Notes under the pieces: model-generated
Told to the model about the DNA's origin: nothing
What the model saw: the letters and a program-made list of their open reading frames with translations, nothing else
Databases searched by the model: none
Source of the DNA: Nitrospirota bacterium
GTDB taxonomy: Bacteria; Nitrospirota; Nitrospiria; Nitrospirales; Nitrospiraceae
Assembly: GCA_026387665.1 (NCBI GenBank)
Contig: JAPLLG010000008.1
Span: forward strand, 1 to 64,000
Length of the DNA stretch: 64,000 nucleotides
Reading direction: 5' to 3'
In this document: piece after piece, positions 1 through 64,000 of the stretch
How the letters are laid out: each line of letters starts with the position of its first letter
How positions within the stretch are numbered: the stretch's first letter is position 1
Position numbers and translations under genes: made by a program

Positions 1-273
1 GGACCCCCACCGGACAAACGGCACCGACTGCAACAGGAACCGCACACCCATCGCACTGGCAATAATGGCCATGGCTTGCGACATGCCTGTCGCGCCCAGT
101 ACCCAGGCATATTGATCGGCAATCACCGGCACCGTTAAGCCACCGGTTCCAATCGACGTGAGGATCGTATCGACCGGACCGAGCAGCGAATCCCAGCCCA
201 GCAGCCAGATGTCTTTGAAGCTGGCGATCATATCCAGGAGGAAGCAGTAGATGAGATTCAGGAGCCCTGTCAT
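1..273 (-). CDS. DUF2523/pVI-like inovirus membrane protein (partial)
   Basis: The visible 91 N-terminal residues run off the left edge of the window. The protein starts MTGLLNLIYCFLLDM and has two hydrophobic stretches, around residues 5-17 and 50-80, typical of the small multi-membrane minor coat proteins (pVI, DUF2523) of filamentous phages. Its ATG overlaps the stop of the upstream adsorption protein gene in an ATGA, so the two are translationally coupled. In inoviruses this gene normally lies between the pIII-like gene and the Zot/pI assembly ATPase, so a zot gene is expected just outside the window. The call rests on position and hydropathy. Confidence 0.6.
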   Translation of the reverse strand, partial: MTGLLNLIYCFLLDMIASFKDIWLLGWDSLLGPVDTILTSIGTGGLTVPVIADQYAWVLGATGMSQAMAIIASAMGVRFLLQSVPFVRWGS

Positions 274-1526
274 TTTGACCCCACAAAGACGATGCGATAG
301 GCCACGAATCCGGCTATCGCGATGATGATGGAGCGCAAGGCTGTGAGCATGCCGGCCCAGGCGCTGAAATCCAGGGTGAAATTGCCAAACAGCGTCGAAC
401 TCAAGGCAAAGGAAGGGAGCGCACTAGGCCACGTCAGATTTTTAAGCAGAGTCAGCGCCGACAACAGGCCACTGCCGGCCCAGAGATCCATATGGACTTG
501 TAAAATTCCCCCGAACGATCGTTGTTCGTGATTCCCCGCCGCGCACGACGTCGTCGCCGCCTCGGTGGCCGTTTCCGTCGAAGTGGCCGTGGTCGACCCA
601 TCAGGATTGGTGGTCGTGGTCGTGGTTTTGGTCGCGGTCGTCGTCGTCGGCTGCGTAGAACTTGTGGTGGTCGTGGTTCCAGCCGGAGGCGTCGCATTGG
701 GGTTCACGACCACATCGGTCGGCGCCACTTGCGAAGCCGGCACGACATCCGTCGTCAAGCCCGCAGACGGAACGGGGATCGAACTCGTGGCATTCGCAGG
801 AGTCGGCGTACCCTGAGACCCGACCGGCAGGGTATTGGATTCCATCGAATTGGCATTCGAAGGCGCCAGGCCCCCTAAATAGTTCTGAATATCCGTTGTA
901 GTCAGTGGAGCCGCGGGCGCCAACACCGCAGAACTTGAATCGGTCGTCGTGGCGTGCAGCGCTTGACATCCCGCTGCATTCCCATACGAATACCACCCCG
1001 CCCAGCCTGCGGGCACCGGGCCCACGTTCGCCGTGCCCGCACACCCAGGACTTGCATCAAACGGCGGATGATTCGGCACACGAACCGACCAGCCAGGGCC
1101 ACCCCCAAAATAACAATTTGAGCAGAACTGAATCGTCCCACCAGGAGGCAGGGTATACCCTGGAATCGTGTACGTCGCCGGTGGAGCTGCCGCCGTTTTA
1201 ATCGCGGCGACTTTCGTGGAGTCGTAGTAGACCATGGCCAACGTCATACCCACGGCGATTCCCAAGAGCGGCCACCCAGCCGACGACGTGACCACACGCA
1301 CGGCCACCGACCCAGCCGTGGATGCGGTCATGGCACTGCCGAGGGCGGACAACGTCGCCGCCCTGGAGGCGGTCATCATGGCCGTGACATTCGCGGCCGT
1401 GGCCCGGCGCACGTACCCGGTCATGGATTCTGCGCCCGTGAACGCAGAGACCGGCAGCACGACCAGATAGCAGGTGAGCAGATCCACGAACCCGAGATAC
1501 AGCGCCAGTTTCAGCCTTTGCCGCAT
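270..1526 (-). CDS. TspB/pIII-like inovirus adsorption protein
   Basis: This 418-residue protein has a signal-like N-terminus (about residues 1-29), an Ala-rich segment, a membrane segment at about 84-100, and a Cys-containing globular part. A long Thr/Pro-rich linker covers about 275-330, and a C-terminal membrane anchor follows at about 393-412. This layout matches pIII-like or TspB-type minor coat proteins of filamentous phages, which bind the host pilus and stay anchored by the C-terminus. It sits between tiny membrane peptides and a DUF2523-like gene, the normal inovirus order. The first 110 residues (leader, short Ala-rich stretch, TM, basic tail) look like a major coat protein fused in front; that is inference. 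Confidence 0.65.
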   Translation of the reverse strand: MRQRLKLALYLGFVDLLTCYLVVLPVSAFTGAESMTGYVRRATAANVTAMMTASRAATLSALGSAMTASTAGSVAVRVVTSSAGWPLLGIAVGMTLAMVYYDSTKVAAIKTAAAPPATYTIPGYTLPPGGTIQFCSNCYFGGGPGWSVRVPNHPPFDASPGCAGTANVGPVPAGWAGWYSYGNAAGCQALHATTTDSSSAVLAPAAPLTTTDIQNYLGGLAPSNANSMESNTLPVGSQGTPTPANATSSIPVPSAGLTTDVVPASQVAPTDVVVNPNATPPAGTTTTTSSTQPTTTTATKTTTTTTNPDGSTTATSTETATEAATTSCAAGNHEQRSFGGILQVHMDLWAGSGLLSALTLLKNLTWPSALPSFALSSTLFGNFTLDFSAWAGMLTALRSIIIAIAGFVAYRIVFVGSK

Positions 1527-1606
1527 ACGATCCCCACTACGAAACAGAGGATAAACAACGCCGAAAACTCCAACTGATTGACGAGCGTGAGATCCGTCCA
1601 GACCAT
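1511..1606 (-). CDS. 31-residue single-TM inovirus peptide
   Basis: A short reading frame begins at ATG 1606, preceded by an AAGGG ribosome site. It encodes 31 residues: an acidic/polar start (MVWTDLTLVNQLEF), one membrane segment and a basic GKG end. It overlaps the start of the pIII-like gene by 16 bp, indicating coupled translation. Size and position fit a small virion coat protein (pVIII, pVII or pIX class). Which of these it is cannot be decided from sequence alone. Confidence 0.55.
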   Translation of the reverse strand: MVWTDLTLVNQLEFSALFILCFVVGIVCGKG

Positions 1607-1631
1607 TGCGATCCCTTTGTGCGTTTCTTGT

Positions 1632-1663
1632 GGACGGCGTCCCGCGCGGAAGGTCCGCCGTCC
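1632..1663 (-). terminator. Inverted repeat between inovirus coat-region genes
   Basis: GGACGGCG and CGCCGTCC form an 8-bp perfect stem with a 16-nt loop immediately after the stop of the 23-residue peptide. No T-tract follows, so it could be an attenuator or an mRNA-stabilising hairpin rather than a full terminator. Filamentous phages use such hairpins to set coat gene dosage. Confidence 0.4.
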
Positions 1664-1664
1664 C

Positions 1665-1736
1665 TCACCAGTCCAGGAGCAGACCGGAGAGGAAGGCCAT
1701 GAGTAGGACCGTGATCATCGTGATGGTGAGGTCCAC
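1665..1736 (-). CDS. 23-residue hydrophobic inovirus peptide
   Basis: The reading frame opens with GTG at 1736, with a strong GGGAGGAAG ribosome site at the right distance, and encodes 23 residues of almost pure membrane helix ending LLLDW. It lies 24 bp downstream of the pV-like gene in the same direction. Tiny single-helix proteins at this position in filamentous phages are end-cap (pVII/pIX) or coat proteins. Very short genes are easily spurious; the ribosome site and context are the main support. Confidence 0.45.
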   Translation of the reverse strand: MDLTITMITVLLMAFLSGLLLDW

Positions 1737-1760
1737 TGGCCTTCCTCCCGTGGTCGGGCC

Positions 1761-2204
1761 TTACTTCAGAATTTCCAGCCCGACGAGATCGAAGAAGATC
1801 TTGCCGGTTTGCTCGAACTTCCGAATCTCTACCGACGCACGCGCCTGTTTGCCTTCCGACTGCTTACAGATCTCGATGAGGCTGTGATGCTCTTCCGGGA
1901 TGCTCAGCCGCAGGTTCCCCGGATCTTTGCCCTTCACATAGAGATCCATCGACCGATAGACCCGGTTCTCCTTGCCCTTCCGTTCGACATACCCCTGCAC
2001 ACTGCCTTCGGCTTTGACCATCATGATGCGGCCCTCCTGGTTGAGATGACGGGTCAGTGTTCTGTCTGACCCAGTGACCCCGGCCCAATGACCGGGTGTT
2101 TTTGTGACCAACGTAAATTCTGTCTTGCACTCCTGACAGGTAAGCACCAGCGCCCCTGGCTCCCATCGGCACCCGCAGCCTCTTGCTCCACAGCCTGGAC
2201 ACAT
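1761..2204 (-). CDS. Zinc-ribbon plus pV-like ssDNA-binding protein with internal start
   Basis: The 147-residue frame starts at ATG 2204, six bases after an AGGAGGG ribosome site that overlaps the rep stop region. Residues 2-26 carry CPGC and CQEC pairs typical of a zinc ribbon. From Met61 on the sequence is an 87-residue domain, rich in beta strands and charged residues, of the size and position of the inovirus single-stranded DNA-binding protein pV. A second AGGAGGG lies seven bases before an in-frame ATGATG at 2024, so a separate 87-residue product is likely. The pV role is inferred from location directly after rep and from size; no diagnostic motif is seen. Confidence 0.55.
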   Translation of the reverse strand: MCPGCGARGCGCRWEPGALVLTCQECKTEFTLVTKTPGHWAGVTGSDRTLTRHLNQEGRIMMVKAEGSVQGYVERKGKENRVYRSMDLYVKGKDPGNLRLSIPEEHHSLIEICKQSEGKQARASVEIRKFEQTGKIFFDLVGLEILK

Positions 2205-2217
2205 CGGTGTTCCCTCC

Positions 2218-3207
2218 TTAGATCGGACGAAGCACATAGGGGCGCTTACTCCTCCCCTCATTCAGCATGGCGAGGTGCCGCGCCTTCCATTTTTTCGAGC
2301 CCGCGTAAATCAGTTCCCGGAGGAAAGCTTCACCCCGTCGGCAATAGGCTAGGGCCAGCATCGCGCTGATGGACTGGCCGAGCCACTGACACACGTCATC
2401 CAGCGTCTGCTGGACCTTCTCCACCACGAGCCGGCAACGTTTGAACCCTTCGGTCAACGAGGCCCACCACGAGAGCAACGGTGCCCGGTACTTCTCCCAG
2501 GGTTCTGCCTCGTGGGTCGTCTCACGGAAATCGACATAGGAGCGCAACACGCCGACGAGGAATTCCCGCCAATCGTCCGGCTCCAGCGTGAGCAAGGCTT
2601 TGGCGCAGGCTTGTGCGCGATCTTTTTTCAGTTCGAGCTCCCATCGGACGCCATAGTCTTTTGCTTCGGCTCGGTCTTTCTGTTCGAGTTCCAGTCGTTT
2701 GTCATAGACACGCAACATGGTTTGACTCTCCCGACTGCCGAAGTAGAGGGTGTCGCCAGTGGAGGAGCCATTTCGGAGCGAGGACCCGGCAATGACCTGG
2801 AACTTCTGTGACCGCGTTACGGCCTGGCCTGCGCCCACGGCCTGTTTGACCTGTGCGATGGAGACCAGGGCTGCTCGATCATCCAGGGCCACATCCATCC
2901 GGGTAATGTGTCCCTCGCGAGCAAAGATCCAAGCCAGAACGCTGCGGATTTTTGCTTCATCCCAGGTCGAGACGATCCCGGCGGACAGATCGACGTGGAC
3001 TTCTTTGGCATTGCGATGGGCACCCGTCCCGAGTTTGCCGACGCCGTGTCGGCCTTGATTGGTGAGCCAGCAGGTGGGATAGCCACGAAAGCCCGTCGTC
3101 GTCTCGAACCAGTCTCCACCGACGACGGCACTCATCTCCTCGACCGTCGCCTGAGGGACAGTGAACGCGAGCCAATCAATGGTTGCGGTAAAGATGCGGT
3201 CGTCCAT
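2218..3207 (-). CDS. Inovirus replication initiation protein (Rep_trans family)
   Basis: This 329-residue protein begins IFTATIDWLAFTV. It contains the conserved blocks of Rep_trans initiators: VHVDLSAG (about 70-77), ITRMDVALDD (101-110) and LRVYDKRLE, with the likely catalytic Tyr at about 168, followed by RWELELKK. Such proteins nick the double-stranded replicative form to start rolling-circle replication of filamentous phages. The start is supported by AGGAAGGAAAGG upstream. It lies between the HTH gene and the pV-like gene, the usual inovirus replication module. Family assignment is strong; activity of the prophage is not shown. Confidence 0.85.
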   Translation of the reverse strand: MDDRIFTATIDWLAFTVPQATVEEMSAVVGGDWFETTTGFRGYPTCWLTNQGRHGVGKLGTGAHRNAKEVHVDLSAGIVSTWDEAKIRSVLAWIFAREGHITRMDVALDDRAALVSIAQVKQAVGAGQAVTRSQKFQVIAGSSLRNGSSTGDTLYFGSRESQTMLRVYDKRLELEQKDRAEAKDYGVRWELELKKDRAQACAKALLTLEPDDWREFLVGVLRSYVDFRETTHEAEPWEKYRAPLLSWWASLTEGFKRCRLVVEKVQQTLDDVCQWLGQSISAMLALAYCRRGEAFLRELIYAGSKKWKARHLAMLNEGRSKRPYVLRPI

Positions 3208-3246
3208 AAACGGTCCTTTCCTTCCTCTGCTATGCGAGCCCCCGTC

Positions 3247-3501
3247 TTACCGTCCGGGGGCTTTTGGCTGTGCGCGCCGCCGGCTCGTGCCGGCGGTCGC
3301 GCGCCGCTTGGTGCACTGACTGTTCGGCATGGCCTTAGCTCGCGCCTCCATGGCCTGGCGGACCTGCTGCAGATCGAATCGAATGGTGCGGGCGATTTGG
3401 GCCCCGGGAATTTCTCCCGACCGATACGCGCGGTAGACGGAATCCACACTGATGCCCAATTCCTCGGCGAGTTCTTTCACAGATAACAGCGTGCGCTTCA
3501 T
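3247..3501 (-). CDS. Excisionase-like helix-turn-helix protein
   Basis: This 84-residue protein starts MKRTLLSVKELAEELGISVDSVYRAY, a MerR/excisionase-type (HTH_17) winged helix over residues 6-55, followed by a very basic tail. An AAGGAG site sits eight bases before the ATG. As the first gene of the minus-strand phage operon it probably regulates phage transcription or assists excision or replication. The 10-bp iterons upstream are a plausible target; that link is inference. Confidence 0.7.
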   Translation of the reverse strand: MKRTLLSVKELAEELGISVDSVYRAYRSGEIPGAQIARTIRFDLQQVRQAMEARAKAMPNSQCTKRRATAGTSRRRAQPKAPGR

Positions 3502-3571
3502 GCGAGGATCTCCTTCCGATGATGCTCGTGACGGTGCTGACCTTACCGGTGGGAGCGGGTGAAATGAATTA

Positions 3572-3611
3572 GGCAGTTTGCGGCAGCTTGTGGCAGTTTA
3601 GGGCAGTTGAC
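3572..3611. repeat. Four tandem 10-bp iterons upstream of the inovirus operon
   Basis: GGCAG recurs exactly every 10 bp at 3572, 3582, 3592 and 3602, in units GGCAGTTTGC, GGCAGCTTGT, GGCAGTTTAG and GGCAGTTGAC. One helical turn of spacing places every unit on the same DNA face. This suggests a cooperative operator or a replication-initiator binding site for the divergent prophage promoter region. Confidence 0.6.
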
Positions 3612-3894
3612 GCAAAGGCAGCGGGAAAGGAGAAATGCAACTCCGATGCGATAGCCAGAGGAAGCCTAAATGTCGAGAATGAAGGACGAGCAGGTGTCTA
3701 CGAGGCTGTCGAGGGCGCAAAAAAGGAAGAGAGGGTGGCAAAAATCGATCTTTCCCTGCCGATGACTACAGGATTGAACGTAAGTGACGAAGATGAATGG
3801 GTCCATTTCTGTCTTCCTCCTAAGTGGGGTGCTTTCTCGCGGGGAAACGGGTATTCTGCGGCACCACCTCTGAGACTGAGGAATTCGAGCGACA

Positions 3895-6312
3895 ATGAGC
3901 CAACCTGAAGCCTTCTCCCGCATCCTCATCGACAAAGCCTTAGAGTTCAGCGGGTGGGATTTGCTGAAGCCTCAGCAAGTCCAATTCGAGCTGCATACAG
4001 GGAATGGGCGAGCGGACTACCTGCTCAAAGACAGCCTCGGCCGGGTGCTCTGTGTGCTTGAAGCGAAGCGCGAAGGCCTCGACCCTTACGACGCAAAAGA
4101 ACAGGCCCGTGGGTACGCCGAAAATCTCAACGCTCCGTTTATCATTCTGTCCAACGGTCGCGAGCATTGGTTTTGGAACTACGAGCGTGCCGACCAGCGT
4201 GATGCCTACCGCATCGAGCGTCTGCCTTCGCGAGAAGACCTCGAACGGATCCGGTTAAAGAATCTTCAGCCGCCGCGCCCCCTCGAAAGTGAAATCATTG
4301 CGCCCGAGTATCTCCGTCATCTCAAGCACGACCTCACTCTGAGGCGCTACCAGATTCGGGCGATGGAAGAGATCGCTCGCCTGTTCGATACCAAAGGTCT
4401 TCGGACGTTCCTCCTCGAAATGGCCACCGGCACCGGTAAAACGTTGCTTTGTGCCGCACTGATCCGCCAGTTTCTGATGAGCCGCAATGCCGAGCGCGTC
4501 CTGTTCATTGTGGACCGCATCGAACTTGCGAAGCAGACCATTGAGGACTTTGCTGTCGTGTTGCCGGAGTTCAAGCCGGTCATTTATAAGACGGCCCGCC
4601 GCACGGGTGAACTTCTGGGTGCCTCGGTGGTCGTGGCCACCATTCAATCGCTCATGACCGACCGCCGCTACCGCGAAGAGTTCACGCCGTTCTACTTCGA
4701 TCTTGTCATCAATGATGAGGCGCACCGCTCCATCTATGGCGATGCCCGCGAAGTTGTCCAATTCTTCCAAGCCACGCGCATAGGGCTTACCGCTACGCCC
4801 AAGGCCTACCTCAAGAACATCAACCTGGAACAATTGGCAGAAGAGAACCCCCAGGCCTTGGAAGCTCGTCAGTTGCGCGACACCTACCATTACTTCGGGT
4901 GCAAGCCGGGCTTTCCGACATTTCGCTACGATATCATCGACGCCGTGAAGGACCCCGAAGGCCCGTTTCTCTGCCTGCCTAAGATTTTCGATCTTCGCTC
5001 CGATATCACGACGAAGGCACTCGCCGAATCCGGCTGGGCAGTCGTCGTCAGCGAGCAGGAGGAGAGTTTTAAAGTCCAGGATTTAGAAAAGAAGATTTTC
5101 ACGCCCACTCGCAACCGCCTCATGTGCGAAGCGTTTCTCAAGGAAGCGCAGAAAGACCCGGCTGGGGCCATCGGTAAATCCATCATCTTTGCGGTGAATC
5201 AGACGCATGCCACCAACCTCACGAAGATCTTCAACGAGCTGCAACCCGGCATTGCCTTGACGATCACATCGCGCATTCCAGAGGCGTCAGTGCTGGCGAA
5301 GGAGTTCCGCGACGGCAAACGCGCCGAGCGCATCGCGGTATCCGTAGACATGCTCTCCACCGGCTACAACTGCCGCGACCTGCTCAACATTGGCCTCTTT
5401 CGCCCGGTCTTTTCCCCGACAGAATATATCCAGATCAAAGGCCGTGGCACCCGCCTGTATACGTTCATGGTCGGCCACACCGCCTACGAGAAGTCATGCT
5501 TCTACCTCCTGGATTTTTGTGCTGTCGCAGAATACTTCGAGGAGCATTACGACTACTCGGTACCGTTGGAGGTTCCTCGTGAAAAGAAGCCGACCGTTGC
5601 CACTGGTTCCTATGCCCGGGGTGATGGTGGATACAGTGTAGTTGCCGAAGGTCAGCCAGAGCCTCCGTCACGGCAAAAACCAACGCGTGTGGTTCCGACG
5701 TGGGAGGGGATAGACACTCTTGTGAGCCATGAGGTCCGTATCGTTGGGCCCAATGGCGAGAAGGTGGATATCATGACCTTCCGTGGCGGCTACGAGCGCG
5801 ACATCCAGGAGTTCGTTGAGAAGACGCCCGCGCTTAAAGCCGCCGTTGAAGCCGAAGACGACGACGCTATCGAAACCATTCTCAACGAGCGGTTCTACCA
5901 TCGTCCGGAGATGTATTACTCGCCGGACAAGCTCATTATTTCCTATGGCGTTCCCGCAACGACACCGGCCTTCGTCTATAATGCGCTCGGTCGTAAGCCG
6001 CTGCCGACGCGCGAAGCCATTGTGACCGACACCGTGGATTCTATTGCGGCCCGGTTCAATCTCCGTTACAGCGAGCAGAAATGGGTGGACGCCACGGCGC
6101 AACTTTTGGCCGAAGATTCAACGGCACTCCGGCGCTTCATGGCTGGAGATATGACCCTGTTTACTGCCAGCCAGTTCAATCAGTTGGGCGGTGTCTCTGC
6201 GCTCGCTCGCTTCGAAGGCCGCGAACAGGTCTTCGAGGCTTTGCGCCAGTCTACGCTCGTCCGGCAGAGTGCATTGGCTGGGTCGCAACGTTCCTCAGGC
6301 CCTCATCCGTGA
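3895..6312 (+). CDS. hsdR: Type I restriction enzyme, R (motor/nuclease) subunit
   Basis: This 805-residue subunit combines an N-terminal PD-(D/E)xK nuclease (Asp41; Glu56-x-Lys58 in CVLEAKR) with a superfamily 2 helicase motor. The motor shows Walker A in EMATGTGKT (about 175-183), DEAH at 274-277, LTATP at about 298-302 and a motif VI in QIKGRGTR. HsdR translocates unmethylated DNA and cuts it after recognition by HsdM2S. The length is at the short end for HsdR, as in EcoEI-like forms. It heads an operon with an AlbA_2 protein, hsdM and hsdS, and all motor motifs are intact. Confidence 0.92.
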   Translation: MSQPEAFSRILIDKALEFSGWDLLKPQQVQFELHTGNGRADYLLKDSLGRVLCVLEAKREGLDPYDAKEQARGYAENLNAPFIILSNGREHWFWNYERADQRDAYRIERLPSREDLERIRLKNLQPPRPLESEIIAPEYLRHLKHDLTLRRYQIRAMEEIARLFDTKGLRTFLLEMATGTGKTLLCAALIRQFLMSRNAERVLFIVDRIELAKQTIEDFAVVLPEFKPVIYKTARRTGELLGASVVVATIQSLMTDRRYREEFTPFYFDLVINDEAHRSIYGDAREVVQFFQATRIGLTATPKAYLKNINLEQLAEENPQALEARQLRDTYHYFGCKPGFPTFRYDIIDAVKDPEGPFLCLPKIFDLRSDITTKALAESGWAVVVSEQEESFKVQDLEKKIFTPTRNRLMCEAFLKEAQKDPAGAIGKSIIFAVNQTHATNLTKIFNELQPGIALTITSRIPEASVLAKEFRDGKRAERIAVSVDMLSTGYNCRDLLNIGLFRPVFSPTEYIQIKGRGTRLYTFMVGHTAYEKSCFYLLDFCAVAEYFEEHYDYSVPLEVPREKKPTVATGSYARGDGGYSVVAEGQPEPPSRQKPTRVVPTWEGIDTLVSHEVRIVGPNGEKVDIMTFRGGYERDIQEFVEKTPALKAAVEAEDDDAIETILNERFYHRPEMYYSPDKLIISYGVPATTPAFVYNALGRKPLPTREAIVTDTVDSIAARFNLRYSEQKWVDATAQLLAEDSTALRRFMAGDMTLFTASQFNQLGGVSALARFEGREQVFEALRQSTLVRQSALAGSQRSSGPHP

Positions 6313-6338
6313 GGGGCTGATTCAACACGGATGTGCAG

Positions 6339-7847
6339 ATGACTCAAACGGTACCACCACAAGCTCACCCTCCCTTCGATGACACGTTCATCGACGACCT
6401 TCTCCAATGGGAGGAGAGTAGCCAGTTCGAGTGCAAGCGCCTGGCGGGCAAGTTGACCTCCGCCCTCGAATCCGTTGTGGCTCTTGCCAACAGCGAAGGC
6501 GGCATCATCGCGCTGGGGTTCGAAGATCCCGACAAGGCCAAGGGCCGCGCCCGCGTGTACGGCATTCAGGAGAACCCGACCAACTGGGACGAACTTCGCC
6601 GACAGCTTCAGTCCCGGATTACGGAACCGAACCTGCTCCCATGTTCGCCCGTCGAGATAGGGTGTACGCTCCGTGATGGCACCAAGGGGTCGGTTGTGTT
6701 CTTGAAAATCGAGAAGAGTAATCGCATCCATTCCATTGTGGATGATGGCACATGGGTCCGTCTCGATAAGGGCAATAAGGAATTGACGGCGAACGAGATC
6801 AACGACTTGTCCTTTGCGCGCGGCACGATTTCTGTGGAAGCACAGTTGGAACCGATCGATGTGGAATTACTCGATACCGACTATTGGAAGCAGTATGCCC
6901 AGCATCGCCGGCTGACGCGCCCCATTGCCGAGGCCCTGCGCCATATCGGCCTGGCCAGGCCCGATGCACAGGGGAGGCTGCGCCCAACCCGTGCAGCCGT
7001 GCTGCTCTTTGCCGAGGAGCCCTCAGGCCTTCTCAGCGGCAAGGCAGCCGTTCGTGTGTTCCACTATCGAGGCAATCGAGTTCAGACCGATCCGCATACT
7101 AATTTGCTCAAGCCACCGCGAACGATCTCCGGCCCAATCATTCGTCAGATTCAGGACACCACGGATTACGTCGTGAGTGAATTAGCCAGCGGGGTGCAGA
7201 TGGGACCGCTTGGGTTCGAGATCGTCCAAAGCTATCCCGTTCGTGTCATCAAGGAGGCCATCACCAACGCCCTGATCCACCGGGACTATCGTCTGCCTGC
7301 CGATGTGCATATCCGCATCTTCTCCGATCGCATCGAAGTGGAAAGCCCCGGCTTGCTGGCCGGTCCTGTCACTGCCGCCAATATCGGCACCATCGGGACT
7401 CATACCCGCAACCCCGTCCTGGTTAACCACCTCCGCGAGTTTCCTTCTCCACCGAATCTCGATGCAGGTGAGGGCGTACGGATGATGTTCGGTACCATGC
7501 AGGCGGTCGGGCTGTACCCGCCGCTCTACCAGACTCGTCCACAGGTTCAGCGTGAAGCGGTCATTGTCTTCCTGCTCAACGATCATAGGCCGACTGCCTG
7601 GGAGCAGGTGAGTCGGCATATCGATCAGCATGGCTCCATCGGCAATACCGAAGTTCGCAAGGCGATGGAAACCGACGATGTGCTGACGGCCTCCAAGCAG
7701 ATTAAGAAGTGGCTGGAACAGGGCTTGTTGGTTATCCTCAACCCGGCAGCAGGTACTCGCGCCCGGCGTTATAGCAAACCGAACATGCCTCCCCCAATCC
7801 AGTTGTTTTCTACCCTCGAAGGAAAACAACGAAGAGGAAAGGCATAA
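6339..7847 (+). CDS. AlbA_2 (Schlafen-like) and HATPase_c_4 protein in the hsd operon
   Basis: This protein of about 502 residues starts with an AlbA_2 domain (residues about 22-140, with ESSQFECKR and VVALANSEGGIIALG). A C-terminal ATP-binding module follows, recognisable by KEAITNALIHRDYR at about 305. Such proteins are often annotated as putative DNA-binding or transcriptional regulators and recur inside type I RM operons, where their role is not established. A GTG six bases upstream (6333) is an alternative start. Its TAA overlaps an ATG in TAATG at 7845-7849, which points to translational coupling to the next frame. Confidence 0.8.
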   Translation: MTQTVPPQAHPPFDDTFIDDLLQWEESSQFECKRLAGKLTSALESVVALANSEGGIIALGFEDPDKAKGRARVYGIQENPTNWDELRRQLQSRITEPNLLPCSPVEIGCTLRDGTKGSVVFLKIEKSNRIHSIVDDGTWVRLDKGNKELTANEINDLSFARGTISVEAQLEPIDVELLDTDYWKQYAQHRRLTRPIAEALRHIGLARPDAQGRLRPTRAAVLLFAEEPSGLLSGKAAVRVFHYRGNRVQTDPHTNLLKPPRTISGPIIRQIQDTTDYVVSELASGVQMGPLGFEIVQSYPVRVIKEAITNALIHRDYRLPADVHIRIFSDRIEVESPGLLAGPVTAANIGTIGTHTRNPVLVNHLREFPSPPNLDAGEGVRMMFGTMQAVGLYPPLYQTRPQVQREAVIVFLLNDHRPTAWEQVSRHIDQHGSIGNTEVRKAMETDDVLTASKQIKKWLEQGLLVILNPAAGTRARRYSKPNMPPPIQLFSTLEGKQRRGKA

Positions 7848-7897
7848 TGTCAGACAATCCAACGGCTTATAAAACTGTTGTTATCCGGATGGCCTGA
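7847..7897 (+). other. 16-codon frame in phase with hsdM, ended by TGA
   Basis: ATG 7847 overlaps the preceding TAA and follows a good GAAGAGGAAAGG ribosome site. It reads MSDNPTAYKTVVIRMA and then TGA, directly followed by TTG GCC CGT in the same frame, which is the start of the hsdM reading frame. This is either a coupled leader peptide or the true N-terminus of HsdM interrupted by a nonsense codon. Confidence 0.55.
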
Positions 7898-9475
7898 TTG
7901 GCCCGTAAAGAGCAACTCAGGAAGGATCCCAGAACACCCATGCGCACGCCTCCCGTACAGTCCGATTCAGTGGTCGCTCAGGCCCTTGCCACGCCCTCGA
8001 ATTTCTTTTCCTCCGGCCTCCGGCAAAAGGTCGACCAGCTGATGAACATCCTTTGGGCTGGCGGTGTGAACAACCCGATGGATTCCATCGAGCAGATTTC
8101 CTATCTGTTGTTCCTGCGCCTGCTGACGGAGAAAGATAACGTTCTGGCGAGCCTCGACAAGAAATATGTCTGCATCTTCTCCGGCAAATGGTCTCGCTAC
8201 GCCTGGGGCAACTTCGTCACGTTGACAGGCGACCAACTGTTCAGCGCCGTCCGCGACGCGATCGAAAAGCTCCACGAGCTTCCCGGCCTGACCGATACCG
8301 GCAAGCTCCTCTTCAGCCGAGCCACCCTCAAGATCTACGACCGTCCCACGTTGCGTGCCGTCATACAAGCTATCCATGGCATGGACTTGTCTGCCCACGA
8401 CGGCCACGATCTCAAGGGCGACATGTACGAGTATCTTTTGAGCAAGCTGTCGGCCTCCGGCACCAACGGCCAGTTCCGCACCCCGCGCCATATCATCGAC
8501 CTCATGGTATCGCTCGTGGACCCTCAGCCTGGGCAGCGAATCTGTGACCCGGCCTGTGGCACGGCGGGCTTCCTCATCTCAGCCTTCACCCACATTCTCC
8601 GGCAGCACACCAAATCGGCAGATCTGAAGCGCGGCCTCGCGGACGGCGGGATGCTCAAGCCTGCACAATGGAAGTTCCTCGAAGAGCATGCCTTCACCGG
8701 CTTCGACAACGACGCCAACATGGTAAAAATCGCCATCCTCAACCTCTATCTCCACCAGTTGGAAAAGGCGCGGGTCTCCATGCTGAACCCGCTCACCACC
8801 GGTTTCGGCGGCGCCTATCCAGGCCAACAGTTCGATGTCATTCTCGCCAACCCGCCGTTCGCCGGAAAGGTGCAGGACGAAAGCATTCTGTCTGATCTCA
8901 ATTACAAACTGAACACCCGCGCCACGGAACTGCTCTTTCTCAAATGGTTCATCGATCATCTCGCGCCCGGTGGACGGGCAGGCGTCATCGTGCCCAACGG
9001 CGTGCTCTTCGGCTCAAACAACGCGGCTACGAGCCTGCGCGAATTACTCCTAACCGAATGCGACCTGCAAGCCGTCATTAGCCTCCCCAGCGGTGTGTTC
9101 AAGCCCTATTCCGGTGTCGGTACCGCCGCATTGATTTTCCAGAAGAGCAAGCCGACGCAAAGCGTCTGGTTCTATGATTTGACCGCCGACGGCTACAGTC
9201 TCGACGATAAGCGCACGCCAATCAACGCCAATGACATTCCCGACGTGTTTGCCAAATGGCCGAACCGCGAGGAAGGTCCGAACAGCTACCGCGTGCCGAT
9301 TGAAAAAATTCGAGAGCATGACTGGAGCCTCGCAGCTGGCCGCTACAAGCTCATCACCGTTGAGGCCGCCATTCACGATTCACCAAGAGAAATTCTCGGT
9401 GATGTGCTCAAGCTGGAAAATGAAATCATCAAGCGTGGCAACGCACTACTTGCACAAATCAGTGGAAAGAAATGA
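7898..9475 (+). CDS. hsdM: Type I DNA methyltransferase, M subunit
   Basis: The frame gives 525 residues from TTG 7898; ATG 7940 is an alternative start. It has the HsdM N-terminal helical domain (about 40-190), the SAM-binding motif I DPACGTAGF (217-225) and the catalytic N6-adenine motif IV NPPF (318-321). The enzyme methylates adenine in both strands of the target chosen by HsdS and is also part of the restriction complex. It overlaps hsdS by 4 bp (ATGA). The likely original start at 7847 is separated by a TGA, so expression may depend on reinitiation. Confidence 0.88.
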   Translation: MARKEQLRKDPRTPMRTPPVQSDSVVAQALATPSNFFSSGLRQKVDQLMNILWAGGVNNPMDSIEQISYLLFLRLLTEKDNVLASLDKKYVCIFSGKWSRYAWGNFVTLTGDQLFSAVRDAIEKLHELPGLTDTGKLLFSRATLKIYDRPTLRAVIQAIHGMDLSAHDGHDLKGDMYEYLLSKLSASGTNGQFRTPRHIIDLMVSLVDPQPGQRICDPACGTAGFLISAFTHILRQHTKSADLKRGLADGGMLKPAQWKFLEEHAFTGFDNDANMVKIAILNLYLHQLEKARVSMLNPLTTGFGGAYPGQQFDVILANPPFAGKVQDESILSDLNYKLNTRATELLFLKWFIDHLAPGGRAGVIVPNGVLFGSNNAATSLRELLLTECDLQAVISLPSGVFKPYSGVGTAALIFQKSKPTQSVWFYDLTADGYSLDDKRTPINANDIPDVFAKWPNREEGPNSYRVPIEKIREHDWSLAAGRYKLITVEAAIHDSPREILGDVLKLENEIIKRGNALLAQISGKK

Positions 9476-10656
9476 AACGCTGGCCGACCAAGCCGTTGGG
9501 TGACGTTGCTCAAGTAACTGCTGGCAATCCCGCACCGCAGCGACCTGAAGACTTTGCAGAAGACGGTGTTCCTTTCGTTCGGATGCAAGACGTTGGCAGG
9601 CTGGGACAATCCACCTGCCTCGCTGAAACTAAAGACCGTCTTTCACCATCGGCATCCGTGAGACTGAAACGTTTCCCCGTTGGCTCAATCCTTGTTCCGA
9701 AGAGCGGTGCTTCCATTAGGCTCAACCATCGGGCAATTCTTGGAATCGAGGCTCATGTCGTCAGCCACCTCGCAGTCATCGTCCCGCGTCCATTGCTGAA
9801 TACGCGCTTCGCCTACTATTGGCTCTGTGGAATTGACCTGTCTGGCGTTGCTCACCAAGCAGACCTGCCTTCGATGAAGACTTCGGAGTTAGCGAGGCTT
9901 CAATTACCTGTTCCTCCGCTGGCAGAGCAGGAGCGGCTGGTGAAGCTGCTGGATGAAGCGGACGAGTTGCGGAAGCTGCGCGTCCAAGCCGACAGTTGCA
10001 CCGGCGCCCTCATTCCCGCACTCTTCCACGAAATGTTCGGCGACCCGTTTACCAGCCCCAAGAGCTGGTCTGTTGTGCGAATTGATGAAGCTGGAAAGGT
10101 GCAACTTGGGAGGCAGCGAGCACCAAAATATCAGACAGGAAAGTTCACACGTCCATACGTCCGTGTCGCCAACGTCTATGAGGACGAAATAGATGTTGGC
10201 GATTTGCTCTCAATGGATTTCGATAAGCGAGACTTTGCGCAATACCGGCTTGAGGAGGGAGACATTCTTTTAAACGAAGGCCAGAGCACCGAGCTAGTTG
10301 GCCGACCTGCCATGTGGCGGAATGAAATTGCCGACTGTTGCTTCCAGAACACGCTCGTCCGGTTTCAGCCAGACAGAAAGAGGGTTTTGCCTGACTTCGC
10401 GCTAGCCGTGTTCCTCGCTTATTTCCGAGGAGGCAATTTTGCCAACATCAGCAGCAAGACATCCAACGTTGCACATCTCGGTGCGGCTAGGTTTGCCAAA
10501 ATGCCTTTTCCTCTCCCTCCACTCCCACAGCAAAAAGAGTTTGCCTCCCGCGTGTCCGAAATCCGCACCGTGCAAGCCGAGCAAGCCACCAGCCGCCGCC
10601 GTCTGGACGATCTTTTTCAGTCAATGTTGCATCGTGCCTTTCGGGGAGAATTGTAG
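9472..10656 (+). CDS. hsdS: Type I specificity subunit
   Basis: This 394-residue protein has two target recognition domains (about 1-150 and 195-345), each followed by a conserved helix. The helices are marked by PPLAEQERLVKLLDEADELRK and PPLPQQKEFASRVSEI and set the spacing between the two half-sites. The two-fold architecture and the ATGA overlap with hsdM make the assignment firm. The recognition sequence cannot be read from the protein. No inverted repeats or spare TRD cassettes suggesting phase variation were seen nearby. Confidence 0.9.
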   Translation: MKRWPTKPLGDVAQVTAGNPAPQRPEDFAEDGVPFVRMQDVGRLGQSTCLAETKDRLSPSASVRLKRFPVGSILVPKSGASIRLNHRAILGIEAHVVSHLAVIVPRPLLNTRFAYYWLCGIDLSGVAHQADLPSMKTSELARLQLPVPPLAEQERLVKLLDEADELRKLRVQADSCTGALIPALFHEMFGDPFTSPKSWSVVRIDEAGKVQLGRQRAPKYQTGKFTRPYVRVANVYEDEIDVGDLLSMDFDKRDFAQYRLEEGDILLNEGQSTELVGRPAMWRNEIADCCFQNTLVRFQPDRKRVLPDFALAVFLAYFRGGNFANISSKTSNVAHLGAARFAKMPFPLPPLPQQKEFASRVSEIRTVQAEQATSRRRLDDLFQSMLHRAFRGEL

Positions 10657-10689
10657 GCTGAGATCCATGTTCGCTTGAGGATGGAAACG

Positions 10690-11553
10690 ATGGGACACTT
10701 TACCTTAAATGGAAGAGTAGTGGCAGAAGTGAAAATCGCTCGAGTGCAGGGGCAAGCAGGCCTGGGTGTTTATCGCCTTCTCGTCCATGTCGATCTGATT
10801 TTCATGCGTATGCCAGAAGGGGAGGGCGCAATCCTCCACGGGCTTACAGGTGACTTGCAGATCGAAGGTCGCTATGTCGGCTCACTCAGGTTGTTCCAAG
10901 AATTTGGCCAATTTTCAATTGGGCCATATGAGGGTAGCTTTCCTGTTCTTCTCGTCGCAGATCTCAGCTTACGTCAACTCCAAGCTATTGAGGACCTGCG
11001 ACAAGGAAAAGGGCTCACCATCGGCGTGAATGTCTCTATGACATGCTGGGGAAAACTCCATGGGGGAACTGGATTGCTTCGGGCGTCCAGTGGCTACCTG
11101 TTGCACCAAGTGAACCAAGGTGCCTGGATAGAAGTCCTCAATGAGCTTGGATACCGAAAGATCATGCTTCTTGAGATTCCTGAATTGGCAGAAAGTTTGG
11201 CGCCGGAACTGACGGAGGCGGTAGTTTATATCGGGAAGGCCCAGCAAGCTTTGCATAGAGGAGAGTATCGGGAAGCAGTCGGTTGCTGTCGAGATGTCCT
11301 GGAATCGCTCTCAACTGCTATGGGTGACAGTGACGTCCAAGACGCAGAGTTTCAGGTATTCTTCAAAGATGTTCGGTCAAAAGGCAAAGCAGCAAGACTC
11401 CGTCTCGTTCGGCGCGCTATGAAGATTCTTTCTCATCCCGCTCGGCATGCTGACGAAGTAGCAAGCCAGATCGAGTGGAGCCGTACTGATGCAACGGCAG
11501 TGATTACGATGATAGCAGCGCTGCTTCAACAACTTGGCTCTAAAAAGGTGTGA
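10690..11553 (+). CDS. Unknown protein linked to the hsd operon
   Basis: This protein of about 287 residues is not recognised. ATG 10690 is preferred because GAGG lies nine bases upstream; in-frame TTG 10675 and ATG 10681 are alternatives. The N-terminal two thirds look beta-rich. The C-terminal part (about 175-287) is helical and includes QQALHRGEYREAVGCCRDVLESL, reminiscent of HEPN-like or other helical effector domains. It lies 33 bp after hsdS on the same strand, so it may be the last gene of the restriction operon and could be a defence accessory; that is inference. Confidence 0.6.
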   Translation: MGHFTLNGRVVAEVKIARVQGQAGLGVYRLLVHVDLIFMRMPEGEGAILHGLTGDLQIEGRYVGSLRLFQEFGQFSIGPYEGSFPVLLVADLSLRQLQAIEDLRQGKGLTIGVNVSMTCWGKLHGGTGLLRASSGYLLHQVNQGAWIEVLNELGYRKIMLLEIPELAESLAPELTEAVVYIGKAQQALHRGEYREAVGCCRDVLESLSTAMGDSDVQDAEFQVFFKDVRSKGKAARLRLVRRAMKILSHPARHADEVASQIEWSRTDATAVITMIAALLQQLGSKKV

Positions 11554-12106
11554 GCTTGCGCAAGACGCTAGGAGAGAAAACCGGGTCATTCTATTTTTCG
11601 CGTTTGAAATGAACCTTATCGGCGGCAGGTGGACTCGACCTTACTGCGATGTCGTGAGCGCGTCCAGGCGCGAAAAACGCGACATGGACAGATTGGGTTC
11701 CCACCTCGTTTGGCCCGTCTCGCCTGTCTCGCACGGCTATCCTGCAGGGGGCGTGTTCTGTTCTCCCAGACGTGCAGGCCATCGAATTTCTGATGTGCCG
11801 AAATAGCTTTCCCGCAGCCTGCTAGACTGAAAATTGACTAACGAACAGGAGGAGATAGGGCGCGGCCAAGCTGTTCTCCTTGCTCGTAGAGCCTCCACGA
11901 TAAAGCGGGGGTCGCTCGATGCGCACAACGAGCGACAGCCTGGCCTCTCTCGTGCGAGCGTGAATGGCAAGGCCAGGCAACTACCCCAGCAGTTGATCCC
12001 CTATAGCAAGGCGATTGGAAAGTGTGAGTACAGAATCTGATGCCTACATAGAATGGTTCCATGTCTTTCTTGTGATCCTGGTGTGATCCCTACATCGAGA
12101 CAACTC
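11554..12106. other. Intergenic stretch without a supportable gene
   Basis: Reading frames here are short, lack ribosome sites and show no family resemblance. A frame near 11834 has an AGGAGGAG inside it rather than in front of it. The stretch may hold decayed accessory genes, but no remnant could be identified. Confidence 0.5.
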
Positions 12107-12292
12107 TTAAGTCCTGTCTGGATTTTTGTCCGTCCCTCTGGGTGGTGGGTCTGGCCATGGGTTTGGTGCTTCAACCTTTTGTATTAAGTCTTTTTCTGGC
12201 CTGTCCCATGCATCTCGGTGATCTTTCACGCGCTCTGCCTGCTGTGCCTGTTCTCTATCCTCTTTCTTTCTGTCTTCAGAGTCGGAACTCAT
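12107..12292 (-). CDS. Small charged protein downstream of a two-TM protein
   Basis: This 61-residue protein has a strong AAGGAGG ribosome site seven bases before its ATG, which is the main reason to accept it. The N-terminal half is dominated by Asp, Glu, Lys, Arg and Gln and is probably helical. The C-terminal part is Pro-rich (PNPWPDPPPRG). It starts 12 bp after the two-TM gene on the same strand, so the two form an operon. No family is recognised; a partner or regulator of the membrane protein is a reasonable guess. Confidence 0.6.
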   Translation of the reverse strand: MSSDSEDRKKEDREQAQQAERVKDHRDAWDRPEKDLIQKVEAPNPWPDPPPRGTDKNPDRT

Positions 12293-12304
12293 GACAGTAC
12301 CTCC

Positions 12305-12778
12305 TTAGTTAGTGAGGCCACGTGATTGTAGGACTTCCTTTTGGCTGCGCTTCAAAAGTCGAGCGTTGTGAGGGAGCTTTGTTTCCATTTTTATGAGTTC
12401 ACTTTCTCTTGATTTTGTTGAGTGAAATTCTTTTCCAAGCTCTTCTGGCGGTTGAGCACTCTCAAGCCGCATCCAATAGTTCTCATAATCTCGTTTTGCT
12501 TCCCACCATTTTCCGCTAAGGGTGGAAAGCGACTCTATCGTTCCCTGGTAATTGAGGATTGGTGATACAATTGCGATCAGGGCCGACAAAGCAGAAAAGA
12601 ATTTCCATAGGAATGGAAGGTCTCCCCAAATGGTCCAGGAAGCAACCGTACCAGAAGAGGTGACCGCTAAAAATACTTTTATGGTTCGTTCTCGCTTCAA
12701 ATAACGCTGACAGAGGTATCTCCAGTACCGCACATTCATGTCTGCATCGAGCATGGCTTGCCAAAGATCTTTTCGCAT
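12305..12778 (-). CDS. Two-TM SLATT-like membrane protein
   Basis: This 157-residue protein has a basic N-terminus (RYLKRERTIK), two adjacent membrane helices (about 33-52 and 56-78) and a helical, charged C-terminal half. The layout resembles SLATT-type 2TM effectors, which accompany nucleotide-signalling and other defence systems and are thought to act on the membrane. The assignment rests on topology and size only. The gene is clearly more AT-rich than the surrounding chromosome, as expected for island cargo. No clear ribosome site precedes the ATG. Confidence 0.55.
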   Translation of the reverse strand: MRKDLWQAMLDADMNVRYWRYLCQRYLKRERTIKVFLAVTSSGTVASWTIWGDLPFLWKFFSALSALIAIVSPILNYQGTIESLSTLSGKWWEAKRDYENYWMRLESAQPPEELGKEFHSTKSRESELIKMETKLPHNARLLKRSQKEVLQSRGLTN

Positions 12779-13066
12779 CTAATTTCGCTCAATCACATTG
12801 AGAAGAGTAGTCAAAATAATTGGAGTGTTCAGCACTCGTAAGAAAAGCTACTCTTTAGTCTCATGCTAGTCAACGGCCTATGAAACGTGTCCTGATTTTC
12901 TAGTTCGGGAATCCTTTCTCGCCGTACGGTCCACAGCTTCCTGCCTGAGTGACACGCCCGCTCTAACCAATGTGCCAAGGTTGACCGCTTGCGCCGATCT
13001 CCAGGCTGATCTCGAAGAGGGAACCTCGTCTGACTTATTACTCAGCCTGTGTGTGCCGCGCCATCA

Positions 13067-13183
13067 TCAGTCCGAGACAAGCGCATCCCTGTGCTGTTCG
13101 ATGTGCTTGATGACCTTCTTCGGCAAAGCTCTTTCGGCGAGGCGCAGCTCATAGGTCATCTGCAGATTCATCCAGAATTCAGC
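13067..13183 (-). pseudogene. higA: higA 3' fragment, separated from its 5' half by a transposon
   Basis: The minus strand reads AEFWMNLQMTYELRLAER followed by a short tail and TGA at 13067. This is the classic C-terminal region of HigA-type antitoxins (FWxNLQxxYEL). The matching N-terminal part ends in NTTAEF near 16076. Joining both at the shared GCTGAATT gives a continuous HigA of about 106 residues. The IS1-type element between them explains the split. Confidence 0.85.
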
Positions 13184-13190
13184 GTGTGGG

Positions 13191-14024
13191 TCAGTTTGAA
13201 TCGATCAACGCCACCAACTCTTCCAAGCTCCAGACATGACCGACAATACCAGCTTCCATCGCTGGCGTTACGCGCAATGTCTGATGAATCCGGCAGAAGT
13301 TGTAGTGCATGAAATAGATAGAAATCGCATATAAATGATTCTCGATCTTCTTTGAGAAGGCATTGGTTAACCGAGTGAAGCAACGAATACTCATGCGCAT
13401 TGAGAGATTTTGCCGTTCAGCAAAGCTCGCCGAGGTATGTGCAGGGTCGGGATTGCCTATTACCCGATGGGTACGTGTTCCGCAGCATTCAGCCGGGCGA
13501 TATCGTGTAGTGCCTGTCTGTGATGGCGCGGCATAAATCCTCTCAAGCATGGCATGGCCGGCATCATTCCCAAGCGCTTCCTCAATCGCTTGGAGATAGG
13601 CCTTGTGTCCATCGGTCGTGATCTGAACACGATGCTTGAGGCGATCCGCAAAATCCCTCACAAAACGACAGGCTGTTTCCCCGCTTCGATCTCCGACGAG
13701 CCATGAAACGATGAGTTTGGTATCAGCATCTATGGCCGTCCACGTCCAGACATCACCTGCAATCTCAGGGGCAGCAACAGCACACGGTACATTCTTCACT
13801 TTGGGATATACAAAACTCCAAATATCATCGAGTTGGATTCTTTTGCACGGCAGGTTATGCAGCTTTTGATCCTGATATTCGGAAAAGGCCTGTCCTGCAT
13901 CTGCCAGCAGCTTGACGACGGTATTCTTGCTCGCGCCCGTCATGCGAGAGATTGCGCGAATTGAAACACCCTCAACCAGCATGCCGAGAATTTTGGCTCG
14001 CTTTTCTCTAGATAGCCTGTTCAT
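13191..14024 (-). CDS. IS1-family DDE transposase (single ORF)
   Basis: This 277-residue protein has an N-terminal HTH (REKRAKILGMLVEGVSIRAI, about 7-50). A DDE domain follows with LDDIWSFVYPK (first Asp), VQITTDGHKAY (second Asp) and SFAERQNLSMR (Glu). The HNLPCKRIQLDDIW region and the NPDPAHTSASFAERQ block are typical of IS1-family enzymes encoded without a frameshift. The stop codon lies within the left terminal repeat. A TTGACA on the minus strand at 14056-14061, with CATATG 17 bp further on, is its likely promoter and would give a nearly leaderless mRNA. Confidence 0.85.
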   Translation of the reverse strand: MNRLSREKRAKILGMLVEGVSIRAISRMTGASKNTVVKLLADAGQAFSEYQDQKLHNLPCKRIQLDDIWSFVYPKVKNVPCAVAAPEIAGDVWTWTAIDADTKLIVSWLVGDRSGETACRFVRDFADRLKHRVQITTDGHKAYLQAIEEALGNDAGHAMLERIYAAPSQTGTTRYRPAECCGTRTHRVIGNPDPAHTSASFAERQNLSMRMSIRCFTRLTNAFSKKIENHLYAISIYFMHYNFCRIHQTLRVTPAMEAGIVGHVWSLEELVALIDSN

Positions 14025-14068
14025 GAGTCAAGCATATGACTCTTAATCTCTTAAGTGTCAAGCATAAA

Positions 14069-14078
14069 GGTCAGTTTG
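14069..14078 (+). repeat. Internal copy of the terminal repeat core
   Basis: GGTCAGTTTG, the core of the 15-bp transposon ends, recurs here in the same orientation as the left end. It lies between the transposase and cargo genes and touches the operator palindrome at 14076. It may be a transposase binding site or a scar of how the cargo was captured. Confidence 0.5.
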
Positions 14079-14129
14079 CCAAAATTGGCAAGTTTAGCCT
14101 TGACACGGTTTGGCTGTTTGGCATAGCAT
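14076..14129 (+). promoter_or_regulatory. Promoter and palindromic operator of the XRE-M78 operon
   Basis: TTGCCAAAATTGGCAA (14076-14091) is a perfect 16-bp palindrome. It is followed by a consensus -35 TTGACA (14100-14105), an 18-bp spacer containing further TTTGGC half-sites, and -10 TAGCAT (14124-14129). The palindrome is a likely binding site for the HTH domain of the first gene, giving autoregulation. The predicted transcription start falls at the ATG of 14137, so the mRNA may be leaderless. Confidence 0.65.
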
Positions 14130-14136
14130 GATGGCC

Positions 14137-15279
14137 ATGCACGCAGACAATAACTATAGAACACCAGGGCAACTCATTGAAGAGCTGTTGATTTTACGGG
14201 GGTGGTCTAAGCGTGTCTTGGCCATTGTGCTGGGGATTGATGAGACCGTCATTAGCAAGATCATTTCTGGCAAAAAGGCAGTGGATGCCGATTTTGCCTT
14301 GTTGGTTGGAGATGTTTTTAGTACTCCTGCTGAGAAGTTTCTTGAACTTCAAAAGGTATATGACCTGGCCCAAGCTCGCATCATCGCACGTCCAGATCCG
14401 GGCCGTGCAACTCGCGCTCATCTCTTTGGGGATTTGCCGGTTTCAGAAATGATTAAGCGTGGCTGGCTAGACGCTGATGATATTCGCAATGTGCCAAAGG
14501 TTGAAGCAGCTCTTACAAAGTTTTTCGGCGTGAACTCAGTTAACGAGATAGAAGTTCTTCCCCATGCTGCCAAGAAAACAAGTACGTTCACGCCTGCGAC
14601 CTCCGTTCAACTCGCATGGATTTATCGAGTGAAGGAGATCGCAAGTGAGATGCTCGTTGCACGATATTCCACGGCTGGAGTACGTGATGCGGTGAACCGC
14701 CTTAACCTGCTGCTTTCCGCGCCTGAAGAGGCTCGTAAAGTTCCTCGCATTCTCGCCGAATGCGGCATCCGATATGTCATTGTTGAGTCTCTTACATCCG
14801 CTAAAATTGATGGCGTATGCTTTTGGTTGAATGACCACTCTCCCGTTATTGGTATGTCCTTGCGCCATGATCGGATTGACAATTTTTGGTTCGTCCTCCG
14901 ACATGAGATTGAACACGTTTTGCGACAGCACGGGCAGGCTTCCATTATGCTGGATGCCGAACTTGAAGGAGAGCGCGCTGGCACTGGGCCCAACATTTCA
15001 GAAGAAGAGCGCGTTGCCAATGAAGCGGCAGCAAACTTCTGCGTACCCCAGCAATCTCTAGCACGCTTTATCGCTCGCAAATCTCCATTTTTCAATGAGC
15101 GGGACATTCTGGGATTTGCAAAGACCCTAGACATTCATCCAGGGCTCGTCGCAGGACAGTTGCAGCGCCAAACAGGTAGGTATGATCGCTTCCGTCAACA
15201 TCTTGTGAAAATTCGATCTGTCGTCGCGCCGAGCGCCCTGGTGGATGGCTGGGGCGATATTGCACCAGTGGGAATTTAG
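14137..15279 (+). CDS. XRE-family HTH and M78 (ImmA/IrrE) metallopeptidase fusion
   Basis: This protein of about 380 residues starts with a HigA-like helix-turn-helix (about 10-65, with GIDETVISKIISGKKAV). Its C-terminal peptidase domain carries the zinc motif HEIEH at about 256-260, followed by EERVANEAAANFCVP. Proteins of this class act as antitoxins or as regulators whose repressor is cleaved by the M78 domain. ATG 14137 fits the promoter; in-frame starts lie upstream at 14128 and 14131. It is the first cargo gene of the transposon, 9 bp before the 160-residue gene, and is less GC-rich than its surroundings. Confidence 0.8.
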   Translation: MHADNNYRTPGQLIEELLILRGWSKRVLAIVLGIDETVISKIISGKKAVDADFALLVGDVFSTPAEKFLELQKVYDLAQARIIARPDPGRATRAHLFGDLPVSEMIKRGWLDADDIRNVPKVEAALTKFFGVNSVNEIEVLPHAAKKTSTFTPATSVQLAWIYRVKEIASEMLVARYSTAGVRDAVNRLNLLLSAPEEARKVPRILAECGIRYVIVESLTSAKIDGVCFWLNDHSPVIGMSLRHDRIDNFWFVLRHEIEHVLRQHGQASIMLDAELEGERAGTGPNISEEERVANEAAANFCVPQQSLARFIARKSPFFNERDILGFAKTLDIHPGLVAGQLQRQTGRYDRFRQHLVKIRSVVAPSALVDGWGDIAPVGI

Positions 15280-15288
15280 GGGGAACCT

Positions 15289-15771
15289 ATGGGAACAAAA
15301 AATCAAGAGAGACAGAGATTTATCCGTTTCTACAAGGAGCAGACGGGTAATAAAGAAGTTGATATGCATCAGGTCGCAAAGTTTGCAGCCCTGAATGGAT
15401 GGAAGCTTCCGACCCCTCCCGATCCGCTCGATATGCTAGCCAAGGAATTTACACAGTCCGCACGCGAAGAAGTCCGATACGACAAGAAGACCAATAGGCC
15501 ATATCGAGCGAACCATGCCATCGCTATTACACAAGGCAGCCAGCAGCTATATCTCTGGATTGATATTGATGAAGCTGAACGAAAGCCGATGCTTAAGAGC
15601 TTAGTCCAACGACGTGAACAGATGGTCGGTGATGCCTATCATCTCACCCTAGATGCTGATCACTGGAATAGCATCCATCAAGACGAAGAGCCTATTACTA
15701 TGCCCCTTGATTTCTTGGACGATGTTAACTGGCGAAAGAATGGTCCTGACGAAGCAGCGAAGGCGAGCTAG
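15289..15771 (+). CDS. Unknown 160-residue partner of the XRE-M78 protein
   Basis: This soluble 160-residue protein starts 9 bp after the XRE-M78 gene with GGGGG in front of its ATG, so the two are co-transcribed. The N-terminal segment (QRQRFIRFYKEQTGNKEVDMHQVAKFAALNGW) resembles a helical DNA- or protein-binding region. The rest is mixed alpha/beta with a conserved-looking YRANHAIAITQ and ends acidic. No family is recognised. By position it could be the toxin or effector controlled by the antitoxin-like partner. It overlaps the convergent small gene by 4 bp. Confidence 0.65.
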   Translation: MGTKNQERQRFIRFYKEQTGNKEVDMHQVAKFAALNGWKLPTPPDPLDMLAKEFTQSAREEVRYDKKTNRPYRANHAIAITQGSQQLYLWIDIDEAERKPMLKSLVQRREQMVGDAYHLTLDADHWNSIHQDEEPITMPLDFLDDVNWRKNGPDEAAKAS

Positions 15772-16007
15772 CGGCTCTTTTCCCACCGTGCATTAGCGGC
15801 GATCCTCGCAATTTCAACTCGCTGCTCAGGGGGTAAATTCTTGGCCCGAGCCGCACCACCTTTGAGACCTCCAATGCGCCCCAATTCAGAGGCGGCAGCA
15901 TTCTTGCCATTCTCCACCTGATCCTCAGTCTGACCTGTGGCTATGTCGCCTATGAGCTTCGCGAGCTGTATGGGATCGCGTGGGCGCTTCTTGCGTTTGA
16001 CTGCCAT
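15768..16007 (-). CDS. Small basic RPRDPxQLAKLI-type protein
   Basis: This 79-residue protein begins MAVKRKKRPRDPIQLAKLIGDIATG, continues with SELGRIGGLKGGAARAKNL and ends IARIAANARWEKSR. This is a common but uncharacterised bacterial family with a Gly-rich GGLKGGxAR motif and a highly basic character, suggestive of nucleic-acid binding. It is encoded opposite to the XRE-M78 operon, just inside the right terminal repeat of the transposon. Its role as cargo is unknown. Confidence 0.75.
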   Translation of the reverse strand: MAVKRKKRPRDPIQLAKLIGDIATGQTEDQVENGKNAAASELGRIGGLKGGAARAKNLPPEQRVEIARIAANARWEKSR

Positions 16008-16047
16008 GCGGAAATGATAGCATGGTGCGAAGCTTAAATCTTAGAGG

Positions 16048-16287
16048 TCAAATTTCAAACTGACCCACTACCAAAAATTCAGCTGTGGTGTTGAAAAACG
16101 TCGCCAGACACACCGCGGCATCGCCCGTGATACCACGCTGTCCCTTAATAATTGCCGTCACACAATTCGCGGGAACTTCGAGGGCCTTGGCAAGCCTATG
16201 GGCGTTGATCGGCAGGTCTGCTGGCGTCATAAACTCCTCGAACAGGATTTCTCCGGGATGGACCGGACGCATTCCGTTCTTGATCAT
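16048..16287 (-). pseudogene. higA: higA 5' fragment truncated by transposon insertion
   Basis: The frame encodes RPVHPGEILFEEFMTP, the typical start of HigA antitoxins, and an intact XRE helix-turn-helix to NTTAEF. It then runs into transposon end sequence (LVVGQFEI) and stops at 16048. The normal FWMNLQ continuation sits at 13067-13183 beyond the insertion. The 79-residue product keeps its DNA-binding part and could still bind its operator. Its ATG overlaps the TGA of the upstream XRE antitoxin, and GGAGAA lies seven bases before it. Confidence 0.85.
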
Positions 16288-16661
16288 GGCATTTTCTCCG
16301 ATCGAGATACCGCTAACGTGCTCGATCGTCTCGATACCTTCGTGCGGACTGTGCCGAATCGCTGTCCACGCGGAGCTCGACGCACAGTGACTTCTACATC
16401 TTGGCCCAACAAGGAGAGGAAGTGAACGAGACGTTCGACCGAGAACCCGGCCATCTGGCCGGCGAGTAGCTTAGAGATCTTGGCTTGGTCAATGCCGAGT
16501 TGGGTTGCCGCTTCTGCCTGCTTCCAGCCTCGTTCCCTGATGGTCTCCTGAAGCGCCTGCAATAAACTGCTTTTCAGAATCAGTTCCGCGGATCGTTCTT
16601 CCGAAAACCCAAGGTCTCGAAAGATATTTCCACTGCCTTTCGTCACAGTGGCGCGTTTCAT
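16284..16661 (-). CDS. XRE-family antitoxin (HTH_37 type)
   Basis: This antitoxin of 125 residues starts at ATG 16661, which overlaps the toxin TGA and has AAGG just upstream. It has the GSGNIFRDLGFSEE N-terminus and the helix-turn-helix RGWKQAEAATQLGIDQAKISKLLAG (about 45-75) typical of antitoxins paired with Gp49-like toxins, followed by FSVERLVHFLSLLGQDVEV. The C-terminal tail of about 30 basic residues is longer than usual and could come from shifted or acquired sequence. It should bind the toxin and repress the operon promoter. Confidence 0.82.
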   Translation of the reverse strand: MKRATVTKGSGNIFRDLGFSEERSAELILKSSLLQALQETIRERGWKQAEAATQLGIDQAKISKLLAGQMAGFSVERLVHFLSLLGQDVEVTVRRAPRGQRFGTVRTKVSRRSSTLAVSRSEKMP

Positions 16662-16996
16662 AGGCCTTCTTCCCTTCTCCACTTGAGCAGATCAGCATAT
16701 CGGCTCTTTCCGAATTCTAGGTCAGCCCTCGCCGTCTTCTGTGAACGCTTCTCAAACACATGGAGGACATGCACGGCTTCTTCGAACTTGGCCACATAGA
16801 AGACTCGATAGGCCCCGTTTTCATCCCGAACCCTGATTTCACGGACTCCTGATCCGACACCCGGCATCGGTTCACAATCATCCGTTTCTTTTCCCTGCTG
16901 GACTTTGAATAGCTGAAAGCCAGCCGTTTCCTGTGCGCTGTCCGGAAGTTTGCGAATATTCTTCCGTGACGTTCCGACAAAATGAATCGGCTTCAT
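16658..16996 (-). CDS. RelE/HigB-superfamily toxin (Gp49-like)
   Basis: This toxin of 112 residues starts MKPIHFVGTSRKNIRKLP. It includes the conserved core VREIRVRDENGAYRVFYVAKFEEAVHVLHVFEKRSQKT of phage-derived Gp49/HigB-like proteins, probable ribosome-dependent mRNA interferases. ATG 16996 is chosen because the -10 element at 17022-17027 places the transcript start downstream of the alternative ATG at 17050. It precedes its antitoxin, the reverse order common in this family, with a 4-bp overlap. Confidence 0.82.
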   Translation of the reverse strand: MKPIHFVGTSRKNIRKLPDSAQETAGFQLFKVQQGKETDDCEPMPGVGSGVREIRVRDENGAYRVFYVAKFEEAVHVLHVFEKRSQKTARADLEFGKSRYADLLKWRREEGL

Positions 16997-17021
16997 CTCC
17001 TCTACGAGGCCATCTCGTGCT

Positions 17022-17050
17022 ATGTTATGCCATATTTGGCATATACGCAA
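17022..17050 (-). promoter_or_regulatory. Toxin-antitoxin promoter with operator in the spacer
   Basis: On the minus strand TTGCGT (-35, 17045-17050) and TAACAT (-10, 17022-17027) are separated by 17 bp. The spacer is occupied by the inverted repeat TATGCCA-TATT-TGGCATA (17026-17043). A repressor bound there would block RNA polymerase, which fits autoregulation by the XRE antitoxin. Confidence 0.65.
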
Positions 17051-17256
17051 GAGACTAGCTGAAGTTAGATTGGCGGACCGTTTCAGGCCTTTTGAGGTCC
17101 AAAGTGCTGTGCTAAATTTGTGCTAAAAATTTTCAAAACAGATCGAATTCTTCAGAATCAATCGAATCAGTAGAAACCGCTCAAGCCCTTGCTTGCAAAG
17201 ATAAAACGGGGAAACCTTCGCAATATCAAGCCGTTGATATTATTTGCCTTTTAGCA

Positions 17257-17301
17257 CTTTTAAGGCGAGGGTCCTGGGTTCGACCCCCAGCCGGCTCACC
17301 A
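17257..17301 (+). other. 3' half of tRNA-Lys(UUU): putative island attachment site
   Basis: The sequence starts with a complete Lys anticodon loop CTTTTAA. It continues with a 5-nt anticodon stem strand GGCGA, variable loop GGGTC, a paired T-arm (CTGGG-TTCGACC-CCCAG), acceptor strand CCGGCTC and ACCA. The expected 5' stem and D-arm are absent; upstream bases do not pair. Integrases that use tRNA genes cross over in the anticodon loop and leave exactly such a 3' fragment at the far end of the island. Confidence 0.8.
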
Positions 17302-17444
17302 AGAGTCCATAGGTGATAAGGTTTCCCTCCCGTTTCCCTGCGTGCCGCCGGCTAAAATCAACATTAGCGTCTTGACCTCCCTCCGCGGTTGTAGCACTGT
17401 GGGCTGCGCTTCTGAAGAAAATCGTAAGAACGAATGGCCATGCA

Positions 17445-19382
17445 TTGAGCACTAAGGCGGTTGAACTCACTCATCCCCCCTATCGTGCGGATATTGACGG
17501 GTTGCGGGCGATAGCCGTGCTCGCTGTTGTCGCCTTTCACGCGTTCCCCAGCTCGATCCAGGGCGGCTTTATCGGCGTCGATGTCTTTTTCGTCATCTCC
17601 GGTTTTTTAATCTCCACGATCATTTTTGAAAATCTGGAGCGCAGCAGCTTCAGTTTCGTCGAGTTCTATAGCCGCCGCATCAAACGGATATTCCCGGCGC
17701 TCCTTGTGGTTTTTGTCGCGAGCTTTGCATTCGGCTGGTTTGCATTGTTTGCCGATGAATACAAGCAGCTGAGCAAACATATCGTGCGCGGAGCCCTGTT
17801 CATTTCGAACTTTGCCCTGTGGCGGGAATCCGGCTACTTCGATAACAGCGCTGAGACGAAGCCATTGCTCCACTTATGGTCGCTGGGTATTGAAGAGCAG
17901 TTTTACATTCTCTGGCCGCTGTTGCTGTGGTGCGCGTGGAAGCGGCGGTTCAATCTGCTGTTCGTAACTCTAGTCGTCACCGCCATCTCCTTCGCTTTCA
18001 ATATTTGGAAGGCCAATAGCGACGTGGTCGCCGCGTTCTACTCTCCGCAGACCCGGTTCTGGGAGCTGTTGAGCGGTTCTTGTTTGGCCTATGTGGCGCT
18101 CTTCAAGCCGCGCGTCTTGCAGCAATGCAAGATCGGCAGTAACAGTCTGCAATCGTGTTGCGGAGCGGCGCTTCTTGTGGCCGGTGTCGTGTTCATCACG
18201 AAAGAACGGGCGTTCCCCGGTTGGTGGGCCTTGCTGCCAACGGTCGGCGCGGTGCTGATTATTTCGGCCGGCGCGCAGGCCTGGTTCAATCGCGCCGTGC
18301 TCTCCCATCGCCTGCTGGTGTGGTTCGGCCTGATCAGCTTTCCTCTCTATCTCTGGCATTGGCCCCTGCTCGCATTTGCACGGGTCATCGAAAGCGAAAC
18401 GCCTGTAGTCGAGGTGCGGCTTGCAGCCGTGTTCATCTCCATAGTGCTGGCTTGGTTGACCTATCGATTGATCGAGCGGCCTGTGCGATTTGGCAAGCCT
18501 GGCAGGGCACGAGTCATCGTGTTGATGGTGTTGATGCTTGCCGTGGGACTCGTCGCTGGCCTCAACCAGGAGAAGGGCGGGTTGTTATGGAAAGAGGGCA
18601 TGAGTCCGCAAGAGATTAAAAACGATGGCGATATCGGGCAGGATCAGTTTCATGAATATGTTGGCCGCACGTTTTATCCCTGCACGCCGGTCAGTATCCG
18701 AAACGAAGCCGTGCAGTTGAACGGATCTGTCAGATGTTTCCAGTCCCGCAAGGATACCCATGTCGATCTCGCCATTATCGGCGATAGCCATGCGGAACCT
18801 TTGTTTCTAGGGCTCGCAGAAGCGCTCCCTGGTATGAACGTGGTCTATTACTTTAGGACGAGCCTGCCCTTCACGAGCTATCACGAGTTTGAGCATATCT
18901 TCAGCCATGTAGTCGGGGATGAACGTCTTCGCACGGTAATTCTGTCGGCGAAGTGGAGTGGAAACGGGCGGACGGGATTGATGATGGACCGCGGCAAGTT
19001 CAGAGATGAATTAGCGGCAACGATTGACCTGCTCACTACCGCCCATAAAGCCGTGTACGTCACAGACGATGTCCCGAATTTCACGTTCGACCCGCCGAAG
19101 TGCAAGTACGAGAGAATGTTTAGCCGGACAAGTGCCTGCGCCGAAAGCCGCAGCTATTTCTTTCGCCAGTATGAAACCTATTATCCCATTCTTGAGTCCG
19201 TGGTGCTCACGAACGGGCAGGCGGAAATTTTGCACACCGTCAAATACTTTTGCGACGACAAGCTCTGTACGATGGCGAAGGACGGACAGTTGCTGTACCG
19301 GGATCGAAACCATTTGAACATTAATGGCTCAAAATATTTAGGGCACATGATCGTCAAAGATGCCCCGGATTTCCCGAGATAA
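17445..19382 (+). CDS. Membrane O-acyltransferase with SGNH domain (OafB/OatA type)
   Basis: This 645-residue protein starts with the acyltransferase-3 signature RADIDGLRAIAVLAVVAFHAF and a run of about 10-11 membrane helices (to about residue 365), including SLGIEEQFYILWPLLL. A C-terminal SGNH hydrolase-like domain follows, with the GDSH block (AIIGDSHAEPL) and a late DRNHLN Asp-His pair. Such enzymes acetylate lipopolysaccharide O-antigen or other surface sugars. The TTG start is the only in-frame choice before the first conserved block and lacks a good ribosome site. It is the first core gene after the island. Confidence 0.85.
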   Translation: MSTKAVELTHPPYRADIDGLRAIAVLAVVAFHAFPSSIQGGFIGVDVFFVISGFLISTIIFENLERSSFSFVEFYSRRIKRIFPALLVVFVASFAFGWFALFADEYKQLSKHIVRGALFISNFALWRESGYFDNSAETKPLLHLWSLGIEEQFYILWPLLLWCAWKRRFNLLFVTLVVTAISFAFNIWKANSDVVAAFYSPQTRFWELLSGSCLAYVALFKPRVLQQCKIGSNSLQSCCGAALLVAGVVFITKERAFPGWWALLPTVGAVLIISAGAQAWFNRAVLSHRLLVWFGLISFPLYLWHWPLLAFARVIESETPVVEVRLAAVFISIVLAWLTYRLIERPVRFGKPGRARVIVLMVLMLAVGLVAGLNQEKGGLLWKEGMSPQEIKNDGDIGQDQFHEYVGRTFYPCTPVSIRNEAVQLNGSVRCFQSRKDTHVDLAIIGDSHAEPLFLGLAEALPGMNVVYYFRTSLPFTSYHEFEHIFSHVVGDERLRTVILSAKWSGNGRTGLMMDRGKFRDELAATIDLLTTAHKAVYVTDDVPNFTFDPPKCKYERMFSRTSACAESRSYFFRQYETYYPILESVVLTNGQAEILHTVKYFCDDKLCTMAKDGQLLYRDRNHLNINGSKYLGHMIVKDAPDFPR

Positions 19383-19476
19383 TCAGTTCACGCCTGTTTG
19401 GTTGGCTTCCTAGTATTTCAGCTTGACAGGGCCTGTCAGCCCGCGTTACGTATCACTGTTGATAAGTCAGTAACCT

Positions 19477-19650
19477 CTCGGATGCCCGTAAGGGCGAAAA
19501 AGGGAAGTCCGGTGAAAATCCGGCGCGGTCCCGCCACTGTAAGTGGGAAGCACCCCCTGTTTCAGCCACTCGACGACCTCGTCGGGGAAGGTTGGGGGAA
19601 GCGTTGAAGGTCCGACCTTCTGAACCTGCGAGCCAGGAGACCTATCCGAG
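19477..19650 (+). ncRNA. Cobalamin riboswitch 1 (before cbiX operon)
   Basis: The P1 stem CTCGGAT (19477-19483) pairs with ATCCGAG (19644-19650). Between them are GGGAAGTCCGGTGAAAATCCGG, the B12-box-like GCCACTGTAA and the conserved GAGCCAGGAGACC at 19630-19642, all hallmarks of the cobalamin aptamer. It should bind adenosyl- or another cobalamin and shut down the downstream biosynthesis operon when the vitamin is abundant. Confidence 0.93.
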
Positions 19651-19713
19651 ATGACATGGCATTGTTTCTCCGCGCGGTAACACGGAGGATCTCTCCTGCC
19701 TTTTGGGCAAGCG

Positions 19714-19749
19714 ACCTCTCGTTCCTGTTGTGGAGCCGGAGGTTTTTTT
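19714..19749 (+). terminator. Riboswitch expression-platform terminator
   Basis: ACCTCTCGTTCC and GGAGCCGGAGGT form a 12-bp stem with one mismatch and a TGTTGT loop, followed at once by seven T. Its place between the aptamer and the cbiX start indicates transcriptional control by riboswitch 1. Confidence 0.8.
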
Positions 19750-19784
19750 ATGCCTGCAGCATGGCCCGGGTCGGTCCCTGTCGC

Positions 19785-20966
19785 ATGACCACGGGATTGC
19801 TCATCGTCGGGCATGGCAGCCGCGATCCCAATGCCAATGCCGAGTTCGAGTCCTTGGTGGCGACCTATCGCGCGGCGCGTCCCGATCTCGATGTGGCGCA
19901 CGGCTATGTGGAGCTGGCTCGCCCGTCGCTGGCTGACGCCCTTCGCGAGCTGGCGCAACGGACCGATTCGGTGGTCGTGCTGCCGCTATTTCTCTTTGCC
20001 GCTGGGCATGTGAAGAACGATATTCCTCTCGCGTTGGCGCAGGCCCGGCAGGATTTCCCTGCCGTTCGTTTTACCGTGGCCAACGCCCTGGGTGTCCATC
20101 CCAATCTCGTGGAGCTGGCGTTCGAGCGGGCGAGGGCATCGCTGGAAGGTGTCCGCGAGTTTGCGAAGACTGCCGTCGTGGTCGTGGGCCGCGGCGCCAG
20201 CGATCCGGACGCGAACGGGGATTTTTGCAAAGTTGTGCGCCTCCTTGCCGAAGGGCGCGAGATCGGGTGGGTGGTGCCTTGCTTCGTCGGCGTCACGAGA
20301 CCGCTATTCGAGGACACGGTGGAACTGGTCGCCCGTTCGCGTCCCGAACGGATCGTCGTGGTGCCCTATTTTCTCTTCGGCGGGCGGCTGATCACTCAGA
20401 TTCGCGAACAGGTGGAATCGTTTCAGGCTCGCTATCCCTGGATCAAGACTGAGCTCGCGCCTCATTTGGGAATCGACGATCGTTTGATCACGCTAATGGA
20501 TGAGCGGCTCCATGAAGCGATGGAGGGAGAACGTCCGCTTCCCTGCGACACCTGCCAATATCGCGTGCCTGTGTCCGCCGTGACCGGGAAGGTGGGAGGG
20601 CTCAAAGCGCTGCTCTGGAGTCTACGGCACGGATTCACCCATGCGCAGGCTATGCCGCACGTCCATGCCCATCGTCCGCTTGCCAAACATGTGCTGGTCT
20701 GCGGGAATGCCGATTGCGCCGATGCCGGGAGCATCACGTTGATTGCCACCTTGCGGCGGCTGATCAAGGAAACGGGCCGCGAGCTGGATATCCGGGTGAC
20801 GAAGACTTCGTGCATGGGCCGCTGCGGAGAGGGTCCGACGGTGGCGGTCTATCCGGACGGCATCTGGTACCGGGGCGTGAAAGAGACGGATGCCAAGGAA
20901 TTGATCGAGGAGCATCTGCTGGGCGATCGGCTGGTCAGTCGCCTGGTCGACAACATTATGCAGTAA
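19785..20966 (+). CDS. cbiX: Sirohydrochlorin cobaltochelatase fused to a [2Fe-2S] ferredoxin-like domain
   Basis: This protein of about 393 residues has two CbiX/CbiK-type half domains. The N half carries the chelatase motif GHGSRDPN (metal-binding His10), and the second half includes VVGRGASDPDAN and PYFLFGGRLI. It inserts cobalt into sirohydrochlorin, the step that commits to the early-cobalt (anaerobic) B12 route. Residues from about 305 on form a thioredoxin-like [2Fe-2S] domain with CGNADC and TSCMGRCGEGP. ATG 19785 places the motif at the usual distance; ATG 19761 is an alternative. Both lie after the riboswitch terminator. Confidence 0.9.
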   Translation: MTTGLLIVGHGSRDPNANAEFESLVATYRAARPDLDVAHGYVELARPSLADALRELAQRTDSVVVLPLFLFAAGHVKNDIPLALAQARQDFPAVRFTVANALGVHPNLVELAFERARASLEGVREFAKTAVVVVGRGASDPDANGDFCKVVRLLAEGREIGWVVPCFVGVTRPLFEDTVELVARSRPERIVVVPYFLFGGRLITQIREQVESFQARYPWIKTELAPHLGIDDRLITLMDERLHEAMEGERPLPCDTCQYRVPVSAVTGKVGGLKALLWSLRHGFTHAQAMPHVHAHRPLAKHVLVCGNADCADAGSITLIATLRRLIKETGRELDIRVTKTSCMGRCGEGPTVAVYPDGIWYRGVKETDAKELIEEHLLGDRLVSRLVDNIMQ

Positions 20967-20979
20967 CGGAGGAGAGACG

Positions 20980-21354
20980 ATGGCCTGTCATGAGATCGCA
21001 GGGCTGCGGTTGGGGTTGATGGACATACTCGGAATCAAGAATGAAGCAGAGCGGCAGCACGAGCTGTCCGAGCTGGGGACCGGGGCCGATCAACCGGGAC
21101 CGATTCGTTCTATGTGCGGGGCCAAGGATTTGGCGTCGCTCAAGCAATTTTATGAAGGCGCGGTGTCCGCGCTGGAGCAGCGCGTGTCCGCGACACGTCC
21201 CGACGATCCGAAGCTGCCGTACTTGCGTACCCTCATTGTGCTGACGAAGAAGGTCGAGCTCGACCTGACGCATCAGATCGAGGGGCTCATGCATCTCTAC
21301 CGCGATCTCGACGAGATGCATGATTTTGTCCATGAGATTTATCCAGCCGGGTAG
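20980..21354 (+). CDS. DUF3209 family protein
   Basis: This 124-residue, mostly helical protein has MACHEIAGLRLGLMDILG at the start and GPIRSMCGAKDLASLKQFYEGA in the middle, matching the DUF3209 family often found beside cbiX in cobalamin loci. Its function is unknown; conserved Cys, His and acidic residues would allow metal or cofactor binding. A GGAGGAGA ribosome site precedes it, 13 bp after cbiX, and it is 5 bp before the reductase-like gene. Confidence 0.75.
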   Translation: MACHEIAGLRLGLMDILGIKNEAERQHELSELGTGADQPGPIRSMCGAKDLASLKQFYEGAVSALEQRVSATRPDDPKLPYLRTLIVLTKKVELDLTHQIEGLMHLYRDLDEMHDFVHEIYPAG

Positions 21355-21359
21355 ACACG

Positions 21360-22085
21360 ATGGCTGTGGCGAAGACGGCTCATGTGGTGGGAACCGAGAG
21401 GCTGGGGCCCGATACCCTGCTCCTCGATCTCTGCGCGACCGAGCCCTTGGGGTTCGTCGGCGGACAGTACCTCATCCTCGACAGCCGAATTATTTTGCCG
21501 AGCGGCAAGGCCGTGAAGCGGGCCTATTCGTTTCTCACCGGCGATGCGGAACAACTGCGTTTTCAGCTCGCAGTGAAGCGCATCCCCGAGGGATTGGGTT
21601 CCGCCTTTGTGCATGGGCTGACAGCTGGGACGGATATTTCGTTCAGCGGGCCTTGGGGCAAGTTCTGTCCGAGAGAGGGGGCTTCCGGCAGGACTCTGAT
21701 CCTGGCGACTGATACAGGGATTACCGCCGCGCTGGGGTTTGTGCGCGCAACCCGCTTTGCGCCGCTGCTGCCTCAGACCCTGCTCATCTGGCTGCGAACC
21801 TCGGAAGAATATTTTCTTCCGGAAGAGTTTGTGAGGGGGCAGATTCCTGCCGCATGTGGCGAGGTGAGGATTGAAGCGATCCCTGCGGTCAGTCATCAAG
21901 ACAGGATTCCTCAGGCCAGAGCCATTCTCCATGAGGTGTTGTCGCGCGGCGATCTTACCCAGGCCTTCATCGCGGGCGATGGAGCCGTGAATCAGGCGCT
22001 GCTCGAGGATCTGGTAATTGCCGGAGTAGCCGTGGACAAGGACCAGGTGGAATCGTTTTTCAATATGCCGAAGAAATCCGCATGA
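21360..22085 (+). CDS. Ferredoxin reductase-like (FNR-fold) oxidoreductase in the B12 operon
   Basis: This 241-residue protein has an FAD-binding barrel (with GQYLILDSRI and RAYSFLTG, the RxYS flavin motif, at about 60-63) and a nucleotide-binding domain (ILATDTGITAALGFVRA, about 118-135). It probably transfers electrons between NAD(P)H and a partner, perhaps the ferredoxin-like domain of CbiX or a corrin intermediate. Since no CbiJ/CobK is seen in this locus, it is a candidate for the missing corrin-ring reductase, purely by context. It overlaps the next gene by 4 bp. Confidence 0.75.
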   Translation: MAVAKTAHVVGTERLGPDTLLLDLCATEPLGFVGGQYLILDSRIILPSGKAVKRAYSFLTGDAEQLRFQLAVKRIPEGLGSAFVHGLTAGTDISFSGPWGKFCPREGASGRTLILATDTGITAALGFVRATRFAPLLPQTLLIWLRTSEEYFLPEEFVRGQIPAACGEVRIEAIPAVSHQDRIPQARAILHEVLSRGDLTQAFIAGDGAVNQALLEDLVIAGVAVDKDQVESFFNMPKKSA

Positions 22086-22459
22086 CCGGACGGGAGCAGA
22101 TTCTCTCAGCGCTGGAAGCAGCGCTTGCGTATGGGGATACAAGCGTCATCGTCCGTTCGTCCGGTGCGATTGCCGAGGTCCATGGGCTCGTGGTCCTGCG
22201 GCAGGGGACCGAGTGGGTCACACTTGGCGAAGAGGGCCAGACCCATGTGCATCTCAAGATTGAAGATGGAAGCAGGCTGATCTATCGGCAGCAGGACGAG
22301 GCGAATGTGGCGCTTGAGTTAATAGGGGCGGATGGGGCTTTGCTCTGTCGCATGTCGTTCCGGGGCACGAACCGGGCGAAGACAGAGAATTACAGCTCTG
22401 AACGTGCGGCGAAGATCCGTGAGCGTTTCGGTGGTTTGGCGGAAGGTGCTGGTACATGA
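22082..22459 (+). CDS. Unknown 125-residue protein in the cobalamin operon
   Basis: This soluble 125-residue protein overlaps its neighbours on both sides by ATGA, so it is an integral part of the operon. The middle is beta-rich (THVHLKIEDGSRLIYRQQDEANVALELI) and the C-terminus is helical (SSERAAKIRERFGGL). The fold pattern is slightly reminiscent of ChuX/HutX heme-binding proteins, but no family can be named with confidence. Handling of a tetrapyrrole intermediate is a possible role from context. Confidence 0.65.
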   Translation: MTGREQILSALEAALAYGDTSVIVRSSGAIAEVHGLVVLRQGTEWVTLGEEGQTHVHLKIEDGSRLIYRQQDEANVALELIGADGALLCRMSFRGTNRAKTENYSSERAAKIRERFGGLAEGAGT

Positions 22460-23568
22460 GCATGGACAAGAGCGTACCGCCAAAAGATCGGAAGGGGCTG
22501 CGGACCGGATTTACCACCGGCGCATGCGCCGCGGCTGCGGCTAAGGCTGCGACCCGTTGTCTCGTGAAGGGCTCCATGCTGTCTGAAATTGAAACGACCC
22601 TGCCGAATCGGGCGAGAGTCACATTCGCCCTTGCCCGTTGCGAGCGTCTGGACGGCCGCGTGGTTTGCAGCATCATCAAGGATGCAGGCGACGATCCCGA
22701 CTGTACCCATGGGGCCGAGTTGACGGCAGAAGTGGAGCTGCGCACCGAGCCTGGTATCGAGATTAGGGGAGGCCTGGGTGTCGCCACCGTCACCAAGACC
22801 GGCTTGGGTTTGGAGATTGGCGGGCCTGCGATCAATCCGGTTCCGCGGCGCAACATTACGGAGATGGTGGGAGAAGAACTTGCCGGCGCTTCCTACGGGG
22901 GCGCGGTCGTGACGATCAGCGTGCCTGGCGGCGAAGAGATGGCCAAGAAGACCACCAACGCGCGGCTCGGTCTCCTGGGTGGCATCTCTATCCTCGGTAC
23001 GACCGGCATCGTGAGGCCCTATTCCACGGCGGCCTTTAAGGCGAGCGTGATGCAGGAGATCGATGTCGCAGCGGCTGGCGGCTTGCGCGAACTGGTGCTC
23101 ACGACCGGAGGCAAGTCGGAACAGTATGCGATGGCCCTCTATCCTCATTTGGCGGAACAGGCCTTTATCCAGGTGGGCGACTTCATCGGCGTTGGAATCA
23201 AACAATGTGCGAAGCGAGGGATTGCGCGAGCCATCATCGTCGGGATGATGGGGAAACTCTCGAAGATGGCCAACGGTAAGATGCAGACCCATGTGGCGGG
23301 ATCGGAAGTGGATATGGAGTTTCTGGCTTCGCTGGCAGTCGAGTTGTCCGCATCGGAGGAGTTGGTGGCGGCCATCCGCCAGGCCAATACAGCCCGCCAT
23401 GTGCTTGAGTTATGCCGCGAGGCTGGTCTCGTCGGTATTACGTCGCTGATTTGCAAGAAGGTCGTCGAACATTGTCAGGGCCACGCGGGCGGCAAGCTGG
23501 CAGTGGAAACCTGTCTGGTGGATTTTGGCGGCTCGTTGCTCGGTCGTTACCCGGAGGTTCATACATGA
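22456..23568 (+). CDS. cbiD: Cobalt-precorrin-5B (C1)-methyltransferase
   Basis: This 370-residue protein contains the CbiD signature GLRTGFTTGACAAAAAKAA (about 15-33), then GGLGVATVTKTGLGLEIGGPAINPVPR and GTTGIVRPYSTAAF. CbiD methylates C1 of the corrin ring during ring contraction in the early-cobalt pathway and is absent from the oxygen-dependent route, so it defines the pathway type here. It is linked by 4-bp overlaps to the unknown gene before it and cbiC after it. Confidence 0.95.
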   Translation: MSMDKSVPPKDRKGLRTGFTTGACAAAAAKAATRCLVKGSMLSEIETTLPNRARVTFALARCERLDGRVVCSIIKDAGDDPDCTHGAELTAEVELRTEPGIEIRGGLGVATVTKTGLGLEIGGPAINPVPRRNITEMVGEELAGASYGGAVVTISVPGGEEMAKKTTNARLGLLGGISILGTTGIVRPYSTAAFKASVMQEIDVAAAGGLRELVLTTGGKSEQYAMALYPHLAEQAFIQVGDFIGVGIKQCAKRGIARAIIVGMMGKLSKMANGKMQTHVAGSEVDMEFLASLAVELSASEELVAAIRQANTARHVLELCREAGLVGITSLICKKVVEHCQGHAGGKLAVETCLVDFGGSLLGRYPEVHT

Positions 23569-24215
23569 ATGATATGAGACAGATGACCGCGCTCGGGCGG
23601 AGCATCGAGGATGGTAGTTTCGCGATCATCGACCAGGAGGCAGGTCCGCACGATTTCGGCCAAGATGAATGGCAGGTCGTGCGCCGGGTGATCCATGCTA
23701 CGGCGGACTTCGAGTTTAAGACCCTGATGCGATTTCATCCCGACGCGGTGCGCGCCGGGGTGGCGGCCCTTCAAGGAGGCTGTCCCCTTTTGGTCGATGT
23801 GAAAATGATTTCCGCCGGCCTGAACGAGGAGCGGCTCTCTTCCTACGGCTGCAAGGTCTATTCGTTTATTTCGGATGAGGATGTGATCTCGACGGCTAAG
23901 GCCAACAACTCGACTCGCGCGATCGAGGCCATGAAAAAGGCCCATCGCCTCAACCTGCTCGATGGAGCGGTGGTGGCGATCGGCAATGCCCCGACGGCGT
24001 TATTGGAGCTGGCTCGCCTAGTTCGCGAGGAGAATGCGAAGCCGGCTCTCATCATCGGGGTGCCGGTCGGGTTTGTGTCGGCGGCTGAGTCCAAGGAAGT
24101 CACGCTGGAACTCTCGACTCCCTCTATCGTGGCCCGCGGCCGCAAGGGGGGCAGCCCCATCGCCGTCGCGATCATCCATGCCCTGTTGCTCCTCTCGGCA
24201 AAGGCTCCTGCATGA
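23565..24215 (+). CDS. cbiC: (Cobalt-)precorrin-8X methylmutase
   Basis: This protein of 216 residues starts at ATG 23565, which overlaps the cbiD stop. It has the family blocks ADFEFKTLMRFHPDAV, LVDVKMISAGL and AIGNAPTALLEL, with the catalytic His in VIHATADFEF. It moves the methyl group from C11 to C12 to give hydrogenobyrinate or cobyrinate. The length is normal for CbiC/CobH. Confidence 0.94.
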   Translation: MNDMRQMTALGRSIEDGSFAIIDQEAGPHDFGQDEWQVVRRVIHATADFEFKTLMRFHPDAVRAGVAALQGGCPLLVDVKMISAGLNEERLSSYGCKVYSFISDEDVISTAKANNSTRAIEAMKKAHRLNLLDGAVVAIGNAPTALLELARLVREENAKPALIIGVPVGFVSAAESKEVTLELSTPSIVARGRKGGSPIAVAIIHALLLLSAKAPA

Positions 24216-25468
24216 GTCCAAGACGCGCCATTACCTTGATCGGGGTCGGGGACGACGGCTGTGCAAGCCTGACGAGCCGCGCCGTGAATGCGGTCATGAA
24301 GGCGGGGGTGCTCGTGGGTGGCGAGCGCCATCTTGAATTCTTCCCGCAGTTTCAGGGCGAGAAGATCGTCCTCAAGGGAGGCGTGGCGTCGGTGCTCGAC
24401 CGGGTGGCGGAACTGGCAGAAGAACAGAATGTTTGTGTCGTGGCGTCCGGCGATCCATTGTTTTTCGGTATCGGCAGTCTGGTGGTCAAGAGGCTGGGGG
24501 CCGAGCATGTCGAGGTGCTGCCTCAGCCCAGTTCGATGCAATGGGCCTTTGCCCGAGCCGGTTTGAAGTGGGACGACGCAGCCTTTGTGTCCTTGCATGG
24601 CCGCTCGTCCGAGGGATTTCTCACCAGGCTCAAGGGCCAGGCCAAGGTGGCGATCTTCACCGATGAAAAGAATTCGCCATCGGTGTTGGCCCAGCGGATG
24701 GTCGAACATGGAGAGACTGCCTGGGAGGCCTGGGTCTGTGAGAATCTTGGCGGCCCGGATGAGAAGGTCCGGCGATTCGACGTGGCGGCTCTAGCCGCCT
24801 GTCAGGATATCGGGCCGCTCAACGTGCTGTTGCTCGTCCGTTCCGATCCCTCCTGGCGTGCTCCCTGCACCATTCCTTTCCTCCATGAGGATCAATTCGC
24901 GAAGCGGATGCCGAAGAAGGGTCTTATCACGAAGCGCGAAGTACGACTCTTGTCGTTGGCTGCGATGGGGATCAGGCCGGACAGTGTGGTCTGGGATATC
25001 GGAGCTGGTTCTGGATCTGTGTCGATCGAGGCAGCCTTGCTCGCGCCGAAAGGCCTGGTCTACGCAATCGAGGTCGATCCGGAAGGCGCCGAGATCTGCC
25101 GCGAAAATCTGTTGGCCCATGCGGTGGACAATGTGCGAGTCATTGCAGGCCGGGCGCCGGAAGCGCTGGCAGGCTTGGAGGCGCCCGATGCGGTTTTCAT
25201 CGGAGGCAGCAAGGGGAGCATGGAAGAGATCATCGACGTCGTCATGGACCGGCTGCAACCGGGCGGCCGTCTGGTCGTGAACGCCATTACGCTGGAGAAT
25301 GTGGCTGAGACCTATCAAAGCCTGCGCAAGCGCGGGTTGGTGCCGGAGGTGACCTTGCTCCAAGTGTCGCGCGCTGAACCCTTGGCCCATTACCTTCGTT
25401 ACGAATCCTTGAACCCGATTCAAATCTTTTCAGTCGAGAAGCCCAGCCAGACAGGAGCGGTCTCATGA
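24212..25468 (+). CDS. cbiET: Precorrin-6B/7 methyltransferase-decarboxylase (CbiE-CbiT fusion, CobL-like)
   Basis: This 418-residue fusion has an N-terminal tetrapyrrole methylase CbiE (about 5-200; ITLIGVGDDGC, VVASGDPLFFGIG). The C-terminal half is a Rossmann CbiT domain (about 225-410; GLITKREVRLLSLAAM and the SAM site WDIGAGSGSVSIEAA). Together they methylate C5 and C15 and decarboxylate the C12 acetate. The fusion is the CobL arrangement of aerobic organisms but sits here in an early-cobalt operon. It overlaps cbiC and cbiL by 4 bp each. Confidence 0.94.
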   Translation: MSPRRAITLIGVGDDGCASLTSRAVNAVMKAGVLVGGERHLEFFPQFQGEKIVLKGGVASVLDRVAELAEEQNVCVVASGDPLFFGIGSLVVKRLGAEHVEVLPQPSSMQWAFARAGLKWDDAAFVSLHGRSSEGFLTRLKGQAKVAIFTDEKNSPSVLAQRMVEHGETAWEAWVCENLGGPDEKVRRFDVAALAACQDIGPLNVLLLVRSDPSWRAPCTIPFLHEDQFAKRMPKKGLITKREVRLLSLAAMGIRPDSVVWDIGAGSGSVSIEAALLAPKGLVYAIEVDPEGAEICRENLLAHAVDNVRVIAGRAPEALAGLEAPDAVFIGGSKGSMEEIIDVVMDRLQPGGRLVVNAITLENVAETYQSLRKRGLVPEVTLLQVSRAEPLAHYLRYESLNPIQIFSVEKPSQTGAVS

Positions 25469-26247
25469 ACTACGGAACATTATATGGAGTCGGAGTCGGT
25501 CCTGGCGCGCCGGATTTGATTACGCTCCGCGCGCTCAATGTGTTGAAGCAAGCGCAGGTCCTCGCTCTGCCACGCAGCTCCGATTACGGAGAGTCGATGG
25601 CCTGGAAGATCCTCAAACCCACCTTGGGCGAGATCCCGGGACAGGAACGGATTTTTCTGACGTTCCCGATGAACAAGGATCCGGAGCGGTTGCGGCCCGC
25701 CTGGGATGCGGCCTTCACCGCGATAGGGGAGCGGCTGGAGAAAGGGCTGTCGGTTGCCTTCGCGACGGAAGGCGACCCCTCGCTTTTTAGCACCTTCATC
25801 TATCTGCGCCGGGAAGCTCCGCTGCGCTGGCCCGGTATCCGCATCGAAGTCGTCCCAGGTGTGTCCTCGATCATGGCTGTGCCCTCCGTGACCGGCATTC
25901 CTCTGGCGGACGGGCAGGAGCGGATCGCCATTCTGCCCGCGAGCTATGGGGTCGAGGATTTGAGTCAGGTGCTGGAGATGTTCGACACAGTCGTCTTGAT
26001 GAAGATGGGGACAGAAATTCCCAAGGTGGTCGAAGCGCTGGAGCGGCAGGGGCTCGTCGACCGGGCGGTCTATGTGTCGAAGGCCACGATGGCAGAACAG
26101 AGGATCGTCCGGGATATTCGCACGATCCAGACCGAGCGGGGCGATTGTTTCGCGATGATCATCGTGTCGCGCAAGGAACGGAGCGGGCTGTTGGCAGGCC
26201 TGGTGCCTGCGACACCGAGATTGGCCACGAGAGAGACTGGGGCATGA
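25465..26247 (+). CDS. cbiL: Cobalt-factor II / precorrin-2 C20-methyltransferase
   Basis: This 260-residue SAM-dependent tetrapyrrole methylase starts with GTLYGVGVGPGAPDLITLRAL. It includes ATEGDPSLFSTFIYL and VVPGVSSIMAVPS, the typical CbiL/CobI blocks. It adds the C20 methyl that is later lost at ring contraction. Length and motifs are normal. The gene overlaps cbiET and cbiG by 4 bp. Confidence 0.94.
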   Translation: MNYGTLYGVGVGPGAPDLITLRALNVLKQAQVLALPRSSDYGESMAWKILKPTLGEIPGQERIFLTFPMNKDPERLRPAWDAAFTAIGERLEKGLSVAFATEGDPSLFSTFIYLRREAPLRWPGIRIEVVPGVSSIMAVPSVTGIPLADGQERIAILPASYGVEDLSQVLEMFDTVVLMKMGTEIPKVVEALERQGLVDRAVYVSKATMAEQRIVRDIRTIQTERGDCFAMIIVSRKERSGLLAGLVPATPRLATRETGA

Positions 26248-27383
26248 TTGTCGAGCGCAAACCATTTGCGGTCTATGCCATTACGAAGCATGGGATCGCG
26301 ATTGCCTCCCGCTTGCTGCCACAGCTGTCGGGCGCAGACCTCTTCGTGTCGGAGAAGCTGATCGCCTCTGCGCCAGCCGGTGCGCTCCGTTTGCCGTTGC
26401 CGATGGGGCCTACGTTGATCGAGACCTTTCCTGCCTACGATTGCCATATTTTCATTATCAGTGTCGGGGCGGTGGTGCGGATGATCGCGCCGCTCTTGAA
26501 GAATAAAAAGGTCGATCCGGCGGTGGTCTGCATCGACGACGCAGCCCGCTTCTCGATCTGTGTCCTGTCTGGTCACGTCGGCCGCGGCAATATATTTACC
26601 GAACGGGTCGCGACCGCCTTGGGCGCGCAATCGGTGGTGACGACCGCGTCCGATGCGATCGGCACCTTGACGGTGGATATTCTGGGCCGCGACTTGGGGT
26701 GGACGCTCGACGATGCGGACCGTAACGTGACGAGAGGCTGCGCCGCAGTGGTGAATGCGACCGATGTGCTCTTTGTGCAGGAGACGGGAGAGCCGGACTG
26801 GTGGCCTGCCGAGAAGCCCTTGCCGGAAGGGGTCCGTTACGCCACCTCGCTGGAGGGAGTGGACTCGGAGGCGTTTGAAATTCTCTTGATCGCCACGGAT
26901 CGCGAGATCGGCTTGTCCCATCCGGCCCATTGGAAGAATGCTGTCATCTATCGCCCGAAGAGTCTCGTGCTCGGGATCGGCTGCGATAGAGGCACGGCTC
27001 CCGATCTGGTGGAGCGGGGAGTCCTGGCCATCTTGGCCAAGCAGGGCCTCTCCCCCAAGTCGGTGAAAGAGCTGGCGACGATCGACGTGAAGAAGGATGA
27101 GCCGGCGTTGCTGGCTTTGAGCGAGAAATATGGCTGGCCGCTGCGCACCTATCCGCCGGAGCAATTGGACGTGGTGCCAGGCATCCAGAATCCCTCGGAG
27201 AAGGTGAAACAGCATGTCGGTTCGCGCGGAGTGTCGGAGCCGGCTGCGTTGCTCGCAGCAGGGGCGGACGAGCTCCTCGTACCCAAGCAAATTTATACGG
27301 AGCCGGGAGCGGGACGATCGATGACCTTGGCCGTGGCGCGGCGGGCCTTTGTGAAACGGCAGATGGAGGTGGGCAGCCTATGA
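26244..27383 (+). CDS. cbiG: Cobalt-precorrin-5A hydrolase
   Basis: This protein of 379 residues starts at ATG 26244 overlapping the cbiL stop. It has the CbiG N-terminal domain (AVYAITKHGIAIASRL; SVGAVVRMIAPLL), a middle domain with VLSGHVGRGNIFTERVA, and the C-terminal CobE-like domain (LGIGCDRGTAPD; VSEPAALLAAG). It opens the delta-lactone and releases acetaldehyde, a step found only in the early-cobalt pathway. The three-part architecture is complete. Confidence 0.94.
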   Translation: MIVERKPFAVYAITKHGIAIASRLLPQLSGADLFVSEKLIASAPAGALRLPLPMGPTLIETFPAYDCHIFIISVGAVVRMIAPLLKNKKVDPAVVCIDDAARFSICVLSGHVGRGNIFTERVATALGAQSVVTTASDAIGTLTVDILGRDLGWTLDDADRNVTRGCAAVVNATDVLFVQETGEPDWWPAEKPLPEGVRYATSLEGVDSEAFEILLIATDREIGLSHPAHWKNAVIYRPKSLVLGIGCDRGTAPDLVERGVLAILAKQGLSPKSVKELATIDVKKDEPALLALSEKYGWPLRTYPPEQLDVVPGIQNPSEKVKQHVGSRGVSEPAALLAAGADELLVPKQIYTEPGAGRSMTLAVARRAFVKRQMEVGSL

Positions 27384-28216
27384 GCGAGGCAAAAGGAATT
27401 CTCTATGTCGTGGGCATCGGGCCTGGCGCGCAGGACCATGCCACTCCGGCGGCCTTGAAGGCGATTGCCGAGTCCCAGCTCGTCGTCGGCTACAGTACCT
27501 ATATCAAGCTGGTTCGCCATCTGCTCGAAGGAAAAGAGATCATCAAGACCGGGATGACGGAAGAGATCGGACGTGCCCGTGCCGCCATTGAGCGGGCGAG
27601 GGATGGCGCCACGGTCTCGTTGATTTCTTCCGGCGATGCGGGAGTCTATGGCATGGCAGGCCTGGTCTTTCAGGTGTTGAAAGAAATGGGCTGGAAGAGG
27701 GGCGACTCGCCGGAGCTTCGGCTCATTCCAGGGATGACCGCGCTCAACTCCTGCGCGTCCCTGGTCGGTGCGCCCTTGGTCCACGATTCCTGCTCGATTT
27801 CGCTCTCGGATTTGCTGACCCCCTGGTCTGTGATCGAGAGGCGGATCGAGGCGGCTGCCAGCGCGGATTTCGTGATCGGTTTATACAATCCTGCCAGCGG
27901 CAGGCGTACGAGGCAGATCGTGGATGCCCAGGCGATTATCCGGCGTCACCGCGAGGGAAACACGCCGGTGGCCCTGGTGAAGAGCGCCTATCGTGATATG
28001 GAACAGGTAATTCTGACCGATCTGGATAACTTTTTGGATTACGAGATCGGGATGTTGACCACCGTCATCATCGGGTCGAGCAACACCTTCATGTTCGAGG
28101 GCTATATGGTCACGCCGCGCGGCTATACCAATAAGTACAGTTTCGACGGAGCCGTTCTTCCCGGACAGAGGCCGGGTTTTTCGCTCGTCGTGCCTCCTGC
28201 CTCGGAGGCGGACTGA
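27380..28216 (+). CDS. cbiH: Cobalt-precorrin-3B C17-methyltransferase
   Basis: This 278-residue tetrapyrrole methylase has LYVVGIGPGAQDHATPAALKA at the start, LISSGDAGVYGMAGL and IPGMTALNSCASLVGAPL in the middle, and FVIGLYNPASGRR in the C half, all characteristic of CbiH/CobJ. It methylates C17 and promotes ring contraction. A C-terminal extension after about residue 245 (GYMVTPRGYTNKY) is common in this family. Overlaps of 4 bp and 1 bp tie it to cbiG and the next gene. Confidence 0.94.
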   Translation: MSEAKGILYVVGIGPGAQDHATPAALKAIAESQLVVGYSTYIKLVRHLLEGKEIIKTGMTEEIGRARAAIERARDGATVSLISSGDAGVYGMAGLVFQVLKEMGWKRGDSPELRLIPGMTALNSCASLVGAPLVHDSCSISLSDLLTPWSVIERRIEAAASADFVIGLYNPASGRRTRQIVDAQAIIRRHREGNTPVALVKSAYRDMEQVILTDLDNFLDYEIGMLTTVIIGSSNTFMFEGYMVTPRGYTNKYSFDGAVLPGQRPGFSLVVPPASEAD

Positions 28217-28629
28217 TGGCGCTGGTCGGACGTTTAGCCGGAGCCATTCTGGCCGAGACGGAAGGACAGTTTTTTTTGGTGGGCAATCCCAAGGAGCCCT
28301 GCGACTTTGCTGCGGTGGGGTTCGAGTCTCCCGGCGTGATCGATGCGATGGAACGGCCCTTTATCAGGCTCTCGCCGCTCCGTCCGGTTCAGGTGCCACA
28401 ACCGTACGTGACGATGACGGTCGAGGGAGAAGCCTTGGCCGGGTTGCTGGTCGATCGGTTCGTGATCCAGCGGAATGGATCGGTGAGCGATCGCCTCTGG
28501 CGCCTGGTGACCGATCCTAAGCAGGAAAACCGCGTAGCGCCCGTTGGCAATATCGATGCGCGATGGTTGGGAGAGATCCCGGCAGAGATTTGGCAGATTG
28601 TGCGAGAGACCGTGTTGAAGTGTACGTAA
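28216..28629 (+). CDS. Unknown 137-residue protein between cbiH and cbiF
   Basis: Its ATG shares a base with the cbiH stop (TGATG), so it is translated with the pathway enzymes. The 137-residue sequence (FDxxAVGFESPGVIDAMERPFIRL; YVTMTVEGEALAGLLVDRF; ENRVAPVGNIDARWLGEIP) is soluble and not recognised. No cysteine pairs or nucleotide motifs are visible. Because cbiJ is missing from the locus, it deserves attention as a pathway component, but that is inference. Confidence 0.65.
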   Translation: MALVGRLAGAILAETEGQFFLVGNPKEPCDFAAVGFESPGVIDAMERPFIRLSPLRPVQVPQPYVTMTVEGEALAGLLVDRFVIQRNGSVSDRLWRLVTDPKQENRVAPVGNIDARWLGEIPAEIWQIVRETVLKCT

Positions 28630-28640
28630 AGGAGTCATAG

Positions 28641-29432
28641 ATGCGTGTCTATATTATTGGAGCAGGTCCGGGCGATCCGAAACTCCTCACGCTTCGCGGG
28701 GCGGAGTTGATTTCGTCCTGCCCCGTCGTGCTCTACACAGGATCGCTGGTCCCTAAAGAAGTCATCGCCCATGCCAGGCCCGACGCCAAGGTGATGGACT
28801 CGTCGGGGATGACGCTCGAACAGATCGTCGAGGTGATCGTGGCAGCCCGCGATGCGGATCAGGATGTGGCGCGGGTCCATACGGGAGATCCGATGATCTT
28901 CGGGTCCACCGCCGAGCAGATGCGCCGACTGACAGAGTTGGGCATTGCCTACGAGATCATTCCCGGCGTCTCCTCCTTCACCGCAGCGGCTGCGGCGCTG
29001 GGCCGTGAACTCACCCTTCCAGAATTGTCTCAGACGGTGATCCTGACCAGGGCGGAGGGACGGACCTCGATGCCGGAGGGAGAAAAGCTGGAAGACCTGG
29101 CGAAGCATCAAGCGACGTTGGCACTGTTTCTCAGCATCACGCTTCTCAAGGATGTCGTGCGGTCCCTGACTCCCTCGTATGGAGCTGATTGTCCCGTGGC
29201 CATCGTTCATAAAGCCTCCTGGCCCGATCAGGTGATCGTGACCGGGACCCTGGCTGATATCGCCGACAAGGCCAAGGCGGCCAAGCTCAACTCGACCTCG
29301 ATGGTGTTGGTGGGGCGTGTCCTCACGGCCACCGAGTTTGCCAATTCGAAGTTGTACGATCCGGAGTTTACCCATCGGTTCCGGAAGGGTGAGCCTGTTG
29401 TGAAGAAGCAAGGAGAGATTCGTGCCGACTGA
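28641..29432 (+). CDS. cbiF: Cobalt-precorrin-4 C11-methyltransferase
   Basis: This 263-residue enzyme starts MRVYIIGAGPGDPKLLTLRGAEL and has VARVHTGDPMIFGSTAEQM, IIPGVSSFTAAAAALGRELT and LVGRVL, typical of CbiF/CobM. It methylates C11 of the corrin ring. AAGGAG precedes the start, giving it an independent ribosome site after a 12-bp gap. It overlaps cobA-hemD by 11 bp. Confidence 0.95.
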   Translation: MRVYIIGAGPGDPKLLTLRGAELISSCPVVLYTGSLVPKEVIAHARPDAKVMDSSGMTLEQIVEVIVAARDADQDVARVHTGDPMIFGSTAEQMRRLTELGIAYEIIPGVSSFTAAAAALGRELTLPELSQTVILTRAEGRTSMPEGEKLEDLAKHQATLALFLSITLLKDVVRSLTPSYGADCPVAIVHKASWPDQVIVTGTLADIADKAKAAKLNSTSMVLVGRVLTATEFANSKLYDPEFTHRFRKGEPVVKKQGEIRAD

Positions 29433-30894
29433 GCCAGAGACTCGAGCAGGCATGGTCTATCTGGTGGGGGCAGGGCCTGGCGATCCGGGCCTGCTCACGG
29501 TCCGTGCGCTGGAACTGCTGCGGGCCGCGGATGTCGTGGCCTACGACGAGCTAGTCTCGAAAGCTATTCTTTCTCTCGTCAGGCCTGAGGCTGAGCTGCT
29601 ATCAGTGGGCCGGCGTCATGGTGAGGGAGCGATAGGCTATCGATTGCATCCGGAGGTGCTGGCTCGCGTCAAGGCTGGCAGGACAGTCGTGCGATTGAAG
29701 GCGGGAGACCCGCTGATCTTCGGGCGAGGCGGGGAAGAAGCGGAGGAACTGGCGGAAGCAGGCATTCCCTGCACGATCGTTCCAGGTATTTCATCCGCCC
29801 TTGGCGCAGCAGCCTATGCGGGGATTCCATTGACCCATCGTCTGCATTCCTCCGATGTGACCTTCCTGAGCGGCCATGATGTCGAGGGGAGCCAGAGTCT
29901 TACTGATTGGTCCAAGGCCGCTAGCGGCAAGGGCACCCTGGTGCTCTTCATGGCGGCCAGAAAACTTTCGGCGAATCTTCAGCGATTGATCCAGGCAGGC
30001 CGCTCAGCTGAGACTCCCGCTGCCTATATCGCCTCTGCCACCACTCCAGAACAGCATGTCATTGTCGGTACCCTGGCGACCCTTCCAGAGAAGATACGAA
30101 ATGTCGATCTCGCCATCCCGGCCCTTGTCATCGTCGGCGATGTTGTTGGATTGCGTGAACGGATTGCCTGGTTCGAGCGTCGCCCTTTGGTGGGACGGCG
30201 GCTGCTCGTTGCCCGCGCTCGCCCGGGCCTCTCTGCGATGGCAGCGGAACTCCGTTCGCTTGGAGCAGAGGTACTGGAAATCCCCGAGGTCGAAGCAGTC
30301 TCGTTGAACGGAGGCTCTCCCATCGATAAGGCCCTGGCTCGGCTCCATGAGTTCCGCGGCATCGTCTTCGGCTGTGCTGCCGGTGTCGATGCGGTCTTGT
30401 CCCATGTTCCCACCCTCGACCTGCCGGTCATTGCGGTTGGAGCAGCGGCGGCGCAGGCCCTGTCACGGCATGGCATCGAGTCTGTTGTGGCTCTGCGAGG
30501 CGCCTGTCAGGAGGCGGTGGGAGAGCAGTCGGTGTTGTTTCAGAAGGGGCCATTTCTTCTCGTGACAGCGGAGGAGGGCCGTCCCAACTTACGCAATGAA
30601 CTGACGAAGATCGGCGCGGAGGTCGAAGCGGTGGCGGCCTATCGGTATGTGCATCGGATGCCGACTTCTCCCTTGCCGCCGATCGATCTTGTGGTGCTGC
30701 CCAGTTCCTCTGCGGCTCGCACCGTCCTGTCGGGCGATTTCGGCCAGGCTCTGTTGGGTTTGCCGATGGCGGCGATCGGGCCTCAGACCGCAGCAGCGGC
30801 GCGCCAATGCGGGGCTCAATCTGTGGTTCTGGCTGAGGAAGACAATGTGGCATCGCTGGTCTCTCTTGTTCGGTCGATGGTGGGGAAACTATGA
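29422..30894 (+). CDS. cobA-hemD: Uroporphyrinogen-III methyltransferase / uroporphyrinogen-III synthase fusion
   Basis: This 490-residue fusion begins (GTG start) with a CobA/SUMT domain (about 1-250; MVYLVGAGPGDPGLLTVRAL, VRLKAGDPLIFGRGGEE, IPGISSALGAAAYAGIPLTHR). A HemD domain follows (about 253-490; RRPLVGRRLLVARARPGLSAM to PMAAIGPQTAAAARQCG). It makes uroporphyrinogen III and then precorrin-2, feeding both B12 and siroheme. The fusion concentrates the branch point inside the B12 operon. Confidence 0.93.
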   Translation: MPTEPETRAGMVYLVGAGPGDPGLLTVRALELLRAADVVAYDELVSKAILSLVRPEAELLSVGRRHGEGAIGYRLHPEVLARVKAGRTVVRLKAGDPLIFGRGGEEAEELAEAGIPCTIVPGISSALGAAAYAGIPLTHRLHSSDVTFLSGHDVEGSQSLTDWSKAASGKGTLVLFMAARKLSANLQRLIQAGRSAETPAAYIASATTPEQHVIVGTLATLPEKIRNVDLAIPALVIVGDVVGLRERIAWFERRPLVGRRLLVARARPGLSAMAAELRSLGAEVLEIPEVEAVSLNGGSPIDKALARLHEFRGIVFGCAAGVDAVLSHVPTLDLPVIAVGAAAAQALSRHGIESVVALRGACQEAVGEQSVLFQKGPFLLVTAEEGRPNLRNELTKIGAEVEAVAAYRYVHRMPTSPLPPIDLVVLPSSSAARTVLSGDFGQALLGLPMAAIGPQTAAAARQCGAQSVVLAEEDNVASLVSLVRSMVGKL

Positions 30895-31628
30895 CGGATC
30901 ATGCCTTTCCGGAAGCCTGGCGCCGGGGCCTGTACGAAACGATCACGCGCCGCCGCGACATGCGAGCCTTTCTTCCTGATCCCATTCCTGACGAAACCCT
31001 GGCTCGCATCCTCATGGCCGCGCATCAGGCAGGATCGGTCGGGCTTTCGCAGCCCTGGAATTTTCTCGTGGTGGAGAATCGCGAGACCCGCGCCAAGGTG
31101 CGAGCCCATGTCGAGGTCGAACGGCTGCGCGCAGCAGAAACGTTCGACCAGGAGCGCCGCGAGAAATATCTCTCCTTCAAGCTGGAGGGGATTCTCGATT
31201 CGCCCCTCAACCTCTGCGTCACCTGCGATCAGGAGCGGTTCGGGCCGACGGTGATCGGACGGAACACGATTCCGGAAACCGCCGTCTATAGCACTTGCTG
31301 TGCGATTCAAAATCTCTGGCTGGCCGCGCGGGCAGAAGGGGTCGGAGTCGGCTGGGTGAGCATCATGGAGCCGGCAGTCCTCCGCACGATCCTCGGAATT
31401 CCCGAGCGGATCATTCCGGTGGCCTATCTCTGCGTCGGGTTCGTGGAGAGTTTTCCTGAACGGCCTATTTTTGAGAGCAACGGCTGGCTGCCCAGGCTGC
31501 CGTTGCATGAGTTGGTGTTTCATGACAAGTGGGACGAGCGGCCCAGGCCTGATCTGCTCCACGCGCTGGAAACGAGCCGGATCGACGGAGCGCAAGCCAC
31601 GCCGGCGCAGACGGAGATCGACTCGTGA
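30891..31628 (+). CDS. bluB: 5,6-dimethylbenzimidazole synthase
   Basis: This 245-residue nitroreductase-fold flavoprotein has RRDMRAFLPDPIPDETLARIL, AGSVGLSQPWNF and STCCAIQNLWLAARAEGVGVGWVSI, the BluB signature. It cleaves reduced FMN with O2 to form the lower ligand of cobalamin. Oxygen-dependent ligand synthesis next to an early-cobalt corrin route indicates a microaerobic or aerobic cell. It overlaps both neighbours by 4 bp. Confidence 0.93.
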   Translation: MTDHAFPEAWRRGLYETITRRRDMRAFLPDPIPDETLARILMAAHQAGSVGLSQPWNFLVVENRETRAKVRAHVEVERLRAAETFDQERREKYLSFKLEGILDSPLNLCVTCDQERFGPTVIGRNTIPETAVYSTCCAIQNLWLAARAEGVGVGWVSIMEPAVLRTILGIPERIIPVAYLCVGFVESFPERPIFESNGWLPRLPLHELVFHDKWDERPRPDLLHALETSRIDGAQATPAQTEIDS

Positions 31629-33001
31629 CGATTCCACGTCTCGTCATTGCCGGCATCTCCAGCAACGTCGGCAAGACGACGGTCATGGTCGGGCTCGTCC
31701 GGGCTCTGCGCGCGCGCGGGTTGCGAGTCGCCGTCTTCAAGTGCGGCCCGGATTATCTCGACCCGACCTATCACGTTCGCGCGGCTGCGGCTCCCTGCCA
31801 CAATCTCGATGGATGGATGATGGGGCGCGAGGCGGTTCTTTCGACCTTCATGCATGCTTCGCAAGGGGCCGACATCGCCTTGCTCGAAGGGGTGATGGGT
31901 CTGTTCGATGGGGCATCACCGACGAGCGACGAAGGCTCGACCGCCGAGATCGCCAAGTGGCTCCAGGCGCCGGTGCTGCTGGTCTGCGATGCGGGGGGTA
32001 TGGCTCGCAGCATTGCGGCTCTGGCCAAAGGGTTCTCGACCTTTGATCCGGATCTTCAGATTTCCGGTCTCATCTGTAACAGGCTCGGCAGCCGTGGGCA
32101 TTTGGATTTGCTCCGCAAGGCGACGGAGGGGAAGCCCCCCGTCTTGGGCGGGTTGCCCAAGGAAGCAGCCTTGGCTTTCGCGGACCGGCATCTGGGTTTG
32201 CATAGCGCAGACCGGGCGACGGTGCCTGAAGATGTCTTCGTGGCCTGGGGCGATCGGGTGAGCGAGTGGTGCGATGTCGATGCGATCGTGGCGTTGGCGC
32301 AATCCGCGCCGGCTCTTCCTGAAATTCCTGCGACGGCACGGATCGTCGGGGAGGGGACACGATGCAGAATCGGTCTTGCTTTCGACGAGGCCTTCCATTT
32401 CTATTATGACGACAACCTCCGCCGTCTTGAGAACCTCGGCGCAGAGCTCGTGCGGTTTTCCCCCATTCACGATGCGCACCTTCCCGATGTGGACGGTCTC
32501 TATTTCGGGGGCGGCTACCCGGAAGTTCATGCGGAGGATCTGTCGCGGAATCTTTCGATGCGCAAGGATGTGAGGTCCTTTGCCGAATCTCAAGGGCCTA
32601 TCTATGGCGAATGTGGCGGCCTTATGTATTTGTCCAATGGCATCAGGACGCTCGATGGCACGTTGCATCCCATGGTGGGGCTCATTCCAGGCGAAGCGGA
32701 GATGAAAGATCGTTTACAGGCGCTCGGTTATGTCGAGGTGGAAACAAAAGACGACACGATGCTCGGTCCAGCCGGCCTAAAGTTCCGCGGCCATCAATTT
32801 CGCTATTCGGACTTTCGTCTTCCGGCGTCGATCGAGTGCACCTACAACGTGCGTCGTCGCCGCGGAGGCGAGGTCTTTCAAGAGGGCTATCGTCAGGGCA
32901 ATACGCTGGCCTCCTATGTCCATGCCCATTGGGCTTCGAATCCAATCCTGGCGCAGGGTTTCGTGCAGGCCTGCTCGGCCCATGCGAGGAGGGTCCGGTG
33001 A
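31625..33001 (+). CDS. cbiA: Cobyrinate a,c-diamide synthase
   Basis: This 458-residue enzyme has a dethiobiotin synthetase-like ATPase domain (RLVIAGISSNVGKTTVMVGL, P-loop at about 8-17). A class I glutamine amidotransferase domain follows (about 250-450; DGLYFGGGYPEVHAE, and the nucleophile Cys in YGECGGLMYLS). It amidates the a and c acetates of cobyrinate with glutamine and ATP. Length and domain order are normal for CbiA/CobB. Confidence 0.94.
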   Translation: MTIPRLVIAGISSNVGKTTVMVGLVRALRARGLRVAVFKCGPDYLDPTYHVRAAAAPCHNLDGWMMGREAVLSTFMHASQGADIALLEGVMGLFDGASPTSDEGSTAEIAKWLQAPVLLVCDAGGMARSIAALAKGFSTFDPDLQISGLICNRLGSRGHLDLLRKATEGKPPVLGGLPKEAALAFADRHLGLHSADRATVPEDVFVAWGDRVSEWCDVDAIVALAQSAPALPEIPATARIVGEGTRCRIGLAFDEAFHFYYDDNLRRLENLGAELVRFSPIHDAHLPDVDGLYFGGGYPEVHAEDLSRNLSMRKDVRSFAESQGPIYGECGGLMYLSNGIRTLDGTLHPMVGLIPGEAEMKDRLQALGYVEVETKDDTMLGPAGLKFRGHQFRYSDFRLPASIECTYNVRRRRGGEVFQEGYRQGNTLASYVHAHWASNPILAQGFVQACSAHARRVR

Positions 33002-34548
33002 GCGGACTGGCCCCCACCATCATGGTTCAGGGGACTGCCTCCTCTGCCGGGAAGAGTCTTCTGGTCACGGCCCTCTGCCGATTTTTCCGCCGCGAAGGAT
33101 TGCGCGTCGCGCCATTCAAGTCGCAGAACATGTCGCTCAACTCAGCCGTCACAGCCGATGGTCTGGAGATCGGGCGGGCGCAAGCGGTCCAGGCGGAGGC
33201 CTCGGGCATTCTCTCATCCGTGGACATGAATCCGATCTTGCTCAAGCCGGAAGGCGATCGGCGCAGCCAGGTCGTGGTGCAGGGCAAACCGATCGGCAGC
33301 ATGACCGCGACGGAGTATCACGACTATAAACCGCGCCTCATGCCGGTGATCGAGGAATCGCTCGCGCGGCTTAGAACGGACTATGACCTCGTCGTGATCG
33401 AGGGGGCGGGAAGCCCGGCCGAGATCAACTTGAAGGACCGCGACATCGTCAACATGCATGTGGCCAAACTGGCGGATGCGCCGGTGCTCCTCGTGGGGGA
33501 CATCGACCGGGGCGGCGTCTTCGCCTCTTTTGTCGGGACGATGGAATTGCTGGAGCAGGACGAGCGGGCCAGGATCGCAGCCTTCGTCGTAAATAAGTTT
33601 CGAGGCGATCTGGCGTTGCTGACACCGGGGCTCGATTTTCTCACTGAGCGCACCGGCAAGCCGGTGCTGGGCGTGGTGCCCTATATCAAGGACCTCCGTA
33701 TTGCCGACGAGGATTCCGTATCGCTCGAAGCAAGGATGGCACGCCGTAGACCCTCCAAACAGGAGCTCGATATCGTGGTGGTGCGATTGCCGCACATCTC
33801 GAATTACGACGATGTCGAAGCGTTGGAACATGAGACTGGGGTCGTCGTGCGATTCGTCGGCCAGCCGGATGACATTGCAGGCGCCGATCTGGTGATTCTG
33901 CCTGGCTCGAAGAATACGGTGGCGGATCTGGCCTGGCTCCGGGCCAGCGGCATCGCCAGCGCGATCGAGGCGCGTGCCAAGGAGGGTCAGCCGTTGTTGG
34001 GCATTTGCGGCGGCTGCCAAATGTTAGGTGAAGTCATCGATGATCCCCATGGAGTGGAATCTTCTGAAGTTCAGGTGCGGGGGTTGGGTCTATTGGCGCT
34101 ACGGACCAGTTTCGAGCGTGAGAAAATGACGGCGCAAGTTGTTGCCCATGTGCTGCGTTCCTCGTTCCTCACCGATGGCGCAGCCCTCGACGAGGAGATC
34201 AGAGGTTACGAAATCCACATGGGGATGGTGGAGCCAGGCAACCGGCAGGCGAGCCCCTTCGAAATTTGCTCGCGGAACGGGCGAGCGGAGGTGCGGAGCG
34301 ACGGGGCTATCGGTCGCGAGGGTTTGGTGGTGGGGACCATGTTGCATGGCCTGTTCGAGAATGAATCGCTCAGGGGACGGACGCTTTCCTTTCTGCGGCG
34401 GCGCAAAGGCCTTTCAGCGCCCGCCTCGATTCAGCGCATTCCTTCGAAGCAGGAGGAATATGACCGGCTGGAATCGGTGGTGCGAGCGCACATCGACTGC
34501 GAGCTGCTCTGGCGTCTCACCGGCCTTTGTTCTGTTTCTCCCAGGTGA
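32998..34548 (+). CDS. cbiP: Cobyric acid synthase
   Basis: This protein of 516 residues starts at GTG 32998, which overlaps the cbiA TGA. It shows MVQGTASSAGKSLLVTALCR (P-loop), SQNMSLNSAVTADGLEIGRAQA, GDIDRGGVFASFVGT and the amidotransferase Cys in LGICGGCQMLG. It amidates the b, d, e and g positions. It is the last biosynthetic gene of the run; cbiB and the nucleotide-loop genes are not in the window. Confidence 0.94.
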   Translation: MSGLAPTIMVQGTASSAGKSLLVTALCRFFRREGLRVAPFKSQNMSLNSAVTADGLEIGRAQAVQAEASGILSSVDMNPILLKPEGDRRSQVVVQGKPIGSMTATEYHDYKPRLMPVIEESLARLRTDYDLVVIEGAGSPAEINLKDRDIVNMHVAKLADAPVLLVGDIDRGGVFASFVGTMELLEQDERARIAAFVVNKFRGDLALLTPGLDFLTERTGKPVLGVVPYIKDLRIADEDSVSLEARMARRRPSKQELDIVVVRLPHISNYDDVEALEHETGVVVRFVGQPDDIAGADLVILPGSKNTVADLAWLRASGIASAIEARAKEGQPLLGICGGCQMLGEVIDDPHGVESSEVQVRGLGLLALRTSFEREKMTAQVVAHVLRSSFLTDGAALDEEIRGYEIHMGMVEPGNRQASPFEICSRNGRAEVRSDGAIGREGLVVGTMLHGLFENESLRGRTLSFLRRRKGLSAPASIQRIPSKQEEYDRLESVVRAHIDCELLWRLTGLCSVSPR

Positions 34549-34598
34549 ACGATACATCATTATTTTTCGGTTGAGCGCGATGATCGACAAGGGTGTTT

Positions 34599-35399
34599 AT
34601 GAATCCAGCCGACGGTAGTCTGTGGCCCTTACTGGGGCTGGCTTTTGCCTTGGGGCTGAGCCATGGAGCCGATCCTGACCATCTGACTGCCATCGATGGC
34701 ATGACGAGGGCTTCGGTCGATCGGCATCCAAGAATGAGCCGTTGGGTGGGAACCTGGTTCGCATTCGGCCATGCGCTGTCCGTTTTGTTGATTGCGGGAT
34801 TGATCGCGCTGGCGGCTGAGTATCTGCAATCCTTTAGCAACTCCGTGCTGCAAGTCAGCGGGGTCCTGTCGGCCCTCCTCCTCTTTGCCATCGGGACGTT
34901 GAATCTGGTGCGGCTGGTCACATTGCCGGGTGGAGCCACGGCTCCGAGCCATGGCATCATTGGCCATTTCCTGCCTAGGCAGCTGCTCAACATTACTCAT
35001 CCGATGAGCGCCGTGCCGATCGGCGCCTTGTTCGGGCTGGGGTTCGAGACGGCCAGTCAGATGTCTGCCTGGGCCCTAGCAGGAACGATGGGCTATGGCC
35101 TGTTTGGCGCGCTCTTGATCGGTGTCGCCTTCAGTTTGGGGATGGTGGTGACAGACTCGATCAATGGACTCGTCGTGCGGAGGATGTATCTGGCTGCCAC
35201 CACGATGGCCATCCAGGGCAACCGCATGATGACCCTGACGGTCGTGGGCTTGGCCTACGTCATTGGAATTATCAAGTTGCTCCAGCCTACTTCCTTTGCT
35301 CTGCCGATCAGCGATATGGGTCTCACGATCATGGTGCTCGGCGCTGTGTCGTTGGCCTTTATGACAGCCCTGATAAAAGCCAAGTGCCGGGTGGCGTAA
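34599..35399 (+). CDS. NiCoT-type nickel/cobalt transporter
   Basis: This protein of about 266 residues has about 7-8 membrane helices. Its signature metal motif GLSHGADPDHLTAID (HX4DH, about 18-32) lies in helix II, followed by GTWFAFGHALSVLLIA and LFGLGFETASQ, all typical of the NiCoT family. By position after the B12 operon, cobalt is the likely substrate. ATG 34599 has AAGGG upstream; GTG 34593 is an alternative. The 50-bp gap after cbiP still allows co-transcription. Confidence 0.88.
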   Translation: MNPADGSLWPLLGLAFALGLSHGADPDHLTAIDGMTRASVDRHPRMSRWVGTWFAFGHALSVLLIAGLIALAAEYLQSFSNSVLQVSGVLSALLLFAIGTLNLVRLVTLPGGATAPSHGIIGHFLPRQLLNITHPMSAVPIGALFGLGFETASQMSAWALAGTMGYGLFGALLIGVAFSLGMVVTDSINGLVVRRMYLAATTMAIQGNRMMTLTVVGLAYVIGIIKLLQPTSFALPISDMGLTIMVLGAVSLAFMTALIKAKCRVA

Positions 35400-35449
35400 C
35401 TGAAAGGAGGCTTGCGATAGCAGCAATATTTCCAAACCAATGAATTGAT

Positions 35450-35595
35450 AGCCCATGTACCCCAAGGGAAGCGCGGTAGAAGCCGCCACTGGTCCGCAAC
35501 TGTGATCGGGGACGAAATCTGCAATCGACCACTGTCCGCAAGGATGGGAAGGCGCAGAGAGTAGGACGAGCCGAGAGTCAGGAAACCTGGGTGTC
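35450..35595 (+). ncRNA. Cobalamin riboswitch 2 (before TonB receptor)
   Basis: The element contains AAGGGAAGCGCGGTAGAAGCCG, GCCACTGG, CCGCAACTGTGATCGG, a CCACTGTCCGCAAGGATGGG arm and the conserved GAGCCGAGAGTCAGGAAACCTG. CCCA/TGGG close the base. These are the standard landmarks of a cobalamin aptamer with the additional peripheral arm. It should control the outer-membrane receptor downstream. Confidence 0.92.
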
Positions 35596-35612
35596 TGGAG
35601 CCTCCACCTAAA

Positions 35613-35642
35613 CCTTTCGGGAGCAAAGGGGAGTGAGTCGTG
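35613..35642 (+). promoter_or_regulatory. Hairpin next to the ribosome site of the TonB receptor
   Basis: CCTTT (35613-35617) pairs with AAAGG (35625-35629), directly before GGGGAG and the GTG start at 35640. No T-tract follows, so riboswitch 2 probably acts on translation initiation, unlike riboswitch 1. Confidence 0.5.
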
Positions 35643-37691
35643 TTTCGTCAGATCCTTGGGATCATCGTGTTTGTCTTTGCGATGTTTTGGAGTTCATGGG
35701 GGCATACGGAAGAGCCCGATGAATCCATCATCCTTCCGGAAGTCGAAGTGAGGGCGACGCATGACTCGCACTTCGAGGCCGCGTCTCAATATACCGTCAC
35801 GGAACAGGATATCGAACTTCAAGCGACCGATCGGCCGGCGAATTTGCTGCGCCTGGTGCCGGGCCTCATCACCACCAACCCTGGCGGAGGGCCTGGTAAG
35901 CCCGATAATTATTTGCTCCGCGGGTTCGACGCAGATCACGGGACCGATCTCGCCGGATTTCTGGATGGGATGCCGATCAATCTCCGCAGTCATGCCCACG
36001 GTCAGGGCTACCTCGATCTGAACTTTCTGATTCCTGAAACAATGAAGCGAGTGGATGCCTATAAAGGGCCTTATCAGGTCCAGTTCGGTGATTTTGCTAC
36101 GGCTGGAGCGGTCAACTTTGTGACCAGGGATGTTGTCGAGGAGGGGGTGGTCCAGGTTTCCAGCGGACAGTTCAATACCCAGCGGCAGCTCTTGATGTTC
36201 TCTCCCACGAAGGACAAGGTCCGTTCGCTGGTCGCGCTGGAAGGGTTTTATACCGATGGCCCCTTTGTCGATCCCAACCGGGCTCTCCGGATTAACGGAT
36301 TGGCCAAAGCGACAATGAATCCGACCACGCATTCTGAACTCACGGTCACTGGCACCTACTACCAGGGCCGCTGGAACAGCCCCGGGGAGATTCCGCTACG
36401 TGCCGTGGAGTCCGGGCTCATCTCCCGGTTCGGTTCGATTGATCGTTACCAGGGAGGCAAGACCCAACGGTCCACCGGCCATGTGCGCTACAGCTACGAT
36501 ACCCAGTCAGGCGGAACCCTGTTCGCCGAAACCTATCTCCAATATTATTCCCTGAATCTGATCTCCGATTTCACCTTCTTTGTCGATGACTCGACGAATG
36601 GCGATGGGATCGAGCAGGCCGATCGGCGCTATGTCTATGGAGGGGACCTGGGCTATCGCCAGAGCGGGAAGCTGCTGGACATCGAGAGTTCTGCCACGGT
36701 GGGCATGCAGACTCGCGTGGATGAGGCCCATGTCCGTCTGAGCCGTCAGCGGCAAGGAGTCCTGTTCGGGACCACGTCGGATAGCAAGATCCATGAGGCT
36801 TCCTATTCGCCCTATCTCAAGTTGGAATTTCAGCCGATGCCCTGGGCCAGGCTGACGGGAGGGACGAGGGCGGATTTCTTTCAGTTCAACGTGCGGAATC
36901 TTTGTCAGGGCAGCTGTGCAGAAAATCCGAGCGGGAGCGCCGATGCAATGATCACGTCGACCAAGGGAAACCTGATTCTCGGTCCCTGGGCTGGCACCGA
37001 AATATTTCTCAATGCCGGAACCGGCTTCCACAGTAACGACGCGAGAGCGGTGGTGGGTTCTTCCAACGTCCAAGCCCTGCCGAAGGCGACAGGGTACGAA
37101 GCGGGGTTTCGCACCAGACAGTGGGACCGGTTTGAGATCTCCGCCTCTTTCTGGCTTATGGACCTGACCTCCGAGCTGGTCTATCAGGGCAACCTCGGGA
37201 CGACGCAGATTCTCGGTGCCACGCGCCGGTATGGCACGGATCTCGGCAGCCGCATTCAGTTGCTGGATTGGTTGTCCCTCTCCGGCAGTGCGACGCTGAA
37301 CTCGGCGGAGTTTCGCGAGACGGGCAATCCGATTCCTCAGGCCCCGACCATGACCGGACATGGCGAATTGACGGCGCGTTTGCCGATGGGGCTGGCCGCC
37401 TCGCTGCAGATGGTGCATCTGGGGGCCAGGCCTCTGATGCAGGATCGCAGCATCAATGCCCAGCCCTGGACCATCTTCAACTTCGTGGCTCGCTACCGTC
37501 CGCGCTCGAAGGGCTGGTGGCAGAACATAGAAGGGTTTTTCAGTATTCAAAATCTAATGGATGTCTCCTGGCGGCAGACGCAGCTAGCCTATGAAACCAA
37601 GCTCGCCACGGATGCAGCCCCGGTGAATGGACTGCAATTTACGCCTGGCGGCCCCAGGGCCGTTTCGGCTGGTCTGGCCTGGCATTATTGA
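35640..37691 (+). CDS. TonB-dependent outer-membrane receptor under B12 control
   Basis: This 683-residue protein has a signal peptide (about 1-22), a TonB-box-like ILPEVEVRA near residue 30 and a plug domain (about 45-160; PANLLRLVPGLITTN, NYLLRGFDADHGTDLAGFLDG, FGDFATAGAVNFVTR). A 22-strand-type barrel ends in aromatic residues (LAWHY). The B12 riboswitch in front suggests uptake of cobalamin, corrinoids or cobalt chelates. The plug is closer to general metal-complex receptors than to classical BtuB, so the substrate is open. GTG is the start, with GGGGAG upstream. Confidence 0.85.
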   Translation: MFRQILGIIVFVFAMFWSSWGHTEEPDESIILPEVEVRATHDSHFEAASQYTVTEQDIELQATDRPANLLRLVPGLITTNPGGGPGKPDNYLLRGFDADHGTDLAGFLDGMPINLRSHAHGQGYLDLNFLIPETMKRVDAYKGPYQVQFGDFATAGAVNFVTRDVVEEGVVQVSSGQFNTQRQLLMFSPTKDKVRSLVALEGFYTDGPFVDPNRALRINGLAKATMNPTTHSELTVTGTYYQGRWNSPGEIPLRAVESGLISRFGSIDRYQGGKTQRSTGHVRYSYDTQSGGTLFAETYLQYYSLNLISDFTFFVDDSTNGDGIEQADRRYVYGGDLGYRQSGKLLDIESSATVGMQTRVDEAHVRLSRQRQGVLFGTTSDSKIHEASYSPYLKLEFQPMPWARLTGGTRADFFQFNVRNLCQGSCAENPSGSADAMITSTKGNLILGPWAGTEIFLNAGTGFHSNDARAVVGSSNVQALPKATGYEAGFRTRQWDRFEISASFWLMDLTSELVYQGNLGTTQILGATRRYGTDLGSRIQLLDWLSLSGSATLNSAEFRETGNPIPQAPTMTGHGELTARLPMGLAASLQMVHLGARPLMQDRSINAQPWTIFNFVARYRPRSKGWWQNIEGFFSIQNLMDVSWRQTQLAYETKLATDAAPVNGLQFTPGGPRAVSAGLAWHY

Positions 37692-37842
37692 ATCAGCGCC
37701 TTCTCACCCTGGCTTCGCAGTCACGAAAGTCAAAACCGGAGCCGTCGATCACCCGCCGCTTGACTTCCCGTCGGCTGGCTCGTTAATCTGCGAGACAATT
37801 TCATACGCTCATTCGATTTAGGCCAGAGAACCCATAGTCCAG

Positions 37843-37878
37843 AGCCCAAGGCGCCACAAGGCGCCTTGGGCTTTTTTA
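37843..37878 (+). terminator. Intrinsic terminator after the TonB receptor
   Basis: AGCCCAAGGCGCC and GGCGCCTTGGGCT form a perfect 13-bp stem with an ACAA loop, followed by six T. The rest of the gap to 38,003 holds only the leader of the next gene. Confidence 0.9.
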
Positions 37879-38003
37879 TTGTCCGTGGCAAGGAGCGACC
37901 CCTGTTGATTCGGCGAACTGTGACGAAGTCTGCCGCGGTGGCCAGAGTGGGATCGGCTCTCGATCACGATGACGCAGCGCTTGTTACCCGAGGAGGACGC
38001 ACA

Positions 38004-38474
38004 ATGACGATGAAAAACAGATTCGTGGCTCAGGGCGCCCTGGTCGTGGGACTGCTGCTCGCAGTCGTCACGCTCTCCTGTACCTCTCAGCCGCCAGCAG
38101 AGGACCGAGTACCTACGGCCCACTCGGGAGAGGCCAAAGCCTTGCAGGCGCCGTTCGGCGATACGCGGACCGCTGATGCAGATGTCGTGGCAGCAGGGAA
38201 AGCCCTCTACGAAGGCAAGGGCCAATGTTTTCTCTGTCACGGGATGGGCGGAGCAGGCGATGGCCCCGCGAGCCATATGCAGGCCAAACATCCTCCGCGC
38301 AACTTCACGGATTGCGCGTTCCAACAGCAACGCGATGATGGCGAGCTCTTTTGGATCATCAAATACGGCAGCCCGGGGACCGGTATGCAGGCCCTTATTC
38401 CCCACATGCTCAGCGAAGACGAAGGCTGGAAACTAGTCGCCTATGTGCGGACCTTCTGCAAGGCGGGAGCGTAA
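38004..38474 (+). CDS. Lipoprotein monoheme cytochrome c
   Basis: This protein of 156 residues starts at ATG 38004 after AGGAGG. The lipobox AVVTLSC gives a lipid anchor at about Cys26. A class I cytochrome c domain follows, with CFLCHG (heme attachment) at about 75-79 and a candidate axial Met in GTGMQALIPHML. It should shuttle electrons in the periplasm, anchored to a membrane. It precedes a heme-bearing outer-membrane barrel by 140 bp, so the two may form an electron path. Confidence 0.85.
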   Translation: MTMKNRFVAQGALVVGLLLAVVTLSCTSQPPAEDRVPTAHSGEAKALQAPFGDTRTADADVVAAGKALYEGKGQCFLCHGMGGAGDGPASHMQAKHPPRNFTDCAFQQQRDDGELFWIIKYGSPGTGMQALIPHMLSEDEGWKLVAYVRTFCKAGA

Positions 38475-38613
38475 GCGCCTCATGTCACAATTTCACGAAC
38501 AACGCTCATGCTGCTTCCCAGGAAGTGCCGGCCAAGCTCTTGTCGCCGAGGCGATTCCGGTGGGACTGGCTGACCCTGGCCTTTCACGTTTCAGCTGTCA
38601 GGAGAAATAAATC

Positions 38614-40074
38614 ATGCAGGACCTTCGAACGAAAAGCCTCATCATCGTGGCGCTCGGGCTAATTGCGCTGTTGAGTTATGAATGGAGCGGTCTGGTCCAG
38701 AATGCCAATGCGATTCCGGCCTTTGCCCGCAAGTACGGTTTTTCCTGTAACGTCTGCCACGTTCCGGGTTTCCCGAAGTTGAACGACTTCGGGAATGTTT
38801 TCCGCGATCAGGGCTATCAGTTGGGGGCAGACCAGGACTTGCCGACCCATGAGGGCATCACCATGGGCTACTGGCCCCTCTCATTCCGGACGACGGTCGG
38901 GTATCAGGGGGCGAACGTCAAAACTGATGGCTCTGGCGTCACGACGGGCGGGTTCGGCTTCACCGGCCTCGATATCTTAAGTTTCGGAACCATCCATCGC
39001 GACATTGCTTTTGGGATCGTGTTTACCCCCGGCTTGGGGAGCGCCGGGTTCGGGACCGGCGCCAGCGACAGCGATCTGGAGGCGGCCTATGTGCGGCTCA
39101 TGAGGCTGGAACGGTTCGTGGGCGTCAAGAGCGAGCCAGGCGACTATCTGCTTAATCTGCGGGTCGGCAAGTTCGAGTTGGATGTACCCTTCAGCGAGAA
39201 GCGGAGCCCGACCCTGAACTCGCGGTTTGTGATGTATCACTACCTGCCTGGCACGCCCTACACCTCGACCATTAGCGGGACCTCGACCAGTTCCTATCGC
39301 AATCCCAACTCCTTTGCGATCGGCGAAAACCAGCCGGGCGGCGAGTTGAGCGGCATCAAGAAAACGTCCGTGACCGACGGCTACTTCCGGTACAGCCTTG
39401 CAGCACTGACGACCAACACATTCTCCGGCCCGCTCAGCGGCTGCGCCGAAGGCACCACATGCGGGACGGGAGGCCGCAACGTGAATTTCTATGGCCATAT
39501 GACGCAGTCGTTCGGAGGCTACGGCATCGTGACCGGTCACCGGATCGGACTCTTTGGCGCCTATGGGAATGCCCCCACCGTGGTGAATGCCACCTGTCCG
39601 ACCTGTCAGGCGGTGGCCGGGAGCGGACAACCGTTCAGCCGCCTTGGAGTGGACGCGAGCCTCACTTTCGACGGCCAGTGGAACCTTTTTGGCGCCCTGA
39701 TGCATGGCAACGACAGCAAAAACTTGTTCCTGTCGCAAGGCATTGTCAACGCGCAGAACGCATCCTGGAACGGGGCTTTCGCCGAATTGGATTGGTATCC
39801 GACGCTGTTTCCGGTGTTCGAGACGCCGGGCTGGTTATTTTCCTATCGATATGATGTGATCCGGAACGAGCGCCAGGGTGACCCGACCTTCGCCAAGCAC
39901 TACAATAACGTAGACTCCCATACGGTCCTGGCCCGCTATTACATCCACCAGTCCAATCGGACCGATATTGCACTGCATGCCGAATACAATACCTACCGGT
40001 CGAAGGGAGTCGGTACCGCAGGCGGCGATTTGCTGGGCCAGACCATGCTCGTCGGATTTGATTTTGCGTATTGA
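38614..40074 (+). CDS. Monoheme cytochrome / beta-barrel fusion (Cyc2/Cyc572-like architecture)
   Basis: This 486-residue protein has a signal sequence (about 1-33). Directly behind it is IPAFARKYGFSCNVCH, with heme motif C45-x2-C48-H49, then PGFPKLNDFGNVFRDQGYQL, and about 400 residues of alternating beta strands ending in LVGFDFAY, typical of an outer-membrane barrel. This arrangement is that of Cyc2 iron oxidases and Leptospirillum Cyc572, where a heme plugs a porin and passes electrons across the outer membrane. Related uncharacterised fusions exist, so Fe(II) oxidation is only one possibility. AGGAG precedes the ATG. Confidence 0.72.
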   Translation: MQDLRTKSLIIVALGLIALLSYEWSGLVQNANAIPAFARKYGFSCNVCHVPGFPKLNDFGNVFRDQGYQLGADQDLPTHEGITMGYWPLSFRTTVGYQGANVKTDGSGVTTGGFGFTGLDILSFGTIHRDIAFGIVFTPGLGSAGFGTGASDSDLEAAYVRLMRLERFVGVKSEPGDYLLNLRVGKFELDVPFSEKRSPTLNSRFVMYHYLPGTPYTSTISGTSTSSYRNPNSFAIGENQPGGELSGIKKTSVTDGYFRYSLAALTTNTFSGPLSGCAEGTTCGTGGRNVNFYGHMTQSFGGYGIVTGHRIGLFGAYGNAPTVVNATCPTCQAVAGSGQPFSRLGVDASLTFDGQWNLFGALMHGNDSKNLFLSQGIVNAQNASWNGAFAELDWYPTLFPVFETPGWLFSYRYDVIRNERQGDPTFAKHYNNVDSHTVLARYYIHQSNRTDIALHAEYNTYRSKGVGTAGGDLLGQTMLVGFDFAY

Positions 40075-40144
40075 GGCACACTGACGGTCAGAGCTAATTG
40101 AGCAGCAAATCTGCACCAGCGTCCGAGAAAGAGTGAGAACGGTG

Positions 40145-41026
40145 ATGCGCGTATTACTATTACAAGGAAGACACATCTCAATCGGTCTGTGTCTGATGGC
40201 AGGATTGCTGCTGCTAACCGGCGGAGTGTCTGTGGCTGCCGCGCCAGCCACCAGGATCGCCTGTGGACAGTGCGAAGAGGCGGACCGTTTCGTCCGGCTG
40301 CAAGCCGCCACGGCTGACGATCGCCTGGTGAGCTCCCAGCGGTTCACACATCCGTTCGTCTTGAGCCCTGAGGACTGGACAGCCATCCTCACGGCACTGC
40401 ATGTCCAGCGTCAGGCCGATGGGCTGATCATTCCCGTGCCGCAAGGACCGGTACTGTCGGCCTTCACCGAAGAGGACATCACCTACCTCAGCGCGACCTT
40501 GAGTAAAGCGTTTGCTCACGCGCAACCCAACGAATGGGTCGTGTTCGGACTGAGTCGCACGACCTCACAGGGACTCACGGAGCTCACCACCGGCGGATGG
40601 TATCGGGAGAGGACCGCGCTGCATCTCGTCGTAGCCAACTATCGGAAGGCCGTCACGATGCCCAGTACGCGCCAGTTGCTGTGGGAGCGCCCGCTGCGTC
40701 CAGACGCCGGTCCTTCGTACGATCTGGTCGCGGGCCGCCATCAGACGATCGTGCGAGAATCCGGCTCCGCTCCCAGTCTGTTGACTTCGCCCCCCTCTGA
40801 ACTGGCGATTGCCTATCAGGCGCTCCTCTTAAGAGAGCCGGCTGCGGTGGCAGACTCCCAGGAAACCTCAGCCGGGACTCAATCGCCCGCTCGCGCTCCC
40901 AAGATCGCTTCTCCCCCCTTGTCCCTTGAAGAACGGCTGCAGGTGCTGAAACGGCTGCAGGCGCAAGGGTTGATTACGGAAGAAGAATACCGAGCCAAGA
41001 AACAGCAGTTGCTCGATCGATTCTAA
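40145..41026 (+). CDS. Exported protein with C-terminal SHOCT domain
   Basis: This protein of about 293 residues has a signal sequence (about 5-33), an exported domain of unknown function with an early CGQC pair, and a Pro/Ala-rich linker. A C-terminal SHOCT motif follows (LEERLQVLKRLQAQGLITEEEYRAKKQQLL). SHOCT modules mediate oligomerisation and often end membrane or exported proteins. Possible starts are GTG 40133, GTG 40142 and ATG 40145. The function is unknown. Confidence 0.7.
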   Translation: MRVLLLQGRHISIGLCLMAGLLLLTGGVSVAAAPATRIACGQCEEADRFVRLQAATADDRLVSSQRFTHPFVLSPEDWTAILTALHVQRQADGLIIPVPQGPVLSAFTEEDITYLSATLSKAFAHAQPNEWVVFGLSRTTSQGLTELTTGGWYRERTALHLVVANYRKAVTMPSTRQLLWERPLRPDAGPSYDLVAGRHQTIVRESGSAPSLLTSPPSELAIAYQALLLREPAAVADSQETSAGTQSPARAPKIASPPLSLEERLQVLKRLQAQGLITEEEYRAKKQQLLDRF

Positions 41027-41064
41027 TTCCCTGTACCTCGTGGCAAAGTGTATGAGTAACACCG

Positions 41065-41093
41065 TTGACGCCCGGGATGGAGGGGGATAGACT
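41065..41093 (+). promoter_or_regulatory. Promoter giving a probably leaderless mRNA
   Basis: TTGACG (41065-41070) and TAGACT (41088-41093) are separated by 17 bp. The expected start point coincides with the ATG at 41100, and no Shine-Dalgarno is present before that ATG. Confidence 0.55.
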
Positions 41094-41099
41094 GGCGCC

Positions 41100-41471
41100 A
41101 TGCAAGTACGGTCCCATCGCTCCCGTTCGGCTCTAGCTTGCACGCTCGTCGCGCTCCTGCTCGCGTTGAGCTTCAATGCCTATGCCTGTCTTCTGCCGGT
41201 GAATGGCGCTATGGCTGGTGCCATGGGCAATGGCTGTTCAACTTCAGATGAACCACCTGTCTATCAGTTCTGCGATGCGTTTAAGACACTCGGCGTACAA
41301 TCCGCCGATAAGCCCCACCTCTCCAGGGACTGTCACTCGATCTGCTCTGAAGATACCGCCTCGTTGGCTCTTCTTGTCGCCCGCATCTCACACAGCAGCC
41401 GTTTGCATGATTCTCTCCCGGGCAGTCCTCCCCGGGATCTCCTGCTTAAGATTTCTGTGCTTCGCATCTGA
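41100..41471 (+). CDS. Small exported cysteine-containing protein
   Basis: This 123-residue protein has a basic N-terminus and a signal helix (about 11-29; LACTLVALLLALSFNAYA), then six or so cysteines (ACLLPVNG, NGCSTSDE, QFCDAF, RDCHSICSED). The mature part is small and could bind metal or form disulfides. The family is not recognised. The strong upstream promoter supports it as a real gene; the C-terminal third is low in distinctive features. Frames overlapping it in other phases look like shadows. Confidence 0.55.
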   Translation: MQVRSHRSRSALACTLVALLLALSFNAYACLLPVNGAMAGAMGNGCSTSDEPPVYQFCDAFKTLGVQSADKPHLSRDCHSICSEDTASLALLVARISHSSRLHDSLPGSPPRDLLLKISVLRI

Positions 41472-41655
41472 TCGTCTTCCGTCCATTCCTTGCAGTCGTT
41501 CCATTGCTATCACCTGTGCTGCCCGATGCTCGGTTTCGAGTCCGGCCTGCTGTCTCATTTTCGTGGGCGCGTAACACCGGAATGCAGACAAGGCTTCGAA
41601 CGTGATGGAACTGGGGCGGTCATTCCCAATGCGTCTAACAAGGGAGGGTGCAATC

Positions 41656-42009
41656 ATGATGAAGAATAAGAACGTATGGAGAGGTCTCGTTGCGGTTCTG
41701 ATGATGGTGGGAGTCGTGGCATGCGCAGTCATTGCCAGTCCGCCTCAAGACCTGGTTGCCAAGAACGACCACGCAGGGTTGGAAACCTGGTATGTGAAGG
41801 AGGCCGCCCATCTCCGCCAGCGCGCGAAGGACATGCTGGTCATGGCGGAGGAGTATCAGAAGAATCCTGAAGCTGGTTCGCGCGGAGTGATGTCCCCCAA
41901 GATCGATATGGTCCAGCACTGCCAAAGCCTCGCGGCCATCTATGCCAAGGCGGCTGAAGAGGCTGAGGTGATCGCAGGCGCGCATCGAGACATGAGGGGG
42001 CATTCGTAA
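41656..42009 (+). CDS. Small lipoprotein heading an envelope operon
   Basis: This protein of 117 residues starts at ATG 41656 behind AAGGGAGGG. The lipobox-like VGVVAC gives a predicted lipid anchor near residue 18. The mature part is helical and charged (HLRQRAKDMLVMAEEYQKNPE; HCQSLAAIYAKAAEEAEVIA). Similar short helical lipoproteins occur beside metal or envelope-stress genes, but no function is assigned. It is 58 bp before the outer-membrane protein gene. Confidence 0.7.
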   Translation: MMKNKNVWRGLVAVLMMVGVVACAVIASPPQDLVAKNDHAGLETWYVKEAAHLRQRAKDMLVMAEEYQKNPEAGSRGVMSPKIDMVQHCQSLAAIYAKAAEEAEVIAGAHRDMRGHS

Positions 42010-42067
42010 AGCAGTCTTCATGGGCGCCGCGCGCAATTGGCAGGTCATTGGCGGCAAGGAATCTGTG

Positions 42068-43324
42068 GTGCGTTTCGAGATCCAGAAACAATTCCTTGCC
42101 GCGGCAGTGGCGCTCGTTGCGATTGGCCTGTGCGCGCCATCGATATCTGCGGCGCCATCAGACGAGAAGCAGAGGAAGGAAACGGCTGCCGGCTCAGAAA
42201 TAGACCCGTTCGCGGACCTTGCCGAACTTCCGGCGCCGCAGGCCACGCCGGAACAGGCTTCTCGCTCATGGCGAGAGACATTGTTGACCGAGAATTTCGG
42301 ATTCAGGAAGGAAGTCATGTCGCAGTTCGACATGAACGAGCGGGGCAAGACCGCCAGCCGCCAGTCTGTTGGCTTCGAGGCGCTCAAGAAGTTCTCGACG
42401 GCGACTGCGACCCTGGCCAGCTTCGATTTCCAGGGGCGGTTGGTCCGTCGAGATGGATTCAACCCCGTGCAGAACGATATGGAGGGCCAGGGTCGGCCCG
42501 GCTGGGCATTCGAGTATCACAACGCCTATCTGGACCTGTACAACGTGCTCAATCCTCTGTTGAGCGATGAACAGCGTGGCGATACGGTCGGGCGGTTCAA
42601 CCTTCGCGCCGGCCGGTTTTATGTGCCGTTCGGGCTTAACCTTCAGACCGATACGCATGGCACGGTGCTTCAGCTGTCCAATGACCGTAACTTTGGATTT
42701 GAGCGGGATTGGTATACAGGATTCTGGGGCGCGATCAGTCCGGATGTGAATTATGACGTCTACTATTTGGCCGGCTCCGGGTACGATCTCAAATTCAAAG
42801 GCCAGAGTGGACTCGGTGCAATCAGGCTGAGCTTGGCGAATAAGTACAGTTACGAATATGGGCTGGAAGGTGGCTTATCGATTCTGGGAGGGGAGCGATT
42901 GTCTCCCGATGCCATCACGCGCCGTCGCATTCTTGCCGTAAACATAGGGAACGAGAATCGCGTGGAGACGAAGCGGGTCGGCCTCGATGGCCGCTATCGA
43001 CAGGCGGTGCCGACCGGTCTGCTCACTGTCACGTCCGAACTCAGCGGAGGCCGCGATCTGTCCAGCAATCTGTTCACGCAGCTCTATCAAGCCGAATATC
43101 TTCACGCCTCGCGACAGTGGGGCGTCTCCACGCAATATCGGCGCTTTCAGCAGGAGGGGCTGGGCGCCGATGCGTCCATCATCGGCGAGATCTCCTGGTA
43201 TTTCAGGAACGACATCGGTAATTCCAACTTGCATTGGATCAAACTCAATGTCGAGCGCCAAGTCGAGCAGATGCAAGGGCCGCACAGCACCATTGCGACG
43301 ATGCAATATTATTTCTATCAGTAG
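42068..43324 (+). CDS. Outer-membrane beta-barrel protein
   Basis: This protein of about 418 residues starts at GTG 42068 behind AAGGAA, with a signal sequence (about 5-30). The mature part shows alternating strand patterns (FDFQGRLVRRDGF, GRFNLRAGRFYVPFGLNL, FGFERDWYTGFWGAI) and ends in an aromatic strand (TMQYYFYQ), the usual outer-membrane insertion signal. It looks like a porin of the phosphate-selective/DUF type. The substrate is unknown. It is co-transcribed with a MacB/LolD-type transporter, perhaps forming an export route. Confidence 0.72.
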   Translation: MRFEIQKQFLAAAVALVAIGLCAPSISAAPSDEKQRKETAAGSEIDPFADLAELPAPQATPEQASRSWRETLLTENFGFRKEVMSQFDMNERGKTASRQSVGFEALKKFSTATATLASFDFQGRLVRRDGFNPVQNDMEGQGRPGWAFEYHNAYLDLYNVLNPLLSDEQRGDTVGRFNLRAGRFYVPFGLNLQTDTHGTVLQLSNDRNFGFERDWYTGFWGAISPDVNYDVYYLAGSGYDLKFKGQSGLGAIRLSLANKYSYEYGLEGGLSILGGERLSPDAITRRRILAVNIGNENRVETKRVGLDGRYRQAVPTGLLTVTSELSGGRDLSSNLFTQLYQAEYLHASRQWGVSTQYRRFQQEGLGADASIIGEISWYFRNDIGNSNLHWIKLNVERQVEQMQGPHSTIATMQYYFYQ

Positions 43325-43333
43325 GAGGCGCGG

Positions 43334-44032
43334 ATGAAGAGTCTCGTCATGTGCCTGATGGTCGCGGTCCTCGCGTTGCCTCAGTATGCCTTTGCCGCGA
43401 TTGGGTGCACGTTGAGCAATCCGGCTGAGGACTTAAAGTATCTCTATCCCGAGATGACGACCTACAAAGAGGACCTCAATGAGTTTCCACGTCTCAAGAA
43501 TGGCGCCGAGCTCTTCAGCGCCCTACGGGAACGTCTCGGCAGCGACCTTGATCCGATCTATGAGACGTTCGAGACCCCCTATACCGTGTATAGCGTCTTT
43601 AAGGGAGAGAGTAAGATCGGGGTCGTTCATGGCGTCAACGTGCCAGGGAAGGGTGGCGTGATCCAGGTGTTTCTGTCGATGGACCCGCAGACCGCTGCGA
43701 TCAGGAGATTCTTTTTCCAGCGGTTGGAAAGCCCGGCGGCGCGCCAGCTGAGGAGCAAGGAGTTCCTCAACCAATTCGAGGGCCTGACGCTCGGGGACTT
43801 CTACAAGCACGATTACTATATCACCGTCGATCCTGGCGCGAAGGCCGACAAAGTAGCGGCCATTACGCCGCCGTCATTCGATCCAAGCGGCAGACCTGAT
43901 TACGAGGCGTCCCTCCGCGGTATTCGGAAGAATTTAATCCTGATCGACTTCTTCGTGTACGGGAAGAAGTTCGAGCCGTATTTCGAGCGAGCCAAGCAGG
44001 CAGCCGAGAAGGCGAAGGCCCGAAAGGAGTAG
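43334..44032 (+). CDS. Exported protein of unknown function
   Basis: This 232-residue protein with signal sequence (about 1-21) has a mature domain with KGESKIGVVHGVNVPGKGGVIQVFLSMDP and RSKEFLNQFEGLTLGDF. That pattern is vaguely like periplasmic FMN-binding domains of the NosR/RnfG type, but the SGAT flavin site is not visible. The C-terminus has a hydrophobic stretch (NLILIDFFVYGK) and a charged tail. GGAGG precedes the start, 9 bp after the barrel gene. Confidence 0.65.
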   Translation: MKSLVMCLMVAVLALPQYAFAAIGCTLSNPAEDLKYLYPEMTTYKEDLNEFPRLKNGAELFSALRERLGSDLDPIYETFETPYTVYSVFKGESKIGVVHGVNVPGKGGVIQVFLSMDPQTAAIRRFFFQRLESPAARQLRSKEFLNQFEGLTLGDFYKHDYYITVDPGAKADKVAAITPPSFDPSGRPDYEASLRGIRKNLILIDFFVYGKKFEPYFERAKQAAEKAKARKE

Positions 44033-44035
44033 GGT

Positions 44036-44407
44036 ATGAGAACGATACTGGTCCTCTGCGCGCTCTCCCTCGTCGTCGGGGCGGTGGTCATCTGGTACCT
44101 GGTAAGTCTGCCCAACGAGTATGGCTCGTTCGCGGGAGTGCCGAAGGCTGAGGTTGCAGATCTCATCGAGCGGCCGAAGGATTTTCTGCACACAACTCTG
44201 GCCATCGAGGGTACGGTCCGGCAGCAATGCACCACTATGGGCTGCTATTTCTTTTTTCTCTCAGGCACGAAGATGCTGCGGGTCGATTTGGAGCAGATCA
44301 CGATGGTGGCGCCGAGGAGGAACGGACATAGGGCTCGCGTGGAGGGGCAGATCGTGCCCTATGGCGACGGGTATCAGTTTGTCGCCAGCGCGGTCGAATT
44401 CGAGTGA
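44036..44407 (+). CDS. Membrane-anchored OB-fold-like protein
   Basis: This 123-residue protein has one N-terminal membrane helix (about 4-23) and a small beta-rich domain with IEGTVRQQCTTMGCYFFFLSG and ARVEGQIVPYGDGYQFVA. The Cys-x4-Cys within a strand pattern resembles DUF4920 or tRNA_anti-like OB folds that may bind metal or ligand. It starts 3 bp after the previous gene and 10 bp before the permease, so it belongs to the transporter operon. Confidence 0.6.
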   Translation: MRTILVLCALSLVVGAVVIWYLVSLPNEYGSFAGVPKAEVADLIERPKDFLHTTLAIEGTVRQQCTTMGCYFFFLSGTKMLRVDLEQITMVAPRRNGHRARVEGQIVPYGDGYQFVASAVEFE

Positions 44408-44417
44408 GGAGGACATA

Positions 44418-45698
44418 ATGGACGAGACAACGCGAGATCCGTTTGTGCTCCGGCGCTATGTCGTGCTGGCCGTCAAGAATCTGCGCAGGCGTCCGGTGCG
44501 CACAGGGCTGACCGTCGCCGGAGTCGCGCTGGCGGTGACGGTGGCCGTGTCGCTCGGAGGTTTTATGCTGGGCTACCGGGGGGCCATCGACAAGAGCATC
44601 GACATGCTGGGTTACCAGGTCATGATCATGGCCAAGGGCTGTCCCTACGAGGCCGCGACCATGATGCTCAAAGGAGGGACAGGGTTGCTCTATCTGCCTG
44701 GCGATACCTACCAGCAGGTCAAGAGCGATCCGGATATCGAAAGCATCACGCCGATTTTCGTGGGGGTGGCGCAGAAGCAGGCCAGCAGCATCCGTGACGA
44801 AGGCGCGGCCAGTAACTTCACGATCATCAGCGGCATCGATGTGCCGAGTTTCCTGGTCATGAAGCCGTGGCTCGCCTTCAAGAAGGGTCCGGGGTACGCC
44901 AATGGCCGGTGGTTTTCGCCCGGGAGCAAGGACGAGGTGGTCCTGGGCTTTGAAGCCGCCGAGTACGAGCAGCGCAAGGTCGGCGACAGTTTCTACGCTT
45001 CAATTACCCCGGCGGGCCAGCCCAATCCCGTCCTGTATCAATTCACGGTCGTGGGTGTGCTGGAGCGGACCGGCACGCAGGACGATGGAACGGTCTTTCT
45101 GCCGATCGATGTGACGCGGGAATATTTCAATCGGCCGAATCAGTTGACGATCCTCGGCATCAAGCTCAAAGAGTTCAGTTCGTTCAAGATGCGCGAGTTC
45201 GAAACGCGCTGGCTCAAGCTGCCGGAGGTCCAGGTGGTCGGGTTGCAGCAGGTGAAGAGCACGCTGATCAACCTCGTGGCCACAGCCCAGACCATGATTG
45301 CCGCGGTGGCCGCCATCGCCGTGATCGTCGCCCTCATCGGGGTCATCAACACGATTCTCATGAGCGTGTACGAGCGCACGGCGGAAATCGGCATTATGAA
45401 AGCGCTTGGCGCGAGGCGCGGCAGCATCTTTCAGCTCATCTGGCTGGAAACGCTGATGGTGTGTTTTGTCGGCGCCCTGGCCGGTTCGGCGATGGCGGTC
45501 ATTGCCGCGGGCCTTGTCGAGCAGGCGATCAAATCGCTGGCTAACCTGGGCGTATCGGGGTCGATCGTGCAGATTACTCCGGCCCTCGTCGGATACACCG
45601 TGCTTGTCACCGTGGTGCTGGGATTCTTCGCCGGGCTCTATCCTGCGTGGCGGGCATCGTCGATGCGGCCAGTCGAAGCGATCGGGAAGGGAGGCTGA
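44418..45698 (+). CDS. MacB/FtsX-family ABC transporter permease
   Basis: This protein of 426 residues starts at ATG 44418 after GAGGAGG. One N-terminal helix follows RRRPVRTGLTVAGVALAV, then a large periplasmic domain (about 60-290) and three C-terminal helices with SVYERTAEIGIMKALGARRGSIFQL, the hallmark of MacB/LolC-like permeases. These use mechanotransmission to extract lipoproteins or drive export from the periplasm. The partner ATPase starts 1 bp after its stop. Confidence 0.88.
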   Translation: MDETTRDPFVLRRYVVLAVKNLRRRPVRTGLTVAGVALAVTVAVSLGGFMLGYRGAIDKSIDMLGYQVMIMAKGCPYEAATMMLKGGTGLLYLPGDTYQQVKSDPDIESITPIFVGVAQKQASSIRDEGAASNFTIISGIDVPSFLVMKPWLAFKKGPGYANGRWFSPGSKDEVVLGFEAAEYEQRKVGDSFYASITPAGQPNPVLYQFTVVGVLERTGTQDDGTVFLPIDVTREYFNRPNQLTILGIKLKEFSSFKMREFETRWLKLPEVQVVGLQQVKSTLINLVATAQTMIAAVAAIAVIVALIGVINTILMSVYERTAEIGIMKALGARRGSIFQLIWLETLMVCFVGALAGSAMAVIAAGLVEQAIKSLANLGVSGSIVQITPALVGYTVLVTVVLGFFAGLYPAWRASSMRPVEAIGKGG

Positions 45699-45699
45699 G

Positions 45700-46446
45700 A
45701 TGCACGACACCATCATCGAGGCCCACGGGCTCAAGCGGTATTACTATCGTGGCAGCGAGACGGTCAAGGCGCTGGACGGGGTGGACCTCTCCATCAGGAC
45801 CGGCGAGATCGTGTCGATTCTCGGCCCCTCCGGCTCGGGCAAGACGACGCTCATCAACCTGCTCTCCTGCCTGGATGCGCCGACGGCAGGGACGCTCATG
45901 GTGGCGGGCAAGTCGGTCGCCGGGCTCTCCGAGGACGAGCTGGTCGAGGTCAGGCGCGGGGTGCTGGGGTTCGTGTTTCAACAGTTCTCCCTGCTGCCGA
46001 CGCTGACGGTCTCGGAGAACGTCGAGCTCCCGCTGATGTTCCTGGGGCGCCGAACCGATGCGCGCAGAACCGCGGAGGTCCTGAGGATGGTCGGCCTGAG
46101 CGACCGGGCCACCCATTTGCCGCGAGAATTGTCAGGCGGGCAGATGCAACGGGTGGCGATCGCGCGCGCCCTGATCGTGGATCCGAAGATTCTGGTCGCG
46201 GACGAGCCCACCGGGAACCTCGACAAGGCGACGGGCGAGTCCATCATCGCGCTGTTCAAACATTTGGCGGCCGAGAAAGGGCTGGCGATCCTGATCACGA
46301 CGCACAACCCAGTGTTCGGCTATGAGACGGACCGAGCCATTACGCTGGAAGATGGCCGGATCGTCAAGGATGAGGATCTCCGGAATGGCGCAACCCTTCC
46401 CGGTACTGTCGGTCCAAAGCCGAAGCCCGTACCAGCCCGCACGTAG
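45700..46446 (+). CDS. MacB/LolD-type ABC transporter ATPase
   Basis: This ATPase of 248 residues starts at ATG 45700 after GGGAGG. It has Walker A LGPSGSGKTTL (about 40-50), Q-loop FVFQQFSLLP, signature LSGGQMQRVAIARAL, Walker B ILVADEPTGNLD and the H-loop ITTHNP. It powers the permease encoded just upstream. The C-terminal tail (GATLPGTVGPKPKPVPART) is an unusual proline-rich extension. Confidence 0.92.
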   Translation: MHDTIIEAHGLKRYYYRGSETVKALDGVDLSIRTGEIVSILGPSGSGKTTLINLLSCLDAPTAGTLMVAGKSVAGLSEDELVEVRRGVLGFVFQQFSLLPTLTVSENVELPLMFLGRRTDARRTAEVLRMVGLSDRATHLPRELSGGQMQRVAIARALIVDPKILVADEPTGNLDKATGESIIALFKHLAAEKGLAILITTHNPVFGYETDRAITLEDGRIVKDEDLRNGATLPGTVGPKPKPVPART

Positions 46447-46796
46447 CCGAACCGCTCTCGCCGCCGCCCAGCCTTATCGCACCGGCCTGATTCGATTAAG
46501 AAGACGCTCCCTCTGGCTCCAAACCGGAATAGTGGATCTCCCGCCACTTGAGATACGAGTCATTTTCCCAATATTTGTGGCCTGGATTTTGGTGTTGGGG
46601 TAGGGTGGGTATATCTACTCACCTCCTCCACGTCGAACTATTGTTTTGGGTAAGAGGGGGAATTGGTCTATTGCTATTGGGGTAACGGTGCAGGCGGTTT
46701 TCTCTCCATGACGAGAGGGGCCACGGCTGGAAGCCGGACGAACACTCTGGCGCAATTCAGAACGCGCGCCTGATTTCTCCACCGCGGACATGCAGC
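46447..46796. other. Intergenic region before the histidine kinase
   Basis: Roughly 350 bp with no supportable reading frame. It contains G/T-rich stretches (GTTGGGGTAGGGTGGG; TTTTGGGTAAGAGGGGG) but no clear terminator, RNA fold or consensus promoter that could be defended. It probably holds the promoter of the two-component operon. Confidence 0.5.
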
Positions 46797-49700
46797 ATGA
46801 ACGGTAATGCAAGTTTCATCTCCTATGGGCCGCGACAGTTGTCCCTGCTCATCGGCAGCATTCTTGCCGTGACGCTGCTCATTGGATGGATCTCCCTCTC
46901 TATCATCGAGCGCCAGCTGCTGGAGACCACTGGGCATACGCTGGCTCTGGCCGCAGGCGAGGTCGCCGACAAGCTGGATCGGATCGTGTTTGAGCGTCGG
47001 GGCGACGCACAGATGATGGCGCGAGCGTTCACCAGCCGCTGTCGCGACACATCTTTTATATCGACCTACTTGAAGTGGGTGAGCCAGGCCTATCCTCTGT
47101 ATGAATCGCTGTCCATGCTCGATGCGCAGGGTCACGTCGTGACGACGACGAATGCTTCGCTGGCCAGTAGCGATTTCAGTCACCGCCCATGGTTTGAGCA
47201 GATGCGTGACGGTCGCGTGAAGGTTATATATCAATGGGAATCGACGAAGCTGGCCGGGCAGGAGGTCGGCGCCGGGGTGTCTTTTGCAGCGCCGATCACT
47301 GACTCCAGCGGCCTCTTCTGCGGCGTGGTCCTGTCGCGGGTGGGTCTGTCGGTTTTGGGAGATACCGTGACGAGAAAGTGGGAGCCATTGAGTATCGATA
47401 CGACGCCATTCTCCGCACTCGAGTATCAATTTGTGACCAGCGAAGGACTCGACTTTGTAAATTCGTTGCAGCATGCGAGCGCGGTGCCGTCGAATCTGAG
47501 AGAGCTGGCGGTCCCGTCGTTTCTGCGTGCGGAGTCCGAAGAGATTGGCTTTGTCGAGGAGCTGCATGTCCGCCGTCATGTGCCGGTCGTGACCGGGTTT
47601 GCCAGGACGCACGGCTATCGGGATTCTGTGAATCCAGAGTGGATAGTGCTTTTGCGGGTGGACCGCAGCACGTTGCTTGCTCCGATCCGAACTCGCGTGC
47701 TGTTCGTGGGCCTGCTCGGGCTTATGGGAGTCCTGCCGCTCTCACTGGGGCTGCTGTGGGCCTTGCGGCGGCTGAAAAGTGTAGGGGTGGTGGCCCAATC
47801 AGAACATGCGAGGGCTGGCGAGGCGGAGGAAGCGCTCCAGGAAAGTCGGGAACGATTTGCCGGCGCGTTCCAGAACGCCACGATCGGCATGGCCCTCGTG
47901 GGAACGGACGGACGATGGCTGCAGGTCAACCGCGCCTTGTGCGAGATCGTCGGCTATTCAGAGCCAGAGTTGACGGCGCTGACGTTCCAAGCCATTACCC
48001 ATCCGGACGATCTGGGTGCGGACCTTGCCAGCGTGGACAAACTGCTGGCCGGCGAGCTCTGTGCCTATTACGTAGAGAAACGTTATCTGCACAAGCTCGG
48101 CCACCCGATTTGGATTGCCTTGAGCACCTCGCTGGTCCGAGGCAGGCAAGGAGATCCGTTGTACTTCGTGTCGCAGATCCAGGACATCACTGCCCGTAAA
48201 GAGGCAGAAGCGGCGCTGGCAGCGAGCGAGCAAAAGTTCAGGCTGCTGGCTGAGAGTGCCATCGATGTGATTTACCGGCTCAACGAACAGGGGCAAATCA
48301 TCTATGTCTCTCCCGCTTCGGAGAAAGTCCTCGGCTATACTCCCCAGGAGATGATCGGGTCCCATTTTTCAGAATATTTCTCCGTGTCGGAGCTCCCCAA
48401 GGCTGTGAACGCATTCAAGGCCGCCATGGTGGGAGAGTTCCTGCCGTCGCTGCAGCTCTCCATTACCGCCAAAGACGGAAGGGCTGTGCCCACGGAGGTC
48501 AATGTCGCGCCGATTGAAGAATACGGGGCCGTCGTCGGCGTACATGGCATCGTCCGCGACATTACCCTCCGCCAGCAGATCGAGAAAGCTTTGCATGACA
48601 GCGAGGCCCGGTTGCAAGGCATTATCGAGTCGGCGATGGATGCCATCGTGACGATCGATGAGGATCGGCGGGTCGTGGTGTTCAATGCCATGGCTGAGAA
48701 GATATTTGGATGGAAAGCCGGCGAGATCATCGGTCAGCCGATCGAGGTCTTGCTGCCGTTGCGCGTTCGGCCTGGGCATCCAGCGCTGGTGCAGAGATTT
48801 ATCGAGTCGGGCAGCTTGCCACGGGCGATGGGCGGATTGAGCCAGATTGCCGGTTTGCGGGCCACCGGCGAGGAATTTCCCGTTGAGGCGGCCATTTCCA
48901 AAACGATGGTCGGCGGACGCACCTATTGTTCGGTCATCCTCCGAGACGTGACCGACCGTCGGCGCAATGAGGTCGCGTTGCTCTCCCGCACCAGGCAACA
49001 GGCTGCCGTGGCGCAATTGGGGTTCTATGCGCTGTCGACGCACGACGCGGATCTGGTGTTACACGAAGCCGCGCGTCTGGTGGCTGAGGCGTTGGAGGCG
49101 GATTTCTGCAAAGTGCTGGAGTTGCTGCCTGCCGGCGATATGTGCCTGCTTCGAGCCGGAATGGGATGGCGGGAAGGGCTTGTGGGGAACGCTCTCGTGA
49201 GTGCCGGACTCGATTCTCAGGCTGGCCATACCCTGAAGTCCAGAGCGCCGATCGTGGTGCGGGATTTGCGCAGTGAAACGCGATTTTCAGGCCCACCCCT
49301 TCTCCATCAACATGGAGTCGTTAGCGGCATGAGCGCGGTGATTTATAGCAATGGCCATTCGTGGGGTGTCTTGGGCGTCCATACCAAGGCGCTACGGGCG
49401 TTCGGCCAGGACGATATCCACTTCCTGCAGGCCGTCGCCAACGTCCTGGGCGCGACGCTGGAGCGACAAGGCGCAGAGCAGGCGCTCAAACAGAGCGAGT
49501 TGTTGCTGCGGGCGTCGTTGGACGAACGGGAACGGATGGCGTTGAACCTCCATGACGGCGTGATCCAATCCCTCTTTGCCATGGGGCTGACCTTGCGAGA
49601 GAGCCAGGAATTGATCGGCGAGAACACGGAGGCGGCGCGGGCCCAGGTCGGTGAAGGGTTGGCGGCGCTGAAGGGAGTGATTCGGGAACTGCGAGAGTCC

Positions 49701-50150
49701 ATCATCGGGGGAGCGCCTCTTGCAAACAGCAGCAGCAGCAGTAAGTCATTCCAGGAGATACTCACCGATCTTGTCGTGGCGGCTCAGGGGCCGCGGGGGA
49801 TCGTCTTTCAAGTCACGCTCGCTTCCGAGGCTCTCTCGCGGCTCGCAGGCGATGCAGAGGAGCATCTCTTGTTCATCGTGCGAGAGGCGGTCAGCAATGC
49901 TCAGCGGCATTCGCACGGCACCAGCGGGCAGGTGACGTTGGCTCTACACAACGGAGGGGCGCGGTTGGTGATTGAAGACAATGGACAGGGGTTCGACAGC
50001 CGGAAGGTCTCAGGCAGGGGCCTGGGGTTGAGCAATATGGCGGTTCGTGCCGAAAAGATCGGAGCCCGGTGCGAGGTGCAGTCTTCCAGAGGGAAGGGGG
50101 TTCGAATCGTGGTGGAACTTCCAGGTAAGGAGACGACATGCAGGGTGTAG
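46797..50150 (+). CDS. Hybrid-sensing PAS/GAF histidine kinase (NarX/LiaS type)
   Basis: This 1117-residue sensor has an N-terminal membrane helix (about 14-36), a periplasmic Cache-like domain (to about 295) and a second helix (about 300-322). Three PAS domains (about 345-465, 470-590, 595-715) and a GAF domain (about 735-890) follow. The kinase core has a HisKA_3 box (ERERMALNLHDGVIQSLFAMGL, with the phospho-acceptor His) and an HATPase with EAVSNAQRHSHG and DNGQGFD. It phosphorylates the NarL-type regulator whose gene overlaps it by 13 bp. The ligand of the Cache domain is unknown. Confidence 0.9.
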   Translation: MNGNASFISYGPRQLSLLIGSILAVTLLIGWISLSIIERQLLETTGHTLALAAGEVADKLDRIVFERRGDAQMMARAFTSRCRDTSFISTYLKWVSQAYPLYESLSMLDAQGHVVTTTNASLASSDFSHRPWFEQMRDGRVKVIYQWESTKLAGQEVGAGVSFAAPITDSSGLFCGVVLSRVGLSVLGDTVTRKWEPLSIDTTPFSALEYQFVTSEGLDFVNSLQHASAVPSNLRELAVPSFLRAESEEIGFVEELHVRRHVPVVTGFARTHGYRDSVNPEWIVLLRVDRSTLLAPIRTRVLFVGLLGLMGVLPLSLGLLWALRRLKSVGVVAQSEHARAGEAEEALQESRERFAGAFQNATIGMALVGTDGRWLQVNRALCEIVGYSEPELTALTFQAITHPDDLGADLASVDKLLAGELCAYYVEKRYLHKLGHPIWIALSTSLVRGRQGDPLYFVSQIQDITARKEAEAALAASEQKFRLLAESAIDVIYRLNEQGQIIYVSPASEKVLGYTPQEMIGSHFSEYFSVSELPKAVNAFKAAMVGEFLPSLQLSITAKDGRAVPTEVNVAPIEEYGAVVGVHGIVRDITLRQQIEKALHDSEARLQGIIESAMDAIVTIDEDRRVVVFNAMAEKIFGWKAGEIIGQPIEVLLPLRVRPGHPALVQRFIESGSLPRAMGGLSQIAGLRATGEEFPVEAAISKTMVGGRTYCSVILRDVTDRRRNEVALLSRTRQQAAVAQLGFYALSTHDADLVLHEAARLVAEALEADFCKVLELLPAGDMCLLRAGMGWREGLVGNALVSAGLDSQAGHTLKSRAPIVVRDLRSETRFSGPPLLHQHGVVSGMSAVIYSNGHSWGVLGVHTKALRAFGQDDIHFLQAVANVLGATLERQGAEQALKQSELLLRASLDERERMALNLHDGVIQSLFAMGLTLRESQELIGENTEAARAQVGEGLAALKGVIRELRESIIGGAPLANSSSSSKSFQEILTDLVVAAQGPRGIVFQVTLASEALSRLAGDAEEHLLFIVREAVSNAQRHSHGTSGQVTLALHNGGARLVIEDNGQGFDSRKVSGRGLGLSNMAVRAEKIGARCEVQSSRGKGVRIVVELPGKETTCRV

Positions 50151-50806
50151 CGCAGCCGATTACGGTTCTTCTTGTCGATGACCACGAAGTGGTCCGGATG
50201 GGCCTGCAGTCGCTCTTTAAACGGGTCGGCGGAATTGTCGTGGTCGGCGAGGCCGGCACCGGGCGGGAAGCGGTGGAGGCCGTTCGCCGGTTGACCCCCG
50301 CGGTCGTGCTGCTGGACTTGCGCCTTCCTGATGCCAATGGGATCGAGGTCTGCCGGGAAATTCTGGAAATCGTTCCGGCCTGCAAGGTATTGTTTCTTAC
50401 CTCCTATGTCGATGAGGAAGCCGCCATGGCGACCATTCTGGCCGGTGCGAAGGGGTATCTGCTGAAAGACGTGCTTGGGGAAGAATTGGTCCGCGCCATT
50501 GAACAAGTCGCGGCGGGCCAGTCCGTGTTGGACCCGGCGCTCACCGCGCGGGTGCTGGCCTTGTTGCAATCGCCTAATGTCTCCGCCGGCCCGAATCCTC
50601 CGCATCCGCTGTCTTTGCAGGAACAGCAGATGATGACGTTGATCGTCGAGGGAAAGACCAACAAAGACATCGGCGTGGCGTTGGGATTGAGCGACAAAAC
50701 CGTCAGGAATTTACTGACCTCCGTGTTCAAGAAGCTCGGTGCCAGGCGCCGTTCCCAGGCCGCGGTGGTATATAGCAAGCAGTACTCCTCTTCGATTCCC
50801 GACTAG
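50138..50806 (+). CDS. NarL/FixJ-family response regulator
   Basis: This 222-residue regulator has a receiver domain with the acidic pair in LLVDDHE (about 14-15), phospho-acceptor Asp60 in VVLLDLRLP, and Lys in GYLLKD. A C-terminal LuxR-type HTH follows (LSLQEQQMMTLIVEGKTNKDIGVALGLSDKTVRNLLTSVFKKLG). It is the cognate partner of the upstream kinase given the gene overlap. The target genes are unknown. Confidence 0.93.
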   Translation: MQGVAQPITVLLVDDHEVVRMGLQSLFKRVGGIVVVGEAGTGREAVEAVRRLTPAVVLLDLRLPDANGIEVCREILEIVPACKVLFLTSYVDEEAAMATILAGAKGYLLKDVLGEELVRAIEQVAAGQSVLDPALTARVLALLQSPNVSAGPNPPHPLSLQEQQMMTLIVEGKTNKDIGVALGLSDKTVRNLLTSVFKKLGARRRSQAAVVYSKQYSSSIPD

Positions 50807-50848
50807 TCCTCGCAGTCCTCTCCATTATTATTCTCCATTAGTTTATCC

Positions 50849-50868
50849 CGCGGGACATTTAGCCCGCG
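50849..50868 (+). terminator. Hairpin after the two-component operon
   Basis: CGCGGG (50849-50854) pairs with CCCGCG (50863-50868) around an 8-nt loop. A five-T run follows only after about ten bases, so it is a weak terminator candidate. Confidence 0.4.
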
Positions 50869-50888
50869 TTCTCAGGACTTTTTGCCCC

Positions 50889-50915
50889 TACTTTGTCTTA
50901 CGTAACTGCCGATAA
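50889..50915 (+). promoter_or_regulatory. Sigma-28 (FliA)-like promoter of the chemoreceptor operon
   Basis: GCCGATAA (50908-50915) is a perfect match to the sigma-28 -10 element. At the canonical 11-bp spacing lies TACTTTGT, matching four of eight bases of the TAAAGTTT -35. The downstream genes encode a small protein and a chemoreceptor, the usual regulon of this sigma factor. Confidence 0.6.
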
Positions 50916-50987
50916 ATATTAGGCGGAAGTGATGAATGGTGGCATTCAATCGTGGCGGTGGCGCCTGCGTCGAAGGAAGGCCGGATC

Positions 50988-51323
50988 ATGCATCATCAAT
51001 CAGATTTTGAAGGGGCAGCCAGTTCTCACGAAGGGCTCCCGCCGACCCTGGCACAGCCCTGCGCGTCCCTTGAGCAGGCCCTGGCCGTTCTATCGGCCTG
51101 GGTTGCGCAGCAGCAGCAGTCGGTGGCGGCTCTCACGCAGCTCAATACGATGATGGACCAATCGCCTGATTGCGTCGATATTACCGAGGCCGCGGTCGAC
51201 CGGCTGATCGTCGAGCAGCTGATGCAGGGCTATACGCCTCGACGCAGAATTCCGGCCTCGGAAGAGGTGGGGGCGAGGGATTATTTGCGCGCCATGAGAG
51301 ATCAGCCGGATCGCGCAGAGTGA
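50988..51323 (+). CDS. Small protein upstream of the chemoreceptor
   Basis: This protein of 111 residues starts at ATG 50988 behind AAGGAAGG. It is soluble and helical (SLEQALAVLSAWVAQQQQSVAALTQLNTMMD), with an acidic centre and a C-terminal RRRIPASEEVGARDYLRAM. No family is recognised. It shares the sigma-28-like promoter and lies 60 bp before the chemoreceptor, suggesting a role in the same signalling process. Confidence 0.65.
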   Translation: MHHQSDFEGAASSHEGLPPTLAQPCASLEQALAVLSAWVAQQQQSVAALTQLNTMMDQSPDCVDITEAAVDRLIVEQLMQGYTPRRRIPASEEVGARDYLRAMRDQPDRAE

Positions 51324-51383
51324 ATGGATGAGCGGAATGGAAACGGGCCAGCGAAATATTTATTTCATGCAGGGAGTACTTCC

Positions 51384-54173
51384 ATGACACGATATTGGTC
51401 CCGACTGAACTTGGCGTCGAAGGTTCTGGCGCTCACGATCCCGCTCGTGCTGGCCGGCATGGGCTCCCTCACCTATTGGCTGGCAGAGGGGATGCGCGAT
51501 GATTTGCAGAACCGCCTCCAGGAGCGGGGCACGATCATTCAGAAGCAGATCGAAGTGACGCGCGGGTACCTCGCCAGCCAGTATGTGGCCAAGATCAAGG
51601 GTTCCGGCCAAGGGATGATCAAGGTGGCGCAAGATCACAGCGCCCCCGATACCGTTCCGCTTCCGGCGACGGCCACGCGGGAAATGTCGGAAGAGCTCAA
51701 CCAACTCGGGTTCTATACGGCGCGCATCATCAGCAAAACGCCGCTGAATCCTGCCAATAGCCCCCAGGGGTCATTTGAAGAAGAAGGCCTCCGCGCGCTG
51801 GCGGCCGGGGCGGCCGAGTCGATCCGCGTCGAGCCGGTCAAGGGCGCCATGATGTTCCGCCGCATGACCCCCGATATCATCAACAGCCAAGCCTGTATCG
51901 GGTGCCATACCGACAAGAAGATGGGCGACATGGTCGGCGCGATCTCGGTGCAAATGCCGATGGAAAAGGCGCTGGCTGCGCTCGACCACAAGACCAACGT
52001 GCTCTATGCCGTCGGGGCGCTGGGCGCCGCCTTCCTGGCCGCGATCGTATTTCTGCTCCTGCGCAGCCTGGTCATTCTCCCGTTGAAACATCTCGGCGAG
52101 GCCGTGGAGAAGATCGCCCAGGGTCATTATGGGACCCGCGCTTCGGCGACGAATCATGACGAAATGGGGCAGTTGTCCCAGGCCTTCAATGCGATGGGGG
52201 AGAAGCTCCAGTCGTCATCTGCCAAGCAGCAGGAGATGGTGGGGGCGCTCGACGCCGCGAATGCCGCGGTCACGATGATCGATCGCGATTGCAAGATCAC
52301 CTATGTGAACCAGGGCGCGAAAAAACAGTTCAAGCTATTAGAGCCACAACTCCGGACCCTCTTTCCTGGCTTCGATACCGACAAGCTGGTGGGGACCTGC
52401 ATCGATAGCTTCCACAAGGACCCGCAACGGATTCGTCGGCTGCTGGACGATCCGCGGAACCTGCCGCATAAGGCCAACATTCAGGCTGGCCCGCTGACCC
52501 TTGCGCTCTCGGTCAGCGCCATCAATGACCTGGAGGGCAAGTACATCGGCAACACGCTTGAGTGGCAGAACGTGACCGAGACCCGCAAGCTGGAAGTGGA
52601 GATGGCGCGGTTGCGGTCGGCCCTCGACAGCGCCACGGCCAACATGCTCGTCTGCGACCGGAACTACCAGATCGTGTACCTCAACAAATCCTCGCAGACG
52701 AACCTGCAAAAGATGGAACGCGAAGTGCAGAAGGCTATTCCCGGCTTCCGCGTCGACAAGGTGCTCGGCTCGAGCATCGACATGTACCACAAGAATCCGT
52801 CGCAGCAGCGGCAATTGCTGGACGATCCGAAGAACCTCCCGCGTACGGCGGAGATCAAGATTGGGCCGCTCACGTTGGACCTGGCGGCCTCGGCCATCAT
52901 GAACGACAAGGGCGAGTATCTTGGTAACGTGGTCGAATGGAGGGATGTCAGCGCCGATAAGAAGGCCCAGATCGCCGTGGATCGCTTGATCGTGGCGGCC
53001 TCTTCCGGCCAGTTGGGCGAACGGATCAACGCGGAGGAGTTCGAGGGCTTCTTCAAGAACCTCTCGCAGGGCGTCAATACGATGTTGGACGCCGTCGTGA
53101 CCCCGCTGCATGAGGCGCAAACGGTGTTGACAGCCCTTGCGCAGGGGGATCTCCGGACCCAGATGACCGGTGCTTACGAAGGCGAGTTCGAGCAGATGAA
53201 GGTCAGCCTGAATAGGGCCATCACGAATTTGACGGCCACTCTCGCGACCGTGCGGACTGCCGCCGAGAGCGTGAGTACCGGCTCGGAGGAGATTACCAAG
53301 GGCAACGAGGATCTCTCGCAACGGACCAGCGAGCAGGCCTCCGCGCTGGAAGAGACCTCCTCGGCGATGGAGCAGATGACCTCCGCGGTGAAGCAGAGCG
53401 CCGACAATGCCAAGCAGGCGAACCAGTTGGCTATTGCGGCTCGCAACGTGGCCGAACAGGGCGGTGCGGTCACGACCAAAGCGATCGACGCGATGGGCGA
53501 GATCAACAAGAGCAGCAAGAAGATCGGCGACATCATTACGGTGATCGACGAGATCGCGTTCCAGACGAATCTTCTGGCCTTGAATGCCGCGGTGGAAGCG
53601 GCCAGAGCCGGGGAACATGGACGGGGCTTTGCCGTCGTGGCCGCCGAAGTCCGCAACCTGGCGCAGCGGTCTGCGACCGCGGCCAAGGAGATCAAGGGCT
53701 TGATCAACGAGTCTATCCAGCGGGTGACGGACGGCAGCGAATTGGTCGATCAGTCCGGCAAGACGCTGGCGGAGATCGTGGGCTCGGTGAAACGGGTGAC
53801 CGACATCATCGCCGAGATCACGGCGTCGGCGCAGGAGCAGGCCAGCGGGATTGATCAGGTGAACAAGGCGATCGTGCAGATGGACGAGACGACGCAGCAG
53901 AACGCGGCGCTCGTGGAAGAGGCGACCAGCGCCAGCCAGTCCATGAAGGAGCAGGCCAAGGAGCTGATGCACCAGGTCGCGTCCTTCAAGCTCGCGCAGA
54001 CTGGACCGGAGCAGAGCCAGGGGCGGCCCGGCGCCCTTTCGTCCGGGCCGGCGAAGAAACCGATGTTCAAGAAACCGGCGGTTGTCCCTATGTCTGCGCC
54101 GGAACCGGCTTCGATCGCCAGCGGGAACGGCAAGGATCGCCGGCAGAAGGAAAGTGAGTTCGAGGAATTCTAG
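51384..54173 (+). CDS. Heme-binding methyl-accepting chemotaxis protein with tandem PAS-like domains
   Basis: This protein of 929 residues starts at ATG 51384 after AGGGAG. Its layout is TM1 (about 12-33), then a periplasmic domain of the DUF3365/Tll0287 type with a c-type heme motif C171-x2-C174-H175 (SQACIGCHTDKK), then TM2 (about 207-228). HAMP (230-285), two repeated PAS-like modules (about 295-400 and 410-520) and a methyl-accepting signalling domain (about 600-880, with EIAFQTNLLALNAAVEAARAGEHGRGFAVVA) follow. The C-terminal EFEEF resembles a CheR/CheB tether. Redox or oxygen sensing is likely. Confidence 0.88.
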   Translation: MTRYWSRLNLASKVLALTIPLVLAGMGSLTYWLAEGMRDDLQNRLQERGTIIQKQIEVTRGYLASQYVAKIKGSGQGMIKVAQDHSAPDTVPLPATATREMSEELNQLGFYTARIISKTPLNPANSPQGSFEEEGLRALAAGAAESIRVEPVKGAMMFRRMTPDIINSQACIGCHTDKKMGDMVGAISVQMPMEKALAALDHKTNVLYAVGALGAAFLAAIVFLLLRSLVILPLKHLGEAVEKIAQGHYGTRASATNHDEMGQLSQAFNAMGEKLQSSSAKQQEMVGALDAANAAVTMIDRDCKITYVNQGAKKQFKLLEPQLRTLFPGFDTDKLVGTCIDSFHKDPQRIRRLLDDPRNLPHKANIQAGPLTLALSVSAINDLEGKYIGNTLEWQNVTETRKLEVEMARLRSALDSATANMLVCDRNYQIVYLNKSSQTNLQKMEREVQKAIPGFRVDKVLGSSIDMYHKNPSQQRQLLDDPKNLPRTAEIKIGPLTLDLAASAIMNDKGEYLGNVVEWRDVSADKKAQIAVDRLIVAASSGQLGERINAEEFEGFFKNLSQGVNTMLDAVVTPLHEAQTVLTALAQGDLRTQMTGAYEGEFEQMKVSLNRAITNLTATLATVRTAAESVSTGSEEITKGNEDLSQRTSEQASALEETSSAMEQMTSAVKQSADNAKQANQLAIAARNVAEQGGAVTTKAIDAMGEINKSSKKIGDIITVIDEIAFQTNLLALNAAVEAARAGEHGRGFAVVAAEVRNLAQRSATAAKEIKGLINESIQRVTDGSELVDQSGKTLAEIVGSVKRVTDIIAEITASAQEQASGIDQVNKAIVQMDETTQQNAALVEEATSASQSMKEQAKELMHQVASFKLAQTGPEQSQGRPGALSSGPAKKPMFKKPAVVPMSAPEPASIASGNGKDRRQKESEFEEF

Positions 54174-54182
54174 GTCTTCCCT

Positions 54183-54262
54183 CTTGGGGGCGCCGGTTGG
54201 TCGGCGGGGTTGGTTCGTCCCTCCTCTGTTGGCCAATCGCCGTCCCCAAGGGGCTTTTTTAT
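54183..54262 (+). terminator. Terminator after the chemoreceptor
   Basis: CTTGGGGGCG (54183-54192) pairs with CGTCCCCAAG (54241-54250), one G-T pair included, and GGGGCTTTTTT follows. The internal loop is long, but a 4-bp CCCC-AA-GGGG hairpin also precedes the T-run. Confidence 0.55.
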
Positions 54263-54410
54263 TCAGCGCCACAGCGATTGACCCGCCTGTCACGCAGACG
54301 TTCGTGACAGGCGGGTTCATGTTGTTGTGTGGATGCAAAGTCCTGCGGCTCGACCTGTTCATTGGAGAGGCGCCCGCAGTCGGACGCGAAGGAACCGGAC
54401 TGCGTCTTTG

Positions 54411-55028
54411 TTATCGTGGGTTGAGCAGGTTCAGCGCGAGTTGCCGGATCGATATCACGAGGGAGTCGCCGATGGTACAGAGGTCATTCTGCAGGGAAGG
54501 AAGGTCTTTTGCCTGAATCTCGAATGACTGGAGTCCCTCCGGTTGGATTTGAAAGAGAGTGGCGCCGCCGGGGGTATGGGGGCAAATGGACACAGTCCAT
54601 TGATGGACCAGTTTCCCGCGAGATTTCATATCTGTGAAATAGGAGGCGATGAGTTCCGGGTAGACGGTGGAGGCGGAATAAAACCAGACTTGCGGCAGAC
54701 GCGTGAGTCCGCCGATGGGCCGGAGATGCCCTTCGCAGGACCAGCAGGGCGGTACAATCCGCAAGCTGGACAGGGCATAGATCAGGGGCACCATATGCGG
54801 TTCAATCGGGTGCTGGTCCGGCTCAGTGGAAAGAAATCGTGGTGCGTCAGTACAACGGGCAGAACAGCCGCAGCAACAGTTCGTTGAGCGGGCGGAACAT
54901 TTACACGGAGTATCACAGTTTTGGCAGGGACGGCGCTCCCGATCAGTCGGCTGTTGCAGCAGACGAGTCAGATCGTCAGTCCGCGCGCGTTTTGCCAGCT
55001 CCAGTTCAGGGAATGGAAGCAGCTTCAC
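54411..55028 (-). CDS. Cysteine-rich protein of unknown function
   Basis: A GTG start at 55028 with GGAGGG nine bases upstream gives 205 residues; longer upstream frames look non-coding. Residues 35-62 hold a dense cysteine cluster (CQNCDTPCKC, then CCCGC and C), and CWSC follows further on. The C half looks like a folded domain (MVPLIYALSSLRIVPPCWSCEGH; LPQVWFYSASTVYPELIASYF). Zinc or iron-sulfur binding is plausible. It is divergent from a MarR regulator that also has a cysteine cluster, so the pair may be functionally linked. Confidence 0.65.
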   Translation of the reverse strand: MKLLPFPELELAKRARTDDLTRLLQQPTDRERRPCQNCDTPCKCSARSTNCCCGCSARCTDAPRFLSTEPDQHPIEPHMVPLIYALSSLRIVPPCWSCEGHLRPIGGLTRLPQVWFYSASTVYPELIASYFTDMKSRGKLVHQWTVSICPHTPGGATLFQIQPEGLQSFEIQAKDLPSLQNDLCTIGDSLVISIRQLALNLLNPR

Positions 55029-55176
55029 CGTAATACCCTCCAGTCCTAATCTTGTTATCGGCTGTCCTCTTTGAAAACTAAAGCGATTCGCCGCAATGGC
55101 GCGGCCCTGGCCGCTTGACTCGGATAGAGCCCACACCATAGACTCGCGAAATATTGGTATTCCTGGAGGTGTGCTG

Positions 55177-55878
55177 ATGGCCAAATTACGAGTGAATAAT
55201 CGCAAGAAGACCACATCTGTGTTGCCCAGCCGACAGGAGGCTGCCGCCCTGATCGCGCAGTTGGTGTCCGGTCTGGAGAAAGTCGGGCTGGCGATGAAGA
55301 GCCGGACGTGGCGCCGCGAAGGTCGCGCCGGTCTTGGCCCGTTACAGCGGCAGGTCCTCACCCTGCTTCGCTCGAAGCCGGGGCAACGAGCCCGTATCTC
55401 TACCGTGGCGAATGAGTTGGCGGTCAGGCTCCCGACTGCGTCGGAGGTCATCGCCACGCTTGAAGAGAAACAGTTGGTTCGGCGGCGTCGAGACCTGAGC
55501 GATGGACGGGTTGTGCTGGCGCAATTGACGGCCAAAGGAAATCGGTCCTGTGCTCCCTCTCCCGGTGCGCCAGATCGGCTGGGAGCGGCAACGGCGACCC
55601 TCTCGTCGCCGGAGCAAGTGGTGCTCCTCACCTCCCTGGTGAAGGTGATTCACAGCCTCCAAACGCAGGGCGAGATTGCGGTCGCAAGGATGTGCGTGTC
55701 CTGTCAGGACTTCCGCCCCAATCAGCATGCCAATGCCGAGCGCCCGCATCATTGTGACTCGGCGAACGCTTCGTTCGGTAATTGCGCGCTGCGCGTCGAT
55801 TGCAAGGAGTACAGGCAGGCTTCCGTTGCGCAGGCTGATGAGACCTGGGCCAATTTCACCGGTTCCGGTACGGCGTAA
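55177..55878 (+). CDS. MarR-family regulator with C-terminal cysteine cluster
   Basis: This protein of 233 residues starts at ATG 55177 behind GGAGGT. A winged-helix domain covers about 45-120 (LGPLQRQVLTLLRSKPG, ISTVANELAVRLPTASEVIATLEEKQLVRRRRDLSDGR). The C-terminal part has CVSCQDFRPN, HHCD, GNCALRVDC, a cluster of Cys and His residues suited to a metal or iron-sulfur site. It could act as a metal- or redox-responsive repressor of itself and the divergent cysteine-rich gene; that link is inference. Confidence 0.82.
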   Translation: MAKLRVNNRKKTTSVLPSRQEAAALIAQLVSGLEKVGLAMKSRTWRREGRAGLGPLQRQVLTLLRSKPGQRARISTVANELAVRLPTASEVIATLEEKQLVRRRRDLSDGRVVLAQLTAKGNRSCAPSPGAPDRLGAATATLSSPEQVVLLTSLVKVIHSLQTQGEIAVARMCVSCQDFRPNQHANAERPHHCDSANASFGNCALRVDCKEYRQASVAQADETWANFTGSGTA

Positions 55879-56031
55879 AGCGGGTTTTCGATTTGTACAA
55901 GCAGCGAGAGTCGGTGGGTGTGGGATTGTACGAGCGCAGGACTAGATGAGTGAGCGAAGAAGGACGATCCGCGTCAACAGAGACCTGCCTCGCTCGGGGC
56001 AGAGGATGAATGGCTCGGGGGCGAGTCCCAT

Positions 56032-56181
56032 ATGCCGAATCTCAGCCGGGAGCTCCGTCGTCGTGAAACGAGGCAAGCGGGCGTTTCTTCCGGCTGGCTG
56101 GTCTGTGCGATGTTTGTGGCAGGTCTGGCAGCAGGCTGTCTGGTGATGCGTCTTTTCGACCGACGGTCTCAGGCCTCCTAG
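56032..56181 (+). CDS. Small single-TM protein (tentative)
   Basis: A 49-residue frame from ATG 56032 has a basic N-terminus (RELRRRETRQ), one membrane helix (GWLVCAMFVAGLAAGCLV) and a basic end, consistent with a small inner-membrane protein. The ribosome site is poor and no family is known. The hydrophobic profile is the only support. Confidence 0.35.
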   Translation: MPNLSRELRRRETRQAGVSSGWLVCAMFVAGLAAGCLVMRLFDRRSQAS

Positions 56182-56206
56182 CTCCCCCCGTCTTCAGTTC
56201 GACTTT

Positions 56207-56749
56207 TCAATACAAGAGGCGGTCGGCTTCGATCTGCGTAAGGAGATCGTCCAGTGCTGCCTGGACCGCTTCTGCAATGGGGGTTTGATCGGAGGCTGTG
56301 CTCCAGCGGACTTCCTGGCCTGCCGCGTCTTTTTCCACCAGATAGGACTTGATCGGCTGCTTTTTAGAATGGCTGAGGGTTGTTTCCAGGCGCAGCTTGT
56401 ATTGGTAGCGGTCGCCTGCTCGCAGCCTCAGCCAGGCTTTGACGGTCATGGTGAGGTCGCCCGGTTTGTCGCTTGCCGAGGCAAAGGTCTGGCGCGATTG
56501 GATGTAGCCGATCACGGCGGATCGAAGATCCTGCGCCGGCCATTCGAGCAAGGCGATGCCTGGCATACGGTCGGCTCCTTCCACTGCGAGGAAGGGCACG
56601 ACGACTTGCAGTGATCGAGCAATAGGGGCAGTCGAGACGGCCGGAGGCGTTGGGGCCACATGAATCCGGTGGACACAGCCCCAGCTGAGCAAGAGGAGCC
56701 CGCCGAGCAGGAGTCGAAAGGATTGGCGCAGGACCTGTGGGTAGTTCAT
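56207..56749 (-). CDS. Lipoprotein of unknown function
   Basis: This 180-residue protein has a lipoprotein signal (LLLGGLLLLSWGC, Cys at about 25). The mature domain (SLQVVVPFLAVEGADRMPGIALLEWPAQDLRSAVIGYIQSR and DLTMTVKAWLRLRAGDRYQYKLRLETTL) resembles envelope lipoproteins that build oligomeric or efflux-linked structures, but no family is certain. Its ATG overlaps the stop of the upstream TPR lipoprotein, so the two are coupled. Confidence 0.75.
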   Translation of the reverse strand: MNYPQVLRQSFRLLLGGLLLLSWGCVHRIHVAPTPPAVSTAPIARSLQVVVPFLAVEGADRMPGIALLEWPAQDLRSAVIGYIQSRQTFASASDKPGDLTMTVKAWLRLRAGDRYQYKLRLETTLSHSKKQPIKSYLVEKDAAGQEVRWSTASDQTPIAEAVQAALDDLLTQIEADRLLY

Positions 56750-57252
56750 GGGTTTGCCGTTGTCGTAGTGGGTGGATGGCGGCTGTCCAAGTCTTTTAAG
56801 GCGCGCAGGGCCTGTTCGCGATAGGGCCGGTCTGTGGAGTTGGTATAACTGTCGATCAGGCGGCGGTAGGTGGCGCGGGCTTGAGGGTACTGGCGCTTGA
56901 TGGTGTAGTACTGGCCCAGCGCAAGCCAGTTGGTGGCGGCGGTTGCGTTGGCGGTGTTCAGCAAGGCCAGTTCCTGCTCGACCGCCGGCGTGCTTGGCTG
57001 GCCGGTTCGTTTCCTGACTGTGTCCCCCATCTGGAGTGCCATCGCTTCAATTTTTCGGTTGTTCTGGATCGCGGACTCCACTCGGTTCGTTTTCAGATTG
57101 CCATAGAATGAGTCGGCGTGATCTTTAATCAGTTTCGCCCGTTCCTGGTAGGTCTCGCGGGTCTGGTGGGTCTCGTGGGCACAGCTCGCCACGATTAGAC
57201 CGGCCGCAACGAGGAGCACCGATCTGTACGTCGCGAATCGTGGTCTGATCAT
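56746..57252 (-). CDS. TPR-containing lipoprotein
   Basis: ATG 57252, behind AAGGAG, gives 168 residues with a lipobox (GLIVASC, Cys at about 23). The rest is helical, with a TPR-like repeat (NWLALGQYYTIKRQYPQARATYRRLIDSY), and ends in a Thr/Pro tail. Such proteins act as scaffolds for envelope complexes. It is coupled by a 4-bp overlap to the following lipoprotein. Confidence 0.75.
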   Translation of the reverse strand: MIRPRFATYRSVLLVAAGLIVASCAHETHQTRETYQERAKLIKDHADSFYGNLKTNRVESAIQNNRKIEAMALQMGDTVRKRTGQPSTPAVEQELALLNTANATAATNWLALGQYYTIKRQYPQARATYRRLIDSYTNSTDRPYREQALRALKDLDSRHPPTTTTANP

Positions 57253-57425
57253 GAGTCCTGCTCCTTGGGCGCCTGCCAGGCGAGGCGCCAATATTCGTGC
57301 GAGCCTGTATCCTACCGAATTCGAGTAGGAAACGCGACCAGCCGCCTGGGCGCGTCTCGCTTCCTCTAGTGACACATGAGTCTGAAGTATGGTAAGAATT
57401 CAGCTCGTTTTACGCACCGTCTCTC

Positions 57426-57503
57426 GTCCCCATCGTCTAGCCTGGCCTAGGACATTGCCCTTTCAAGGCAGTAACACGGGTTCAAATCCCGTTGGGGACA
57501 CCA
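57426..57503 (+). tRNA. tRNA-Glu (UUC)
   Basis: The full cloverleaf is visible. The acceptor stem GTCCCCA pairs with TGGGGAC, the anticodon stem-loop GCC-CTTTCAA-GGC carries TTC, and the T-arm ACGGG-TTCAAAT-CCCGT is intact. An encoded CCA end completes it. It appears complete and undisturbed. Confidence 0.95.
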
Positions 57504-57620
57504 ATTTCTCCTCGTTTTCTCTCGCTCGTTGACGAGCCATTCCCCTCTTCTCATTTCGTTGAGTTTATCCCGCGAGCTGGCTACACTGGCCGGCGGCGCG
57601 GTCGTGTGTTGAGAATAGTT

Positions 57621-58466
57621 ATGGTGGTGACAATGCGTAGATGGCAGATCATGTGGTGGATGGGGATCGGCCTCATGGCAGGAATTCTCTGTCCCGTGGT
57701 GGGAGAGGCGGTGTCGTCCGAAGCAAGCCGAGGGAAGGATGGTGCCCCGATGGTGCTCGTCCCTGTCGGTCCCTTCACCATGGGCAGCGACGAGGGCCTC
57801 CCGAACGAGCGGCCTGTACATACCGTGACGCTGGATGCCTATTACATCGATCAGTATGAAGTGACCCTTAGCCTCTATCGAAAGTTTTTAGAGTCGGGAA
57901 AACAGGCGTCTCCTCCGACCTGGGACGATGAGGCTGCGACGACGGTAGGGGATCGGCCGGCCGTCGGGATGAGCTGGAGCGCAGCTTCTGCCTATTGCCA
58001 ATGGGCGGGGAAACGGCTGCCGACTGAGGCTGAGTGGGAGAAGGCGGCCAGGGGGACCGATGGACGCCGGTATCCCTGGGGAGAGATGCAGCCGTTCGTC
58101 GATATCGCCAACTACAATCGGGGTATGTGGGTGAGCGAAGCCGTCACGCTGGTTTCCGTCACTAGCGGGCTCGAGGGCATGAGCGTGCGGCATGGGCTCA
58201 AAGGGGGCGGGAAGAGCTCCTTCGGTCTCTCTCACATGGCGGGAAACGCGGCAGAATGGGTGGCAGACTGGTATGGGCGCGACTATTATCAGCAGAGTCC
58301 CGAGAAGAACCCGCCGGGCTCTGCCACTGGCGATAAACGCGTAATCCGAGGCGGGTCCTGGGCGGACTTGCCTGCTGCCTTGCGTGTGACGGCGCGGCTC
58401 TCAGCTGAGCCGGATTTCGAGGATCGGACGATTGGATTTCGTTGTGCGATGAATGGTTCGAAGTGA
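57621..58466 (+). CDS. FGE-sulfatase-fold protein, exported, without catalytic cysteines
   Basis: This protein of about 281 residues has a signal sequence (about 5-30) and a SUMF1/FGE domain: MVLVPVGPFTMGSDEG, DAYYIDQYEVTLSLYRKFL, GMSWSAASAYCQWAGKRLPTEAEWEKAARG, MAGNAAEWVADWYG and RVIRGGSWADLPAALRVTARL to GFRC. The cysteine pair that binds copper in true formylglycine-generating enzymes is absent from the segment after RGGSW. A binding or structural role, as in many bacterial relatives, is more likely than sulfatase maturation. ATG 57633 is an alternative start. Confidence 0.85.
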   Translation: MVVTMRRWQIMWWMGIGLMAGILCPVVGEAVSSEASRGKDGAPMVLVPVGPFTMGSDEGLPNERPVHTVTLDAYYIDQYEVTLSLYRKFLESGKQASPPTWDDEAATTVGDRPAVGMSWSAASAYCQWAGKRLPTEAEWEKAARGTDGRRYPWGEMQPFVDIANYNRGMWVSEAVTLVSVTSGLEGMSVRHGLKGGGKSSFGLSHMAGNAAEWVADWYGRDYYQQSPEKNPPGSATGDKRVIRGGSWADLPAALRVTARLSAEPDFEDRTIGFRCAMNGSK

Positions 58467-58505
58467 GAGACTGCGACCTGCCTGATTTTTCCTGCGATCA
58501 ATTCC

Positions 58506-58958
58506 ATGTCTGAACGATTACTGACGCCCTTCATCATTATTGCGCTGTTCCTGGGGGGCTTGTGGGCTCTCCGCTCCACTGATTCCTCTTCTGTGACGCT
58601 GGCGCCGGATATGGTGCCGCTCGTGACAGGAGACGAACCGATTGAGGCGATCTTTACGAAAGCCGGCTGTGCCGTATGCCACACGGTCCCCGGTATTCCT
58701 GGGGCCGATGGGCGAGTCGGGCCGCCCCTGCTTTTGGGCGCTACGGGGCCTGCGCGATTGACCGATCCGTCGTATCGGGGGCATGCAGAGACGGTGCATC
58801 AGTATGTAATGGAGTCGGTCCTTGAGCCGGGGCTATTCGTGGTGCCTGGCTATCCGGCTGGCACGATGCCGACCTGGTATGGCGCGAAGCTCAGTGCCCT
58901 CGCACTGGAGAAGATTGCGGCCTATCTTGAGCGGCAAGGGGCGCCAGCCGATCGGTAA
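58506..58958 (+). CDS. Membrane-anchored monoheme cytochrome c
   Basis: This 150-residue protein has an N-terminal membrane helix (about 5-22) and a heme motif CAVCH at about 55-59, followed by VPGIPGADGRVGPPL. A probable axial Met lies in AGTMPTWYGAKLS near residue 120. It matches small class I cytochromes c that serve respiratory complexes. It is 39 bp after the FGE-fold gene on the same strand, so the two may be co-transcribed. Confidence 0.85.
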   Translation: MSERLLTPFIIIALFLGGLWALRSTDSSSVTLAPDMVPLVTGDEPIEAIFTKAGCAVCHTVPGIPGADGRVGPPLLLGATGPARLTDPSYRGHAETVHQYVMESVLEPGLFVVPGYPAGTMPTWYGAKLSALALEKIAAYLERQGAPADR

Positions 58959-58971
58959 GCGATGATTCTTG

Positions 58972-60147
58972 TTAGACTTTGCGGAGAGGCGCGACGTTTC
59001 CCGGGGCTCCCCCCTGGATTTTAAAGGCGCTGTTCGTGGGATCGCCGGATTTTTTGTCGAGCAGCGCGTTGACCGCATCATCCCCTTTGAGACCTTCCAG
59101 CTTGATCTTGAGCCTGAGATTGTTGGCGCTATCGGCGTTGATCAAGGCCTGCTCCAGCGTGATCCGCTCGTCCTTATAGAGTTGGAACAGGACGTAGTCG
59201 AACGTCTGACATCCTTCGTCCACTCCTTGCTCCATCGCTTCCTTGAGCGAATCGACCTCGGCTTTTTTGATCAAATCCTTGATGCGGGGTGTGTCGAGCA
59301 TGATCTCCAGCGCCGGGGCCCGCTTCCCATCCATAGACGGCACGAGCCGCTGCGAGATGATGGCGCGGAGATTGAGCGACAACTGAAGATAGATTTGTGC
59401 ATGCCGCTCCACCGGGAAAAAGTTCATGATGCGTTCGATGGCCTGATTCGCGTTGTTCGAATGGAGCGTACCGATGCAGAGGTGTCCGGTTTCTGCAAAA
59501 GTGATCGCAGCTTCCATCGTTTCCGTGTCCCGGATTTCACCGATCAGGATCACATCCGGCGCCTGCCGCAGCGTATTTCTGAGGGCACTTTGAAAGGAGA
59601 GGGTGTCGAAGCCCACTTCTCGCTGTGTGATGATGGAGCGCTTATGGCTGTGGACGAACTCGATCGGATCTTCCACGGTCACGATATGGCCTGGATGGGT
59701 GGCATTGCGGTGGTCGATCATGGCGGCGAGGGTGGTGGATTTTCCTGAGCCGGTGGATCCGGCCACGAGCACCAACCCGCGCTTCGTCATCGCGATGTCT
59801 TTCACGATTTGAGGCAGGCCCAGTTGGTCGGCGGTCTGGATTTCGGCTTTGATGTGCCGGAAAACCAGGCCGACGTTCCCTCGCTGCCGGAAAATATTGA
59901 CGCGGAACCGGCCCAGCTCTTTGTAGTAGAGGGCCAGGTTCATTTCCATCTTTTCCTCGAACTCCTGGCGCTGCTGGCCGCGCATCAGCGCCAGGGCGAG
60001 GGCTTCGAGTTGTTCGTTGGTGAACGGCGGCGCGTCGGTGAGCTGCGTCGCGCCGTGGACACGATAGGCGGGAGGCGACTCGACTGTCAGGTAGAGGTCT
60101 GACGCTTCCTGGTCCACCATGACTTTCAAAAGACTGCGAACGTCCAT
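58972..60147 (-). CDS. pilU: Type IV pilus retraction ATPase PilU
   Basis: This ATPase of 391 residues has the PilT-family blocks ASDLYLTVESPPAYRVHG, Walker A AGSTGSGKSTT, VEDPIEFVH, QREVGFDTLSFQSALRNTLRQAPDVILIGEIRD and AETGHLCIGTLHSNNA. The C-terminal extension of about 40 residues beyond PilT, and its position after pilT, fit PilU, the accessory retraction motor of type IV pili. ATG 60147 is preferred over GTG 60153. Confidence 0.88.
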   Translation of the reverse strand: MDVRSLLKVMVDQEASDLYLTVESPPAYRVHGATQLTDAPPFTNEQLEALALALMRGQQRQEFEEKMEMNLALYYKELGRFRVNIFRQRGNVGLVFRHIKAEIQTADQLGLPQIVKDIAMTKRGLVLVAGSTGSGKSTTLAAMIDHRNATHPGHIVTVEDPIEFVHSHKRSIITQREVGFDTLSFQSALRNTLRQAPDVILIGEIRDTETMEAAITFAETGHLCIGTLHSNNANQAIERIMNFFPVERHAQIYLQLSLNLRAIISQRLVPSMDGKRAPALEIMLDTPRIKDLIKKAEVDSLKEAMEQGVDEGCQTFDYVLFQLYKDERITLEQALINADSANNLRLKIKLEGLKGDDAVNALLDKKSGDPTNSAFKIQGGAPGNVAPLRKV

Positions 60148-60182
60148 TTCCACCGGCCACCCCCGTTTGCTTGCGTGATTAC

Positions 60183-61241
60183 TTAGGCTGCGCCGCCCAG
60201 CGCTGGCGCGAACAGGTTGGGATTCATGCTGCGCGATTGGGCTTCTGCTTTGGTGACGATGCCACGGGTCACTAAATCGACCAGCGCCATGTCCATCGTT
60301 TGCATACCGTCCTTCTGGCTGGCCTGCATGGTGCCGGGAATCTGGTGGAGCTTGCCTTCCCGGATGAGATTCCTGACGGCGGTCGTGGCGACCATGATCT
60401 CGAGCGCCGCGACACGGCCGCCTGATTTTTTCTTCAGCAGGGTCTGTGTGATGACGGCTTCCAGGGCTTCGGCGATTTGCGTGCGAATCTGGGATTGCTG
60501 GTTCGGAGGAAAGGCGTCGATGATGCGGTCGATGGTTTTCGGCGCGCTGGAGGTGTGGAGTGTGCCGAAAACCAAATGGCCAGTTTCCGCGGCGGTCAGC
60601 GCGAGCTGGATGGTTTCCAGGTCACGCATTTCTCCCACGAGGATGATGTCCGGGTCTTCGCGGAGCGCGGACTTCAGCGCATTGGCGAAGGACATGGTAT
60701 GGACCCCCAGCTCCCGCTGGTTGACCAGGCACTTTTTTGTCTTATGGACGAACTCGACCGGATCTTCGATGGTGAGGATGTGGCCTTCGAAGGTGTTGTT
60801 CAAGTAATCGACCATGGCGGCCAGTGTCGTCGATTTGCCGGAGCCGGTCGGGCCGGTGACCAGGATCAGTCCCTTTTCGCGATCGCAGAGCTGGCGCACG
60901 ATCGGCGGCATGCCGAGCTTCTCCAGCGGAATGATTTCAGTGGGAATATTGCGGAAGACGGCGCCCAGTCCGCGGGTTTGGACAAAGACATTGACGCGGA
61001 ATCTGGCGATGTCGCCTAGTTCGAATGAGAAGTCGCATTCGCGTTTTTCCTCGAAATTTTTCCGTTGGGTATCGCTCATCATGTCGTAGATGAGCGAATG
61101 GGTTTCTTCCGTGGTCAGGGGAGGATGGTCGAGCTTCTTAAGGTCCCCGTTCAGGCGGATCATCGGGGGCTCCCCGGCGCTGATGTGGCAATCCGACGCG
61201 CCTTCTTTGGCCGCGAAGGTCAGGAGCTTGGAAATATCCAT
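60183..61241 (-). CDS. pilT: Type IV pilus retraction ATPase PilT
   Basis: This 352-residue hexameric motor ATPase has GASDCHISAGEPPMIRLNGDL near the start, Walker A TGPTGSGKSTT, ILTIEDPVEFVH, AALREDPDIILVGEMRD, AETGHLVFGTLHTSSA and the AIRNLIREGK-like segment near the C-terminus. It depolymerises pilin during twitching motility and DNA uptake. It lies 35 bp upstream of pilU on the same strand, forming a pilTU operon. Confidence 0.92.
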   Translation of the reverse strand: MDISKLLTFAAKEGASDCHISAGEPPMIRLNGDLKKLDHPPLTTEETHSLIYDMMSDTQRKNFEEKRECDFSFELGDIARFRVNVFVQTRGLGAVFRNIPTEIIPLEKLGMPPIVRQLCDREKGLILVTGPTGSGKSTTLAAMVDYLNNTFEGHILTIEDPVEFVHKTKKCLVNQRELGVHTMSFANALKSALREDPDIILVGEMRDLETIQLALTAAETGHLVFGTLHTSSAPKTIDRIIDAFPPNQQSQIRTQIAEALEAVITQTLLKKKSGGRVAALEIMVATTAVRNLIREGKLHQIPGTMQASQKDGMQTMDMALVDLVTRGIVTKAEAQSRSMNPNLFAPALGGAA

Positions 61242-61410
61242 GGAGCGGACTCCTCGGTGAGAATGGATGAACGAAAGCAGGGCTTCAGCCTGTCAGGCCG
61301 CAGCATTGCTTGAGAGTCATGATGCCATAGGGTAATGGGAAAGCAAGGAAATAGCCGGAAGCGGCGACGCGGATTTGTCGAGGGGTTAGGCCCTGTAGAG
61401 AAGGCCCCCG

Positions 61411-62571
61411 TCAGATCAATTTCGAGGCCTGTCCCGCCCGTTGAAACGAGGCCAGGGCCTGGTCGATGTGGCTAGGGCTGTGCTCGGAGGTCACCGTGAC
61501 ACGAATGCGGCTGGTCGCGTCCGGGACGGTGGGAGGGCGGATCGCCGGGGCATAGATGCCTTCCGCAAACAGATGTTCGGCAAAGGAGAGCGCTCGGTCG
61601 GCATTGCCGACGAGGATCGGGATAATCGGGCTGACGCTGGGGGGGAGGTTGAATCCCAACTCTGTCAGCCCCGTGAAGAGCCGGTCCCGGTTGGCCCAGA
61701 GGCGCGCTCGCCGTTCCGGTTCCCGCTGGACGATTCGGAGGGCTGCTGTGGCTGCGGCAGCCGAACCAGGCGGCGGCGCGGTGGTAAAGATGAAGGACCG
61801 GCTCGTATTCATCAGATACTGGATCACCGTCGAGGAGCCGGCGAGGTAGGCGCCGCTGCTACCGAAGGCCTTGCCCAAGGTTCCCATCTGAAAGGGGATG
61901 CTGGTCTCAAGACCGAAGTGTTCCGCCGTACCTCGCCCATGCTCTCCCATCACGCCTGTGCCATGAGCATCATCGACGTAGAGGTCTGCTCCATAGGTCT
62001 GGGCTAACCGGCTGAGTTCCGGCAAGGGGGCGAGGTCTCCGTCCATACTGAAGAGGCCGTCGGTCACGATTAGCGTGCGCCGTGCCTGGCGTCGTGCGGC
62101 CAGCAGGGACTGTAGCTGTTCGGTATCGTTGTGGCGATAGACTCGAAAGTCCGCTGCGCTCAGACGGCAGCCGTCGAGCAAGCTGGCATGGCAGAGGCGA
62201 TCGGCCAGGATCAATCCGTTTCGTCCGATCAGTGCAGGGATGGCGCCGATGTTGGCCAGGTAGCCGGAGCTAAAGGTCAGGGCTGCTTCGGTCCCTTTGA
62301 ATTGGGCCAGCGCATCTTCCAGTTCCTGGTGCGGGGGCAAGGAGCCTGAGACCAACCGTGCGGCGCCCGCGCCCGCGCCAAACCGTTGTGTCGCTTCGAC
62401 GGAAGCCTGAATGACCTCCGGGTGCATGGCCAGCCCTAAGTAGTCGTTGGAGGCGAAGAGGAGGATCTGACGTCCTGCCATCTCCACCACCGGGCCGACG
62501 CCTGACTGGAGCGGCGTGAGCCGTCTGGTGAGATGTTTCGCGGCGAATTCGTCCAGCTGCTGTTTAAACAT
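61411..62571 (-). CDS. bioF: 8-amino-7-oxononanoate synthase
   Basis: This 386-residue PLP enzyme of the alpha-oxoamine synthase family has ILLFASNDYLGLAMHPEV, ALTFSSGYLANIGAI, DDAHGTGVMGEHGRG and the lysine region QMGTLGKAFGSSGAYLAGS. It condenses pimeloyl-ACP or -CoA with alanine in biotin synthesis. No other biotin gene is seen nearby, so it is either a stand-alone bioF or starts a biotin operon disrupted in this genome. Related KBL enzymes cannot be fully excluded. Confidence 0.85.
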   Translation of the reverse strand: MFKQQLDEFAAKHLTRRLTPLQSGVGPVVEMAGRQILLFASNDYLGLAMHPEVIQASVEATQRFGAGAGAARLVSGSLPPHQELEDALAQFKGTEAALTFSSGYLANIGAIPALIGRNGLILADRLCHASLLDGCRLSAADFRVYRHNDTEQLQSLLAARRQARRTLIVTDGLFSMDGDLAPLPELSRLAQTYGADLYVDDAHGTGVMGEHGRGTAEHFGLETSIPFQMGTLGKAFGSSGAYLAGSSTVIQYLMNTSRSFIFTTAPPPGSAAAATAALRIVQREPERRARLWANRDRLFTGLTELGFNLPPSVSPIIPILVGNADRALSFAEHLFAEGIYAPAIRPPTVPDATSRIRVTVTSEHSPSHIDQALASFQRAGQASKLI

Positions 62572-62697
62572 GGGGTCTATGTGCTTTCCGGGAATCGAAG
62601 GGAATCCGCCGCCTCATTGACAAGCTTGTCACATCCTTAGTATAAGGCCGAACACCATTTAGGGAAACGGGCTCCGCCCTCTTCGAAGAATCTATCC

Positions 62698-63486
62698 ATG
62701 AGCTACCATATCAAGGTCCCGGCAAAAACTCTTCCGGTCGATGAAGCCCACATGTTGAGCTCGCTCGACCATGCGCTGCACCGGCTACAGAATTATCGAC
62801 GCCCCCTGCTGGTCGGTCTGGGCGTATTGCTGCTTGCGGCTGCCGTGGTGGGAGGGGTCTTCTATGTGGACCGCCAGTCCGCGCAGAAAGCGCAAGAACT
62901 CGAACGTGAGGCGATGCGCTTCTTGACCGATCCTGCAGTGAACGATCCTCAAAAGATGGATCAAGCGCTGAAGGAAGCGATTGCGCGGTACCGGCAAGTG
63001 GTCGATCAATATCCTCGAACCCCCACAGCGCCACTCGCGTTGTATCATTTGGGAAATACGTTGGTCCAGGCCAATGACCTGGGTGCGGCGATCGAGGCCT
63101 ATCAACGCTATCTGGCATTCTACGGTTCGAATCCTTCCATGGCCGGGCTGGTGCAGCAACGTCTCGCCTATGCCTACTTGCTCAAGGGTGAGCGGGATCA
63201 GGCGGTCAAGGCGCTCACGGCCATTCTGGAGACGCCCGGCACATTGAACCGGGATCAGGCCCTGTTTGAATTGGCTCGGCTGGAAGAGTCTCAGTCTCGG
63301 CCTGAAGGGGCGCTCGCCCATTACCAGGAACTGATCAAGACCTATCCGAGTTCGCCATTTACCAGTGAAGCGACCATCCGGACCAAGGTTATGGACGTGA
63401 AGAAAGCGCAAGAAACGACGTCTGTCACAGCGCCAGTTGCCCCGGTTTCCCCCTCCTCCCCCTCAGCAGGCAAGAAGAAACCCTAG
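62698..63486 (+). CDS. Membrane-anchored TPR protein (YfgM-like)
   Basis: This 262-residue protein has a cytoplasmic N-terminus, one membrane helix (about 38-58; PLLVGLGVLLLAAAVVGGVFYV) and about four TPR-type helical repeats (ALYHLGNTLVQANDLGAAIEAYQRYLAF; AYAYLLKGERDQAVKALTAIL; LFELARLEESQSRPEGALAHYQELI). It ends in a Pro/Ser-rich tail. The topology matches YfgM-like proteins that help periplasmic quality control. It is divergent from bioF. Confidence 0.8.
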   Translation: MSYHIKVPAKTLPVDEAHMLSSLDHALHRLQNYRRPLLVGLGVLLLAAAVVGGVFYVDRQSAQKAQELEREAMRFLTDPAVNDPQKMDQALKEAIARYRQVVDQYPRTPTAPLALYHLGNTLVQANDLGAAIEAYQRYLAFYGSNPSMAGLVQQRLAYAYLLKGERDQAVKALTAILETPGTLNRDQALFELARLEESQSRPEGALAHYQELIKTYPSSPFTSEATIRTKVMDVKKAQETTSVTAPVAPVSPSSPSAGKKKP

Positions 63487-63590
63487 CAGGTTAAAGACCG
63501 CCGCTCGTGAAGCGTGACGAGGATCTCGCAAGCAGCGATAATCCCGTCTGCGAACGACGAGATACGAGATGCCAACGACGAAGTTTTGCG

Positions 63591-64000
63591 TTAGCGGCTA
63601 ATGACGAGGAAATCGCCCGGTCGGATGTTCGGACTGGAGAGATTGTTCTTGGTCTTGAGCGTCTTGACGGGAATGCGAAACCGCTTTGATACTTTTCCCA
63701 GCGTGTCTCCCACGCGCACTTTATACCAATGTGACGAGGCGGCTGCTGCAACCTGCGTCTTCTCCGGAAGTTGTGGGAACTTATAGGCCGGAATGCGGTC
63801 CTGCAGCTGCTCGACTTTCGCTTTCATGCCCACCGGCACCTTGAGATGATAGGTCTCGTTGCCCGGGGGGGTGGCGTCTCGCCGTAGCTCAGGATTGAGG
63901 AGCCGGAGTTCTTCATAGGGAATGCCGGTGGCATTGGCGATCGCGCGGAAATGGACGGTTCGGCTGATGATCGCCTCATCGAATTGATGCGGCTCGGCCG
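63591..64000 (-). CDS. LysM-containing lytic transglycosylase, C-terminal part (partial)
   Basis: Only the last 136 residues are in the window; the gene enters from the right edge. The visible part reads FDEAIISRTVHFRAIANATG, then YEELRLLNPELRRDATPPG. After a spacer comes a LysM domain (WYKVRVGDTLGKVSKRFRIPVKTLKTKNNL, then IRPGDFLVISR). This is the C-terminal layout of MltD-type murein transglycosylases. The catalytic domain would lie outside the window, so the enzyme class is inferred from the C-terminus. Confidence 0.75.
   Translation of the reverse strand, partial: AEPHQFDEAIISRTVHFRAIANATGIPYEELRLLNPELRRDATPPGNETYHLKVPVGMKAKVEQLQDRIPAYKFPQLPEKTQVAAAASSHWYKVRVGDTLGKVSKRFRIPVKTLKTKNNLSSPNIRPGDFLVISR

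Follow-up and report, generated by a model that had tools for sequence, protein, structure and literature searches.

Crossover positions within tRNA genes were reportedly sorted into sublocations by Williams in 2002, with subsite A corresponding to the anticodon loop.

Islands that target tRNA genes, including those whose crossover falls in the anticodon loop, are a known class (PMC4383910; PMC8371274), and a published model takes the anticodon loop as the overlap region (PMC8371274). Filamentous phages provide a second point of comparison. The Pf phages of Pseudomonas aeruginosa, 7.3-13 kb in size, show a complete correlation of integrase type with tRNA site, and integration of their prophages (Pf-tRNA-Gly, Pf-tRNA-Met and others) into a tRNA gene leaves a fragment of 27 or 46 bp (PMC7549136). 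The cryptic inoviruses of Roux et al. (2019) have Zot/pI, a small coat protein, a Rep initiator and an att repeat in a tRNA gene; the element described here has the last two and would have the first two in an assembly gap. Nitrospira is not named in that paper's main text.

The window analysed here is a 64,000-nt stretch of a Nitrospirota genome (assembly GCA_026387665.1, here G000; 2.64 Mb in 14 contigs), taken from base 1 of contig C8 (JAPLLG010000008.1). With a probability of about 95%, we read its positions 17257-17301 as the attR of a ~21.1-kb tyrosine-integrase inovirus-type prophage, or inovirus-derived island, in the tRNA-Lys(TTT) gene beside purA of a Nitrospira chromosome. Like Islander-class islands of the anticodon-loop subsite A (PMC4383910), it has a regenerated tDNA, a 3′ fragment in the same orientation, an integrase gene beside the tDNA and an anticodon-loop crossover, and there is no mechanistic difference between them. 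It resembles the Pf prophages in layout, combining inovirus genes with its own tyrosine integrase and a putative excisionase in a tRNA gene. It differs from them in that its family has a host of another phylum and more tRNA targets, and in that the island is much larger and carries type I restriction-modification (RM) and toxin-antitoxin (TA) cargo. This cargo is of the type I RM and HigBA-like defence kind, in which Pfam and PADLOC identify HsdR, HsdM, HsdS and a Gp49/HTH_37 pair, although the RM operon departs from the usual type I arrangement by an embedded AlbA_2 ATPase. Neither an island at this site in Nitrospira nor a described inovirus for the genus was found in the literature searched. 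The kind of event is already known; interest lies in the genus of the host, the type of phage and the family with its retargeted members.

The fragment and its intact counterpart

Positions 17257-17301 (+) read CTTTTAAGGCGAGGGTCCTGGGTTCGACCCCCAGCCGGCTCACCA and contain, in order, the 7-nt anticodon loop CTTTTAA, the 3′ strand of the anticodon stem (GGCGA), the variable loop, the T arm, the acceptor strand and CCA. They are the displaced 3′ 45 nt of tRNA-Lys(TTT), the attR core, identical over 45 bp to C9:1643-1687(-) and joined to the 5′ half of the tRNA at the empty sites of two relatives, G015 and G020. No tRNA was called here by ARAGORN, whose sole call in the window is a tRNA-Glu, and a search of 15000-19500 against Rfam gave zero matches even at E≤1. 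An earlier note on this DNA had described the 45 bp as the 3′ half of tRNA-Lys(UUU), running from the anticodon loop to CCA without a 5′ half; the identity with the intact gene and the lack of an ARAGORN or Rfam match agree with that description.

The first 27 bases of the fragment, searched with up to three mismatches, occur at two sites genome-wide, window 17257 and an intact tRNA-Lys(TTT) at G000:C9:1643-1718(-); the reversed pattern, used as a control, gave 0 sites. Identity between the two copies extends over exactly 45 bp, with a mismatch at the adjoining base on both sides, so that the coordinates 17257-17301 are exact, and in a genome of 2.64 Mb an exact match of 45 bases excludes chance. 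No further copy of the tRNA-Lys(TTT) gene was found in G000; the candidate at C2:2-76 (75 bp, 84% to tRNA-Lys) was ruled out as a tRNA-Arg(TCT).

Since contig C8 itself begins at the left edge of the window, the other end of the island lies on a separate contig, C9. From its start, C9 carries an HTH_17/excisionase-like gene (PHROG 66), the adjoining full-length tyrosine integrase gene at C9:541-1635 (+) (PF00589, 2e-36; catalytic R-K-HxxR-H-Y motifs readable), the intact tRNA-Lys(TTT) on the minus strand, 1.6 kb into the contig, and purA. The 3′ end of the tRNA gene faces the integrase, whose stop falls 8 bp short of it. The earlier prediction for the DNA beyond the left edge was an intact tRNA-Lys(TTT) sharing the same 3′ 45 bp, together with a nearby tyrosine integrase; the former was found at C9:1643-1718(-), and the latter adjoins it in the orientation expected if reverse-complemented C9 precedes C8. 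Read in this order, the contigs give the standard layout of host purA, regenerated tRNA, integrase, element, displaced fragment and host. The element is flanked by the intact tDNA and its cognate 3′ fragment in the same orientation, with the contig order taken from synteny with the relative G017, and the integrase gene lies within the element beside the tDNA. Elsewhere in the genome, a broken integrase pseudogene with two stops lies at the start of another contig (G000:C13:164-535).

Empty sites and right flank

Two relatives keep an empty attB. In G015 and G020 the end of purA, an intact tRNA-Lys and window flank 17302-17458 form one continuous alignment of ~500 bp (88% in G015, 87% in G020), joined at the 45-bp core. 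The flank at 17302-17458 (+), directly joined to the intact tRNA-Lys in both, is the host DNA that followed tRNA-Lys before insertion and forms the right flank of attB. The only island sequence found in either genome is a 43-bp piece of a dispersed repeat, in G015. A second pair, G002 (occupied) and G010 (unoccupied), concerns the same tRNA-Lys and a different island of 4.3 kb.

The boundary proposed in the earlier note could have been challenged by the lack of an intact tRNA-Lys copy or by the same fragment in relatives without an island. The intact copy exists, G015 has no displaced fragment among the matches listed, and the extra copy in G020 is on another contig in a different context. That copy (G020:C6:95298-95342), an exact 45-bp match present despite the empty tRNA-Lys site, is without the conserved attR arm; a stretch with homology to window 19409-19805 lies ~6 kb away from it.

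The view that everything to the right is core genome held in part. Positions 17302-17458 are kept where the site is empty, and the acyltransferase and cobalamin genes right of the fragment occur in G010 at 90-94%, but G015 and G020 are without 17459-30055 here. Because the blocks 17459-30055 and 30956-54561 (acyltransferase, cobalamin cluster and others) are missing at this place in both genomes, insertions or deletions particular to certain lineages have also affected the right flank.

Gene content and size of the island

Left of 17257 the genes are accessory, as had been supposed: prophage, type I RM, transposase and TA-like genes. The phage genes lie on the minus strand. At the contig start, which cuts it, is a small membrane protein (1-273) resembling the minor virion protein pVI, with 89% identity over 91 aa to a G017 protein that itself matches PHROG minor head protein families. 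A Thr/Ser-rich putative pIII-like (adsorption/minor coat) protein (270-1526) has no Pfam or PHROG match and is named from its position and make-up, 39-52% similar proteins standing between Rep/SSB and pVI/Zot in relatives. The 99-aa protein at 1761-2060, for which there is no family match, is called ssDNA-binding-like (SSB-like) by position, with 91% identity to a G017 protein between Rep and the pIII-like protein. The rolling-circle replication initiator Rep, one of the marks of an inovirus, is present at 2218-3207 (Pfam Rep_trans PF02486, 6.4e-38; PHROG 453 replication initiation protein), with an HTH_17 regulator upstream of rep at 3247-3501 (PF12728, 1.9e-10).

The remaining ~13.7 kb is cargo. 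On the plus strand it begins with HsdR (3895-6312; Pfam ResIII/HSDR_N, PADLOC REase_I 5.8e-61), the AlbA_2/Schlafen-domain ATPase (6333-7847; PF04326, PF13749), the methyltransferase HsdM (7898-9475; PF02384 4.2e-57, PADLOC MTase_I 3.5e-141) and the specificity subunit HsdS (9472-10656; PF01420, PADLOC Specificity_I 1.7e-78). An IS-type DDE transposase follows at 13191-14024 (-), with marginal scores to Pfam DDE_Tnp_IS240/IS1, and then an HTH and IrrE/ImmA-like peptidase at 14110-15279 (+) (PADLOC PD-Lambda-2_B 1.3e-42; PF06114). Of the components of a full PD-Lambda-2 system, this B-like gene is the only one recognised. Nearest the fragment is a HigBA-like pair on the minus strand, an HTH_37 antitoxin-like protein (16284-16682; PF13744, 4.8e-23) and a HigB/Gp49-like toxin (16658-17050; PF05973, 5.3e-22). 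This gene content marks the prophage part as an inovirus-type module, the remainder being defence-rich cargo. Window 11665-11957 is a dispersed non-coding repeat, short stretches of which recur at tens of sites in related genomes (notably G007) and at few in G000.

The contig ends C8:1 and C9:1 do not overlap. In the relative G017 an island of 38.8 kb at the same tRNA-Lys, sharing integrase, phage module and attR arm with the one described here, lies inside one contig, and its homology to C9:1-1490 and window 1-3307 sets C9:1 and C8:1 ~2.25 kb apart. The G017 interval matching the gap encodes the inovirus ATPase Zot/pI (PF05707, 1.1e-24), RadC and a small coat protein whose PF05356 match is weak (0.00031, under the curated cut-off). 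No zot was found anywhere in the G000 assembly, an absence that we attribute to the ~2.25-kb assembly gap. Going by this synteny, C8 and C9 are probably adjacent across the gap, which would hold the Zot/pI, coat and RadC genes. The island then measures ~1.64 + 2.25 + 17.26 = 21.1 kb, the middle term being an estimate from G017. As 21 kb exceeds usual inovirus sizes, the cargo may be a later addition. Contigs of two metagenome-assembled genomes (MAGs) break at the same base within the phage module (G000:C9:1 and the end of G007:C152, 157410), perhaps through identical phage sequence common to strains in one sample.

Attachment arms

The 7-nt anticodon loop CTTTTAA (17257-17263, +), at which the identity starts here, just as displaced fragments start in the anticodon loop in 18 islands at various tRNAs, is the presumed 7-bp strand-exchange (overlap) region under the published model (PMC8371274), and the exact cleavage points are likewise predicted. 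In the attR arm, the tandem TGTGCTAAATT/TGTGCTAA at 17108-17126 (+) is a motif that recurs in displaced copies, and GGGGAAACC at 17208-17216 (+) is a conserved element that recurs near the crossover. The tandem TGTGCTAAATTTGTGCTAA (TGTGCTAAAt motif) was found inside attR, 148-150 bp from the crossover, in 22/38 displaced or attachment copies, the others being mostly divergent arm variants (e.g. Val islands) or other kinds of junction. Of 79 integrase loci, 54 carry it in the same orientation at the 3′ end of the integrase gene, and its frequency in random 260-mers is 0.9%. G000 has it at window 17108 and, as an exact second copy, at C9:1583(-). Between arm and core, GGGGAAACC lies no more than 90 bp from the crossover in 31/38 copies, compared with 1.5% of random pieces. 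From this recurrence the tandem motifs are candidate arm-type sites at which the integrase would bind, and GGGGAAACC is a possible accessory-protein site. The conserved attR arm was also considered as a hairpin origin or packaging signal and rejected, its DNA folding being no more stable than that of shuffles (z 0.11).

Integrase family and tRNA retargeting

At least 179 relatives of the integrase were confirmed, and 80 of them, mostly from Nitrospira, were taken for analysis; a search of IMG/VR with the integrase gave one distant match only. The make-up of this set, together with the relatives named here, assigns the window to Nitrospira. ARAGORN, applied to the integrase loci, places tRNA genes tail-to-tail with the related integrases. 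At ≥75% integrase identity the neighbour is tRNA-Lys(TTT) in 14 of 18 loci, at 62-65%, where there is enough flank, it is tRNA-Gly(GCC), and in the remaining loci it is an Arg, Val, Thr, Lys(CTT), Ala, Pro or Met tRNA gene. Integrase clade tracks tRNA identity, with 15 label changes on the maximum-likelihood tree against 31-40 with shuffled labels, and the window's integrase belongs to a fully supported clade in which all labelled rows are Lys(TTT).

In the family's small complete islands, which span 4.1-10.6 kb and occupy Lys, Gly, Thr, Arg, Val, Ala and Met tRNA genes, the first base of the displaced fragment falls at tRNA nt 29-33, in the anticodon loop, in 18/18 cases. The same 45-bp geometry is seen in a 4.67-kb island at tRNA-Lys of N. 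defluvii FP929003. An inovirus-type Rep is encoded in 9/18 of the small islands, and tblastn with the G017 proteins found no Zot or coat genes in any of the 18, a search that divergent virion genes could escape. The nine with Rep, L090, L092, L099, L108, L120, L121, L126, L133 and L139, are complete at 4-10 kb and combine it with an integrase and a displaced tRNA fragment, but have no recognisable Zot or coat. Zot and coat accompany the same integrase family in the fuller elements L071, L073, L075, L076, L109, L111, L115 and L123, and the small Int-Rep islands could be satellites of full inoviruses. We offer as a tentative picture, and one we think rather doubtful as a whole, a Nitrospira inovirus-related family with one integrase/att architecture (tandem TGTGCTAAAt arms on both sides, 148-150-bp spacing) and many tRNA switches, whose 4-10 kb Int/HTH/often-Rep members without recognisable virion genes are perhaps satellites, replicated and packaged with full inoviruses using the same arms, and in which the window's island is a full member loaded with RM and TA genes.

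Some loci depart from the simple arrangement. In L078, L080 and L132 the integrase is accompanied by a tRNA-Lys 45-bp copy with non-tRNA sequence on its 5′ side, and in L078 (UBC2) the copy, at 3850384, is 1.3 Mb from the intact tRNA-Lys at 2533623; these are either secondary-site insertions or rearrangements between att copies. Tandem island arrays at tRNA-Lys were seen in G067 (NOB1; C6:215628, 223801 and 252969), G062:C143:14971-15015 and G066:C10:24055-24099; at the internal junctions of these arrays the sequence is what an attP would have. Circular contigs were rejected for G062:C143 and G066:C10, which have no terminal overlap, so that their attP-like junctions are read as tandem arrays. 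Neither excision nor a circular form was seen for the window's island. The contig G066:C10 (L074), a Nitrospira-type island contig in a MAG labelled Mesorhizobium sp. ACE_PRO30, is probably mis-binned.

Origin of the fragment

In the integration that we favour, the element's attP would have included a tRNA 3′ half belonging to the element itself. Insertion into the single tRNA-Lys(TTT) gene, by strand exchange within the 7-bp anticodon loop CTTTTAA, would have restored an entire tRNA-Lys at the left end (C9:1643-1718) and left the host's former 3′ half displaced at the right end (17257-17301). The element would thus run from tRNA-Lys through the integrase, the excisionase-like HTH, a ~2.25-kb gap (RadC, major coat and Zot/pI expected), the pVI-like, pIII-like and SSB-like proteins, Rep, HTH and ~13.7 kb of cargo to attR, and it may be mobile at present. 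The duplication, the intact tRNA, the integrase, the empty sites, the phage genes in the window and the conserved att arms are all observed.

A tRNA pseudogene, arisen by duplication or retro-copying without site-specific integration, might also have no 5′ half, as tRNA pseudogenes may. Yet the break coincides precisely with the anticodon loop, a position shared with 18 other islands, the integrase and intact tRNA are in register, the flanking arm is conserved, and the empty-site alignment in sister species refutes this origin, to which we give practically no credence. The perfect conservation of the fragment against the intact tRNA might instead suggest a gene for a functional small RNA or tRNA-derived fragment, retained for a regulatory role, but such identity is expected from attB/attP recombination, there is no Rfam match and no excess structure (z -0.92), and this too is most improbable. 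Accretion of at least two elements, an inovirus prophage beside the tRNA and an older defence island that lost its own phage and integrase and owns the attR at 17257, is unlikely but carries more weight. Tandem cases are frequent in relatives, with three collinear 45-bp copies in NOB1 and attR-arm/45 bp/attL-arm junctions in G062:C143 and G066:C10, and a 13.7-kb cargo is larger than most phage cargo. Against accretion, the attR arm motif exactly matches the motif at the 3′ end of the present integrase, and window 1-17107 contains no internal 45-bp core or arm motif, which favours a single element, with later gain of cargo possible. The exact duplication, the intact tRNA-Lys, the integrase and the empty sites in G015 and G020 uphold the earlier note's central proposal, that the fragment marks an island boundary.

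Significance

The boundary defines precisely where a filamentous-phage island with defence genes starts and ends in Nitrospira, a main nitrifier genus. The att architecture, a tRNA-specific core with conserved arms, permits delimitation of such islands across the genus, and the integrases, retargeted among many tRNA genes while the arms stay constant, form a natural series that can serve as a test set for specificity change in tyrosine integrases.
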